45,015 bases of DNA from NCBI GenBank assembly GCA_016471375.1, contig WGLZ01000055.1:1-45015 (forward strand), in the 5' to 3' direction. Below, piece after piece: positions 1 to 45,015 of the stretch. Under the pieces are notes generated by a model. That model searched no databases and was not told the DNA's origin. It was given only the letters and a program-made list of their open reading frames with translations. The stretch is from Cyanobacteria bacterium RI_101 (GTDB lineage: Bacteria > Cyanobacteriota > Cyanobacteriia > Cyanobacteriales > Microcystaceae). The position numbers and the translations under genes were made by a program. Numbering within the stretch: the first letter of the stretch is position 1; each line of letters opens with the position of its first letter.

Positions 1-765
1 GCCGGTGTTGCTTCCCAATCCGCCTCCGAAATCTGGATTTCTCTGGCTTTCATCTCTATCGTCCTTGTTTGCCCTCTTACCATACACCATCTACTCCTCT
101 CCCTGAAACCCCCATTTCTTCGTTCACCCTTGAAAGGTTACGGTTATTTAGCCCTCGTTTTTCTCGCTCTCGCCATTCTGGGAACTATCCTGACATTTTT
201 CCAGCTTGGCATATTGATCATAACTTGGCTTTTTTTAGGGGCCTTATATTTGCTTTTAGTTTATCTCCTCCTTGGCGCCGTTTATTGGGGACTGAAATTC
301 GTCATTGATTCTGACACTCGGCAAGCGCTTGGGTTTCGGTGGAGCTTAGATAAATTAGAAGTCATTTTCTCCCGTTACCCGTTGAAAATCGGGGAGAACG
401 ACCGCCTCCAACTCCGGCGCCGTCTTAAGGAAACGGTTTGGACGCGGTTGTGCAACTTGCGAGCCTTCCCTGAGCATAGCTGGGCGACGGTTACCCTCCT
501 CTGCGTCGAAGAAGTGAAATATACGAAAGGAACCGATACTTTCACTGAACAGGCCGAAGCTTATTCTCAAGTCGTTTATTCCCATTCTTTGCCGGGGGGA
601 GAGTCCTCGGTTAACGGTTATTTTGATCTGGAAATTCCCCCCAACCTCGGCGCTTCTTTTGAAGGCGAAAATAATCAAATTCGTTGGCTCCTGAAAATTG
701 AGGAGCGCTATGGCAATTGGCTTAAGACGAAGGTTACTTATTTACCTTTCCTGGTGGATGTTTAG
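1..765 (+). CDS. membrane protein with C-terminal soluble domain, 5' end probably outside window
   Basis: I do not recognise the family. The frame is open from the window edge to the stop at 765, and no ATG, GTG or TTG occurs in frame before a TTG at 130, so the true start is either that TTG (211 aa) or upstream of the window. Hydrophobic stretches lie around SLAFISIVLVCPLTIH and then LALVFLALAILGTILTFF and LIITWLFLGALYLLLVYLLL, giving two or three membrane segments. The remaining ~150 residues are soluble and look beta-rich, with alternating strands such as NQIRWLLKIEERYGNW near the end, as in arrestin-like beta-sandwich domains (inference only). The opposite-strand reading frame over this gene is a shadow. 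Confidence 0.6.
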   Translation, partial: AGVASQSASEIWISLAFISIVLVCPLTIHHLLLSLKPPFLRSPLKGYGYLALVFLALAILGTILTFFQLGILIITWLFLGALYLLLVYLLLGAVYWGLKFVIDSDTRQALGFRWSLDKLEVIFSRYPLKIGENDRLQLRRRLKETVWTRLCNLRAFPEHSWATVTLLCVEEVKYTKGTDTFTEQAEAYSQVVYSHSLPGGESSVNGYFDLEIPPNLGASFEGENNQIRWLLKIEERYGNWLKTKVTYLPFLVDV

Positions 766-1131
766 AGAAGCTCCAGCTTAGCTCAAGCCAGTCTTCTGCT
801 TTGCTGGCGAGATGCCGGCGTCATAACAATTTACGTCAAAATCTCGACCAGGGGAGCGTCTTACTTTTGCGCAAAGTTACCTTGAGCGACGGTTTTCGTG
901 CTAAGGGCGGGGGGATAGCTGTCCATCTAGACGATCTCGTCAGCAAACTCTGCGACGACTTTGAGTACACCGCGCGTCGCCCTAGGGAGTAATTTAAAAT
1001 TTTAGAACTCGTAGCCCTGCGGCGGAGGAGGAGATGATCCTTGGGCCCCGGCCCCCAATGACCTTAGAATAATCTGAAAACACCGTTTTATTTTTTTTCC
1101 CTGTCCCGCCCCATAATCAAGGAGAACATTA
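766..1131. other. intergenic stretch without a convincing gene
   Basis: About 365 bases separate the membrane protein from the next gene. A 63-codon frame (801-992, TTG start) has no ribosome binding site and an arginine-rich composition with no recognisable motif. Short broken frames on the minus strand also show nothing familiar. The last 50 bases are A/T-rich and end in the ribosome binding site of the gene at 1132, so its promoter is probably here. Confidence 0.5.
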
Positions 1132-1500
1132 ATGCTCAAGAAACTGTTTGGGGGTAAAAAAGACGACTTTTTTATCCAACTGGACGAGTCCCAGGACGCC
1201 AAAACCCCGGCGCCGAAGGCTGAGCCGGCGCCGGCTCCCGTCGCCGTAGAAGAGCCTCCCGCGGAAGCGCCGAAACCGGAAGCGGCGCCGGCCAAGAGCA
1301 AGAAGACCTCCGTTAAAAAAGCCAAAGCCGAGCCGGTCAAAGAAGTCGCGCCCGCTCCCGTCGCCCCGGCGCCGAAACCCCAGCCGACTCAAGTGGAATT
1401 CGCCACCAAATACCTGATTACGGACAGTATGGCTCGGCGCCAACCCGGGCCGAGCTTGAATAAGTTCAAGGAAATGGCCCGGACGCTGAAAACCCGTTAA
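1132..1500 (+). CDS. conserved cyanobacterial Pro/Ala/Lys-rich protein
   Basis: A 122-residue protein with conserved ends and a low-complexity middle. The N-terminus MLKKLFGGKKDDFFIQLDES and the C-terminus FATKYLITDSMARRQPGPSL are of a kind I recall in small hypothetical proteins conserved among cyanobacteria. Residues ~25-90 are almost entirely Pro, Ala, Lys, Glu and Val and are probably disordered. The start is well supported by AAGGAGA about 8 bases upstream. No function is known to me. The GC-rich middle makes long shadow frames on the other strand, which are not genes. Confidence 0.75.
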   Translation: MLKKLFGGKKDDFFIQLDESQDAKTPAPKAEPAPAPVAVEEPPAEAPKPEAAPAKSKKTSVKKAKAEPVKEVAPAPVAPAPKPQPTQVEFATKYLITDSMARRQPGPSLNKFKEMARTLKTR

Positions 1501-1561
1501 CGGCGCCGACAAAGGGGGCGTTATCGCCTACGCCCCTCCCGCCAAAGGCTCGCGAAACTCT

Positions 1562-2479
1562 TTACTGCCGGGGGGAATTGAGGCTTTGATAGCGGGCGAT
1601 TTTTTGTAAAAACTCCTCCGTCAGTTTAACAAAGGCCTTAGAGCCTTGGGTCTGGGGCATGGCGCTGACCACGGGCATAAAACTATCCACCGCTTTAGCC
1701 ACATTGACGTCCATGGGAATGGACTGGCTAAAGATTTGCTCCGGCTGAAAGTCGTTTTGGACTCGGCGCATGACTTGGTTATAGTAGCGACTTAGGAGAT
1801 TGCCGCCGGAGAGGATAAAGACCACCCCTAGGAGATTAATATTTAATTCCCCCTCGGAAGCCCGGTGACTTTCCTTGAGTTTGATAATCCGGCGCTCTAG
1901 CAGTTGCATCCCCACCACCGAGAGGGGTTCCGGGCGAGCGGGCAGGAGGTAAAAATCGCTAGCCGCGATGGCGCTCCGGGTGAGGAGATTATAGCCCGGC
2001 GCGCAGTCAAGAATAATAAAATCATATTCGTCTTGCACTGGCTCTAAAATTTGCCGGATTAAGCGCCCTTCAAATTGGTTCCAGACCCGTTCAAATTCTA
2101 GAGAACCCGCGGCTTGGGCGTCCTGATGGAGTTTTTCGGAGACTAAGTACTCGTCGTAGAGTTCGATGTCTCCGGGTAGAAGTTCGAGTCCCTCAACGCC
2201 GCCAATGGCGGGGCAGATAATATCGGAGATATCCAACTTACTGTAGGGGTTGGGTTGGAGGGCGTTTTCCAAGAGGTAACTGAGGGTGCGGCGCTTCTTG
2301 CGGAGTTGCGCGAAATCTTGAGGCGCCATGAGGCTGAGGGTGGCGCTGATCTGAGCGTCGAGATCCAGCACGAGAACTCGTTTGCGCTGGTATTGGGCCA
2401 GGCAGGTGGCTAAATTAACCGTCAGGGTGGTTTTTCCCACGCCGCCCTTCATATTGACTGTGCTGATAATGCTGACCAT
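1562..2479 (-). CDS. ParA/MinD-like P-loop ATPase
   Basis: A 305-residue ParA-family ATPase. The deviant Walker A motif KGGVGKTT is at residues 11-18, a Walker A' region follows (VLVLDLDAQ), and Walker B appears as YDFIILDCAPG. Family members use ATP-dependent dimerisation for segregating DNA or positioning large complexes. No parB or recognisable partitioning partner is adjacent; the neighbours are rpsF upstream on the same strand and an unrelated gene convergent downstream. It is therefore best treated as a chromosomal orphan ParA of unknown cargo. Confidence 0.85.
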   Translation of the reverse strand: MVSIISTVNMKGGVGKTTLTVNLATCLAQYQRKRVLVLDLDAQISATLSLMAPQDFAQLRKKRRTLSYLLENALQPNPYSKLDISDIICPAIGGVEGLELLPGDIELYDEYLVSEKLHQDAQAAGSLEFERVWNQFEGRLIRQILEPVQDEYDFIILDCAPGYNLLTRSAIAASDFYLLPARPEPLSVVGMQLLERRIIKLKESHRASEGELNINLLGVVFILSGGNLLSRYYNQVMRRVQNDFQPEQIFSQSIPMDVNVAKAVDSFMPVVSAMPQTQGSKAFVKLTEEFLQKIARYQSLNSPRQ

Positions 2480-2704
2480 GCCCGGCGCCGTAATTTTAAT
2501 GATCGGTAAACGGTTGAGGTTAGGATACCAAATTCCGGGAAGGTTGTTGGAGTCTTCCTCTTACCCATCAGCGCCGGGAATCGCGCAATGGATTGAGAAT
2601 GGGGAGGTATTTTAACGGGACTAGAATCAAGCGTTTTGGGCGACGGCGCCGGAGCAGTGGCGATTTTTTAACGTTCTCAAACGGACTGGGCCGGCTTAGG
2701 GATA

Positions 2705-2737
2705 AGTTCCGATATCTGAATCGAGGATATCGGAACT
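2705..2737 (-). terminator. perfect 12-bp inverted repeat downstream of rpsF
   Basis: The arms AGTTCCGATATC (2705-2716) and GATATCGGAACT (2726-2737) pair perfectly around a 9-base loop, ten bases past the rpsF stop. There is no T-run on either side, so it may stop transcription weakly or protect the rpsF mRNA 3' end rather than act as a canonical intrinsic terminator. Confidence 0.5.
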
Positions 2738-2746
2738 ATCGAGTCT

Positions 2747-3082
2747 TTAGGCTTCCGCAGTAACTTCTGTCGGCGCCGTTTCCGGGGCCGCCTTGGGGGT
2801 TTCTAGCTTCAGGGTGAGGAAACGGAGCACCTCGTCGCTGAGGCGCATACTCCGCTCTAGGGGCGCGATTTGTTGGCCGGCGCCTTGGAAATGGAAGAGG
2901 GCGTAGATCCCGTCCACAAAACGGTTAATGGGATAGGCGAGACGGCGCTTGCCCCAGACTTTGACTTCGACGTCCTGGGCTTCCTGTTGGGCGAGAAAGT
3001 CTTTGTATTTGGTCACTTCCTGTTGAACCTGCTCCTCCGGGAGGTCGGGGCGCAGAATAACCATCATTTCGTACTGATTCAT
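2747..3082 (-). CDS. rpsF: 30S ribosomal protein S6
   Basis: A 111-residue S6. The start [14 protein letters not shown] and the core [13 protein letters not shown] plus [10 protein letters not shown] are hallmark S6 sequence; S6 binds the central domain of 16S rRNA with S18 in the small-subunit platform. I chose the ATG at 3082 rather than an in-frame start at 3154 because family members begin with this peptide and AAGGA precedes it. The C-terminus has the usual variable Ala/Glu/Thr-rich tail. No rpsR or rplI is next to it, so it appears monocistronic here. Confidence 0.95.
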
Positions 3083-3386
3083 CGGTTTAGTTTCCTTATG
3101 GACAAGGGGGCCTTTCGGCGGATTGACGAGCAATCCCGTAAAAGCAAGGATCATTAATCATACTACGATGGGGTATGATCTGTCTCTCTCTCGCCTTTGA
3201 CGTCCTCATAATGGGGGACGACGCCTAGGGGTTAAGTTGTGACTCATCCCCATTGAAAACCGCGGTTTAACTCCCCCTCTTGGGAGGGGGTTTGGGGGGT
3301 GGGTTCTCAACCGCGAGAACCAGCGCCAACCCACTCCTAACCCCCCAGCGCCGGTATTTAACGATGAGATTTTTGGAGGTTTTTTG
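3083..3386. promoter_or_regulatory. divergent region between rpsF and metG with stacked palindromes
   Basis: About 300 bases with no gene. It contains a perfect 12-bp palindrome AAACCGCGGTTT (3257-3268), a hairpin CCCCCTC-TTGG-GAGGGGG (3273-3290), and a hairpin GGTTCTC-AACCGC-GAGAACC (3302-3321), all within 65 bases. The G/C-rich hairpin is a member of a repeat family seen again near 14667. The region must hold both promoters; the metG ribosome binding site GGAGG is at 3375-3379. Confidence 0.55.
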
Positions 3387-4979
3387 ATGACTCTCGCCCC
3401 GACGTCGAGCCGCTTTGCCCTGACCACGCCCCTCTACTACGTCAACGATATTCCCCACCTGGGCAGCGCCTACACCACCCTGGCCGCGGACGCCCTGGCT
3501 CGTTTTAAACGATTGCAAGGTTATCCCGTCTTATTCATCACCGGCGCCGACGAGCACGGGCAAAAAATTCAGCGCACCGCCGAAGCCCTAGGCCTTGATC
3601 CCCAAACCCACTGCGACCACATTGTGGAAAAATTCCAGACCCTCTGGACGGCGCTGGAGATTCGTTACGACCGCTTTAGCCGCACCACGGCGCCGCGACA
3701 TCGGGCCATTGTGGAGGACTTTTTTAACCGGGTTTACGCCCGGGGGGACATTTATCAATCTCAACAACGGGGCTGGTATTGCGTGGCCTGCGAGGAGTTT
3801 AAGGAAGAGCGGGATTTGCTAGAGGGCGGTCATTGCCCCCTACACCCCAAAATCAAGGCGGAGTGGCGGGACGAGGAAAACTATTTCTTCCGTCTTTCCC
3901 GTTATCAGGAACAACTAGAGACCCTTTATCGAGAAAAGCCGGAATTTATCCAACCGGAGAGCCGCCGCAACGAGGTCTTGAAGTTTGTCGCCCAGGGACT
4001 TCAGGATTTTTCCATCTCCCGGGTGAATGTGGATTGGGGCTTTCCCCTCCCCTGCGACCCTAGCCATACGATTTATGTCTGGTTTGACGCCCTGCTGGGC
4101 TATATGACGGCGCTGTTGGAGCCGGAAGACGAGCCGACCCTAGAGAACGCTTTAGCCACCTGGTGGCCCATTAATCTCCACTTGATTGGCAAAGATATTC
4201 TGCGTTTCCACGCCGTTTACTGGCCCGCTATGTTAATGTCCGCGGGTCTTCCCCTGCCGGAGCGGGTCTTTGGCCACGGTTTCCTGACCAAGGACGGTCA
4301 GAAAATGAGCAAAAGCCAGGGCAACACCATCGATCCCCTCGATCTCGTCCATCGCTATGGCGCCGACGCGGTGCGTTACTACTTTTTGAAAGAGATTGAA
4401 TTTGGGCGGGACGGGGATTTTAACGAAACCCGCTTTGTCCAAATTCTCAACGCCGATTTGGCTAACGATCTCGGCAACCTCCTGAACCGCGCCCTGGGGA
4501 TGGTGAAAAAATATTGCCAAGGGCAAGGCCCCCAACTGACCGGCGCCGATATTGAGCCGGAACAGACCCTACGACGGCTGGGAGAAACCCTCGGGGAACG
4601 GGCGGTTCAAGCTTACGATCAACTAGCCTTCCATCAGGTCTGCGAGTTGGCCCTAGCCCTCGTCCGGGCCGGCAATAAACACATCGACGAGACGGCGCCC
4701 TGGAAACGCTTCAAAGCCGGAGAACAGGCCGAAGTGGAGCGCATTCTTTACGGCGTCCTCGAATCTCTGCGCCTAGCGGCCTATCTCCTCTCACCCATTA
4801 TTCCTAACCTGAGCGAGCGGATCTACGCCCAACTGGGCTTTAACCTAATGACGGCGGACTTTGAGCGCCATAGTCAATGGGGCGTTCTTAGCGCCCAAGG
4901 GGAGTTGCCCGAGGGTCAACCGGTGTTTGCCCGGATTGAGTTACCCGCCAACGGCGCCGAATCGGAAAAGACCGTCTAG
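3387..4979 (+). CDS. metG: methionyl-tRNA synthetase
   Basis: A 530-residue class I synthetase that charges tRNA-Met. The HIGH-type motif is HLGS in TPLYYVNDIPHLGSAYTT near the N-terminus and the KMSKS loop is complete (KMSKSQGN, near residue 308). A Cys pair and a Cys-His pair (CVACEEF and CPLHP) form the zinc-binding knuckle. There is no C-terminal tRNA-binding EMAP/Trbp111 extension, as in the short bacterial form. ATG at 3387 is preferred to the TTG one codon earlier because GGAGG sits 7 bases upstream of it. The NYN-domain gene follows after a repeat-filled 399-base gap. Confidence 0.97.
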   Translation: MTLAPTSSRFALTTPLYYVNDIPHLGSAYTTLAADALARFKRLQGYPVLFITGADEHGQKIQRTAEALGLDPQTHCDHIVEKFQTLWTALEIRYDRFSRTTAPRHRAIVEDFFNRVYARGDIYQSQQRGWYCVACEEFKEERDLLEGGHCPLHPKIKAEWRDEENYFFRLSRYQEQLETLYREKPEFIQPESRRNEVLKFVAQGLQDFSISRVNVDWGFPLPCDPSHTIYVWFDALLGYMTALLEPEDEPTLENALATWWPINLHLIGKDILRFHAVYWPAMLMSAGLPLPERVFGHGFLTKDGQKMSKSQGNTIDPLDLVHRYGADAVRYYFLKEIEFGRDGDFNETRFVQILNADLANDLGNLLNRALGMVKKYCQGQGPQLTGADIEPEQTLRRLGETLGERAVQAYDQLAFHQVCELALALVRAGNKHIDETAPWKRFKAGEQAEVERILYGVLESLRLAAYLLSPIIPNLSERIYAQLGFNLMTADFERHSQWGVLSAQGELPEGQPVFARIELPANGAESEKTV

Positions 4980-5087
4980 AATGGGGAGCGGTTCTCGAAA
5001 AAGTACTTTTTGACTAACTCATGGGCTTTATCCTTTCCCTTGGAGGCTGTTTAAAAAAGGATCAGTGCATTAGCTTGTTCTGCCCTA

Positions 5088-5226
5088 GCCCCCCTTTGAA
5101 AGGCTACCGTGTGTACACAACTGTCAAAATCCCCCCTAACCCCTACTTCGGCAGGCTCAGTACCTCGCCTTGGAAAGGGGGAACCGGCTTCAAAGTCCCC
5201 CTTGCAAAGGGGGATTTAGAGGGATT
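5088..5226 (-). repeat. truncated copy of the 41177-41351 MITE-like element
   Basis: Read on the minus strand this stretch matches the element at 41177-41351, including the terminal GGCTACCGTGT block and the internal GCTTCAAAGTCCCCCTTGC block. It keeps one terminal repeat but breaks off near 5226, and it is interrupted by a short REP-like palindrome at about 5146-5167. Confidence 0.7.
5146..5167. repeat. REP-like CTTCGGC..GCTCAG motif
   Basis: A short motif (CTTCGGCAGGCTCAG) inserted within the dispersed repeat. Related copies occur at 13556-13581 and 41388-41409, always carrying GAGC and GCCGAAG cores. Confidence 0.5.
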
Positions 5227-5378
5227 CACGGAGAGAGCGAGGAGGCTTATCAAACCACTTCGTAATTTCTTCCCGTTAATCTAACCGGTTTATGGTAGGA
5301 TTGACGCTTTCAAAACCTTACTTTTTTCTCTTTCCTTTATTTTTAAAACGCTTTAATCTTTTTTTAAGACGCTACTTT

Positions 5379-5984
5379 ATGTTTGAAGATTTTGAGAATG
5401 ATCCCCTCTTCACTCCGGATCAGCTCCTCGAAAACCGCGGGCGAGTGGCGATTTTTATCGACGGCTCCAACCTCTTCTACGCGGCGCTCCAGTTGGGGAT
5501 CGAGATTGACTATACCAAGTTATTGCACGCCCTCACGGGGGGGTCCCGCCTACTGCGGGCCTTTTTCTACACCGGGGTGGACCGCACCAACGAAAAACAA
5601 CAGGGCTTTTTGCTCTGGATGCGGCGCAACGGCTACCGGGTCATCGCCAAGGATCTGGTGCAACTCCCCGACGGCTCTAAAAAAGCCAATTTGGACGTGG
5701 AAATCGCGGTGGATTTGATGTCCCTGGTGGGATTCTTCGACACCGCCGTCATCGTCAGCGGCGATGGGGATCTAGCCTACGCCGCCGACGCCGTCAGTTA
5801 TCGCGGCGCCCGCATTGAGGTGGTGAGTTTGCGCTCCATGACTAGCGACAGCTTGATTAATGTCTCTGACCGCTACATTGACCTGGATCAAATCAAAGAG
5901 GAGATCCAAAAACAACCCAGAAGCAACCCCGCCTACCGGGGCGGATTAACCGGTCTCACCCTGCGGGAATCCGGCGCGTCCTAA
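5379..5984 (+). CDS. LabA-like NYN (PIN-fold) domain protein
   Basis: A 201-residue NYN domain protein of the LabA/DUF88 family, which has a PIN-like RNase fold; in Synechococcus elongatus LabA affects circadian output. The metal-binding acidic residues are present: AIFIDGSNLFY (D28, N31), NLDVEIAVDL (D106, D112) and VSGDGDLAYA (D129, D131). I start at ATG 5379 because the family begins MFEDFEND; an in-frame upstream start would add 29 hydrophobic residues of no family character. The metG neighbourhood is one I recall from other cyanobacteria. Nuclease activity is inferred, not shown. Confidence 0.88.
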   Translation: MFEDFENDPLFTPDQLLENRGRVAIFIDGSNLFYAALQLGIEIDYTKLLHALTGGSRLLRAFFYTGVDRTNEKQQGFLLWMRRNGYRVIAKDLVQLPDGSKKANLDVEIAVDLMSLVGFFDTAVIVSGDGDLAYAADAVSYRGARIEVVSLRSMTSDSLINVSDRYIDLDQIKEEIQKQPRSNPAYRGGLTGLTLRESGAS

Positions 5985-6006
5985 ACCCTATTTTTCCCAA
6001 ACCCCC

Positions 6007-6789
6007 ATGAGCGCCGCCCCCCCCGTCCGCGATCCCTGGAACGCCAGCCTCTACCAAAACCAACACGCCTTCGTTTGGGAGTATGGTCAAGACCTCCTTT
6101 CCCTCCTGCAAGTCAAGGCGGGAGAACGGATTTTAGACCTCGGTTGCGGCGCCGGACAACTGACGGAACTAATTCGCCGCCAAGGCGCGGAGGTGATTGG
6201 CCTCGACAGTTCCCCCCAGATGATCGCCCAGGCTCGGGACAATTTCCCGGCTTTAGATTTTCGCCTGGCGGACGCCACCGCCTTTACCCTAGAGGCTCCC
6301 GTGGACGGGGTTTTTTCCAACGCCGCCCTTCACTGGATTCAACAACCGGAAGCGGCTCTGGAACGGGTCTATCAAGCGCTGAAACCCGGCGGGCGCTTGG
6401 TGGCGGAGTTGGGGGGTAAGGGCAATATCCAGACGATTCGTCGCGCCTTGGCGGCGCTGTTGGCTAAACGGCATTATGATCTCCCTCATCCCTGGTACTT
6501 CCCCAGCCTAGGAGAATATACCTTCCTCCTGGAGCAAAAGGGCTTTCGGGTGACCTACGCCATTTTGTTTGAGCGCCCCACGCCCCTAGAGCAGGGAGAG
6601 CGGGGATTATTTAACTGGCTGACCCAGTTCGCGCCGGTTTGGCTGGCCCCCTTAACCCCGGCGGAACGGGAGCAACTCTATTGGCAAGCCACGGAAATTC
6701 TCCGCCCCCAACTCTACCGGGGCGGGATTTGGTGGGCCGACTATTGTCGTCTGCGGGTTTCGGCGCTGAAACCGGAGTCTGAGTCTTAA
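6007..6789 (+). CDS. class I SAM-dependent methyltransferase
   Basis: A 260-residue methyltransferase resembling trans-aconitate 2-methyltransferase and UbiE/BioC-like enzymes. Motif I is ILDLGCGAGQLTELI (residues ~38-52), followed by the acidic VIGLDSSPQM loop, the VDGVFSNAALHWI motif and the LKPGGRLVAELGG strand. The C-terminal third (YFPSLGEYTFLLEQKGF) is the cap region usual in this group. Substrate cannot be told from sequence. It starts 22 bases after the NYN gene and may share its transcript. Confidence 0.88.
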   Translation: MSAAPPVRDPWNASLYQNQHAFVWEYGQDLLSLLQVKAGERILDLGCGAGQLTELIRRQGAEVIGLDSSPQMIAQARDNFPALDFRLADATAFTLEAPVDGVFSNAALHWIQQPEAALERVYQALKPGGRLVAELGGKGNIQTIRRALAALLAKRHYDLPHPWYFPSLGEYTFLLEQKGFRVTYAILFERPTPLEQGERGLFNWLTQFAPVWLAPLTPAEREQLYWQATEILRPQLYRGGIWWADYCRLRVSALKPESES

Positions 6790-6866
6790 AACTTGTCTAG
6801 GGCGGCGCCGGAGCGATACCCTACATTCCAGTTCCTCCGGCCTCGGCGCCGGATTTCCCCTAATTT

Positions 6867-7859
6867 ATGAAGCGTATTTTTATCACCGGCGTCAGCGGTT
6901 GTATTGGTCACTATCTCGCCGAAGCCTTGCTCCCCATTGCAGACTACGAACTCTTTTTACTGGCCCGTAATCCCCAAAAATTGCGCTTTAACCCCCGGGA
7001 TTACCCCCGCGTTCATCTGATTCCCGGCGACTTGGCTCAGATTGAAGACCAGGCGGAGCTGTTAAAAACCATAGACTGCGCCGTCCTCATTGCCACCAGT
7101 TGGGGCGATCCCGAGGAAACCTTTCAAACCAATGTGGTCAAAACGCTGACTTTGATCAATCTCCTCGATCCCGACCGTTGCGAGCAAATTATCTATTTTT
7201 CCACCGCCAGTATTTTAGACCGTCAAGGGCACCCCTTACCGGAAGCCGGGGAGTTGGGCACCGACTATATCCGCACCAAATATCTCTGCCATCAGGCGCT
7301 CAGCGGGGAAGTTTTAGCGGGCGGGTTAACGGTTAACCCCGAATTAACGGAGAAAATCACCGTCGTTTATCCCACCCTCGTCTTTGGCGGCGCCGAAGAT
7401 AAACCCTATTCCCACCTCTCCGGGGGGCTGGGGGAAATTTTGAACTGGCTCAATCTGATCCGCTGGTTTCAGGCCGACGGCAGTTTTCATTTCATCCACG
7501 CCCGAGACATCGCCCGGGTGGTCGCCTATCTGGTCGCCCATCCCCAGGGGCGTCGTCAGGATTGGGTGCTGGGGAACGCCCCCCTCACCGTCAAGGCGGC
7601 GCTGGCGGAAATTTGCGCCTATCTCGGTAAATCCGTTTATTTCCAAATTCCCCTCTCGATCCCCTTGGCTAACTTCTTTATTCGCCTCTTTCGCATTGAA
7701 ATGGCGCCCTGGGACCGCTTTTGTCTCAACTACCGTCATTTCACTTACCCAAATCCCGTCAACCCGGACGCCTTGGGGCTGGAAAGTTATAGCCCCACGG
7801 TGGCTCGATTGCTGGAGGCGAGCGGTATTCTCTCGGGGAAAACCGGCCCAACCCCATAA
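6867..7859 (+). CDS. NAD(P)-dependent epimerase/dehydratase (extended SDR)
   Basis: A 330-residue extended short-chain dehydrogenase. The Rossmann glycine motif GVSGCIG is at residues ~8-14, and the YxxxK catalytic pair is in DYIRTKYLCH, preceded by the FFSTAS-like stretch IYFSTASIL. The FVFGG-like VYPTLVFGG segment and a C-terminal substrate domain follow. Such proteins act on nucleotide sugars, sterols or flavonoid-like substrates; the specific substrate is not evident. It stands alone between the methyltransferase and the TetR gene. Confidence 0.88.
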   Translation: MKRIFITGVSGCIGHYLAEALLPIADYELFLLARNPQKLRFNPRDYPRVHLIPGDLAQIEDQAELLKTIDCAVLIATSWGDPEETFQTNVVKTLTLINLLDPDRCEQIIYFSTASILDRQGHPLPEAGELGTDYIRTKYLCHQALSGEVLAGGLTVNPELTEKITVVYPTLVFGGAEDKPYSHLSGGLGEILNWLNLIRWFQADGSFHFIHARDIARVVAYLVAHPQGRRQDWVLGNAPLTVKAALAEICAYLGKSVYFQIPLSIPLANFFIRLFRIEMAPWDRFCLNYRHFTYPNPVNPDALGLESYSPTVARLLEASGILSGKTGPTP

Positions 7860-7959
7860 ATACTGCCCCGATTCTAAAGATTCGTAAAGATTATCTACCT
7901 GGGGGATTCGGCTCTTCCGAGGCTAACAGACAATCAAAGTATCTCCGTTGGTTTTCGCC

Positions 7960-8571
7960 ATGTCTAGGATCTCCTCTCCCCACCCGCCTTCCCCGGAAGA
8001 ATCGACCCGGGCCCGAATTTTAAGCCAAGCTCTACGTTTGTTCGCGAATCAGGGTTATGAAGGCACCACCACCAAGGCGCTGGCCAAGGCCGCCCAGGTG
8101 GCGGAGGGCACGATTTTTCGCTACTTCTCCAACAAAAAAGCCATCCTAGCCGCGGTCGTCACCCAGGGCTGGGTGGATATCCTAACGGATTTGTTAACGG
8201 AACTCAGCGGTATGGACGGGTATGACGCCATCGCCCAGGTGATGCGGCGCCGGATGTCGCGTCTGCGGGAAAATAAATATCTTCTCCAAGTCTGTTTTGT
8301 GGAGGCCCAGCGCCACCCGGACTTGAGGGAGCGGATTCAAGGGGAAATTATCGACAAAATGACGGGAGTGGCGGAGGCCTTTTTTCAAACCGCCATGGAG
8401 CGGGGGGTTTACCGACCCATGAATCCGCGGATCGTGGCTCAGGTTTTCTTGGGTATGTTCACCGTCGCCGGTTTTTCCGAACAGCTCTTGGAACCGAACG
8501 TCTCTCCCGCGGCGCTCCAGGAAATGGCGGAGGGCTTGGCGGATATTTTTCTCCACGGGGTTTTGGCCTAA
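7960..8571 (+). CDS. TetR/AcrR family transcriptional regulator
   Basis: A 203-residue TetR regulator. The N-terminal helix-turn-helix is clear: ILSQALRLFANQGYEGTTTK followed by ALAKAAQVAEGTIFRYFSNK (residues ~20-65). The C-terminal ligand domain is unremarkable. I prefer ATG 7960 over TTG 7948. Its TAA stop is immediately followed by the cobL ATG with no spacer base, so the two are probably co-transcribed and translationally coupled, which suggests control of cobL or of its own operon (inference). Confidence 0.88.
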   Translation: MSRISSPHPPSPEESTRARILSQALRLFANQGYEGTTTKALAKAAQVAEGTIFRYFSNKKAILAAVVTQGWVDILTDLLTELSGMDGYDAIAQVMRRRMSRLRENKYLLQVCFVEAQRHPDLRERIQGEIIDKMTGVAEAFFQTAMERGVYRPMNPRIVAQVFLGMFTVAGFSEQLLEPNVSPAALQEMAEGLADIFLHGVLA

Positions 8572-9819
8572 ATGATTGACGTGGTCGGCATTGGGCTGGA
8601 GGGCGCCTGCGGCTTATCCCCCCGCGTCTTGGCGTTGATTGAGGAGGCTCCAGTCTTAGTCGGCGCCGAGCGCCATTTGGCCTATTTTCCCCGCCATCCG
8701 GGACGAAAAATTCTCCTGGGGGAAGGATTATCGGGACTGGCGGAGTTAGATCCGCAACTCCCCGCGGCGCTTCTCGCCAGCGGCGATCCCCTCTTTTTTG
8801 GCCTAGGCCGACTGTTGTTGACTCGGTTTCCGCCGGAGCTTCTCCGTTTCCATCCCCACCTCAGTTGTCTCCAGTTGGCCTTTAGTCGTCTCAAGTTGCC
8901 CTGGCAAGACGCGACGGTGGTGAGTCTCCACGGACGGTCGTTAGAGTTATTAATTCCCCCTCTGCAAAAAGGGGTTTCTCCCCTAGCGGTTCTCACCGAC
9001 GCCCAGAACAACCCCGGCGCCATCGCCCAGCTCTATCGGGGTTTAGACCTTCCCCTAGAGTATGAAATGGCGGTGGCGGAAAATTTAGGCGCGCCGGAGG
9101 GGGAACAGATCCGCTTTTTTGATCCCAGCGCTTGGGAGGGGCGCGCCGATTTCGCCCCGTTGAATATCGTCATTCTTCTGCGGAAAACGCCGGCCCCGGC
9201 GCCGACCCTCGATTTAGCGGCCTTACCCCGGATTGGTTTGCCCGACGCTCTCTTCGCCAGCTTTCCCGACCGTCCGGGGTTGATGACTAAACGGGAAATT
9301 CGCCTGCAAATTTTAGGGGAATTAGATCTACGGGAGAGTCAGGTGGTCTGGGATATCGGCGCCGGCACTGGGTCTGTGGCCATTGAAATCGCCCGTCTGT
9401 GTCCCAACAGTCGGATTTACGCGGTGGAAAAAACGGCCATGGGAGCGGCGCTGTTACAGGAAAATTGTCGGCGCTGGCAAACCGCCAATATCGAAATTAG
9501 GCAAACCTCGGCGCCCCAGGGTCTAGACTCCCTGCCCCCGGCGGATCGGATTTTTATCGGCGGGAGCGGCGGCGCCCTAGAGGCGATTTTAGAGGCTTGC
9601 GTCTTGGCGCCGGGGGGCAAAATCCTGCTGGCGTTGGCCACCTTGGAAAATCTCGCCCGGGCGTTGACCTGGTTCAACCATCGGCGCTGGTCCTATGACT
9701 GTCTCCAAATTCAGGTCAGTAAATCCCTCGGTCTCGGCGCCCTGACCCGTCTTCAACCCCTCAATCCGGTCACGCTCCTGTCGGCCCGTCCCGGCGAAGA
9801 GAGTGGCGAAAGGCCCTAG
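8572..9819 (+). CDS. cobL: precorrin-6Y C5,15-methyltransferase (decarboxylating), CbiE-CbiT fusion
   Basis: A 415-residue corrin-ring methyltransferase of cobalamin synthesis. Residues 1-~205 are a CbiE-type tetrapyrrole methylase domain (IDVVGIGLEGACGLSPRVLA, LLASGDPLFFGLG). Residues ~220-400 are a CbiT-type domain with the SAM motif VVWDIGAGTGSVAIEIA and the RIFIGGSGGALE motif. The fused protein methylates C5 and C15 and decarboxylates the C12 side chain. Length matches CobL. Nine GGCGCC sites occur in this gene alone. No other cob/cbi genes are in the window. Confidence 0.93.
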   Translation: MIDVVGIGLEGACGLSPRVLALIEEAPVLVGAERHLAYFPRHPGRKILLGEGLSGLAELDPQLPAALLASGDPLFFGLGRLLLTRFPPELLRFHPHLSCLQLAFSRLKLPWQDATVVSLHGRSLELLIPPLQKGVSPLAVLTDAQNNPGAIAQLYRGLDLPLEYEMAVAENLGAPEGEQIRFFDPSAWEGRADFAPLNIVILLRKTPAPAPTLDLAALPRIGLPDALFASFPDRPGLMTKREIRLQILGELDLRESQVVWDIGAGTGSVAIEIARLCPNSRIYAVEKTAMGAALLQENCRRWQTANIEIRQTSAPQGLDSLPPADRIFIGGSGGALEAILEACVLAPGGKILLALATLENLARALTWFNHRRWSYDCLQIQVSKSLGLGALTRLQPLNPVTLLSARPGEESGERP

Positions 9820-9905
9820 CGCATCGGGGACGATAGATAAAAAATTGAGATTGGGTTAACGTGAAGGGTGGGTTGCCCCAAACATAAATCCAGACGAACA
9901 ATAAC

Positions 9906-11351
9906 ATGGAAGTATTGCAAATAAAAATATTGCCTTGGCTGAAGCGTAATTTATTCTTTGGCAACGAGCCAAGCCTGGAATTGGCGGCGCTGTTGAGCGT
10001 TTACTTTATCCAAGGCATTTTGGGTCTGGCCCGGCTGGCGGTGAGTTTCTTTCTCAAGGACGAGTTGGGACTGAGTCCGGCGGAGATGGGGGCGCTCTTG
10101 GGGGTGGCGGCCCTGCCCTGGGTGATTAAACCCCTCCTCGGTCTTTTGTCCGACGGTTTTCCCCTCTGGGGCTACCGGCGCCGCTCCTATTTACTGCTTT
10201 CCGGTTTGGCCGGCGCCGTTTCTTGGCTGGCGCTGGGCGCCTGGGTTCACTCGGCTTGGCAAGCCACCTTGGTTTTACTGTTAACCTCCCTTTCCGTGGC
10301 CGTGGCGGACGTGATCGCCGACTCCGTGGTGGTGGAGCGGGCCCAGGGAGAATCCCTCGGTCGGGCCGGGTCGTTACAATCCCTCACCTGGGGCGCCGCG
10401 GCGCTGGGGGGAGTCCTAACCGCTTACTTTAGCGGCCTGCTCTTGGAGTGGTTCAGCGCCCGTCAGGTCTTTTATCTCACGGCGCTGTTTCCCCTCTTAA
10501 CCGTGTTGGCGGCGCTGGGGATTCATGAGCTTAAAACCTTGGAAAATCCGGCCTCTCCCCTGAAAAGCGCCGGCAGCCAACTGCGGCTGGTGGCCCGGAC
10601 TCTGCGGCAAAAAACAATTCTTTACCCGACGATCTTTATTTTTCTCTGGCAAGCCACTCCCAGCGCCGATTCCGCTTTTTTCTATTTCACCACCAACGAA
10701 TTGGGCTTTGAGCCGGAGTTTTTAGGGCGGGTTCGCTTGGTGACCAGTTTAGCGAGTCTCCTCGGCATCGCCATTTACCAAAAGTTTTTGAAAACCGTCC
10801 CCTTCCGGCGCTTGTTGGGCTGGAGCGCGGCGCTGTCCTGCGCCCTGGGGATGACGGCGCTACTATTAGTCACCCACGCCAATCGGAGTCTCGGTATCGA
10901 CGACCATTGGTTTAGCCTCGGAGATAGCTTAATCCTAACGGTGATGGGACAGGTGGCCTTTATGCCGGTGCTGGTGATTTCCGCCCGCCTCTGTCCCCCC
11001 GGCATCGAAGCGACCCTCTTCGCCCTGCTAATGTCCATTTGGAACCTGTCCGGGTTAGCGTCTATGGAGTTGGGGGCGCTGTTGACCCATTGGCTGGGGG
11101 TGACGGAAACTCAGTTTGCCAATTTGGGGCTGTTGGTAGTTTTAACCAACCTCTCCACCCTTTTACCGTTGCCCCTCCTGGGCTGGCTCCCGGACGGCGA
11201 TCCCCAGGCGGAGATGGGGCAAACTCTCCCGTCCGTGGAAATTTTCGAGCGCCATCCCCTGGGCAGTTTGGGAGAGCAAAGCTTTTTACCGGAATTTATG
11301 CCGGAGACGCCCCGTCAGAGCGAGGAGACGGAACTCTCCCGGCGCCCGTAG
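9906..11351 (+). CDS. folate-biopterin transporter (FBT) family membrane protein
   Basis: A 481-residue major-facilitator-type transporter with about 12 hydrophobic segments. FIQGILGLARLAVSFFLKDE, LPWVIKPLLGLLSDGFPLWG and YRRRSYLLLSGL are typical of the FBT family, whose Synechocystis and plastid members import folates and folate monoglutamates. The C-terminal ~45 residues are hydrophilic. The gene converges on ctaD and their 3' ends overlap by 37 bases (11315-11351), so both C-terminal tails are encoded on opposite strands of one stretch. Confidence 0.9.
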   Translation: MEVLQIKILPWLKRNLFFGNEPSLELAALLSVYFIQGILGLARLAVSFFLKDELGLSPAEMGALLGVAALPWVIKPLLGLLSDGFPLWGYRRRSYLLLSGLAGAVSWLALGAWVHSAWQATLVLLLTSLSVAVADVIADSVVVERAQGESLGRAGSLQSLTWGAAALGGVLTAYFSGLLLEWFSARQVFYLTALFPLLTVLAALGIHELKTLENPASPLKSAGSQLRLVARTLRQKTILYPTIFIFLWQATPSADSAFFYFTTNELGFEPEFLGRVRLVTSLASLLGIAIYQKFLKTVPFRRLLGWSAALSCALGMTALLLVTHANRSLGIDDHWFSLGDSLILTVMGQVAFMPVLVISARLCPPGIEATLFALLMSIWNLSGLASMELGALLTHWLGVTETQFANLGLLVVLTNLSTLLPLPLLGWLPDGDPQAEMGQTLPSVEIFERHPLGSLGEQSFLPEFMPETPRQSEETELSRRP

Positions 11352-12952
11352 CCGTAGGGTTCCTCGGTAATCGTCGGCAGTTCCTCAAAATTTTCCACTG
11401 GGGGCGGGGAGGAAGTGCTCCATTCCAACCCCGTCGAGCGCCAAGGGTTAGCGCCGGCCGCCGGCCCTAAATTCCAGGAAATGATGATGTTCACAATAAA
11501 GGGCAAGGTGGACATCCCCAGAAGAAAAGCGCCGAGACTGGCGACCACGTTCCACCCCTCGTACTGGGGAGCGTAGGAGGCGACCCGGCGCAACATGCCT
11601 TGTAATCCCAAGGGGTGCATGGGAAAAAAGTTTAAATTAGCGCCAATAAAGGTCAAGATAAAGTGCAGTTTGCCCCAGGCTTCGTTGTAGCGGCGCCCGG
11701 TGATTTTCGGAAACCAGAAATAAATCCCTCCGTAGAGCGCCATGGTGACGGTGCCAAAAACCACATAGTGGAAGTGTCCGACGACAAAATAGGTGTTATT
11801 GACGTGGAGATCAAAGGGCGCCGAAGCTAACATGATCCCGGTGATGCCCGCGAAGAGAAACATGACAATGCCCCCCAAACAAAAGAGCATGGGGGTCTGT
11901 AAACGAAGACTGCCCCGCCAGACCGTCGCCGTCCAGGCCAGAACCTTAATGCCCGTGGGCACGGCGATGAGCATGGTGGAAGCCATAAAAAACATCCGCA
12001 TCCAGTTGGGGGTGGCGCTGGTGAACATGTGATGAACCCAGACAAAGGTGCCCTGACCGGCGATGAGAATAGAAGAGATAGCGACGGTTTTATAGCCAAA
12101 CAAGGGTTTGCGGGCGAAGACCGGCAAAACCTCCGAAAAGACCCCAAAGGCCGGCAGGGCCATCACATAAACCGCCGGGTGGGAATAGAACCAAAAGAGA
12201 TGTTGATAAATAATCGGGTTGCCGCCGCTAAAGGGAGCAAAAAAATCCGTGCCAAAGGAGAGGTCAAAGAGCAACATAATGGCCGCGCCGGTGAGCGCCG
12301 GCAGGCAAAAGAGTTGCAAAAGTTGGGCGCTGAGGATCGTCCAGACGTAGACCGGCATTTTCAGCCAAGTTAACCCCGGCGCTCGCAGTTTAACAATGGT
12401 GGTGACGAAATTGATCCCCCCCATGATGGAGGAAATCCCCGATAGCGCCACCGCTAGAAGCCAGACCAACTCGCCGTTGATGAAGTCCCCGGAGGGGTTC
12501 TGGACACTGACCGGGGGATAAGACCACCACCCCGCCTGGGCGGCGCCGGAGGGGAGAAAAAAACTGGACACGAGTAATAAACCCACCACCGGCATGATCC
12601 AAAAGGCGATGGCGTTGAGAACCGGAAAGGCCATATCCCGAGCGCCGATCATTAAAGGAATCAGGTAATTGGCCAACCCCACATTGGCGGGCAAGATCCA
12701 CATAAAAATCATGATGGTGCCGTGGAGGGTAAACAGCCCGTTATAGAGCGTCCGATCCACGACGTCTAACTGGGGCGTCAGCAATTCCGCCCGGATCATC
12801 ATGGCCAACAAGCCGGCGATGAGGAAAAAGCAAAACGCGAGAAGTAAGTACTGAGTTCCGATAACTTTGTGGTCAACGCTAAAGCTGAAATAGCGCCGCC
12901 AGCCGGGCTGGAGGTTGTCCTGAGGATCGGAGGTCAGAGAGGTCATAGCCAA
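11315..12952 (-). CDS. ctaD: cytochrome c oxidase subunit I
   Basis: A 545-residue heme-copper oxidase catalytic subunit in the thylakoid or plasma membrane. Heme and copper ligands are visible: H77 (FTLHGTIMIF), H258 and Y262 (YSHPAVY), H307-H308 (WVHHMF), H393 and H395 (GHFHYVVFG). The motif is YSHP rather than HPEVY, so the proton-channel glutamate of A1 oxidases is absent and this is of the A2 type, as I recall for cyanobacterial Cox. No ctaC or ctaE is on either side within the window, which is unusual for a cyanobacterial cta operon. The 3' end overlaps the FBT gene. Confidence 0.95.
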   Translation of the reverse strand: MAMTSLTSDPQDNLQPGWRRYFSFSVDHKVIGTQYLLLAFCFFLIAGLLAMMIRAELLTPQLDVVDRTLYNGLFTLHGTIMIFMWILPANVGLANYLIPLMIGARDMAFPVLNAIAFWIMPVVGLLLVSSFFLPSGAAQAGWWSYPPVSVQNPSGDFINGELVWLLAVALSGISSIMGGINFVTTIVKLRAPGLTWLKMPVYVWTILSAQLLQLFCLPALTGAAIMLLFDLSFGTDFFAPFSGGNPIIYQHLFWFYSHPAVYVMALPAFGVFSEVLPVFARKPLFGYKTVAISSILIAGQGTFVWVHHMFTSATPNWMRMFFMASTMLIAVPTGIKVLAWTATVWRGSLRLQTPMLFCLGGIVMFLFAGITGIMLASAPFDLHVNNTYFVVGHFHYVVFGTVTMALYGGIYFWFPKITGRRYNEAWGKLHFILTFIGANLNFFPMHPLGLQGMLRRVASYAPQYEGWNVVASLGAFLLGMSTLPFIVNIIISWNLGPAAGANPWRSTGLEWSTSSPPPVENFEELPTITEEPYGYGRRESSVSSL

Positions 12953-13166
12953 TGAGAGAGGTCGCTGAGATTTCCCCAGCCTATCACCCCCTTCGCCTTT
13001 GATCTGTTCTGACTTTCAAGAATACAAATAAGCCGCAAAGCCTGTTCGCCCTAACTTTTCCCTAACTTTTCCCTGACAGACAGACGGCGCCGTTATTCCT
13101 AGGATGAAGAAATCAATCTTCCCCGGCGTTTTTGCCAGCCTCCCCATTCTTAGAGGTCATTTGAAC

Positions 13167-13616
13167 ATGAACAAAGAACAAGCCATTCATGTTGTAGAAC
13201 ATTTACGAGGAAAACGTCTTTCATCGCTAGAGACAATGATTTTAGCGGAAGCTTGGGACGATCAATCTTATGAGTACATTGCGGAAATCAGTCAACGCGA
13301 ATGCCAGTATGTGAAGAAAGTCGGCGCTCGTCTCTGGCGAGAGGTCTCCGAGTTGACCGGCGCCTGGATCAATAAGCGCAATTTCTGCTCGGCCATGCGG
13401 CGCTACTACTACAACCAGTTACCTCAGACCGACCGCTGTCGCTTACTCGCCGTCAGTTGGGAAGGCGCCGTCGGCGGGGAAAAACAGACCTCTCAATTGC
13501 TTGGTTCCTCGGTTAAAAACTCTTGCTTTTTACCGGTAATCCCAAAGCGTTCTGTCCTGAGCAAGGCCGAAGGGAGTCGAGGGGGCGATAATTCCCGGCA
13601 GATTAGACAGGTTTAA
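13167..13616 (+). CDS. stand-alone N-terminal domain of cyanobacterial STAND/vWA-MoxR conflict proteins
   Basis: A 149-residue protein. The first ~80 residues (EQAIHVVEHLRGKRLSSLET, SYEYIAEISQRECQYVKKVG, LWREVSELTGAWINKRNF) match the helix-turn-helix-like module I recall at the N-terminus of large cyanobacterial NB-ARC/WD40 and vWA-MoxR-associated proteins. Here it is not followed by an NTPase; the tail is low-complexity and partly encoded by a REP-like palindrome (13556-13581), so the gene may be a decayed remnant. ATG 13167 fits the family start; ATG 13104 would add 21 residues. Its stop overlaps that of the WYL gene by four bases (TTAA). Confidence 0.6.
   Translation: MNKEQAIHVVEHLRGKRLSSLETMILAEAWDDQSYEYIAEISQRECQYVKKVGARLWREVSELTGAWINKRNFCSAMRRYYYNQLPQTDRCRLLAVSWEGAVGGEKQTSQLLGSSVKNSCFLPVIPKRSVLSKAEGSRGGDNSRQIRQV
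13556..13581. repeat. REP-like GAGC..GCCGAAGG motif inside a coding tail
   Basis: CTGAGCAAGGCCGAAGG followed by GAGTCGAG, a dispersed motif frequent in many bacteria. It encodes LSKAEGSRG at the C-terminus of the gene at 13167, which argues that this part of the protein is not ancestral. Confidence 0.5.
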
Positions 13617-14527
13617 GGGACGACTCTTTGGACAACCCAAGCCGGGGAGATGACTTGCGCCAGGGCGCCGTACTGGAGCATACGCTGGCGAAACCAGAAG
13701 AGATAATCCTCTGGGCTGGCTAGCTCGACGTAGTTTTCCGCTAGGTTGCGCTGGATTACTTTCTCCCGGCGCCGGCGGGGTTGGTAATGGGCGAGGGCGC
13801 CGGTTAAGCGGTAGCGGATGGTCAGTTCGGGAAAGCTGGAAAACGTCCAGCGAGTCCGGGAGACAGCGCCGACGCTTAAAATTCGGTCGAGGCGAAAGAG
13901 GCGATTTTGCTCGATATTCGGGGTTTTCAGAAATTCGGGAGACGGCGCGTCGGGAACGTAGGCGAACAGGTACAGACTACCCTGATGGAGTCGCAATTCG
14001 GCGCGGTCTAGCTCCCACTCTTTTTCGTTGCCCTGGGCGCTGTGGTAATGGAGGGTAAAGCGGCGCTGTTGTTTTAGGCGCTCTTGGATTTCCGCCATCC
14101 GCGCCCGCAACGCCGGGGAACTGTAGTCGGCGGGGGGAGAGAAGTCGGTATGAAGGTCGGCGGGGCGGTCGCTTTCTCTGAGAGGGGCGATGAGACTAAG
14201 TTGCCCGGCGTGGTGGTTAAAGCCCAGATCTTCGAGAAGTTGGGCGGCTAGCGCTAGGGCCTGTCTTTGCTCGGCGGTGAGGAGGACGGGAAACTGGGAT
14301 TCTCGAAGTTCGTAGGGGCGGTTGGGGGCGCTGTCGATGACAAAGCCGCAGTCCCGCAGGCGGGCGATGGCTCGGGTGAGTTTTTGGGGGACGTCTTCCG
14401 CGGATTGTCCCTTTTGCTCTAGGAATAGTTCCAAATGTTCGGCTAGTTCTTTGCGGCGCCAATTGCGCTCTGCCAAGGCTTTGAGAATTTCCAAGGCGAA
14501 GCCCAGTTGGTTAAAGGTGGAAGGCAT
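13613..14527 (-). CDS. WYL-domain transcriptional regulator of the type I-D locus
   Basis: A 304-residue regulator. Residues ~5-75 form a winged-helix DNA-binding region (LEILKALAERNWRRKELAEH, LTRAIARLRDCGFVIDSAPN); the WYL ligand domain spans ~140-240 (RFTLHYHSAQ, LYLFAYVPD, RLFRLDRI). Divergent WYL regulators are standard beside cyanobacterial type I-D loci; in Synechocystis 6803, sll7009 next to CRISPR1 represses crRNA accumulation. ATG 14527 is chosen over a TTG five codons upstream. The shared region to cas3 (14528-14760) probably carries its operator. Confidence 0.85.
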   Translation of the reverse strand: MPSTFNQLGFALEILKALAERNWRRKELAEHLELFLEQKGQSAEDVPQKLTRAIARLRDCGFVIDSAPNRPYELRESQFPVLLTAEQRQALALAAQLLEDLGFNHHAGQLSLIAPLRESDRPADLHTDFSPPADYSSPALRARMAEIQERLKQQRRFTLHYHSAQGNEKEWELDRAELRLHQGSLYLFAYVPDAPSPEFLKTPNIEQNRLFRLDRILSVGAVSRTRWTFSSFPELTIRYRLTGALAHYQPRRRREKVIQRNLAENYVELASPEDYLFWFRQRMLQYGALAQVISPAWVVQRVVP

Positions 14528-14585
14528 ACATTTAAAGAACAAGATGTTGTCCGATTTTGACTATGACCTCCAGAATAAGGAGGAT

Positions 14586-14690
14586 ATGATGATTCTAGAG
14601 AAGAGGCAAAGGCAGGTTTTTGGTTTAAATGACCGCTTAGAGCCATCGATCCGACCCACCCCCCAGCCCCCTCCAAGGAGGGGGAGTTGA
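14586..14690 (+). CDS. possible 34-codon leader ORF upstream of cas3
   Basis: A short frame starting ATGATG behind the best ribosome binding site of the region (AAGGAGG, spacing 2-5). The peptide begins MMILEKRQRQVFGLNDRLEP and ends in a Pro/Arg-rich stretch encoded by the G/C hairpin repeat at 14667-14684. Its TGA overlaps the ATG of a second small frame (14691-14780) that runs into cas3. No homologue is known to me; it could be a leader peptide, a decayed gene, or chance. Confidence 0.25.
   Translation: MMILEKRQRQVFGLNDRLEPSIRPTPQPPPRRGS
14667..14684. repeat. G/C hairpin of the 3273-3290 repeat family
   Basis: A perfect stem CCCCCTCC / GGAGGGGG with an AA loop, flanked by ACCCACCCCCCAG on the left. 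The reverse complement of 3268-3302 has the same layout (GGGGTTTGGGGGGTGGG flank), so the two are copies of a dispersed cyanobacterial-type repeat. Confidence 0.65.
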
Positions 14691-14760
14691 ATGACGGATG
14701 TCAATGTAAATGGAGTTGATTTACCCACTTCCCCGAAAACACACTCTACACACTTTTTGT

Positions 14761-16935
14761 ATGTTGGATTATCAGATTGAGCTTAAACCCGTTTACTCCG
14801 CTCCGGCGCCGGTTCTGCCCCCAGGCGTTCAATTACCAGTGGGATGGTCGTCTCTAGCTTGGCATCAGGCTGAAACCTTTGCGGCGCTTAACAATCCAGA
14901 AATAAACGTTATTTTTAATACGGCGATGACTGGGGACGGAAAAAGCCTAGCGGCCTATTTGCGGTTATTTTGCGTTAAAGATTCCTGCGCCATTGGCCTC
15001 TATCCCACCAATGAGTTAGCCAGGGATCAAGAAATGCAACTCTCTAATTATATTGAGAAGTTCGATCCGGCGCTAAAACCTCGCCTTCATCGCTTGAACA
15101 GCGCCGAGTTGGAGCTTTACAGTGAAAATGAAGGACTACAGAAAAGCGCCGCTTTGTTGAGTCGGGCGGGACAGTCGGAAATTCTGCTGACAAATCCCGA
15201 TATTTTTCACTATTTGCATCATGGCTGTTACCTAACCTGTTACGATAATCCAGACCGACTCTGGGGTCAGATTGATAAGGACTTTGAACTGATTATTTTC
15301 GACGAGTTTCATATTTTTTCTGCGCCCCAGGTATCGAGTATTATCAATTTACTGCTCTTGATACGCTGTACCAATCGGTTTAAAAAATTTCTCTTCCTGT
15401 CGGCGACGCCTAACGACAGTTTTATCGAAAGTTTACGGCGGTCTGGTTTTCGCTGTCAGGTGATTGATCCGCAAAAAATGAAAGCCTATCAACATCCAGA
15501 AAGTCTAAGGCAGGCAGAGGCGTTAACGGATCAAAACTGGCGGCAAGTGGTCAGAAAAATTAATTTAGCTTTTATGCCTATGGATTCCGGCGCTAATTTT
15601 GCTGAAAAATGGCTGAAGGAGCATCCCGAAGCGGTTCTAGAGCAACTTCAAGAGCGGGGCAGTAAAGGGGCGATTTTACTCAACTCCATCGCCTCGGTTA
15701 AACGATTAACTCCCTTTTTTCAAGCTTTTCTCCAACCCCACGGGTTCACGGTGGGAGAAAATACCGGCTTATCGGGCAAATCCCAGCGGCAAGTTTCTCT
15801 CCGATGCGATCTCGTGATTGGCACCAGCGCCATTGATGTGGGCATTGATTTTAAAATTAATTTCCTCTTCTTTGAATCCGCCGACTCGGGCAACTTTATT
15901 CAACGACTCGGGCGGTTAGGTCGCCATGACGGCGCTTCGTCAGAATTTCCTTTTCAATCCTTTCGGGCCTTTGCCTTTGCGCCTCAGTTTTTTGTCGAGC
16001 GCCTATTTTTGGGAGAACAGCCTCCTCTCTCTGTTAGTCAAAGCTATGAGCGCCCTCTTTTCCATCGGATTGTGGAGGATAACTACCGCAATATCAATAC
16101 TTTTCAGTCTTATCACCCCCGCTGGGGCAGTCTGCAATCCTTTCAGTTATTTCTAGATCTCAACCGTAAAGAAATTCGGCAAGCCTATGAAGAGAGTCGT
16201 CGAGCGTTTCGGGCGGGATGCGAGGCGGCCTTTAACGTCAACTTGGGTAAAGTGGGGGCACGGTTTCAGGGACTAGACCGAGAGTGGCGGGAAATTTCGG
16301 GAAAAAACCAACGCAGTCCCATTAATGAGGAAGCCAGTAAGTTTAGAGGCTCTGGCGGCTTACAGTGCGGACTCTACGATTTAACCGAAACCAATGAGCT
16401 AGAGAGGTTTAAGCGCTATGATCTACCGGGCGTTTTAAGCCATCTTGAAATTGAAACGCTCTCGGAGGCGGAATTTAAGCGCTTGTTGGCCGGCGCCGAA
16501 TCCAGAACCGGCCAAACCATTGCCAAGGGACAGTTTAAGTATTGCCTAGGATTTATGAAGCTTCTGGGTTATCGAGAAGAGCGCCTTAACTGGAAATTTA
16601 TCCACAACGGAGACGTCTGCGAGTTGAGCGACCGCTGGCAAGTTCAGGTGGTTCAAGACTTGGAAGTGTTTCAGCCGGAGAACCCTTGGATTCGGGAACT
16701 CAACCGGCGTTTGAAAAAACAGGCGCTCGTGGCATATGTGTTGCCCCGTCCGGTGGCGGAGGTTAGGGCAAGGCTCCAGTTGCCCCTGCACTTTCAGCTT
16801 TATCCCCTCTGCGATCTCCGCAGTCTCCACGACGGAGCGGCGCCGTATTCTATCGCCTTTGGGCAGAGCGCCTTGATGATTGAGACTCAGGCTTACTGTT
16901 TTAAGCAGAAAAGCCCTCAAGCAATTATTATTTAA
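14761..16935 (+). CDS. cas3: type I-D CRISPR-associated helicase Cas3 (Cas3d)
   Basis: A 724-residue superfamily 2 helicase that unwinds target DNA after Cascade binding. Motifs are in order: Walker A TGDGKSLA (57-64), DEFH box (181-184), SATP (214-217), and motif VI QRLGRLGR (380-387) after DVGIDFKINFLFF. There is no HD nuclease domain, as expected for I-D, where the HD is in Cas10d. I start at ATG 14761 because homologues I recall begin MxxYxIxLKPVYS; ATG 14710 would add 17 atypical residues. It is first gene of the effector operon, 19 bases before cas10d. Confidence 0.92.
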   Translation: MLDYQIELKPVYSAPAPVLPPGVQLPVGWSSLAWHQAETFAALNNPEINVIFNTAMTGDGKSLAAYLRLFCVKDSCAIGLYPTNELARDQEMQLSNYIEKFDPALKPRLHRLNSAELELYSENEGLQKSAALLSRAGQSEILLTNPDIFHYLHHGCYLTCYDNPDRLWGQIDKDFELIIFDEFHIFSAPQVSSIINLLLLIRCTNRFKKFLFLSATPNDSFIESLRRSGFRCQVIDPQKMKAYQHPESLRQAEALTDQNWRQVVRKINLAFMPMDSGANFAEKWLKEHPEAVLEQLQERGSKGAILLNSIASVKRLTPFFQAFLQPHGFTVGENTGLSGKSQRQVSLRCDLVIGTSAIDVGIDFKINFLFFESADSGNFIQRLGRLGRHDGASSEFPFQSFRAFAFAPQFFVERLFLGEQPPLSVSQSYERPLFHRIVEDNYRNINTFQSYHPRWGSLQSFQLFLDLNRKEIRQAYEESRRAFRAGCEAAFNVNLGKVGARFQGLDREWREISGKNQRSPINEEASKFRGSGGLQCGLYDLTETNELERFKRYDLPGVLSHLEIETLSEAEFKRLLAGAESRTGQTIAKGQFKYCLGFMKLLGYREERLNWKFIHNGDVCELSDRWQVQVVQDLEVFQPENPWIRELNRRLKKQALVAYVLPRPVAEVRARLQLPLHFQLYPLCDLRSLHDGAAPYSIAFGQSALMIETQAYCFKQKSPQAIII

Positions 16936-16954
16936 CTATAGTGGAGGTGATTTT

Positions 16955-19900
16955 ATGCCAAATCAAAACCCCAATCAACAGCTAGAACTGTTTCTTTCCC
17001 AATCCGCTAGTTCAGACCTGATCCCAGATATCAACGAAGATTTTCCAGAACTTGATCTCGATAATCTTGACAATGATGATTTTGGTCAAACGGACAGCGC
17101 TGCGCCGAGTATCCCGACAGAAAAGCCGGAGCTTCTGACCCTCAAACTCCTGCGGCAAGCCATTAAAGCTCAAAACCCAGAGGATCGGGTGATGGAGGAT
17201 TTTGCCGATTTAGTTTTGCCCCAGTTGTTAAACATTGCTATTGGGGAAACGGCTAAAGGCGGTCAATTTTTTGACGAGTTAGATCGTCAACGAGCCAAGG
17301 CGGGAAAAGAGCGAGTCCGGCGGGACAACGCCGGGGATCAATCCCTTAACACCCATCTGTTAAATGGCTTATTTCCCGCTAACTTTATCTATCAGCGCCT
17401 TCAGAAATTGGATAATACTCTGAGTCGGAACAGCGACGAGTTGAGTCATCGGTTAACAGTTGCGGGTTTTATCCTGCATGATTATGAAAAGTTTCCCGAC
17501 GTACCCAATGACGCTAAAAATTTATCCACCGAAGCGGAGAAGGCACTGGTTCGGGAGAAAATTCTGCAATTAAACCTGAATCAATTGATCAATCCAGAAG
17601 ATCCTGATTTTTACGAGCAATACTTAGACGATCTGCTGGTGTTGATTCGCAACACCCAACGGCGCTGGGGAACCAATTGGAACTTTTCGGACTATGGCTT
17701 AAAACCTCAATTACGCCCTCGACTCCTGCGGCAGATGACGGATCTCTGTTGTCTAGCGGATTCCTTCGCCTCGATTATCAAACATCCCCAGGACTCAGTT
17801 AAAACCAAATTTACGGAGTTAATGCACGGCTTAAGCGATGGGCAACTTAGTTTAACCTATCATCATTTAACGGAAAATCGGGGAGTGTTAACCAACATCG
17901 TCAATAACGCCGTGATGGATCTCTACACGGAAAGTAATACCGATACAACCTATTACGCTCCTTTGCTTTATCTACCTACCGGCGTTATTTATTTGCAAAC
18001 CCGTCAAGCGCCGACTATCGAAGTTCAAGGGTTAGGAAATCGAGTCATCAAAAAAATTCAAAGCCTTTGCTTTCGACAACTCCAAGCTCGACAAACCGGC
18101 TTTAGTCGAGATGGTAAAGGGCTAAAATACGCCGATTACTACACGCTTTTTTGCGATGATCGGGGCTTAATGGAAATCGCGCTAGACGCCACTCTGCGGA
18201 TTTTAAATGCCAGTAAAAAGTCTGTAGCGCCGGCCCGGACAGAAAAATTAGAAGCGTTTCAAGCTTTAGGTGTTTTATCCCAAGAGGCTGACTTTTCCCT
18301 AAAAAATGATCTACGGATGGATCAGTTAGCCGAGTTTGGCGACGCCGTCTGCCGTAATATTTGGGGCGACCGTCGGGAAAAGTTAGAAGCCTTAGTTAAG
18401 GAAAGGACTCAAGCTAGGAAACAAGATAAAACCTTGCCGGCGCTTCCTCCAGTCGAGTTGCCCACAACCGAGCTAGTTCACAAAGTTGCGGAATTTTGGC
18501 GACTGACCGAATACTTACCCCAAATTCGGGAAATTCAGCAGATCAATGAATCCCTAAAAGCGCAAAAGTTAAAGGGCAACACCGGGGGCGTGCCCTACGA
18601 ATGGTATTATCTAGCGACTCGCTACCTTGAAAAAAATCCCGGTCTAGAAACTATTCGGGAAACGGCGGAGGACTTAATTGAGTTTGTCGCCGGTCTGATT
18701 GAGCCGATTATTGAACAATACGCGGCGCTGGACGGCTGGCAGGATATGCGGGACTGGGTTCAGCGGGTCGTAATTTTACCCCAACAAACCCTTGCCTCCT
18801 CTGAAGATCAGCTTCATATTTTCAGCAAAGAACTGAACGCCTACAGCGCCGCTAAAAAGCAAGGTCGGGGTAAAGAAATCATTTGCTCAATTTCCCATTC
18901 GGCCTACACCGTCACAGAGCAGATGGAATCGGCGGTGCTCTTTACGCCGCAAGTTTACACCAATAAACAACATTTAGGAGGAGCCAACGCCAAGCGCAAT
19001 ATTTCCAGCATCGCCGGCATTGAGATGATGCTTCGGCAAATCCTAATGAATCAAACCCAAGCCGTCGGCAAGCGTTTTGAGGATGGTAAATACCGTTACC
19101 TGTATTTCTATCCAACCTATTACTTCACGCCGGAGACCAATAAGTTTCTGCACCAAGCCTACAAGGATATTTTCCAAACCCGTTTTGACGTCAGTTTGAG
19201 GAATCATTTTATTTCCCTCAAAGACGGCGCTAATTTTACCAAGGAAAACTATCAAAACGCTGATCTGTTTTTAATGGACGAGCAATTAAATCAGAAAAAG
19301 GCGCTGGCGGAAGACGATCCAGCCCATAAACGAGACCGAACCTTTAAACTGGCCTACCCCGACGATCAGCCCTTGACCTTTTATTTCATGGCGTTGCCTC
19401 CGGGTAAAGATCCAACGGATACGGAATCCTGGGTTATGCCCGCTTGGTTAGCCTTTGCCGCGCCGATTATTCTAGACGTGAAAACCGTCGTTTCTGAATC
19501 GCCAATTCCGCCCTTTACCGACGGCGCCGAATTTGAAGAAACGGTCTTTTTAGACAGCGCCCCCCAAGCCTTCCGGGTCTTAACCGGCGCGGATCGATTC
19601 CGTCTGGACTCGATTTTGAAGGGCTGGCAAGACGATCAAGACAACCGACATCCGGCGCCGCTCAATATGTTAACCGCCGCCTACGCTATTCATTTAGACG
19701 TTAACGCCAAAAAAGGCAAAGGAGGGTATGACCCCAACTGGGGCAAATTAACGGAACTGGCTAAGGATTTAGAAACCAGTCCTCTCTATGTTTTTCATTA
19801 TCTCAGTCGATGGTCAAGGAAACAGGATCAGGACGCCCCTAGCGTTCAAAAAATTAAGCTCTATGCTTATCACTTTTATCCCTGTTTTGACCCCCATGTT

Positions 19901-20404
19901 CGTTTTGAAAATGACCAATTACATCTAGCGCCCCTATCTCCCATGAACCATCCCAAAGAATTAACCCGACTGTATCGAGAGTTTTATCGCGCTCAGAAGT
20001 CCTTTAGCCCCAAAGCTAATGCGGTTCTGAAACCGATTGACGTCGCCGCCAAGGCGATTTTAGAAGCGGATAACTGCCTGATGGAGCCGGAAGTTTTAGT
20101 CTCTGTCGTGGCGGCGGAAGTTTCTAAACTGATGGATCGAGTTCATAGTTCCACCGCCGAAGGTCGTTGGATTTTTACCAATCAGGAGCGGGAACAAGAA
20201 CGGCAGGCGATTCTGGAATTTGCCCAATACTTTGTGATTGAAGTTTTTCAAAAAGGCTTTAAGGGCGACCGCGCCCGTTTAGCCGGTAAGCAGTTAAACC
20301 TCATCCGCGATACCTGCGAATTTCTCTATCGCCTAGAACAGGATCAGGAAAATCAAGAGTATCAAGCGGCTAAAAAGCTGGCTGAAGAGGAGGAGGAAGA
20401 CTAA
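16955..20404 (+). CDS. cas10d: type I-D large subunit Cas10d (HD nuclease-bearing)
   Basis: A 1149-residue Cas10d (Csc3), the large subunit of the I-D effector that recognises the PAM and, with its HD domain, cleaves DNA. The HD signature is visible: H134 (LNTHLLNGLF) and H175-D176 (GFILHDYEKF). No GGDD cyclase motif is seen, as expected for Cas10d. The start is firmly ATG 16955, preceded by GGAGGTG with ideal spacing; an upstream in-frame ATG inside cas3 is not used. Residues 20-60 are strongly acidic, and the C-terminus ends EEEEED. Its stop overlaps the next ATG by one base (TAATG). Confidence 0.93.
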   Translation: MPNQNPNQQLELFLSQSASSDLIPDINEDFPELDLDNLDNDDFGQTDSAAPSIPTEKPELLTLKLLRQAIKAQNPEDRVMEDFADLVLPQLLNIAIGETAKGGQFFDELDRQRAKAGKERVRRDNAGDQSLNTHLLNGLFPANFIYQRLQKLDNTLSRNSDELSHRLTVAGFILHDYEKFPDVPNDAKNLSTEAEKALVREKILQLNLNQLINPEDPDFYEQYLDDLLVLIRNTQRRWGTNWNFSDYGLKPQLRPRLLRQMTDLCCLADSFASIIKHPQDSVKTKFTELMHGLSDGQLSLTYHHLTENRGVLTNIVNNAVMDLYTESNTDTTYYAPLLYLPTGVIYLQTRQAPTIEVQGLGNRVIKKIQSLCFRQLQARQTGFSRDGKGLKYADYYTLFCDDRGLMEIALDATLRILNASKKSVAPARTEKLEAFQALGVLSQEADFSLKNDLRMDQLAEFGDAVCRNIWGDRREKLEALVKERTQARKQDKTLPALPPVELPTTELVHKVAEFWRLTEYLPQIREIQQINESLKAQKLKGNTGGVPYEWYYLATRYLEKNPGLETIRETAEDLIEFVAGLIEPIIEQYAALDGWQDMRDWVQRVVILPQQTLASSEDQLHIFSKELNAYSAAKKQGRGKEIICSISHSAYTVTEQMESAVLFTPQVYTNKQHLGGANAKRNISSIAGIEMMLRQILMNQTQAVGKRFEDGKYRYLYFYPTYYFTPETNKFLHQAYKDIFQTRFDVSLRNHFISLKDGANFTKENYQNADLFLMDEQLNQKKALAEDDPAHKRDRTFKLAYPDDQPLTFYFMALPPGKDPTDTESWVMPAWLAFAAPIILDVKTVVSESPIPPFTDGAEFEETVFLDSAPQAFRVLTGADRFRLDSILKGWQDDQDNRHPAPLNMLTAAYAIHLDVNAKKGKGGYDPNWGKLTELAKDLETSPLYVFHYLSRWSRKQDQDAPSVQKIKLYAYHFYPCFDPHVRFENDQLHLAPLSPMNHPKELTRLYREFYRAQKSFSPKANAVLKPIDVAAKAILEADNCLMEPEVLVSVVAAEVSKLMDRVHSSTAEGRWIFTNQEREQERQAILEFAQYFVIEVFQKGFKGDRARLAGKQLNLIRDTCEFLYRLEQDQENQEYQAAKKLAEEEEED

Positions 20405-21015
20405 TGCAAAAATTAATGAATCCCAATGAAACCTATACTTTTAGCCGTTTCTTTGAGCTAAAGTTTTCGGCTCGCAATCTGGCCCAGGAATTTGGCTACG
20501 AGTTTGCCAGAACGGCGCTGGACTTGCCTCGATATTCAGGGGAGCTTGATAGGCTTCAGGAAACCTACAAACGAATCTCAGAAGTCCTCCCCTATATCAA
20601 CTTGTCCCGCGAGGCTTCCCGACGAGAAGTCTTAATCGCTCCGGTTATTCTAGACTTGGTTTATTACACCAAAGCCGAGCTAGAAATTGAGTTTTCCCTG
20701 AAAGTTAACCAACATCTCCAAGGGGTGATTGATTACTTTTTGGAATCTCAAAAAAGCTTTCTGATTGTGGAAGCTAAGCGGGAAGACCTCGATTTTGGGA
20801 TGACTCAACTGATTGCGGAACTCATCGCCCTTGACGCTTGGCTAGAGGATACCTCTCAAACCGAGTTGCTCGGCGCCGTAACCACTGGCAAATCCTGGGA
20901 GCTTGCCCTACTCCGGCGCTCTGAAAAACTGATTCTTCAGGGTTTACAGAGCTATCGAGTTCCTGAAGATTTAGAGGAATTGATGAGAATTTTGATTTTG
21001 GCTTTGCAATCTTAA
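20404..21015 (+). CDS. PD-(D/E)XK nuclease-like protein within the type I-D operon
   Basis: A 203-residue protein that is not a standard I-D component. It shows the PD-(D/E)XK pattern: E75 in a helix (ASRREVLIAPVI), D110 (LQGVIDYFL), E123-A-K125 (SFLIVEAKRED), then Q135 (FGMTQLIAEL). This order of acidic residue, D, ExK and a following Gln-containing helix is typical of restriction-endonuclease-fold proteins such as the N-terminal region of type I restriction R subunits. It overlaps cas10d by one base (TAATG) and precedes csc2 by 68 bases, so it is co-expressed with the effector. A nuclease role in interference or adaptation is inference. Confidence 0.7.
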   Translation: MQKLMNPNETYTFSRFFELKFSARNLAQEFGYEFARTALDLPRYSGELDRLQETYKRISEVLPYINLSREASRREVLIAPVILDLVYYTKAELEIEFSLKVNQHLQGVIDYFLESQKSFLIVEAKREDLDFGMTQLIAELIALDAWLEDTSQTELLGAVTTGKSWELALLRRSEKLILQGLQSYRVPEDLEELMRILILALQS

Positions 21016-21083
21016 TCTCTCAATTAGTTACCCTTAATCTCTTTACTTTTTATCCATATCTTCATCATTTCAAGAGGAAAACC

Positions 21084-22085
21084 ATGTCTCTGCTTAAATC
21101 TCTCAAGCCCAACTTCTTCCACGCCGAAATTCCCAGTAAACCCATGGGGAAATACGCCCACTTCTTAACCGTGCGGATCACGGAATCCTATCCGCTTTTT
21201 CAAACAGACGGGGAACTGAATAAAGCGCGGGTGACGGCGGGTGTTATCGAAAAAAGCATGATTAGTCGCCTAGCCATGTTTAAGCGTAAACAATCCACCC
21301 CAGAGCGCCTAGCGGGTCGCGAACTTCTGCGGAATTATGGCTTAATGACGGCGGAAGAGTGCGAATATAACGAGAATTTCGCTAAGAACAATCCCGATTG
21401 TATTATTTACGGCTTCGCCATCGGAGACGCCGGTTCCGAAAAATCTAAAGTCGTGGTTGACACCGCCTTTTCTATTACCGCCTTCGACGAATCCCATGAA
21501 ACCTTTACCCTCAACGCTCCCTACGAAAGCGGCACCATGAGCAAACAGGGTTCGGTCACAAGCCGGATTAATCAACAAGATCATATCCGCCCCCAGGTTT
21601 TCTTTCCCAGTATCGTCACGCTTAAAGACCCCACTGAAGCCACTTTTCTCTATGTGATGAATAATATTCTGCGGACTCGTCACTACGGCGCTCAAACGAC
21701 TCGCACTGGCCGAGTTCGCAATGAAATGATTGGCGTTATTTTCGCCGACGGGGAAATTGTCAGCAACTTACGCTGGACGCAGAAAATTTACGACTTGATG
21801 ATCTCTCAAGGGCAAATTAATCCCCCCGATCCTCTACAAGAAGACGAAGTGATGACTTCGGCTCAAGCGGCAATTTCTGAACTCTTAACGGAGGAATCCA
21901 TTGTGCATACTGATTTTCTGGGTGAGGCGCTAGCGCCGCTCTTGACTGAAGTGAAGGCGCTGACGGCTACGGAAGAGGGGATGACCGCGTTGCTCCGGGC
22001 GGCGGATCAAGACGCTAAAGCGTATTACAACAAATACGTTAAAAAGCCGGAAAGCAAAAACAAAAAAGCCTCAGAAGCTAATTAG
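21084..22085 (+). CDS. csc2: type I-D Cascade backbone protein Csc2 (Cas7d)
   Basis: A 333-residue Cas7-family protein that coats crRNA in multiple copies. It begins SLLKSLKPNFFHAEIPSKP and contains SYPLFQTDGELNKARV and TRHYGAQTTRTGRVRNEMIG, the latter being a hallmark of Csc2. The C-terminal ~60 residues are helical and Lys-rich. A ribosome binding site (AAGAGG) precedes ATG 21084. It is followed 14 bases later by csc1 with its own AGAGGA site, consistent with independent high translation of the backbone. Confidence 0.93.
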   Translation: MSLLKSLKPNFFHAEIPSKPMGKYAHFLTVRITESYPLFQTDGELNKARVTAGVIEKSMISRLAMFKRKQSTPERLAGRELLRNYGLMTAEECEYNENFAKNNPDCIIYGFAIGDAGSEKSKVVVDTAFSITAFDESHETFTLNAPYESGTMSKQGSVTSRINQQDHIRPQVFFPSIVTLKDPTEATFLYVMNNILRTRHYGAQTTRTGRVRNEMIGVIFADGEIVSNLRWTQKIYDLMISQGQINPPDPLQEDEVMTSAQAAISELLTEESIVHTDFLGEALAPLLTEVKALTATEEGMTALLRAADQDAKAYYNKYVKKPESKNKKASEAN

Positions 22086-22099
22086 AGGACAGTAAAGCC

Positions 22100-22816
22100 A
22101 TGACTATCATTTATCTCTGTAACCTAGAGCTTCATGATAGTCTCTATTTTGCCACCCGCGAAATTGGGAGACTATACGAAACTGAAGCCGTTCTGCATAA
22201 TTACGCCTTAGCTTATATTTTAGGGTTTGTCGATAATCCTAAATATAATACTAGTGTTGGGGAGGAAGATGCGTATCGCTATTTTTGCGCTGAGCAAGTG
22301 CCTAAATATAAGCAACAGTTGGAACCGCTCAACGCTCAAGGGATTTACATTACTCCCGCTAGAGCCAGACATCATACTTCAGTCTTAAATACCTGGAAGT
22401 ATGCGGACAATCATTACCATGTCGAGATGAAACCGACTTCAAAAAATATTCCTAGCTTTGGTCGAGCTAAAGAGATCGCCCCGGAGAGCGAGTTTGAATT
22501 TTTTGTCATTTCTAACCATGAACTTGATTTTCCCCGCTGGGTCAGAATGGGTAAATGGGCTTCAAAAGCCTTACTTAAAACTCGCCCTTTAGAAATCAAG
22601 ACCCAACACACATCAGGAGAATTTATCTTCCCCTATCCCCTTAACCCATTAGATGTTATGGGCGTTCATCAAGTGTTAAGTTTTGACACCATCAACATGC
22701 CTCCAGTTAGTCTAATTCAGAATGTCAGAATTGTAGGAGAACATTGGACAATTACTGATACTAATTTTTCAAGCCTACAAATTCCTCGCAATCTCCGCTA
22801 TTGTTTCCGCTCTTAA
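22100..22816 (+). CDS. csc1: type I-D Cas5-like protein Csc1 (Cas5d-type)
   Basis: A 238-residue RAMP-family protein that caps the 5' handle of crRNA in the I-D complex. The N-terminus TIIYLCNLELHDSLYFATRE and the following LYETEAVLHNYALAYILGF are diagnostic for Csc1. It lies between csc2 and cas6, the usual I-D order, with only six bases to the cas6 ATG. No truncation or frameshift is seen. Confidence 0.92.
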   Translation: MTIIYLCNLELHDSLYFATREIGRLYETEAVLHNYALAYILGFVDNPKYNTSVGEEDAYRYFCAEQVPKYKQQLEPLNAQGIYITPARARHHTSVLNTWKYADNHYHVEMKPTSKNIPSFGRAKEIAPESEFEFFVISNHELDFPRWVRMGKWASKALLKTRPLEIKTQHTSGEFIFPYPLNPLDVMGVHQVLSFDTINMPPVSLIQNVRIVGEHWTITDTNFSSLQIPRNLRYCFRS

Positions 22817-22822
22817 GCCGAT

Positions 22823-23662
22823 ATGCCCTACAGCCTAGTCATTAACTTTGTCCCCCAAGCGCCGATTTCCCTAGCCCATTTAAGCGGGCGTCATGTTCAC
22901 GCATTATTCCTAGATCTCGTCAGTTCTGTAGATCGAAAATTGGGAACGGCGCTCCACCTTCAGGAGAAAGAAAAAGCCTTTACCCTCAGTCCCATCCAAC
23001 TCAAACTGAATCAAAAATTATTACAGTGGAGCTATCGGCGCCCCATCGAAGCTGGCGTTCCCTGTTGGTGGCGCGTGACTTTGCTAGACGACGATTTATT
23101 CGGTCAATTAGCGGATTTATGGCTCAATATGAACCCCAATCAAGCTTGGCAGTTGGGGGCGACGCCGTTAAATCTCATGAGTATTCTTGCCACGCCCCAG
23201 CGCCAACAGCCTTGGGCGCAATACTTATCCTACGACGCCTTATACGAGCAGGCGCTAGACGGAACCGATAGCGAAACCGCTCAACAGGCCCGCAAGCTTA
23301 ATTTTACGTTCTGCACCCCCACCGCTTTTCGTTATAGCCAATATGATTCCTGTTTACCGGATCGAGATTCTGTTTTTCGTAGTCTCTTACGGCGCTGGAA
23401 CCGCTATAGCGGCAATCCCTTCCACGAGACGATTTTTGAGTCGATTTATCCCAGTTTTTTCAATATTAAAACGGAGATTGTCAATGATGATCGCAGTAAG
23501 TTTATTGGCTGTGTCGGCGATATTAGCTACAGCATTCTGGGACAGGTCGATCCACAAACAATTAAACAAATTAACGCCCTCGCTAATTTTGCCTTTTTTG
23601 CGGGCGTGGGGCGAAAAACGCCTATGGGAATGGGGCAGGTTCAGATGACAGATATCAGATGA
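22823..23662 (+). CDS. cas6: CRISPR pre-crRNA endoribonuclease Cas6
   Basis: A 279-residue Cas6 that cuts within the repeat hairpin to give crRNA. The C-terminal glycine-rich loop is clear (FFAGVGRKTPMGMGQ, residues ~258-272). H24 and H26 (SGRHVHALFL) are candidates for the catalytic histidine. The last codons and TGA stop (M-T-D-I-R-stop) are made of the 7-bp repeat tract that fills the gap to the next gene, so the native C-terminus may have been altered by repeat insertion. Confidence 0.92.
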   Translation: MPYSLVINFVPQAPISLAHLSGRHVHALFLDLVSSVDRKLGTALHLQEKEKAFTLSPIQLKLNQKLLQWSYRRPIEAGVPCWWRVTLLDDDLFGQLADLWLNMNPNQAWQLGATPLNLMSILATPQRQQPWAQYLSYDALYEQALDGTDSETAQQARKLNFTFCTPTAFRYSQYDSCLPDRDSVFRSLLRRWNRYSGNPFHETIFESIYPSFFNIKTEIVNDDRSKFIGCVGDISYSILGQVDPQTIKQINALANFAFFAGVGRKTPMGMGQVQMTDIR

Positions 23663-23695
23663 CAGATGACAGATGACAGATATCAGATATCAGAT
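23641..23695 (+). repeat. heptamer tandem repeat tract after cas6
   Basis: Period-7 repeat with units CAGATGA and CAGATAT, about seven units. It starts inside the cas6 reading frame and supplies its stop codon. Such short tandemly repeated heptamers (STRR) are a known class in cyanobacteria. Confidence 0.85.
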
Positions 23696-23738
23696 TTTGG
23701 GCTAGTCTATTTTACTTTTTTGCTTTAGGAGTTTCATT

Positions 23739-24113
23739 ATGGAACCGGTATTAGGCGATCGCAGTGTTGGCTATAATAAGGCGTATCAGCTAGCGATTCG
23801 GGTTGTGAACGCTTATCGGTACTTGACGGATGAAAAGAAAGAGTTTGTTTTATCTAAACAATTTTTACGATGTGGAACTTCTATCGGCGCTAATTTAGCT
23901 GAGGCTCATGGCGGAATTTCTACGGCGGATTTCTCGGCTAAGGTTGCTATTGCTTATAAGGAATCTTTAGAAACAAAATACTGGATCGCTTTACTTCGAG
24001 ATACTGGGTACTTTGATGAAAAGGCGGCGGAAAGTCTTTTTAAAGATGTGGATGAAGTCAGTAAAATTCTTTTTGCTGTCTTAAAAAAGACAAGGCTCAA
24101 TTCCAAAACTTAA
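23739..24113 (+). CDS. four-helix-bundle protein (S23/IVS, Avd-like) inside the cas operon
   Basis: A 124-residue four-helix bundle. The family signature is clear: KQFLRCGTSIGANLAEAHGG and YKESLETKYWIALLRDTGYF. Relatives are encoded in 23S rRNA intervening sequences, and the Avd proteins that partner reverse transcriptases in diversity-generating retroelements share the fold. It has its own ribosome binding site (AGGAG, 8 bases upstream). It is flanked by heptamer tracts at 23641 and 24122 and carries a canonical HIP1 octamer (GCGATCGC, 23755-23762), the only one I noticed in the window, so it looks imported. No reverse transcriptase is nearby. Function in CRISPR immunity is unknown. Confidence 0.88.
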   Translation: MEPVLGDRSVGYNKAYQLAIRVVNAYRYLTDEKKEFVLSKQFLRCGTSIGANLAEAHGGISTADFSAKVAIAYKESLETKYWIALLRDTGYFDEKAAESLFKDVDEVSKILFAVLKKTRLNSKT

Positions 24114-24121
24114 GCTTAACT

Positions 24122-24155
24122 TTGAAATCTGATCTCTGAAATCTGAAATCTGAAC
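24122..24155 (+). repeat. heptamer tandem repeat tract before cas4
   Basis: Units GAAATCT and GATCTCT at a period of seven, ending one base before the cas4 ATG. It occupies the place of a ribosome binding site. Confidence 0.75.
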
Positions 24156-24156
24156 T

Positions 24157-24747
24157 ATGGATGATTATTTGCCGCTGGCTTACTTGAATGCTTGGGAGTA
24201 TTGCCCCCGACGGTTTTATTTTGAATATGTGTTAGGTGAAATGGAGATTAATGAACATATTATTTATGGGAATCATCTCCATCGCAATATTGATCAAGCG
24301 GGTACTTCTGTTGAGGGAGATCTACGGATTCATCGGCAACAATGGGTCTGGAGCGAGCGCCTCAAGGTAAAGGGGATTATTGACGCAGTGGAGGAAACGG
24401 ATGGGTTACTGATTCCAGTGGAGTACAAAAAAGGAAAAATGGGAAAACATCTCAATGATCATTATCAACTCTGCGCCGCGGCGTTATGTCTGGAGGAACG
24501 TCTCGGTCAATTTATCCCCTACGGCGAAATATTTTACTACGGCAACCGGCGCCGGCAACAGGTGGAGTTTACGCCGCTTTTGAGACAACAAACGGAAACC
24601 GCTATTCAATCGGCGCTGGCCGCCATCAATAACCCGATGCCCCAACCGATTGAAAATCGCAAAAAATGCCAAGATTGTAGTTTAAATCGGATTTGTCTTC
24701 CCAATGAACTCAAAAAACTGAAAATTCAGATTTCAGATGACAGATGA
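24157..24747 (+). CDS. cas4: CRISPR adaptation nuclease Cas4
   Basis: A 196-residue RecB-type Cas4 that trims prespacers and selects the PAM. Iron-sulfur ligands are C16 (YCPRRF) and C171, C174, C180 (CQDCSLNRIC). The nuclease core is D76 (GIIDAV), E89 and K91 (VEYKKGK) and Q104 (HYQLC). All catalytic residues are intact. The tail QISDDR-stop is encoded by a heptamer tract, as in cas6. Cas4 next to cas1-cas2 fits PAM-dependent acquisition. Confidence 0.94.
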   Translation: MDDYLPLAYLNAWEYCPRRFYFEYVLGEMEINEHIIYGNHLHRNIDQAGTSVEGDLRIHRQQWVWSERLKVKGIIDAVEETDGLLIPVEYKKGKMGKHLNDHYQLCAAALCLEERLGQFIPYGEIFYYGNRRRQQVEFTPLLRQQTETAIQSALAAINNPMPQPIENRKKCQDCSLNRICLPNELKKLKIQISDDR

Positions 24748-24760
24748 CAGATTTCAGATA
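24726..24760 (+). repeat. heptamer tandem repeat tract at the cas4 3' end
   Basis: Units CAGATTT, CAGATGA, CAGATGA, CAGATTT, CAGATAT at a period of seven, overlapping the last eight cas4 codons and supplying TGA. Confidence 0.85.
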
Positions 24761-24793
24761 TTAGCCCTGAAATTATAATCTTAATTAATAATT

Positions 24794-24834
24794 GCTCACT
24801 GATAACTGGTCACTGATAACTGATAACTGATAAC
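24794..24834 (+). repeat. heptamer tandem repeat tract before cas1
   Basis: Units of the TGATAAC type, with TGGTCAC variants, end six bases before the cas1 ATG. No ribosome binding site is otherwise visible. Confidence 0.8.
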
Positions 24835-24840
24835 CGAATT

Positions 24841-25818
24841 ATGTCTACACTTTATCTGACTCAACCCGACGCTGTTTTAAGTAAAAAGCATGAAGCGTTT
24901 CATGTGGCGATTAAACAAGAGGATGGCCAATGGAAAAAACAATCGATTCCGGCTCAAACTCTGGAGGATATTGTGCTTTTGGGTTATCCCAGTATTACGG
25001 GTGAGGCCTTGGGCTATGCGTTAGAGTTGGGTTTGCCGATTCATTATTTATCGAGTTTTGGCAAATATGTCGGCTCGGCTTTACCCGCCGAGTCTCGCAA
25101 TGGTCAACTGCGCTTATGCCAATTCCGCGCCCATGAAGACCCAAGTCAACGCCTAGCGATTGTCCGGTCTATTGTGCGGGGAAAAATTCATAATCAGTAT
25201 AATCTACTCTACCGTCGAGGGGAAAGGGATAATCCCTTAAAAGACCGGGAAAAGTTGGCTTTGCAAAAAAGTTCTCTGGATGAAGTCCGGGGCGTGGAGG
25301 GCATAGCCGCAAGGGATTATTTTGCTTGCTGGCAGACAATGTTGGGTAATGATTGGCAGTTTACGGGTCGTTTTCGGCGCCCGCCCACCGATCCGGTGAA
25401 CGCGTTATTAAGTTTTGGCTATGGTCTGCTACGGACGCAGGTGGTGGCGGCGGTTCATGTTGCGGGGCTTGATCCTTATATTGGGTTTTTACACGAAACA
25501 ACTCGCGGACAACCGGCGATGGTTCTGGATTTAATGGAGGAATTTCGTTCCCTTATCGCCGATAGCGTCGTGTTAACGGTTCTGAATCAAAAGGAAATTA
25601 AACCCAAGGATTTTACGGAAAGTCTCGGCGCTTTTCGTCTAACAGATAGCGCAATTAAGGTCTTTCTCGGCGCTTTTGATCGTAAGTTATCTTCGGAGTT
25701 TAAGCACCCCAGTTTTGGCTATCAGTGTAGCTATCGTCGGGCTATCGAGTTGCAAGCGCGTCTGATGGCGCGACATTTACAGGAGGGGATTGTGTATGAG
25801 CCACTGATTATCAGATGA
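24841..25818 (+). CDS. cas1: CRISPR integrase Cas1
   Basis: A 325-residue Cas1 that integrates spacers together with Cas2. Metal ligands are E153 (VRGVEGIAARDYF), H218 (GFLHETTRGQ) and D230 (AMVLDLMEEF). Length and N-terminal beta domain are normal. The last residues (IIR-stop) fall in a heptamer tract, giving the same AGA-TGA ending as cas6 and cas4. It is separated from cas2 by 218 bases, unusually far for this pair. Confidence 0.96.
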   Translation: MSTLYLTQPDAVLSKKHEAFHVAIKQEDGQWKKQSIPAQTLEDIVLLGYPSITGEALGYALELGLPIHYLSSFGKYVGSALPAESRNGQLRLCQFRAHEDPSQRLAIVRSIVRGKIHNQYNLLYRRGERDNPLKDREKLALQKSSLDEVRGVEGIAARDYFACWQTMLGNDWQFTGRFRRPPTDPVNALLSFGYGLLRTQVVAAVHVAGLDPYIGFLHETTRGQPAMVLDLMEEFRSLIADSVVLTVLNQKEIKPKDFTESLGAFRLTDSAIKVFLGAFDRKLSSEFKHPSFGYQCSYRRAIELQARLMARHLQEGIVYEPLIIR

Positions 25819-25869
25819 CAGATATCAGATGACAGATATCAGGTAACAGGTAACAGATGACAGATGACA
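25811..25869 (+). repeat. heptamer tandem repeat tract after cas1
   Basis: About eight units: CAGATGA, CAGATAT, CAGATGA, CAGATAT, CAGGTAA, CAGGTAA, CAGATGA, CAGATGA. It begins inside cas1 and provides its stop. Confidence 0.88.
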
Positions 25870-25981
25870 ATTTTAATGTGTTTAGAAAATGAGGTTGAAA
25901 TGCGCCATGTTTGATAGTTAAATTTTTAAAGCGCCGAACTGTTCATGAAAGTTAAATTACTCGCCTATCTTTATTTTATTC

Positions 25982-26036
25982 TGCTCACTGCTCACTCCTC
26001 GCTGATAACTGATAACTGCTCACTGATAACTGAACA
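25982..26036 (+). repeat. heptamer tandem repeat tract before cas2
   Basis: Units TGCTCAC and TGATAAC alternate at a period of seven and end at the cas2 ATG. Between this and the cas1 tract lie ~110 A/T-rich bases without a gene. Confidence 0.8.
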
Positions 26037-26330
26037 ATGTCTACGCTTTTTTACTTGATTATCTATGATCTGCCTTCGACTAAGGCGGGGAATAAGCGCC
26101 GAACTCGTTTGTTTAGCTTACTCTCTGGCTATGGCTCTTGGCGGCAGTTTAGTGTTTTTGAATGCTTTTTGAACACTAAGCAATTTGCGGCGCTACAAAC
26201 GAGAATTGAAAAGTTAATTAAGCCTGACGAGGATTCCATTTGTATTTATGTGCTCGACGCTGGCGCCGTTAAGCGGACGATTGCCTACGGGACGCCAAAA
26301 CCAGAGGAACCGACTAGCATTATTCTGTGA
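26037..26330 (+). CDS. cas2: CRISPR adaptation protein Cas2
   Basis: A 97-residue Cas2 with the ferredoxin-like fold; it bridges two Cas1 dimers during spacer integration. LIIYDLPSTKAGNKRRTRLF carries the conserved aspartate (D11) and the basic helix, followed by GSWRQFSVFECFL. The start MSTLFYL resembles that of cas1 (MSTLYLT). It ends 212 bases before the first CRISPR repeat, so the leader lies immediately downstream. Confidence 0.95.
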   Translation: MSTLFYLIIYDLPSTKAGNKRRTRLFSLLSGYGSWRQFSVFECFLNTKQFAALQTRIEKLIKPDEDSICIYVLDAGAVKRTIAYGTPKPEEPTSIIL

Positions 26331-26542
26331 CGGCATGGTACAATGCCTTTGGCAAACCCATAGCGGGACTCAAAACCCTAGGGGCGTTGCCAAACCGCTC
26401 AGAACCTTGATAACTCAATACTTTGAGCGTTTTTCTCTGACCCGTCATCCTCTGTCTAGCCTCCGCGAATGGAACTTCTCTCCGGGCTTTGCCAATTCCC
26501 CTTGTCAAACCCCCACGCCGCAAGGCTTCCACCGCGCGGGCC
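26331..26542 (+). promoter_or_regulatory. CRISPR leader
   Basis: The 212 bases between cas2 and the first repeat are in the leader position, upstream of the repeat 5' end and on the adaptation-gene side. It contains three variants of a TTTGCCAA/TTTGGCAAA motif (TTTGGCAAACC, TTGCCAAACC, TTTGCCAATT) that could be binding sites, and an A/T-rich TTGATAACTCAATACTTTGA stretch as a promoter candidate. No degenerate repeat is present. A reading frame through it is a shadow. Confidence 0.7.
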
Positions 26543-29500
26543 CTTTCTATCAACTAATCCCGGCGCTCGGGACTGAAACAGCCCGAAGTCGGTATTTAGC
26601 GCCGGTTTTTTTTTCTTTCTATCAACTAATCCCGGCGCTCGGGACTGAAACAAAAGCCTTTGTCCGTGAGCATTTCGGGGAACTTGACGCTTTCTATCAA
26701 CTAATCCCGGCGCTCGGGACTGAAACTAAGCAAGTCATATACTGCGATTTTCCCATTTTTAGCTTTCTATCAACTAATCCCGGCGCTCGGGACTGAAACA
26801 GGACAAAAAAATGATTATTCATGTTTACGCTGGCCTTTCTATCAACTAATCCCGGCGCTCGGGACTGAAACAACTCCCAATCAACTCAAACTGGGGACGG
26901 CGCTGACTTTCTATCAACTAATCCCGGCGCTCGGGACTGAAACCCCCGCCCATCAGAAGGGCAAAAACAGAAGTCGGCAACTTTCTATCAACTAATCCCG
27001 GCGCTCGGGACTGAAACTGCTTGGAATATTTTGGCGAGTCTAACGAACGCTTTCTATCAACTAATCCCGGCGCTCGGGACTGAAACCGGAGTCTGCTTTT
27101 CTAGCGTGGTAGTGTAGATTACTTTCTATCAACTAATCCCGGCGCTCGGGACTGAAACCAAAAAAACATCCACTATGACCAACTCATTCTGCTTTCTATC
27201 AACTAATCCCGGCGCTCGGGACTGAAACTCAAGTATGGGGAGATATCACAAGAGCAGTTTACGCTTTCTATCAACTAATCCCGGCGCTCGGGACTGAAAC
27301 TTAATGCAGGCGTCCCACGCTTCACGGGGAGCAGCGCCTTTCTATCAACTAATCCCGGCGCTCGGGACTGAAACTTTTCTCTAAGCAGATTTGGACAATT
27401 TGTAGCGCTTGCTTTCTATCACCTCATCCCGGCGCTCGGGACTGAAACCCGTTAAAGCCCGCCAGTCCCTAGACCAGTTCAAGTCTTTCTATCAACTAAT
27501 CCCGGCGCTCGGGACTGAAACCTTTCCATGATGTTTAATTGGGGTTTAGGTTTACAACCTTTCTATCAACTAATCCCGGCGCTCGGGACTGAAACTCGGG
27601 AAGCTCAGCAAGTTCGTACTCATCTAAGACTTTCTATCAACTAATCCCGGCGCTCGGGACTGAAACAGTGATTTAGCGGCTCTTTCAACCCATACCCTTA
27701 TACTTTCTATCAACTAATCCCGGCGCTCGGGACTGAAACATATCAATTCTAATCCAGAGTTAGATATGGGATATGCTTTCTATCAACTAATCCCGGCGCT
27801 CGGGACTGAAACATTTTTGAAGGAAATGGATTGCTGAAACTTGTTGTCCTTTCTATCAACTAATCCCGGCGCTCGGGACTGAAACCCAAAGAACGGCTAT
27901 CAAGGAAAAGACCGCAAGAACTTTCTATCAACTAATCCCGGCGCTCGGGACTGAAACTGGATTAGAATTGATATAACAAGACAAGAGGGCACATGCTTTC
28001 TATCAACTAATCCCGGCGCTCGGGACTGAAACCGGTTGCGCTTCTCTGTCAAGGGCAAGCGGTACTGCTTTCTATCAACTAATCCCGGCGCTCGGGACTG
28101 AAACTCGATGTCACGCATTAGACAACAACCCCCCGCGCCGACTTTCTATCAACTAATCCCGGCGCTCGGGACTGAAACGTGATAGCCCGCTTGACGCTGG
28201 CCCTTGTCTCTGCCTTCTATCAACTAATCCCGGCGCTCGGGACTGAAACATTTCCGTGACGGGATGGAAATTCCCTCAGTAGGTGAACAACTTTCTATCA
28301 ACTAATCCCGGCGCTCGGGACTGAAACATTTCGATAGCGTCGAAAGGAAATTTTTCAGAGAATGCTTTCTATCAACTAATCCCGGCGCTCGGGACTGAAA
28401 CTCAAGACCTTGCGCCGCCGCCGCCGCCAATACTACTTTCTATCAACTAATCCCGGCGCTCGGGACTGAAACTCAGCACCAGCAAGATCCAGGCGATTAA
28501 TCTAGCTTTCTATCAACTAATCCCGGCGCTCGGGACTGAAACCCGGCCCGTTCTCCGTCTTGGCAATGCTTCGACTCGATAACTTTCTATCAACTAATCC
28601 CGGCGCTCGGGACTGAAACTCAAGACCTTGCGCCGCCGCCGCCGCCAATACTATCTTTCTATCAACTAATCCCGGCGCTCGGGACTGAAACCCTATTCCT
28701 ATCCCAGACGACGAACCATGCCCTAATACTTTCTATCAACTAATCCCGGCGCTCGGGACTGAAACCTTATTGTTTCATTTAGTTGGATTATCCTTAGCCT
28801 TCTTTCTATCAACTAATCCCGGCGCTCGGGACTGAAACGAGACACGAACGCCGCTACGAATTTTGGGAATCCTTTCTATCAACTAATCCCGGCGCTCGGG
28901 ACTGAAACCCGCCGCTTATTGCTCGCCTCGATTATCTCTCAGCTTTCTATCAACTAATCCCGGCGCTCGGGACTGAAACTCCTATTTATGCTGGCTTCCA
29001 AGCCGGGTGTGGTATTCTTTCTATCAACTAATCCCGGCGCTCGGGACTGAAACTGGAATAATTGACCAGATTCTAAATTATCTGCAATTTCTTTCTATCA
29101 ACTAATCCCGGCGCTCGGGACTGAAACATCATCAATTACGAAAAACATTAATTAATTTAATTCTTTCTATCAACTAATCCCGGCGCTCGGGACTGAAACT
29201 TTCCGTTGGTTTTTCCGTCAGTGCTCGAACTTCGTCGGCTTTCTATCAACTAATCCCGGCGCTCGGGACTGAAACTCATTTGGCGGTCGGTGACCCGGTT
29301 GACCCGACCGGCTTTCTATCAACTAATCCCGGCGCTCGGGACTGAAACCTGAATATTATCGTTACCTTGTTACTCTGCGTAAGGCTTTCTATCAACTAAT
29401 CCCGGCGCTCGGGACTGAAACCTGGTAGAGTTTCGACATAACCAGGAATAAACTCTCTTTCTATCAACTAATCCCGGCGCTCGGGACTGAAACAACGGTT

Positions 29501-31532
29501 CGCTCTATTTTGCGCTTGGTATCTCGCCAGCTTTCTATCAACTAATCCCGGCGCTCGGGACTGAAACAAAACCGCCCTAGGAAAGTTCCTAGATTTTATT
29601 ACTTTCTATCAACTAATCCCGGCGCTCGGGACTGAAACAAAACGCTAGAACGTAAAATAAACCTACTTGAGAGGCTTTCTATCAACTAATCCCGGCGCTC
29701 GGGACTGAAACAGGAATGCCCAGCGGATACCTTTACAGACAAATCCTTTCTATCAACTAATCCCGGCGCTCGGGACTGAAACCCGACCGCCTAGGGACGA
29801 GTTCACAGCGAACCGGGCTTTCTATCAACTAATCCCGGCGCTCGGGACTGAAACATATAAGTTAATGCCCTTTACTTAATTAATTATCACTTTCTATCAA
29901 CTAATCCCGGCGCTCGGGACTGAAACCCATGGAAACTTTGGAACGGGAAAAACTTTAGGATCTTTCTATCAACTAATCCCGGCGCTCGGGACTGAAACTA
30001 TTATAAGGCGCATTAAATTACAAAAAAACGGGGACTTTCTATCAACTAATCCCGGCGCTCGGGACTGAAACCCCGAACTGCAACTGAGCACCCAAAAAAC
30101 CCGGACTGCTTTCTATCAACTAATCCCGGCGCTCGGGACTGAAACAATAACCCCCCGCCGGAGCGAGGGGAGAGCCACATCCTTTCTATCAACTAATCCC
30201 GGCGCTCGGGACTGAAACTCAAGCCCATTGCTAAAGAGCAGAGTGTCTTCCTCGTCTTTCTATCAACTAATCCCGGCGCTCGGGACTGAAACAGGGCGGG
30301 CAATTTTCCCCGGCGGTTAGGTTGGCGGCGGCTTTCTATCAACTAATCCCGGCGCTCGGGACTGAAACTTGGGGCGGAGATTCACGTCCCCAGAGAGGAG
30401 AGCTTTCTATCAACTAATCCCGGCGCTCGGGACTGAAACTAGTTGGCAATGTTCAGCCCACAGATACTATCGCAACTTTCTATCAACTAATCCCGGCGCT
30501 CGGGACTGAAACGCCTTTTTAGGTTTCTTAGATCCGCCCCCGTTTTCTTTCTATCAACTAATCCCGGCGCTCGGGACTGAAACCCATTTGGGCAAGATAA
30601 AGGGCACGGCGCCGCCAGGCTTTCTATCAACTAATCCCGGCGCTCGGGACTGAAACGCTATCCATCGCCCAAGCGGCCGACGCGGCGCTCGCTTTCTATC
30701 AACTAATCCCGGCGCTCGGGACTGAAACTCCCGTAGGTTGTCCATCTCACAATTTCGGATTGCTTTCTATCAACTAATCCCGGCGCTCGGGACTGAAACT
30801 TTTTTATTGCCTTGCTATCGCCTTGGGAAGCAATAGCTTTCTATCAACTAATCCCGGCGCTCGGGACTGAAACTGGTCAGGGTCGAGGAGAGGGAGTGGC
30901 ATTTACAACTTTCTATCAACTAATCCCGGCGCTCGGGACTGAAACTTGTGGCCGCGTAGGCCGTGGATCGTCGCTGACTTCTTTCTATCAACTAATCCCG
31001 GCGCTCGGGACTGAAACTTGGTTGGGCTGAATTTAATCGTATGATGGAATTGGCTTTCTATCAACTAATCCCGGCGCTCGGGACTGAAACAAGTCAGAGT
31101 TAAACGCAGAATAAGAACTAATGCTTTCTATCAACTAATCCCGGCGCTCGGGACTGAAACAAAGCCTTAGGAACAATTAAACCAGAGGGAAAAGTCAGAC
31201 TTTCTATCAACTAATCCCGGCGCTCGGGACTGAAACTCTAGCGACAATAATTGGAGATTGGGAAGAGGAAAAACTTTCTATCAACTAATCCCGGCGCTCG
31301 GGACTGAAACCTGGAACCAATTAGAACAACTCTTCAACTAACCATACTGGGGGCTTTCTATCAACTAATCCCGGCGCTCGGGACTGAAACCTGGAACACT
31401 AACCCTAGACTTCCCCACTAACACTTTCTATCAACTAATCCCGGCGCTCGGGACTGAAACTTCTGCTTCTTTTTTAATCCAACAATCAGATAAAACTTTC
31501 TATCAACTAATCCCGGCGCTCGGGACTGAAAC
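26543..31532 (+). CRISPR. type I-D CRISPR array, 69 repeats and 68 spacers
   Basis: The repeat is 37 nt, starting CTTTCTATCAACTAATCCCG and ending GGGACTGAAAC. It forms a 5-bp hairpin TCCCG-GCGCT-CGGGA, leaving the 8-nt handle ACTGAAAC. From memory it closely resembles the CRISPR1 (I-D) repeat of Synechocystis 6803. I counted 69 repeats by eye. Spacers run 32-43 nt, mostly 34-37. Only two repeats vary: number 13 (27412-27448, A to C at positions 11 and 14) and number 24 (28213-28249, T to C at position 2). The last repeat (31496-31532) is perfect. Spacers 26 and 29 are duplicates, and spacers 17 and 20 overlap on opposite strands. Confidence 0.98.
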
Positions 31533-31847
31533 AAGATTCACTGCTATTTGTTTACGCCCATACCCACGAGGAAACCCACAGTGCCGCCCTTCAAAACGCG
31601 CTTGAAGTTCTAGATCTTCTGATAGAGGACTACACAATCCGAGGTTAGTTTCTGCCGCTTCTCCAAACATTGCAAATTAGTTGCGCCGAAGCGACCCGTG
31701 AGCCGGTTTCAGGGAACGCCCCCTGATATCTAGCATTTACGGATGAGTCGTGAATAAAGTCCATTCTAGCCCTTTACCCATCCGTGTTTTGAGGCAGGTG
31801 GCGTTTATGTCTCACATGTAAATGCTATCTGTCATCTGAAATACCCG
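31533..31847. other. array trailer region with gene remnant and inverted repeats
   Basis: No complete gene. Directly after the last repeat a start-less frame (31535-31648) reads QDSLLFVYAHTHEETHSAAL and ends LEVLDLLIEDYTIRG-stop, so the array abuts a truncated coding fragment of unknown origin. Further on are a hairpin TCAGGG-AACGCC-CCCTGA (31709-31726) and inverted repeats AGCATTTAC/GTAAATGCT (31732-31740, 31818-31826) and ACGGATG/CATCCGT (31739-31745, 31779-31785). A two-unit heptamer tract in reverse orientation (31825-31842) ends next to the radC stop. Confidence 0.5.
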
Positions 31848-32579
31848 TTAATCTCCCTGGGGAAACTGCTCCCACAGGCGGGTGAGTTGCCGCAGACTGG
31901 CGTAATTGCCTTGACCTAAAATCAGGTGATCCAAAAGGGGGATCTGTAACAATTGGGCGCTTTTCAGCAGGACTTCCGTCAGTTGGATATCCTCCGGGCT
32001 GGGATCGAGACCGCCGGAGGGATGGTTGTGGGCCACAATCAGACGGGTGGCGCCCTGCTTGATCACTTCTTTAAAAATTTCCCTGGGGTGAATCAGGGTT
32101 TCCGTGGCGGTGCCAATGGTTAACACCTGGGTCGCGAGGAGGCGATTTTTGACGTCCAACATCACCACGGCGAAATGTTCCTGGCTCCGCCACATGAGAT
32201 CCTGGGAAAGCGCCGCCGCGGCCATAGCCGGACTATCCAAGACAAGGCGCTCGTTGGGACGAGTCAGATAAACCCGTTTCCCCAGTTCCACCGCGGCCAA
32301 AATCGTGGTCGCCTTGGCGGGGCCGACGCCGGGAAAATTCATTAACTCCTGGGGATGGATCTGGCGAAGAACATCCAGAGGATCTTGTTTATTTTGCCCC
32401 AACTGAGCCAGGATATATTGCCCCAGTCCCACCGCCGAGAGTTTGCCCTTGCCCTGGCCCGTGGCCAGGAGAATCGCCAATAATTCCGCCGGGGAGAGAG
32501 AACCGACGCCCTGGGCCAGCAGTTTTTCCCTAGGGCGCTCGGATAGAGGTAGGTCGGCGATCCGTAGGCTATAGGTCAT
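31848..32579 (-). CDS. radC: RadC family JAB/MPN-domain protein
   Basis: A 243-residue RadC-like protein. A helix-hairpin-helix region ([19 protein letters not shown]) precedes a JAB metalloprotease-like domain whose zinc motif is intact: [20 protein letters not shown] (HxH...SxxD). The biological role of RadC remains uncertain despite its name. The true start is ATG 32579, which overlaps the trhO stop as ATGA; the in-frame extension to 32642 lies inside trhO. Confidence 0.93.
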
Positions 32580-33376
32580 AAGGTCTCTGCGCAATGAGGA
32601 CAAGTCGCGAGGGTTAGCGCCGACGGTAGGGGATGGCCGCAACCGGGACAGAGACGATGGCTTCCCCTCTTTAAGCCGCCGTCCACCGCCACTCGTTCGT
32701 CAAAGACAAAACATTCCCCTTGCCAGAGACTAGCTGCCGGGGGAGTCTTTTCTAAATAGTTTAAAATTCCGCCCTCTAGGTGATACACGTCCCGAAACCC
32801 GGACCGCTTTAACAGCGCCGTGGCTTTTTCGCAACGAATACCGCCGGTGCAGAAGAGCGCCAGTTTAGGATTTTTTTCGGGGTCTAGGGAACGCCGAACA
32901 TAGTCGGGAAAGTCCCGAAAGCGCCGAGTCTGGGGATCGACGGCGCCGGGAAAGGTGCCGATGGCGACTTCGTAGGCGTTGCGGGTATCAATCGCCATGA
33001 CCTCGGGATCTTGAATCAGGGCGTTCCATTCTTCGGGAGGAACATAAACGCCGACGCCCTGTCGAGGATTAATTTCCGGGCGCCCCAGGGCGACGATTTC
33101 CCGTTTAATCCGCATTTTAAACCGGCCGAAGGGAAGGGTCGTCGTTTGGCTTTCCCGTAGGGGCAAGGTCTCTAGTCCCAACTCTTCCCGGAGACGCCCG
33201 ACCATCTCCGCGACGGCGCCGGGATCCCCCGCCAAGGCGGCGTTAATCCCCTCCGGCGCTAGCAAAATCGTGCCCCGCAAGTTTAACGCCTCGCCCCAAC
33301 TCCGCCACCGGCGCCGGCGCTCTGGCAGGCCCTCTAGGGGCTGAAACCGGTAAAAAGCGGCGACAAGGTAGTCCAT
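32576..33376 (-). CDS. trhO: tRNA uridine-34 hydroxylase TrhO (rhodanese-like)
   Basis: A 266-residue protein of the YceA/UPF0176 family, which makes 5-hydroxyuridine at position 34 of tRNA in an oxygen-dependent manner. The N-terminal ferredoxin-like domain ([18 protein letters not shown]) is followed by a rhodanese domain with the conserved C176 ([14 protein letters not shown]) and a second C182. Residues ~235-265 add a CPGCGHPL...CPHC zinc-ribbon-like tail. It is coupled to radC by a 4-base overlap. Confidence 0.92.
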
Positions 33377-33585
33377 AAAAACTAAAAAGTCCTCTCGTGA
33401 GCGTCCGGGCCGTCCTCACCGGAGCGGGGAAAACCCATTATTATAGTTTCCCATACTTTCAGACTAGGAGGAGGGGCCGGCCCAAAGTCGCTTCGTCCAA
33501 CGTCACAATGGGAACAAATTTAACGCCCTAAGCTCCCCTCGCAAGATTAAAATAGAAATCGACTCCGTTGAGCGAATTGCCCCCC

Positions 33586-35685
33586 ATGACCACCTCCCCC
33601 GACTTTCGCCACATTTTTGTCATAGAAGATCAAAAAGCTCGACGTATAATAGCTCTAGATGAACCCACTTATTCTATTGGTCGGGAGTCTAGTAACGATA
33701 TTGTCATCTATGACCGGGTGGTCTCCAGGCACCACGCCACTTTGGTGCGGATTAAGCCCAATCCCAAGAGCGAGAGTTATTCCTATCGGATTATCGACGG
33801 AGATTTGGAAGGCAACCGGAGCACCAACGGGCTAATTATTAACGGTCAAAACGCTTTCACTCACGATTTGAAGCACGGGGATGTGATTTTATTTGGGAGC
33901 GAGTCGAAGGCCAGTTATTATATTGTTTCCACCAGTCTGGAAATCGCCCTTTTTAATCCTCTAGAAATTTCCCAGTACGAAGAAGTGGGGCGCCCCTATT
34001 CAGAGGAGGATAGCAAATCCACCATTATTAACGACGAAGAAGATATTTCCAAGGTCACCCAAGCCTCCATGGATTTGGTGCGCTTTTCCTCCTTTGCGGA
34101 ACTGAGTCCCCATCCCATTGTGGAAATGGATTTTACGGGAAAAATCATCTACCTGAACCCCCCCGCTAGCATTAAGTTTAAAACCATCCAACAGGAAGGG
34201 CTGGATCATCCCGTCTTAACGGGGTTGCTCAACCAAGTGCAAAACGTGCGGGGCAATTTGCTCCTGCGGGAAATTCAAGTTAAAGAGGAAATCTACGAGC
34301 AATACGTTCATTATCTAGCGGAAACCCAGGTGATCCGCAGTTACCTCTGCGACGTCACCCAGCGGAAACAGGCGGAAAAAAGTCTCGCCCAACAGACCTT
34401 TTACGACGCCCTCACGGGTTTGCCTAACCGGGGCTTGTTTGAAGAGCAGTTGGCTATCGCTCTCGCGAAAGCTAATCGAGATAATACCCCCGTCGCGGCG
34501 CTGTTCCTGAATTTCGCCAACTACAGCCGCATGATCAACGCCTTTGGGTTGGATAGTAGCGATTTTCTCCTGAAAACCGTGGCCCAGCGCCTGAGCGAGG
34601 CCTTGGGAGCCGACGGTCTAGTTTGTCGTTGGCAGGGGGAAGAATTTGTCATCTTGCTCAAGTCTTCTCCTAGCCCCGAGCAAATCCGGGCGGTCGCGGA
34701 GAACATTCTGCAAACGCTCCAGGGCATTATTGAAGTCTCGGGACAGTCCCTGCACCTCAAGGGCCGCCTCGGTATCGCCCTCTATCCCCAGGACGGCGCC
34801 GACGCGGCCACTTTATTAAAAAACGCCCACACGGCGCTGGAGCAAATCGAGCCTCAAAATAGCAGCGCCTACGCTTTCTTTAATCCCAAGCTGGCCTCTA
34901 AAGCCAACCTTCTATTCCGCTTAGAAAATCTGCTTTACGAAGCGTTAGATAAGCGACAATTCTATCTCACCTACCAGCCCTTTATTCGCGTCTCCACCTC
35001 CCAAATCACCGGCGTCGAAGCGCTCCTGCGTTGGCGTCATCCCGAGTTGGGGGAAATTTCCCCGGTTAATTTGATTCCCCTGGCGGAAAAAACCGATTTG
35101 ATTGTTCCCATTGGTCAATGGATTTTGGAAACCGCCTGCCGGCAAAATAAGGCGCTTCAAGATCAGGGTATTCCCCCTCTGCCCGTTACGGTGAACTTAT
35201 CGACGAGGCAATTTAAGCAAGGCGATTTAGTGGCTTCCGTAGCCGAGACTTTGGAAAAAACAGGATTAGAGCCGAAGTGGCTCACTCTGGAAGTCACCGA
35301 GACCGCGATCATGGACGACCCGAGTTATTCCCAAACGATCCTCCAACAACTGCGGGAGTTGGGAGTCAATCTCTCCTTAGACGATTTTGGCGTTGGCTTA
35401 GGCTCTTTAAGCTGTCTGCAACAATTTGCGATTCAAACCCTAAAAATCCATGAATCCTTTATTGTCAATCTTGTCAATCAGCCCAAAAATCAGTCTATTG
35501 TTCGGGCTTTACTGCTCTTGGGGCAAAGTTTACGCATTCGCATTATCGCCGAAGGGGTCGAAACCCTAGAGCAGGTGGAGCGCCTACGAGAGCTGAAATG
35601 CGAGGAGGTGCAAGGCTATTGGTTTAGCCATCCTCTCAAAATCGCCGAGCTGACTCAATTTTTATCCCAATCCTCTATTCAATAA
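33586..35685 (+). CDS. FHA-PAS-GGDEF-EAL signalling protein
   Basis: A 699-residue cyclic-di-GMP signalling protein. The FHA domain (~10-115) has GRESSNDIV and SRHHATLV (G32, R33, S47, H50), so phosphothreonine binding is likely. A PAS-like segment (~165-255, HPIVEMDFTGKIIYLNPPAS) follows. The GGDEF site is degenerate (WQGEEF), so it is probably not a cyclase. The EAL domain keeps EALLRWRHP, VNLSTRQF, LEVTETAI, LDDFGVG and IAEGVET, but the usual LKID reads LKIH. A phosphodiesterase role is likely but needs testing. A paralog follows directly. ATG 33586 is chosen over TTG 33568. Confidence 0.9.
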   Translation: MTTSPDFRHIFVIEDQKARRIIALDEPTYSIGRESSNDIVIYDRVVSRHHATLVRIKPNPKSESYSYRIIDGDLEGNRSTNGLIINGQNAFTHDLKHGDVILFGSESKASYYIVSTSLEIALFNPLEISQYEEVGRPYSEEDSKSTIINDEEDISKVTQASMDLVRFSSFAELSPHPIVEMDFTGKIIYLNPPASIKFKTIQQEGLDHPVLTGLLNQVQNVRGNLLLREIQVKEEIYEQYVHYLAETQVIRSYLCDVTQRKQAEKSLAQQTFYDALTGLPNRGLFEEQLAIALAKANRDNTPVAALFLNFANYSRMINAFGLDSSDFLLKTVAQRLSEALGADGLVCRWQGEEFVILLKSSPSPEQIRAVAENILQTLQGIIEVSGQSLHLKGRLGIALYPQDGADAATLLKNAHTALEQIEPQNSSAYAFFNPKLASKANLLFRLENLLYEALDKRQFYLTYQPFIRVSTSQITGVEALLRWRHPELGEISPVNLIPLAEKTDLIVPIGQWILETACRQNKALQDQGIPPLPVTVNLSTRQFKQGDLVASVAETLEKTGLEPKWLTLEVTETAIMDDPSYSQTILQQLRELGVNLSLDDFGVGLGSLSCLQQFAIQTLKIHESFIVNLVNQPKNQSIVRALLLLGQSLRIRIIAEGVETLEQVERLRELKCEEVQGYWFSHPLKIAELTQFLSQSSIQ

Positions 35686-35815
35686 AGCGTCGCGCATTGT
35701 GGGAAAGCTAGGGGAAATCAGGGGCGAGAGCCTACCCAGAAAAACCCGCTTTCTCTATTTAAAACCGCTCTTTTTTAAACCCTTTAAACCTCTACGCGTT
35801 CACTCGCCGCTCCCT

Positions 35816-37768
35816 ATGAATAGCTTTTTTGAAACCAAAAGTAACTCCGAGTCCCAACACATCTTAGTGTTAGAGGACTCTAACTGTCGCCGCACCATTA
35901 TGTTGGAGGAGAGCCAGTATAGTCTGGGGCGCCATTCCAGTTGCGGTATCCAAATTACCTCGGCTCAAGCTTCCCGGCACCATGCGACCTTAGTGCGCAA
36001 GTTTAATAATAAGCTGAATCGGGACATGTATTTGATTGTCGACGGCGATCTAGACGGTAATAAAAGCCAAAACGGGGTGTTTATCAACGGCTCCAAATGC
36101 CTAGTCCACGAACTTAAGGACGGCGATTTGATTAACTTTGGTTGCCATGTTAACGCGAGCTATCATTGCTTACAGTTTGGTCAGTCCCATTCTCAGTCTT
36201 TCCTACGGGATAAAAATGGGGATAGCTTTACCACCTCCACTCAAACCCGACCCTCCGTTTTGGTCAGCGAACCGCTCCAAGATTTCCGCCGACCGGAGGA
36301 AGACACCTTTGAAGAGCAGTCCTATATCGATCCGAGCACCAATCTGCCCAATCAAGTCCTGTTCTTGGAATACCTCAATCTGGCGCTTTCCAACGCCGAG
36401 CGGGGCCAGCATCAAGTGGGCTTAATTCTGCTTCAACTTAAAAATTGGCAGAGGTTAATCAAAGACTATTCCCAAAGTTTGTCGATTTTAACCTTAAGTC
36501 AGATTGGGCAACATCTCCGCCAAGGTCTGCGGAACGGGGATGTGGTGGCCCGCTGGGGCGAGAATGAGTTTATTATTCTTTTGTCCCAAATTCGAGGGGA
36601 AGAGAATCTAGAGGGCGTTTCCCAGCGCCTCCTGCACAGCCTACTGGCGCCCTACGACGTGCAGGGAAAAACGCTTCAGTTAGAATTCGCTCGGGGGAGC
36701 GCCGTTTATCCCCGGGACGGCGCCGCGGTGGAGACCTTGAGCAAGGTTGTTCGCTCCCGCCTACAAGCTCTGCCGACCCAGAATCCCCACTTAGTGATCG
36801 CCTCCCCGGATTCCGGCTTTTTCCAGACCTCCCAATGGGACGCGCCGCTACCGGAAAAATCCACCTTAAACTTCGCTCAACTCAATTTGGAGGAAGCCCC
36901 CAGCGCCGAGGCGGAGCGGGAGCGCTTGGTTAAGGTGGAGAAACGGATTCAACGGGCCCTGCGCAAATCGGAGTTGGAACTGTACTTTCAGCCCCAGGTG
37001 AATCTAGAGCGCCGGGAAGTGGAAACCATGGAGGCGCTGATTCGTTGGTTACACCCCACCCAGGGGATGATCGCCCCCCGACAGTTTTTACCCTGGAGCG
37101 ACCAAACGGAGATGATCTTGCCCCTAACGGAATGGATTCTCCAGAACGCCTGTTTACAAAACCGAACCTGGCAGTCCCAGGGATTGCCGCCGGCCATGGT
37201 GTCCGTCAATTTGTCCAGCAAGCAATTTTATCACCAAAATTTGATCGCTCTGATCCAATCGGCGCTGGCGGGGAGTCAGTTGGCGCCCCAGTGGCTAGAG
37301 TTGGAGATTACGGAAACGACGATTCTTGAAGACCTAGACGGCGCTCGGCAGATTTTGCGGGAGTTGGACGAGCGGGGCGCTCGCGTTTGTCTAGATGATT
37401 TTGGCGTGGATTACGCGTCTATCCGTTATTTACAAGAGTTGCCCATCCACAAGTTTAAAATCGATAATTCTCTGATTCAGCGCCTCAACACCTATCCTCA
37501 AGACACCGCTCTGTTAGAAGTGTTGATTAACCTAGGACGGAGTTTCCGAATCGCGGTGGTGGCGGAGGGGGTGGAAAACCAGACTCAGTTGGATATCCTT
37601 CAAAAACTCCGTTGTCCTATTATTCAGGGCTATTATCTGAGCCATCCCCTCAATGGTTTAGACGCCGGCCATTTTCTCGGGCATTATCATTTTGGGCGAC
37701 CCGTGGCCCAATCTTCCAAGATCTCTATGCCCGAGTGGGGCGAGGACAGTCCTTTTGCCCGACTTTAG
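35816..37768 (+). CDS. FHA-GGDEF-EAL signalling protein, paralog of the preceding gene
   Basis: A 650-residue protein with the same plan but no evident PAS segment. The FHA domain (SLGRHSSCGI, SRHHATLV) is intact. The GGDEF site is GENEF, which is degenerate. The EAL domain is well preserved: EALIRWLHP, VNLSSKQF, LEITETTI, LDDFGVD, FKIDNSLI, VAEGVEN, QGYYLSHP. It is more likely than its neighbour to be an active phosphodiesterase because LKID/FKID is kept. The start MNSFFETKS at 35816 places the FHA at the same offset as in the paralog. The two arose by tandem duplication. Confidence 0.9.
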   Translation: MNSFFETKSNSESQHILVLEDSNCRRTIMLEESQYSLGRHSSCGIQITSAQASRHHATLVRKFNNKLNRDMYLIVDGDLDGNKSQNGVFINGSKCLVHELKDGDLINFGCHVNASYHCLQFGQSHSQSFLRDKNGDSFTTSTQTRPSVLVSEPLQDFRRPEEDTFEEQSYIDPSTNLPNQVLFLEYLNLALSNAERGQHQVGLILLQLKNWQRLIKDYSQSLSILTLSQIGQHLRQGLRNGDVVARWGENEFIILLSQIRGEENLEGVSQRLLHSLLAPYDVQGKTLQLEFARGSAVYPRDGAAVETLSKVVRSRLQALPTQNPHLVIASPDSGFFQTSQWDAPLPEKSTLNFAQLNLEEAPSAEAERERLVKVEKRIQRALRKSELELYFQPQVNLERREVETMEALIRWLHPTQGMIAPRQFLPWSDQTEMILPLTEWILQNACLQNRTWQSQGLPPAMVSVNLSSKQFYHQNLIALIQSALAGSQLAPQWLELEITETTILEDLDGARQILRELDERGARVCLDDFGVDYASIRYLQELPIHKFKIDNSLIQRLNTYPQDTALLEVLINLGRSFRIAVVAEGVENQTQLDILQKLRCPIIQGYYLSHPLNGLDAGHFLGHYHFGRPVAQSSKISMPEWGEDSPFARL

Positions 37769-37772
37769 GCCG

Positions 37773-38663
37773 ATGCGGTCCTGGCGCGCTATTTCTCTCC
37801 CAACCTGGCGGCGCTGGTCTGAGACCGCCCGGCGAAAGAGCCAAGCCGGCCGGTTGCCCCGCTATATTCCCCAACTTCAGACCGTCGATCCCCGTCGTTG
37901 GGCGTTGTGGGTCGGGGATACAAGTCAAACGCTCTATTCCGAAGGAGAGGCGGCGCCGTTTTCCCTGATGAGCGTCGTTAAACCCTTTGTTTTGCTCTAT
38001 TTGTTCAATCTCTATCCAGAGGAAACCGTCCGTCAGTGGGTGGGGTTCCAGGCGTCCGCCTATCCCTACCACTCCCTAGAGCAACTGCAAGCCGACGGCG
38101 GTTTTCCCCGCAACGCCTGCCTCAATAGCGGCGCGATAACCCTGGCGGACAAACTCCCCGGCGCCGACCCGGAGGAGCGGCTCAAGACCTTTCAGGACTG
38201 GTTCGGTTCCTTGGGGCCCATTTCCTTAACCTTAGACGCCGAACTTTTACACTCGGTGGAAACGACCCCGAATCCTCGCAATCGGGCGCTCGTCGAGCTT
38301 TTAACCCAAACTGGGCGTTTAAATCATCCCGCCGCGGCGCTGGCCACCTATAACCGACTCTGTTGCCTGACGACGACCGCCCCAGGGTTAGGGCGGCTAG
38401 CTTGTTTACTCTTACCCAGTTCTTCCCTCACCGGAACCGAATCGGTTCGTCAGACCCTAGAGGTGGCCGGACTCTACGAACAGTCCCCGGACTACACCCG
38501 GCGCTGGGGTTGGCGCTGTAAATCCGGGGTCAGCGGCGCTTGGCTGGCGCTCGCGCCGGAGGGGGATTTGGCCTTGGTTTGTTACAGTCCTCCCCTTTCC
38601 CCAGACGGTCATTCCCTTGCGGCGCTAACCTTGATGGAACAGTTAAGGGGGGAAACCGCTTAA
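37773..38663 (+). CDS. glsA: divergent serine-dependent glutaminase (glsA family)
   Basis: A 296-residue member of the beta-lactamase-fold glutaminase family, which converts glutamine to glutamate and ammonia. Visible family signatures are LPRYIPQLQTVDP, the S-x-x-K motif in FSLMSVVKPF (usual form FSIQSISKVF), PRNACLNSGAI (usual RNPMINAGAI), RNRALVELL, and KSGVSGAWLAL plus VCYSPPLSPDGHSL. The catalytic Ser, Lys and Asn appear kept although the sequence is divergent, with unusual Cys-Cys in NRLCCLTTT. ATG 37773 lies four bases after the EAL gene's stop, suggesting co-transcription. Confidence 0.82.
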   Translation: MRSWRAISLPTWRRWSETARRKSQAGRLPRYIPQLQTVDPRRWALWVGDTSQTLYSEGEAAPFSLMSVVKPFVLLYLFNLYPEETVRQWVGFQASAYPYHSLEQLQADGGFPRNACLNSGAITLADKLPGADPEERLKTFQDWFGSLGPISLTLDAELLHSVETTPNPRNRALVELLTQTGRLNHPAAALATYNRLCCLTTTAPGLGRLACLLLPSSSLTGTESVRQTLEVAGLYEQSPDYTRRWGWRCKSGVSGAWLALAPEGDLALVCYSPPLSPDGHSLAALTLMEQLRGETA

Positions 38664-38752
38664 TGTCCGCGCCGTTCTTTGGCTCCAAGAGGAACTTCCG
38701 GCAATTGGTTCAGTATGAGCAATCCGCCCGGAGTAAAATTTGCTACGTTTAA
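38663..38752 (+). CDS. possible 29-residue small protein
   Basis: A short frame whose ATG overlaps the glutaminase stop (TAATG). The peptide starts MSAPFFGSKRNFRQLVQYEQ and ends KICYV. The coupling geometry is like that of cas10d and its downstream gene, but there is no homology I recognise, so it may be chance. Confidence 0.22.
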   Translation: MSAPFFGSKRNFRQLVQYEQSARSKICYV

Positions 38753-38782
38753 GGTTTGTTTTTCCCCTATCGCCCCTCCCCT

Positions 38783-40462
38783 ATGCTGGCCGCCCCCTCC
38801 GCCTCCGCGACCCTGAAAACCATTCGACCCCTAGCGGCTGCGTCCCTCCAGGGGCTAGCCTTTGAAACGGCGGGGGAGAAAACTCGACTCTTGGCGCTGG
38901 ACAGTGTTAACGGTTACTTATTAGAAATCGATCCCCTCACTTCTAATACCCAAATTCTCAATAAACAATATTGGCAAGAATTTGTCGGCGCTACGGGGTT
39001 AGCCTTGGTTGAAGGCGAATTGTGGTTTACCTCGGGTCAGGGAGTCTATCGCTGTCCCTTGGATCTCAGTTCGGCGCCCCAGCCGATTCTTTGGTACGAT
39101 TATCCCCTCAACGGGCTGGCGGTGTGGGAAAAAACCCTCTATTTAACCTGTCAAAAAACCGGTCATATTCTCATCTACGACCGGGAGAGCGGCAAACTAA
39201 TCACCCGCTTTTACTCGCCGGGAATCGGGGTCGAGAGTATCGCCCTTAAGGACAACGAACTCTGGCTGACGGACAATCTGGAGCAATCCGTCTATTGTTT
39301 AGACCGGGCCACGGGGGACGTGAAGCTGAGTATCCTGACGCCCTTTGAAAACCCCTCGGGTCTGGCCTTCGCCCCCGACGGCGCGCTGTACGTCGCCTAC
39401 GTCCAGCAAGAACCCTACATTCGAGACAATCCCAACGCCGATCCCAATCACGAACTTCACTACCGTTCCCGAGCTTTCATCCACCCTTTAAATTTTTACC
39501 ACGACACAGAGGGCAAATATGTTCTCTCCAACGGTTTTCTGGTGGAGATGACCTATGTGGAAGAATTGGCGCCCCTAGACCCGGTGGAACTACCGGAGGT
39601 GGAATGGCGGATCGCCCTCCCGGCGGAAACCCCCCGGCAACGGATTCTTTCCGTCGAACCCATCGGCGCCGCCTTCGCGGAGATTCGGGAAGAGGCGGGT
39701 CAAAAGGTGGCGGTGTTCAAGTTTGACGCCCTGGCCTTTGAGAGCCGGGCCATTTTTGGCTGGCGAGTGGTGTTGGAAATGTGGGGCATTAAATACCAAC
39801 TTCAACCCAGGGATTGCGAGGGCATTCCTCCCTTACCGGCGGGGTTCGCCGAGCGCTATTTGGTGGACGACGACGACCTGAGCATGGACAGCGAAATTAT
39901 CCAACGGGCCGCTAAGGAAGCGGTGGCTCGGGAAACCAATATTCTGCGCCGGGTTCACAGTATTCGCAACTATGTTTACGACCGCCTGTCCTACGGCATT
40001 AAGCCCCACATCGACACCCCGGATTTGGCCCTGCGGCGGGGGGTCGGCTCCTGCGGCGAATACGTGGGCGTTTTACTGGCCTTAACCCGCTTAAACGGTA
40101 TCGCCTGCCGCACCGCGGGGCGCTATAAGTGCCCCCCCCAACCCCTGACGCGAAACCTGCCCCTAGAGCCGGACTTTAACCACGTTTGGCTAGAGTTTTA
40201 CGTCCCCGGTTTTGGCTGGTTGCCCATGGAGTCTAATCCCGACGATATTCAGGAGGGGGGCCCCTACCCCAACCGCTTCTTTATGGGGCTGGCTTGGTGC
40301 CACGCGGAAATGGCGAAGGAAATCACCTTTGAACGGTTCCTCAGCGCCGGGGAAGCGGTGGATAAACAACAGGTTTCCATCGGCGAGTTGGCCATCAACC
40401 ACGTCCAGTTTGTCATCCTCGACGAACTTCTCCCCGGCGCCGGGACCGCGGCCAACGTATAG
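38783..40462 (+). CDS. beta-propeller plus transglutaminase-like domain protein
   Basis: A 559-residue protein. Residues ~20-225 have repeated strands of an NHL/SMP-30-like propeller (GLAFETAG, ATGLALVEGELWFT, SGLAFAPDGALYVAY). Residues ~375-500 are a transglutaminase-like core: C424 (GSCGEYVGVL), H467 (FNHVWLEFY), then WLPMESNPDD, where the usual Asp of the triad appears as Glu (E483). No signal peptide is seen. Such proteins may be proteases or amidases; substrate unknown. ATG 38783 is preferred to TTG 38756. Confidence 0.8.
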   Translation: MLAAPSASATLKTIRPLAAASLQGLAFETAGEKTRLLALDSVNGYLLEIDPLTSNTQILNKQYWQEFVGATGLALVEGELWFTSGQGVYRCPLDLSSAPQPILWYDYPLNGLAVWEKTLYLTCQKTGHILIYDRESGKLITRFYSPGIGVESIALKDNELWLTDNLEQSVYCLDRATGDVKLSILTPFENPSGLAFAPDGALYVAYVQQEPYIRDNPNADPNHELHYRSRAFIHPLNFYHDTEGKYVLSNGFLVEMTYVEELAPLDPVELPEVEWRIALPAETPRQRILSVEPIGAAFAEIREEAGQKVAVFKFDALAFESRAIFGWRVVLEMWGIKYQLQPRDCEGIPPLPAGFAERYLVDDDDLSMDSEIIQRAAKEAVARETNILRRVHSIRNYVYDRLSYGIKPHIDTPDLALRRGVGSCGEYVGVLLALTRLNGIACRTAGRYKCPPQPLTRNLPLEPDFNHVWLEFYVPGFGWLPMESNPDDIQEGGPYPNRFFMGLAWCHAEMAKEITFERFLSAGEAVDKQQVSIGELAINHVQFVILDELLPGAGTAANV

Positions 40463-40478
40463 TTTTGTATGTTTTGGC

Positions 40479-40507
40479 TTGACGTGGGTTCGCCGGGAAA
40501 TAATCAT
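40479..40507 (+). promoter_or_regulatory. candidate apcF promoter
   Basis: TTGACG (40479-40484) and AATCAT (40502-40507) are spaced 17 bases, resembling a sigma-70 promoter, 80 bases before the apcF ATG. This fits separate, strong expression of apcF. Confidence 0.4.
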
Positions 40508-40586
40508 AGAAACAGCTTTTATCTTTGGCTTCCCCGGAAGTCGGAGACCCTTGTTAATTAATCCGCCGTTGGGAGAACTCTTTAAA

Positions 40587-41096
40587 ATGCGAGACGCTGT
40601 TACCAGCCTGATTAGAAACTACGACGTCGCCGGGCGTCATCTCGACCGCAACGCCTTCGACCAACTCAAGGCCTACTTCGACTCCGGCTCCGTTCGGATT
40701 GCCATGGCGGGGCTGATCAACGCCAATTCCGCCGCCATTGTGAAAAAGGCCTCCGCCCAACTCTTTGAGGAAGTGCCGGAACTGATTCGCCCCAGCGGCA
40801 ACGCCTACACCACCCGGCGCTTTTCCGCCTGTCTCCGGGATTTGGACTACTACCTGCGCTACGTCAGCTACGCCCTGGTGGCCGGGGATAACAATGTCCT
40901 CGACGAACGGGTGCTTCAGGGATTGCGGGAAACCTACAACTCCCTCGGCGTGCCCATCGGCCCCACGGTGCGGGGGATTCAAATTATGAAGGAAATGGTG
41001 CAAGCTATGGCGGAAGACGCGAATCTGGCTCCGTCCAGTTTAGCGGAGGCGCCCTTCGACCACCTGAGCCGGGAACTCAGCGAAGTTTCCCTTTAG
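40587..41096 (+). CDS. apcF: allophycocyanin beta-18 subunit
   Basis: A 169-residue phycobiliprotein of the phycobilisome core, where ApcF pairs with the ApcE chromophore domain in the terminal-emitter trimer. C82 (TTRRFSACLRDLDYYLRY) binds phycocyanobilin and N72 (PSGNAY) is the methylated asparagine position. The start MRDAVTSLIRNYDVAGRHLD and the LFEEVPELIRP segment match ApcF rather than ApcB (MQDAITSVIN). ATG 40587 is certain from family alignment; the longer frame upstream is spurious. A ~20-residue extension at the C-terminus is typical of this subunit. Confidence 0.95.
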   Translation: MRDAVTSLIRNYDVAGRHLDRNAFDQLKAYFDSGSVRIAMAGLINANSAAIVKKASAQLFEEVPELIRPSGNAYTTRRFSACLRDLDYYLRYVSYALVAGDNNVLDERVLQGLRETYNSLGVPIGPTVRGIQIMKEMVQAMAEDANLAPSSLAEAPFDHLSRELSEVSL

Positions 41097-41130
41097 TTCA
41101 GTTATCAGATACCAGATATCAGTTATCAAA
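41097..41130 (+). repeat. heptamer tandem repeat tract after apcF
   Basis: Units CAGTTAT, CAGATAC, CAGATAT, CAGTTAT, the same family as in the cas adaptation region. Confidence 0.75.
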
Positions 41131-41176
41131 TGTAATGCAAAAGTTCTGAGTGGGTTAGGAGCAGATCCGGTTAGTG

Positions 41177-41351
41177 CCCCCCTTTCCAAGGCTACGGTGT
41201 ACACAGATCCCGGTTAGAGACTCAATTTTTGTGCTCTATCCCCCTAAATCCCCCTTTGCAAGGGGGACTTTGAAGCCGATTCCCCCCTTTCCAAGGGGGG
41301 TTAGGGGGGATTCTGACGTTTGTGTATACACGGTAGCCTTAGAAAGGGAGG
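41177..41351 (+). mobile_element. MITE-like element with ~26-bp terminal inverted repeats
   Basis: About 175 bases with imperfect inverted ends: CCCTTTCCAAGGCTACGGTG at the left, and on the minus strand CCCTTTCTAAGGCTACCGTG at the right, each followed by TGTA-type ACACA. The interior has two further G/C hairpins (CCCCCTTTGCAAGGGGG and CCCCCCTTTCCAAGGGGGG). It has no reading frame. A truncated copy in opposite orientation lies at 5088-5226. Confidence 0.7.
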
Positions 41352-41387
41352 CTATAACTGTTCCTACAGCTCCCGCTCAGGGCGCGA

Positions 41388-41409
41388 GGGCTGAGCGTAG
41401 CCGAAGCCC
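41388..41409. repeat. REP-like hairpin
   Basis: GGGCT-GAGCGTAGCCG-AAGCCC type palindrome, related to the motifs at 5146 and 13556. Confidence 0.5.
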
Positions 41410-41425
41410 GTCTCCTTCATCCTAA

Positions 41426-43234
41426 ATGCCGCTCTCTTCCCCCACCCTCGGATTATTGGGATTTTCCCTATTGGGAACGCTGACTCTCGGGTTGGCGCTC
41501 CAGCGCCCCGGCGCCGTGGAGGCCCAGGGCAATTTTCGGGAACTTAACGGCGCTAAGGTCCGGCTGGAGGGAAAAGAGTACCCCGTCCCCTGGCGCTATT
41601 TTCAGGTCGGGGGACAAATCCGCCTGGGGTTGAGCGATATCGGCGCTATGGATCTCTTGGGGTTGACCTTGCTGGCCAGCGCCCAGCCCCAAAGCCAGCC
41701 GGTTCAATGGTTTTCTTCCGAGAGTTTAAAATTGTCCGCCCAATGGGCGCCGCCCTACCGTTATTTGGATTTAACGGATCTGCTCCCCGGCGCCGAAGTT
41801 CAGGGCGACACTCTCGTGTTAGCGCCCACCGGCGCCGCCATTACCCAGGTTCGTCAGGGACAACAGCCCTGGGGCCGGCGCATCGTGGCGGAGTTGAGCC
41901 GTCCCGCCTTTTGGCAAATGAGCCAGACCGGAACGGAGGGCGCCGTTTTACTGAACGCTTCGGCGCCGAGCCAGTTAATTACCGGAACGTCTGGGGAAAC
42001 CCGCGCCCCAAAACCTCAGGATGAAGACGATCTGGGGGGAGGCGGCGCTGTGCCGAATAACCCAAGTTTTCGCCTCGAAAGCGCCGGTAATACCGCTAAA
42101 ATTCTAGTCCCCCTACCGCCGGGATATAAACTGCAAGTTTCCTCCCTGGCCAATCCCTACCGCTTGGTCATCGACGTCCGGGCCGATACGCCCCAACCTC
42201 GAACCATCGTCTGGGCGCCGGGAATCACCTGGCGACAGGAGTGGGCGACCCTGCCGACGGGCCGATTTACCGTGACCAGTCTCGATCTAGACCTCCAGAC
42301 GGCGCCGTTAGCTTTGCAAATCTTGAGAACGAATCCCGCCGGGGCCCAGGGGCTGGCGCCAATGACGACCTTGGCTCGGGGGGCTAACGCCTCCGCGGGT
42401 ATTAACGCTGGCTTTTTCAATCGTCAGACCCAACTGCCCCTGGGGGCGCTGAAACAGTCCGGGACTTGGCTGTCGGGGCCGATTTTGAACCGCGGCGCCG
42501 TCGCCTGGGACGATCAAGGCGGCGCTCTCTTTGGGCGCTTAACGCTACGGGAAACCATCGCCAACGCTGGGGGTCAGCAAGTGAGCCTAACTACTCTTAA
42601 CAGCGGCTATGTCCAAAAGGGGATCGCTCGTTACACCCCGGACTGGGGAGCGGTTTACTTACCCCTAACGGATAACGAAACAGTGACCGGCGTGGAAGAC
42701 GGCGCCGTTATTTTCCAGCAAAGCGCCGGTAAAGCGGGCCAAAATCAAGTCGCCATTCCCCCGAGGGGCTATCTTTTGACTCACCGAGGCGGCGCGGCCT
42801 CTCCGTGGCGAGTCGGAGACCGTTTAACTCTAATCAGCGAAACCCTTCCCCCCAGTTTTAACGCTTATCCCCAGATCCTCGGCGCCGGGCCCCTCTTAAT
42901 CAGCCAAGGAAAAATTGTTCTGAACGCCGAAGCGGAAAAGTTTAACCCCCAATTTCAAAACCAAAAAGCCTCCCGCAGCGCCCTAGGGCAACGGCGTCCG
43001 GGGCAAATGAGTCTCGTCGCGGCCCACAATCGTCAGGGCGGCCCCGGCGCCACCCTAGGAGAATGGGCCCAAATCCTCAAGGCAATGGGCATGACGTCGG
43101 CGCTGAATTTAGACGGCGGCAGTTCCACGTCCCTGGTTTTAGGAGGACAACTGGTGGATCGGTCGCCGGTGACGGCCGCAAGGGTCAGTAATGGTCTAGG
43201 GGTTTTCTGGAAAAGTTCTCAAAGCCCGCCCTAA
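41426..43234 (+). CDS. secreted phosphodiester glycosidase (NAGPA-domain) protein
   Basis: A 602-residue exported protein. Residues 1-34 form a signal peptide (LGLLGFSLLGTLTLGLAL, then AVEAQG). The middle (~35-290) is a beta-rich region resembling the N-terminal parts of AMIN/copper-amine-oxidase-like envelope proteins. Residues ~310-595 are the NAGPA/DUF2233 fold: ASAGINAGFFNRQTQLPLGA, ILGAGPLLISQGKIV, and the end motif ALNLDGGSSTSLVLGGQLVD. The family hydrolyses GlcNAc-1-phosphodiester bonds in eukaryotes; the bacterial substrate is unknown but is probably an envelope polysaccharide. Confidence 0.88.
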   Translation: MPLSSPTLGLLGFSLLGTLTLGLALQRPGAVEAQGNFRELNGAKVRLEGKEYPVPWRYFQVGGQIRLGLSDIGAMDLLGLTLLASAQPQSQPVQWFSSESLKLSAQWAPPYRYLDLTDLLPGAEVQGDTLVLAPTGAAITQVRQGQQPWGRRIVAELSRPAFWQMSQTGTEGAVLLNASAPSQLITGTSGETRAPKPQDEDDLGGGGAVPNNPSFRLESAGNTAKILVPLPPGYKLQVSSLANPYRLVIDVRADTPQPRTIVWAPGITWRQEWATLPTGRFTVTSLDLDLQTAPLALQILRTNPAGAQGLAPMTTLARGANASAGINAGFFNRQTQLPLGALKQSGTWLSGPILNRGAVAWDDQGGALFGRLTLRETIANAGGQQVSLTTLNSGYVQKGIARYTPDWGAVYLPLTDNETVTGVEDGAVIFQQSAGKAGQNQVAIPPRGYLLTHRGGAASPWRVGDRLTLISETLPPSFNAYPQILGAGPLLISQGKIVLNAEAEKFNPQFQNQKASRSALGQRRPGQMSLVAAHNRQGGPGATLGEWAQILKAMGMTSALNLDGGSSTSLVLGGQLVDRSPVTAARVSNGLGVFWKSSQSPP

Positions 43235-43256
43235 AGTTTTCCTTGAGAATAAAACC

Positions 43257-44333
43257 CTAGGGCCAACGGGGTCTTTGGGCCGGGTCGTCGTCGTAGCGAA
43301 ACCAGTGGCATTTAGCGAGGGGGATTTGGACGTTTAAAGCGCCGTCGCTCAGGGGCCAGTCCTGGGGCAAGAGAACTTTTAGCTCCCAGGGCGCTCCCTC
43401 AATTTGCAGGGTAACTAACTGGTCTTTGCCCAACAGTTCCCGCAGAATAACGGCGCCGCCGAGGGAGTCTGGCCCCGGTTCCGTCGGAGGTTGTAAGTCT
43501 TCGGGACGCAGGCCGAGAATAATCCGCTTTTGGGGATAATCCGGCGCCGGTAGAGGCAAAGTTAAAGCGCCGAAAAAGGCCCGGCGCCCGTCGCAGGGGA
43601 GGGTAAAAAAATTCATGGGGGGACTGCCCACAAAGCCCGCCACAAATTGATTGGCCGGCGCTTGGTAAATCTCCAGGGGCGGCGCTAATTGTTGCACCCG
43701 ACCGTCCTTGAGCACCGCGATCCGGGTCGCCAGGGTCAGCGCCTCGGTTTGGTCGTGGGTGACATAGACCACCGGACGGTTTTGGGCTTTGAATAACTGT
43801 TTCATTTCTCCCCGCACCTGTTCCCGGAGTAGGGCGTCTAAATTACTGAGGGGTTCGTCCAGCAAAAAAACCTCCGGTTGCCGCACCAGCGCCCGGGCCA
43901 GCGCCGCCCGTTGTCGTTGACCGCCGGAGAGTTGGGCCGGTTTGCGCTTTAACAAAGGCGTCAGCGCCAAGGATTCCGCCGTTTGGGTTACCCGGCGCTG
44001 GAGTTCCTGGGGAGGAACTTTCCTGACCCGCAGGGGGCTGGCGATGTTTTCAAAAATGGAGAGGTGGGGATAGAGAGCGTAGCTCTGGAAGACCATGGCC
44101 ATATCCCGAGCGCCGGGGGGCAGAGGCGTTAAGCGGCGCTCGTCGAGGAAAATTTCTCCCTGGCTGGGGGTCTCCAAACCGGCGATCAGACGCAAAAGCG
44201 TGGATTTACCGCACCCTGAAGGGCCGAGGAGCGCCAAAAAATCGCCGTCTTTAACCTCTAGACTAACGTCCCGCACGGGGACGACCGTCGGGCCGAAGGC
44301 TTTGTAGAGATGGTCTAGGGTGAGACGAGCCAT
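43257..44333 (-). CDS. ABC transporter ATP-binding protein, MalK/UgpC type
   Basis: A 358-residue ATPase for a carbohydrate or glycerol-phosphate importer. Walker A is GPSGCGKST (37-45), the Q-loop MVFQSYALYPHLS, the signature LSGGQRQR, Walker B VFLLDEPLSNLD and the H-loop YVTHDQTEA. Residues ~245-350 are the TOBE regulatory domain (FVGSPPMNFF, LGLRPEDL). No permease or binding protein is adjacent, so it may be a shared ATPase serving importers elsewhere, as is common in cyanobacteria. Confidence 0.92.
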   Translation of the reverse strand: MARLTLDHLYKAFGPTVVPVRDVSLEVKDGDFLALLGPSGCGKSTLLRLIAGLETPSQGEIFLDERRLTPLPPGARDMAMVFQSYALYPHLSIFENIASPLRVRKVPPQELQRRVTQTAESLALTPLLKRKPAQLSGGQRQRAALARALVRQPEVFLLDEPLSNLDALLREQVRGEMKQLFKAQNRPVVYVTHDQTEALTLATRIAVLKDGRVQQLAPPLEIYQAPANQFVAGFVGSPPMNFFTLPCDGRRAFFGALTLPLPAPDYPQKRIILGLRPEDLQPPTEPGPDSLGGAVILRELLGKDQLVTLQIEGAPWELKVLLPQDWPLSDGALNVQIPLAKCHWFRYDDDPAQRPRWP

Positions 44334-44386
44334 AGGCGCTGGGCGGGTTTGTGTTATTTTAGCCTCAAAAACGCCGGAAAACGGGA

Positions 44387-44878
44387 ATGGTTAGTGATCA
44401 GTTGGCGGTGGTTAATCCCGGACTATCGGGCCCGGTGGCGGAGGCGAATAAGCTGGGGCCGGCGGTAGCGCCGGATTTAAGTTCCTACACGCTGACGACT
44501 CTGCGGGTGGACGCGCCCAATATGCCCCTGGGCTATGATTTGGGCAACGCGGTTTTTAATCTTTTGCCGAGTTATAAAAGCGGCGCGGCGATAATGGTGG
44601 GAACGGACGCCACGGTATTTGCGCGGGGAACTTTAATCAACGCGGCCGGGGAACCCATCGCGCTCCAAGGGGGACAGGTTGTTTCTTTGTCCGATCCGAG
44701 TTGGGAACCCCTCGCCTTATTTACCAACCGAGCAGGACGGTTTGCCTTGATGGGACTCAAGCCGGGGCGGTATGAGCTAAAACTGTTTAGTAATCCTCCC
44801 TTAACGGTTCCCTTTGAGATTCCGGCGGACAAAACAGGGATTTACGATTTAGGCGCCGTCAAGGTGGGAGGTTGTTGA
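44387..44878 (+). pseudogene. C-terminal fragment of a fimbrial usher protein
   Basis: A 163-residue frame that matches only the end of FimD/CsuD-type outer-membrane ushers: LTTLRVDAPNMPLGYDLGNA, then PSYKSGAAIMVGTDATVFAR, and LFTNRAGRFALMGLKPGRYE. Full ushers are ~750-850 residues with a beta-barrel; nothing upstream encodes it. There is no signal peptide. It begins 53 bases from the divergent ABC gene and stops right at a presumed IS end, so it is best read as a stump left by rearrangement, though it could still be translated as a soluble domain. Confidence 0.6.
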
Positions 44879-45015
44879 ACTCTCCCCCGGTTAAAACCGG
44901 GGGATTCTAAGCGGATGTTGCTACGCGGGTTGAAACCCGACTTCGCAACGGTTACGATAGGATCCAGTAAGATCTCGAAACACGTTATACCGCTTTGGCA
45001 CGTTCAAGTATGCCC
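44879..45015 (-). mobile_element. candidate right end of an IS200/IS605-type element (omega-RNA region)
   Basis: Immediately after the usher fragment is a perfect 10-bp hairpin TCCCCCGGTT-AA-AACCGGGGGA (44883-44904). Next comes a nested stem: GTTGC/GCAAC (44917-44921, 44945-44949) enclosing GGGTT/AACCC. On the minus strand the order GAATCCCCCG...CGGGGGAG resembles right ends of TnpB-encoding IS605-family elements that I recall from cyanobacteria, where the omega-RNA scaffold lies. The tnpB gene itself would lie beyond the window. An ordinary terminator is the alternative, but there is no T-run. Confidence 0.4.

Follow-up and report, generated by a model that had tools for sequence, protein, structure and literature searches.

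A gene for a predicted PD-(D/E)XK nuclease of 203 residues lies between cas10d and csc2 in a type I-D CRISPR-Cas operon of Cyanobacteria bacterium RI_101. CRISPR operons have recruited it repeatedly as an accessory gene, and it is not tied to canonical Cas10d, as is implied by the repeated changes in its linkage to cas loci and by its persistence, intact, beside exchanged effectors. The window, i.e. the whole stretch of 45,015 nt that was analysed, holds the complete type I-D set in the order cas3d, cas10d, PD gene (as the nuclease gene is called below), csc2, csc1, cas6, a four-helix-bundle gene, cas4, cas1 and cas2, and then a 69-repeat CRISPR array:

14710-16935, plus strand: cas3d, I-D helicase Cas3' (TIGR03158, 8.2e-103; PDLC02028, 1.9e-190)
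16952-20404, plus strand: cas10d/csc3, with a Glu-rich 3' end (TIGR03174, 4.9e-280; start codon chosen by us)
20404-21015, plus strand: predicted PD-(D/E)XK accessory nuclease gene, 203 aa, ATG start, with E75, D110, E123, K125 and Q135
21084-22085, plus strand: csc2 (cas7d) (TIGR03157, 4e-104)
22100-22816, plus strand: csc1 (cas5d) (TIGR03159, 2.1e-57)
22823-23662, plus strand: cas6d (PDLC02042, 6.8e-128)
23739-24113, plus strand: four-helix-bundle (23S rRNA IVP family) gene at the cas6/cas4 junction (PF05635, 2e-27)
24157-24747, plus strand: cas4d (PDLC02034, 8.8e-88)
24841-25818, plus strand: cas1d (TIGR04093, 3.8e-134)
26037-26330, plus strand: cas2d (PDLC02027, 1.6e-34)
26543-31532, plus strand: CRISPR array, 69 repeats of 37 nt, spacers of 32-43 nt

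A divergent gene for a WYL-domain regulator (13613-14542) is found upstream of cas3d. Two repeat-spacer units of the array (28365-28435 and 28583-28653) are identical over 71 nt and represent a near-duplicated spacer; no exact full-length spacer duplicates were found within the window array. The 23S rRNA IVP four-helix-bundle family recurs in or near the cas6-cas4 junction of other I-D loci (L106, L116, L122, L137 with two copies, L154, L184, L192 and L264), in part with weak matches.

The cas10d stop codon and the ATG of the PD gene share the sequence TAATG, just ahead of which a GAGGAGG stretch is found within Glu codons of cas10d. Most of 15 relatives begin at nearly the same residue as the 203-aa protein, and the open reading frame that a sequence-only reading of this DNA had placed at the overlap is confirmed. 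The AlphaFold model of the protein (pLDDT 94.6) has a PD-(D/E)XK core with its alpha-beta-beta-beta-alpha-beta arrangement, in agreement with the fold that had been put forward for checking by structure prediction, and E75, D110, E123, K125 and Q135, the positions noted earlier from the letters alone, fall in the expected elements of this core. They are kept, in that order, in 51, 51, 51, 50 and 50 of 51 family members, the window's included (56 aligned rows minus five distant or short ones), and in 70, 69, 70, 69 and 70 of the 70 members of a second alignment (A2), a conservation that makes chance occurrence of the active-site residues untenable. Judged from model and alignments, the protein has the fold of PD-(D/E)XK nucleases and its active-site residues are conserved, its catalysis being a prediction. 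The PADLOC profile PDLC01472 (PD_DExK) matches the window protein at 2.4e-23 and all 70 A2 members at E values up to 0.001, the library giving no cut-off for this profile. Identification as Cas4 was rejected (TIGR00372, 16.8 bits against a cut-off of 65; hhalign probability 3.2%), as was identification as Uma2 (PF05685), for which the window protein had no Pfam match and an hhalign probability of 0.2%. PDB sequence searches and a PHROGs search returned nothing, and no relatives were found in phage records or, by peptide patterns, in IMG/VR.

Among 386 cyanobacterial genomes, 71 contain csc2. The I-D survey covered 77 csc2 genes, in 69 loci and nine collected earlier, and left aside csc2 fragments in G051, G383 and one in G231. 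Canonical cas10d lies immediately upstream of csc2 in 40 of the 77 cases, and the PD gene occupies the cas10d|csc2 junction in four of these 40 (L054, L058, L059 and L065), the window locus being a fifth that stands outside this count; the other 36 lack it there, so that it is not part of the type I-D core. In L060 it is placed between csc1 and cas6. At 57 cas10d-csc2 junctions without the PD gene the gap has a median of 49 nt and a maximum of 457 nt, which leaves no other gene of similar size at this position. The Synechocystis plasmid pSYSA has a gap of 65 nt and no PD gene, so that the order cas10d-csc2 stated for it in the sequence-only reading was right, as was the view that the gene is an addition to the operon. 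The PD gene is accessory in cyanobacterial I-D loci. A review of I-D systems, in the excerpt drawn on here (PMC10212523), includes no gene of this kind among the typical I-D genes, and describes effector genes as shuffled and adaptation genes as conserved.

The spacing of the other cas10d-PD pairs is at most 3 nt in 15 of 23, including L192, which rests on the longest open reading frame, and L197, in which cas10d is a remnant; it ranges from 8 to 191 nt in the other eight. These eight pairs, the intact copies beside a replaced cas10d and one copy in a type III-D locus do not support the earlier proposal that the protein is made in proportion to Cas10d. Cas10d residues H135, H176, D177, D227, D270 and H304 are present in all 28 Cas10d sequences from loci with the PD gene (two genomes being counted twice under two locus names) and in all 36 from loci without it, the choice of which of these six HD-domain residues are catalytic being ours. 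This rules out that the PD gene replaces a dead Cas10d nuclease, and suggests that its product would add to the existing activity. A special charge of the Cas10d tail in PD-bearing loci was likewise rejected (p = 0.14).

The family is dispersed and multi-copy, with members in at least 89 of the 386 genomes, that of the window included. Among the best 80 of 222 relatives in named genomes, which were those analysed, 32 lie in cas loci (I-D, I-B and one III-D), 31 recognised by profiles built from I-D loci and the other being the III-D locus L233. The 31 loci hold 37 copies, two of them of a distant sister family: 24 at cas10d|csc2, six at cas3|cas6, three at csc1|cas6 and one each at csc1|end, cas3|csc2, end|csc2 and cas10d|end; none of the 37 was found at cas3|cas10d, at csc2|csc1 or inside cas4-cas1-cas2. 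Linkage to cas loci is thus beyond chance and in recurrent positions (32 of 80; 24 of 37 at one junction), which is what the survey suggested by the earlier reading brought out for I-D, even though no cas genes were seen near 48 of these best 80 relatives. More than 5 kb of sequence flanks both sides of 30 of the 49 relatives that lack I-D-type cas genes, and the other 19 have 5 kb or less on one side; family members thus act without CRISPR as well. Type I-B effectors occur in L199 and L217 (Cas8b scores of more than 1000 bits in L057 and L061), and the Cas10d of L055 belongs to a different I-D lineage; several loci bear two names (L199 = L057, L207 = L059, L217 = L061, L226 = L065 and others), and the sets have not been summed. 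On two Pseudanabaena plasmids the PD gene is part of an I-D locus, at cas10d|csc2 in one case and between cas3 and cas6 in the other, and in L233 a family member (7995-8621) lies between a gene for a Csm3-like fusion and one for a membrane CARF protein, Csx19 being present.

Further observations concern the setting of the family. A member in Trichormus variabilis plasmid C (L266, 8986-9600) adjoins the DISARM gene drmD; a contig of a Gammaproteobacteria MAG (L234), probably misbinned, carries a cyanobacterial-type I-D locus with the PD gene; and two I-D effector modules that belong to different lineages stand in tandem in one locus (L135, L138). Members of a second, more distant PD-(D/E)XK family (L061, 10684-11310; L065, 9050-9670; L173, 7942-8559) are tandem neighbours of the close family in two cas loci, and the window's own genome has a copy of it on a different contig, where no adjoining cas gene was recognised.

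This dispersal, in which so many relatives stand apart from cas loci seen in the survey, speaks for a semi-selfish PD gene that behaves like a homing or Uma2 gene, settles between the genes of operons and has no CRISPR role, a reading that we regard as possible but unlikely. Uma2 was the commonest Pfam family among the neighbours screened (five of 147, out of 180 neighbour genes), a further point for that reading, and the most frequent families were mostly not defence genes. No fixed partner of the non-CRISPR copies was found in 79 loci, where the largest neighbour clusters comprise nine, eight and seven loci and the recurring ones are common families at varied positions; the PADLOC results for the neighbours refer to the first 25 of 141 PADLOC families, and further defence genes may exist.

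Gain and loss have been frequent. On the family tree (70 of the 84 available sequences, with L233 scored as unlinked) cas linkage requires 16 changes, of which well-supported branches force 12, against a mean of 22.5 after shuffling, and on a csc2 tree of 65 rows the presence of the PD gene requires 15 changes, 13 of them forced; since the changes include losses, independent gains are fewer than these counts. L054 and L133 share 97% identity over 3.4 kb, ending 54 nt ahead of the cas10d stop codon, and 92% over 2.7 kb that start 3 nt ahead of csc2; the stretch in the middle differs, and only one of the two has the PD gene there. The operons of L192 and L144, about 89% identical, also differ in its presence, and L137, a close csc2 relative of L184, lacks it; insertion edges were read by eye in six operon pairs. 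PD-(D/E)XK homing enzymes such as I-Ssp6803I occur in cyanobacteria, and both such enzymes and the preference for a single junction count for a selfish gene, with which presence and absence in closely similar operons (L054/L133 and L192/L144) is compatible, although it is not proof of homing.

The state of the copies weighs on the other side. Full-length genes were found for 35 of the 37 cas-linked copies, inside contigs, the other two touching a contig end, and the broken copies lie outside the csc2 loci found (nine with in-frame stops among the matches listed; L244 and L251). Intactness does not decide against homing, since an active homing gene would also look intact; the low dN/dS values given below and the lack of relatives in phage records and, by pattern search, in IMG/VR speak against a selfish element as well. 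Nine loci, seven of Nostocales and two from genomes of the same family label, have nearly identical PD copies, preceded by canonical cas10d in L058, L202, L204, L207 and L228 and by other effectors in L055, L199, L205 and L209. In the latter four, similarity to the canonical locus starts 26-133 nt upstream of the PD start codon and covers the last cas10d codons, a relic of the gene; L199 and L205 retain in addition the last 40 csc1 codons directly 3' of the PD gene, and in L197 (Phormidium) a cas10d relic of 59 residues precedes it. All nine PD genes are open, with dN/dS of 0.04-0.14 over 36 pairs. The cas-linked copies are under purifying selection, also where the adjoining effector genes were exchanged. 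The csc1-tail relics are still in frame, so that the swaps look recent and retention in Nostocales is weaker evidence than it appears.

A comparison of the window with L184 (Limnothrix, 73% identical, same junction) gave a dN of 0.192 for the PD gene, within the range of the operon (cas10d 0.195, csc1 0.186, cas4 0.178, csc2 0.143, cas1 0.116, cas3d 0.347; dS being saturated in almost every gene). For the four-helix-bundle gene, which may be a passenger, dN is 0.213, so that dN alone does not indicate a CRISPR role; this similarity weakens the explanation that we prefer and strengthens that of a selfish gene. Altogether the evidence points to a portable nuclease gene, accessory to class 1 CRISPR operons, that has been acquired repeatedly and is kept by selection.

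The best explanation, which we hold tentatively and at somewhat less than an even chance, is that the gene aids the destruction of target DNA. Its product would be a small nuclease acting on DNA, expressed from the same operon as Cascade, and might cut or trim DNA exposed by Cascade and Cas3', thereby contributing to the destruction of the target; it would serve several type I effectors and not be a dedicated Cas10d subunit, and being useful but dispensable, it could be gained and lost. Assistance of this kind is suggested by the fact that most identified hosts are Cas3-bearing type I systems and by the position of the gene in the effector operon, and is made less probable by its absence from the cas10d|csc2 junction of 36 of 40 canonical loci, by the 48 relatives not seen near cas genes and by the single III-D copy. 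The main functional rival is a role in adaptation, with the protein trimming prespacers alongside Cas4 or in its place, which we consider rather improbable. The window already has a Cas4, none of the 37 cas-linked copies is inside cas4-cas1-cas2, and L054 (genome G002) has an intact PD gene in an I-D effector locus without adjacent cas4, cas1 or cas2 and, by a crude scan, without an array; the last case argues mildly against adaptation, although cas1 genes occur elsewhere in that genome. Help in interference and help in adaptation are not separated by the evidence.

A small nuclease embedded in the operon, with a relative beside drmD, could also be a guard or abortive effector that is triggered when CRISPR is blocked or a phage is met, as in the anti-anti-CRISPR role raised in the sequence-only reading. 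This is very improbable: the gene survives intact in loci that have lost canonical cas10d to other effectors, an outcome hard to reconcile with a guard of Cas10d, the model of 203 residues has no space for an additional sensor domain, and no neighbour family keeps a fixed position with the non-CRISPR copies. There is, finally, a slim chance that the portable nuclease stays while effector modules swap and that its cutting promotes the exchange, driving the turnover of CRISPR modules, a notion that derives from the position of the breakpoints just upstream of the PD start in the four Nostocales loci.

According to the part of PMC11903412 drawn on here, no other type I system is as prevalent in cyanobacteria as type I-D, and genome editing has made use of its five effector genes. 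If some natural I-D operons carry a coupled second nuclease, the addition or removal of one gene would test cutting or spacer uptake, and the similar operons with and without the PD gene are a natural experiment of this kind. Moreover, persistence beside exchanged effectors makes the gene a marker of CRISPR module reshuffling.

No description of a gene between cas10d and csc2 was found in the literature searched, supplements and most subscription papers lying outside its scope. PDLC01472 describes the same nuclease core and is catalogued as CAS-associated; it fits best the distant sister family (about 1e-52 for L061 10684, L065 9050 and L173), and the model itself bears no function, position or subtype link. 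The nuclease domains of DrdV, BpuSI and HsdR (PF13588, HSDR_N_2) are related in kind, but the window protein has no methylase or helicase domain and has an extra N-terminal part. The mitoribosomal chains likened to it, which we take to be animal mL37/mL65, are eukaryotic ribosomal proteins with 7-10% identity; mL37 and mL65 pair as a pseudo-dimer. The I-D operon of Synechocystis pSYSA has the same set and order (cas3-cas10d-csc2-csc1-cas6-cas4-cas1-cas2) but no gene at cas10d-csc2. A parallel in behaviour is given by Uma2/DUF820, whose PD-(D/E)XK-fold genes are likewise dispersed and occur in or beside cyanobacterial CRISPR loci, Uma2 genes having been described inside III-B loci of Microcystis in the excerpted text of PMC11855584.
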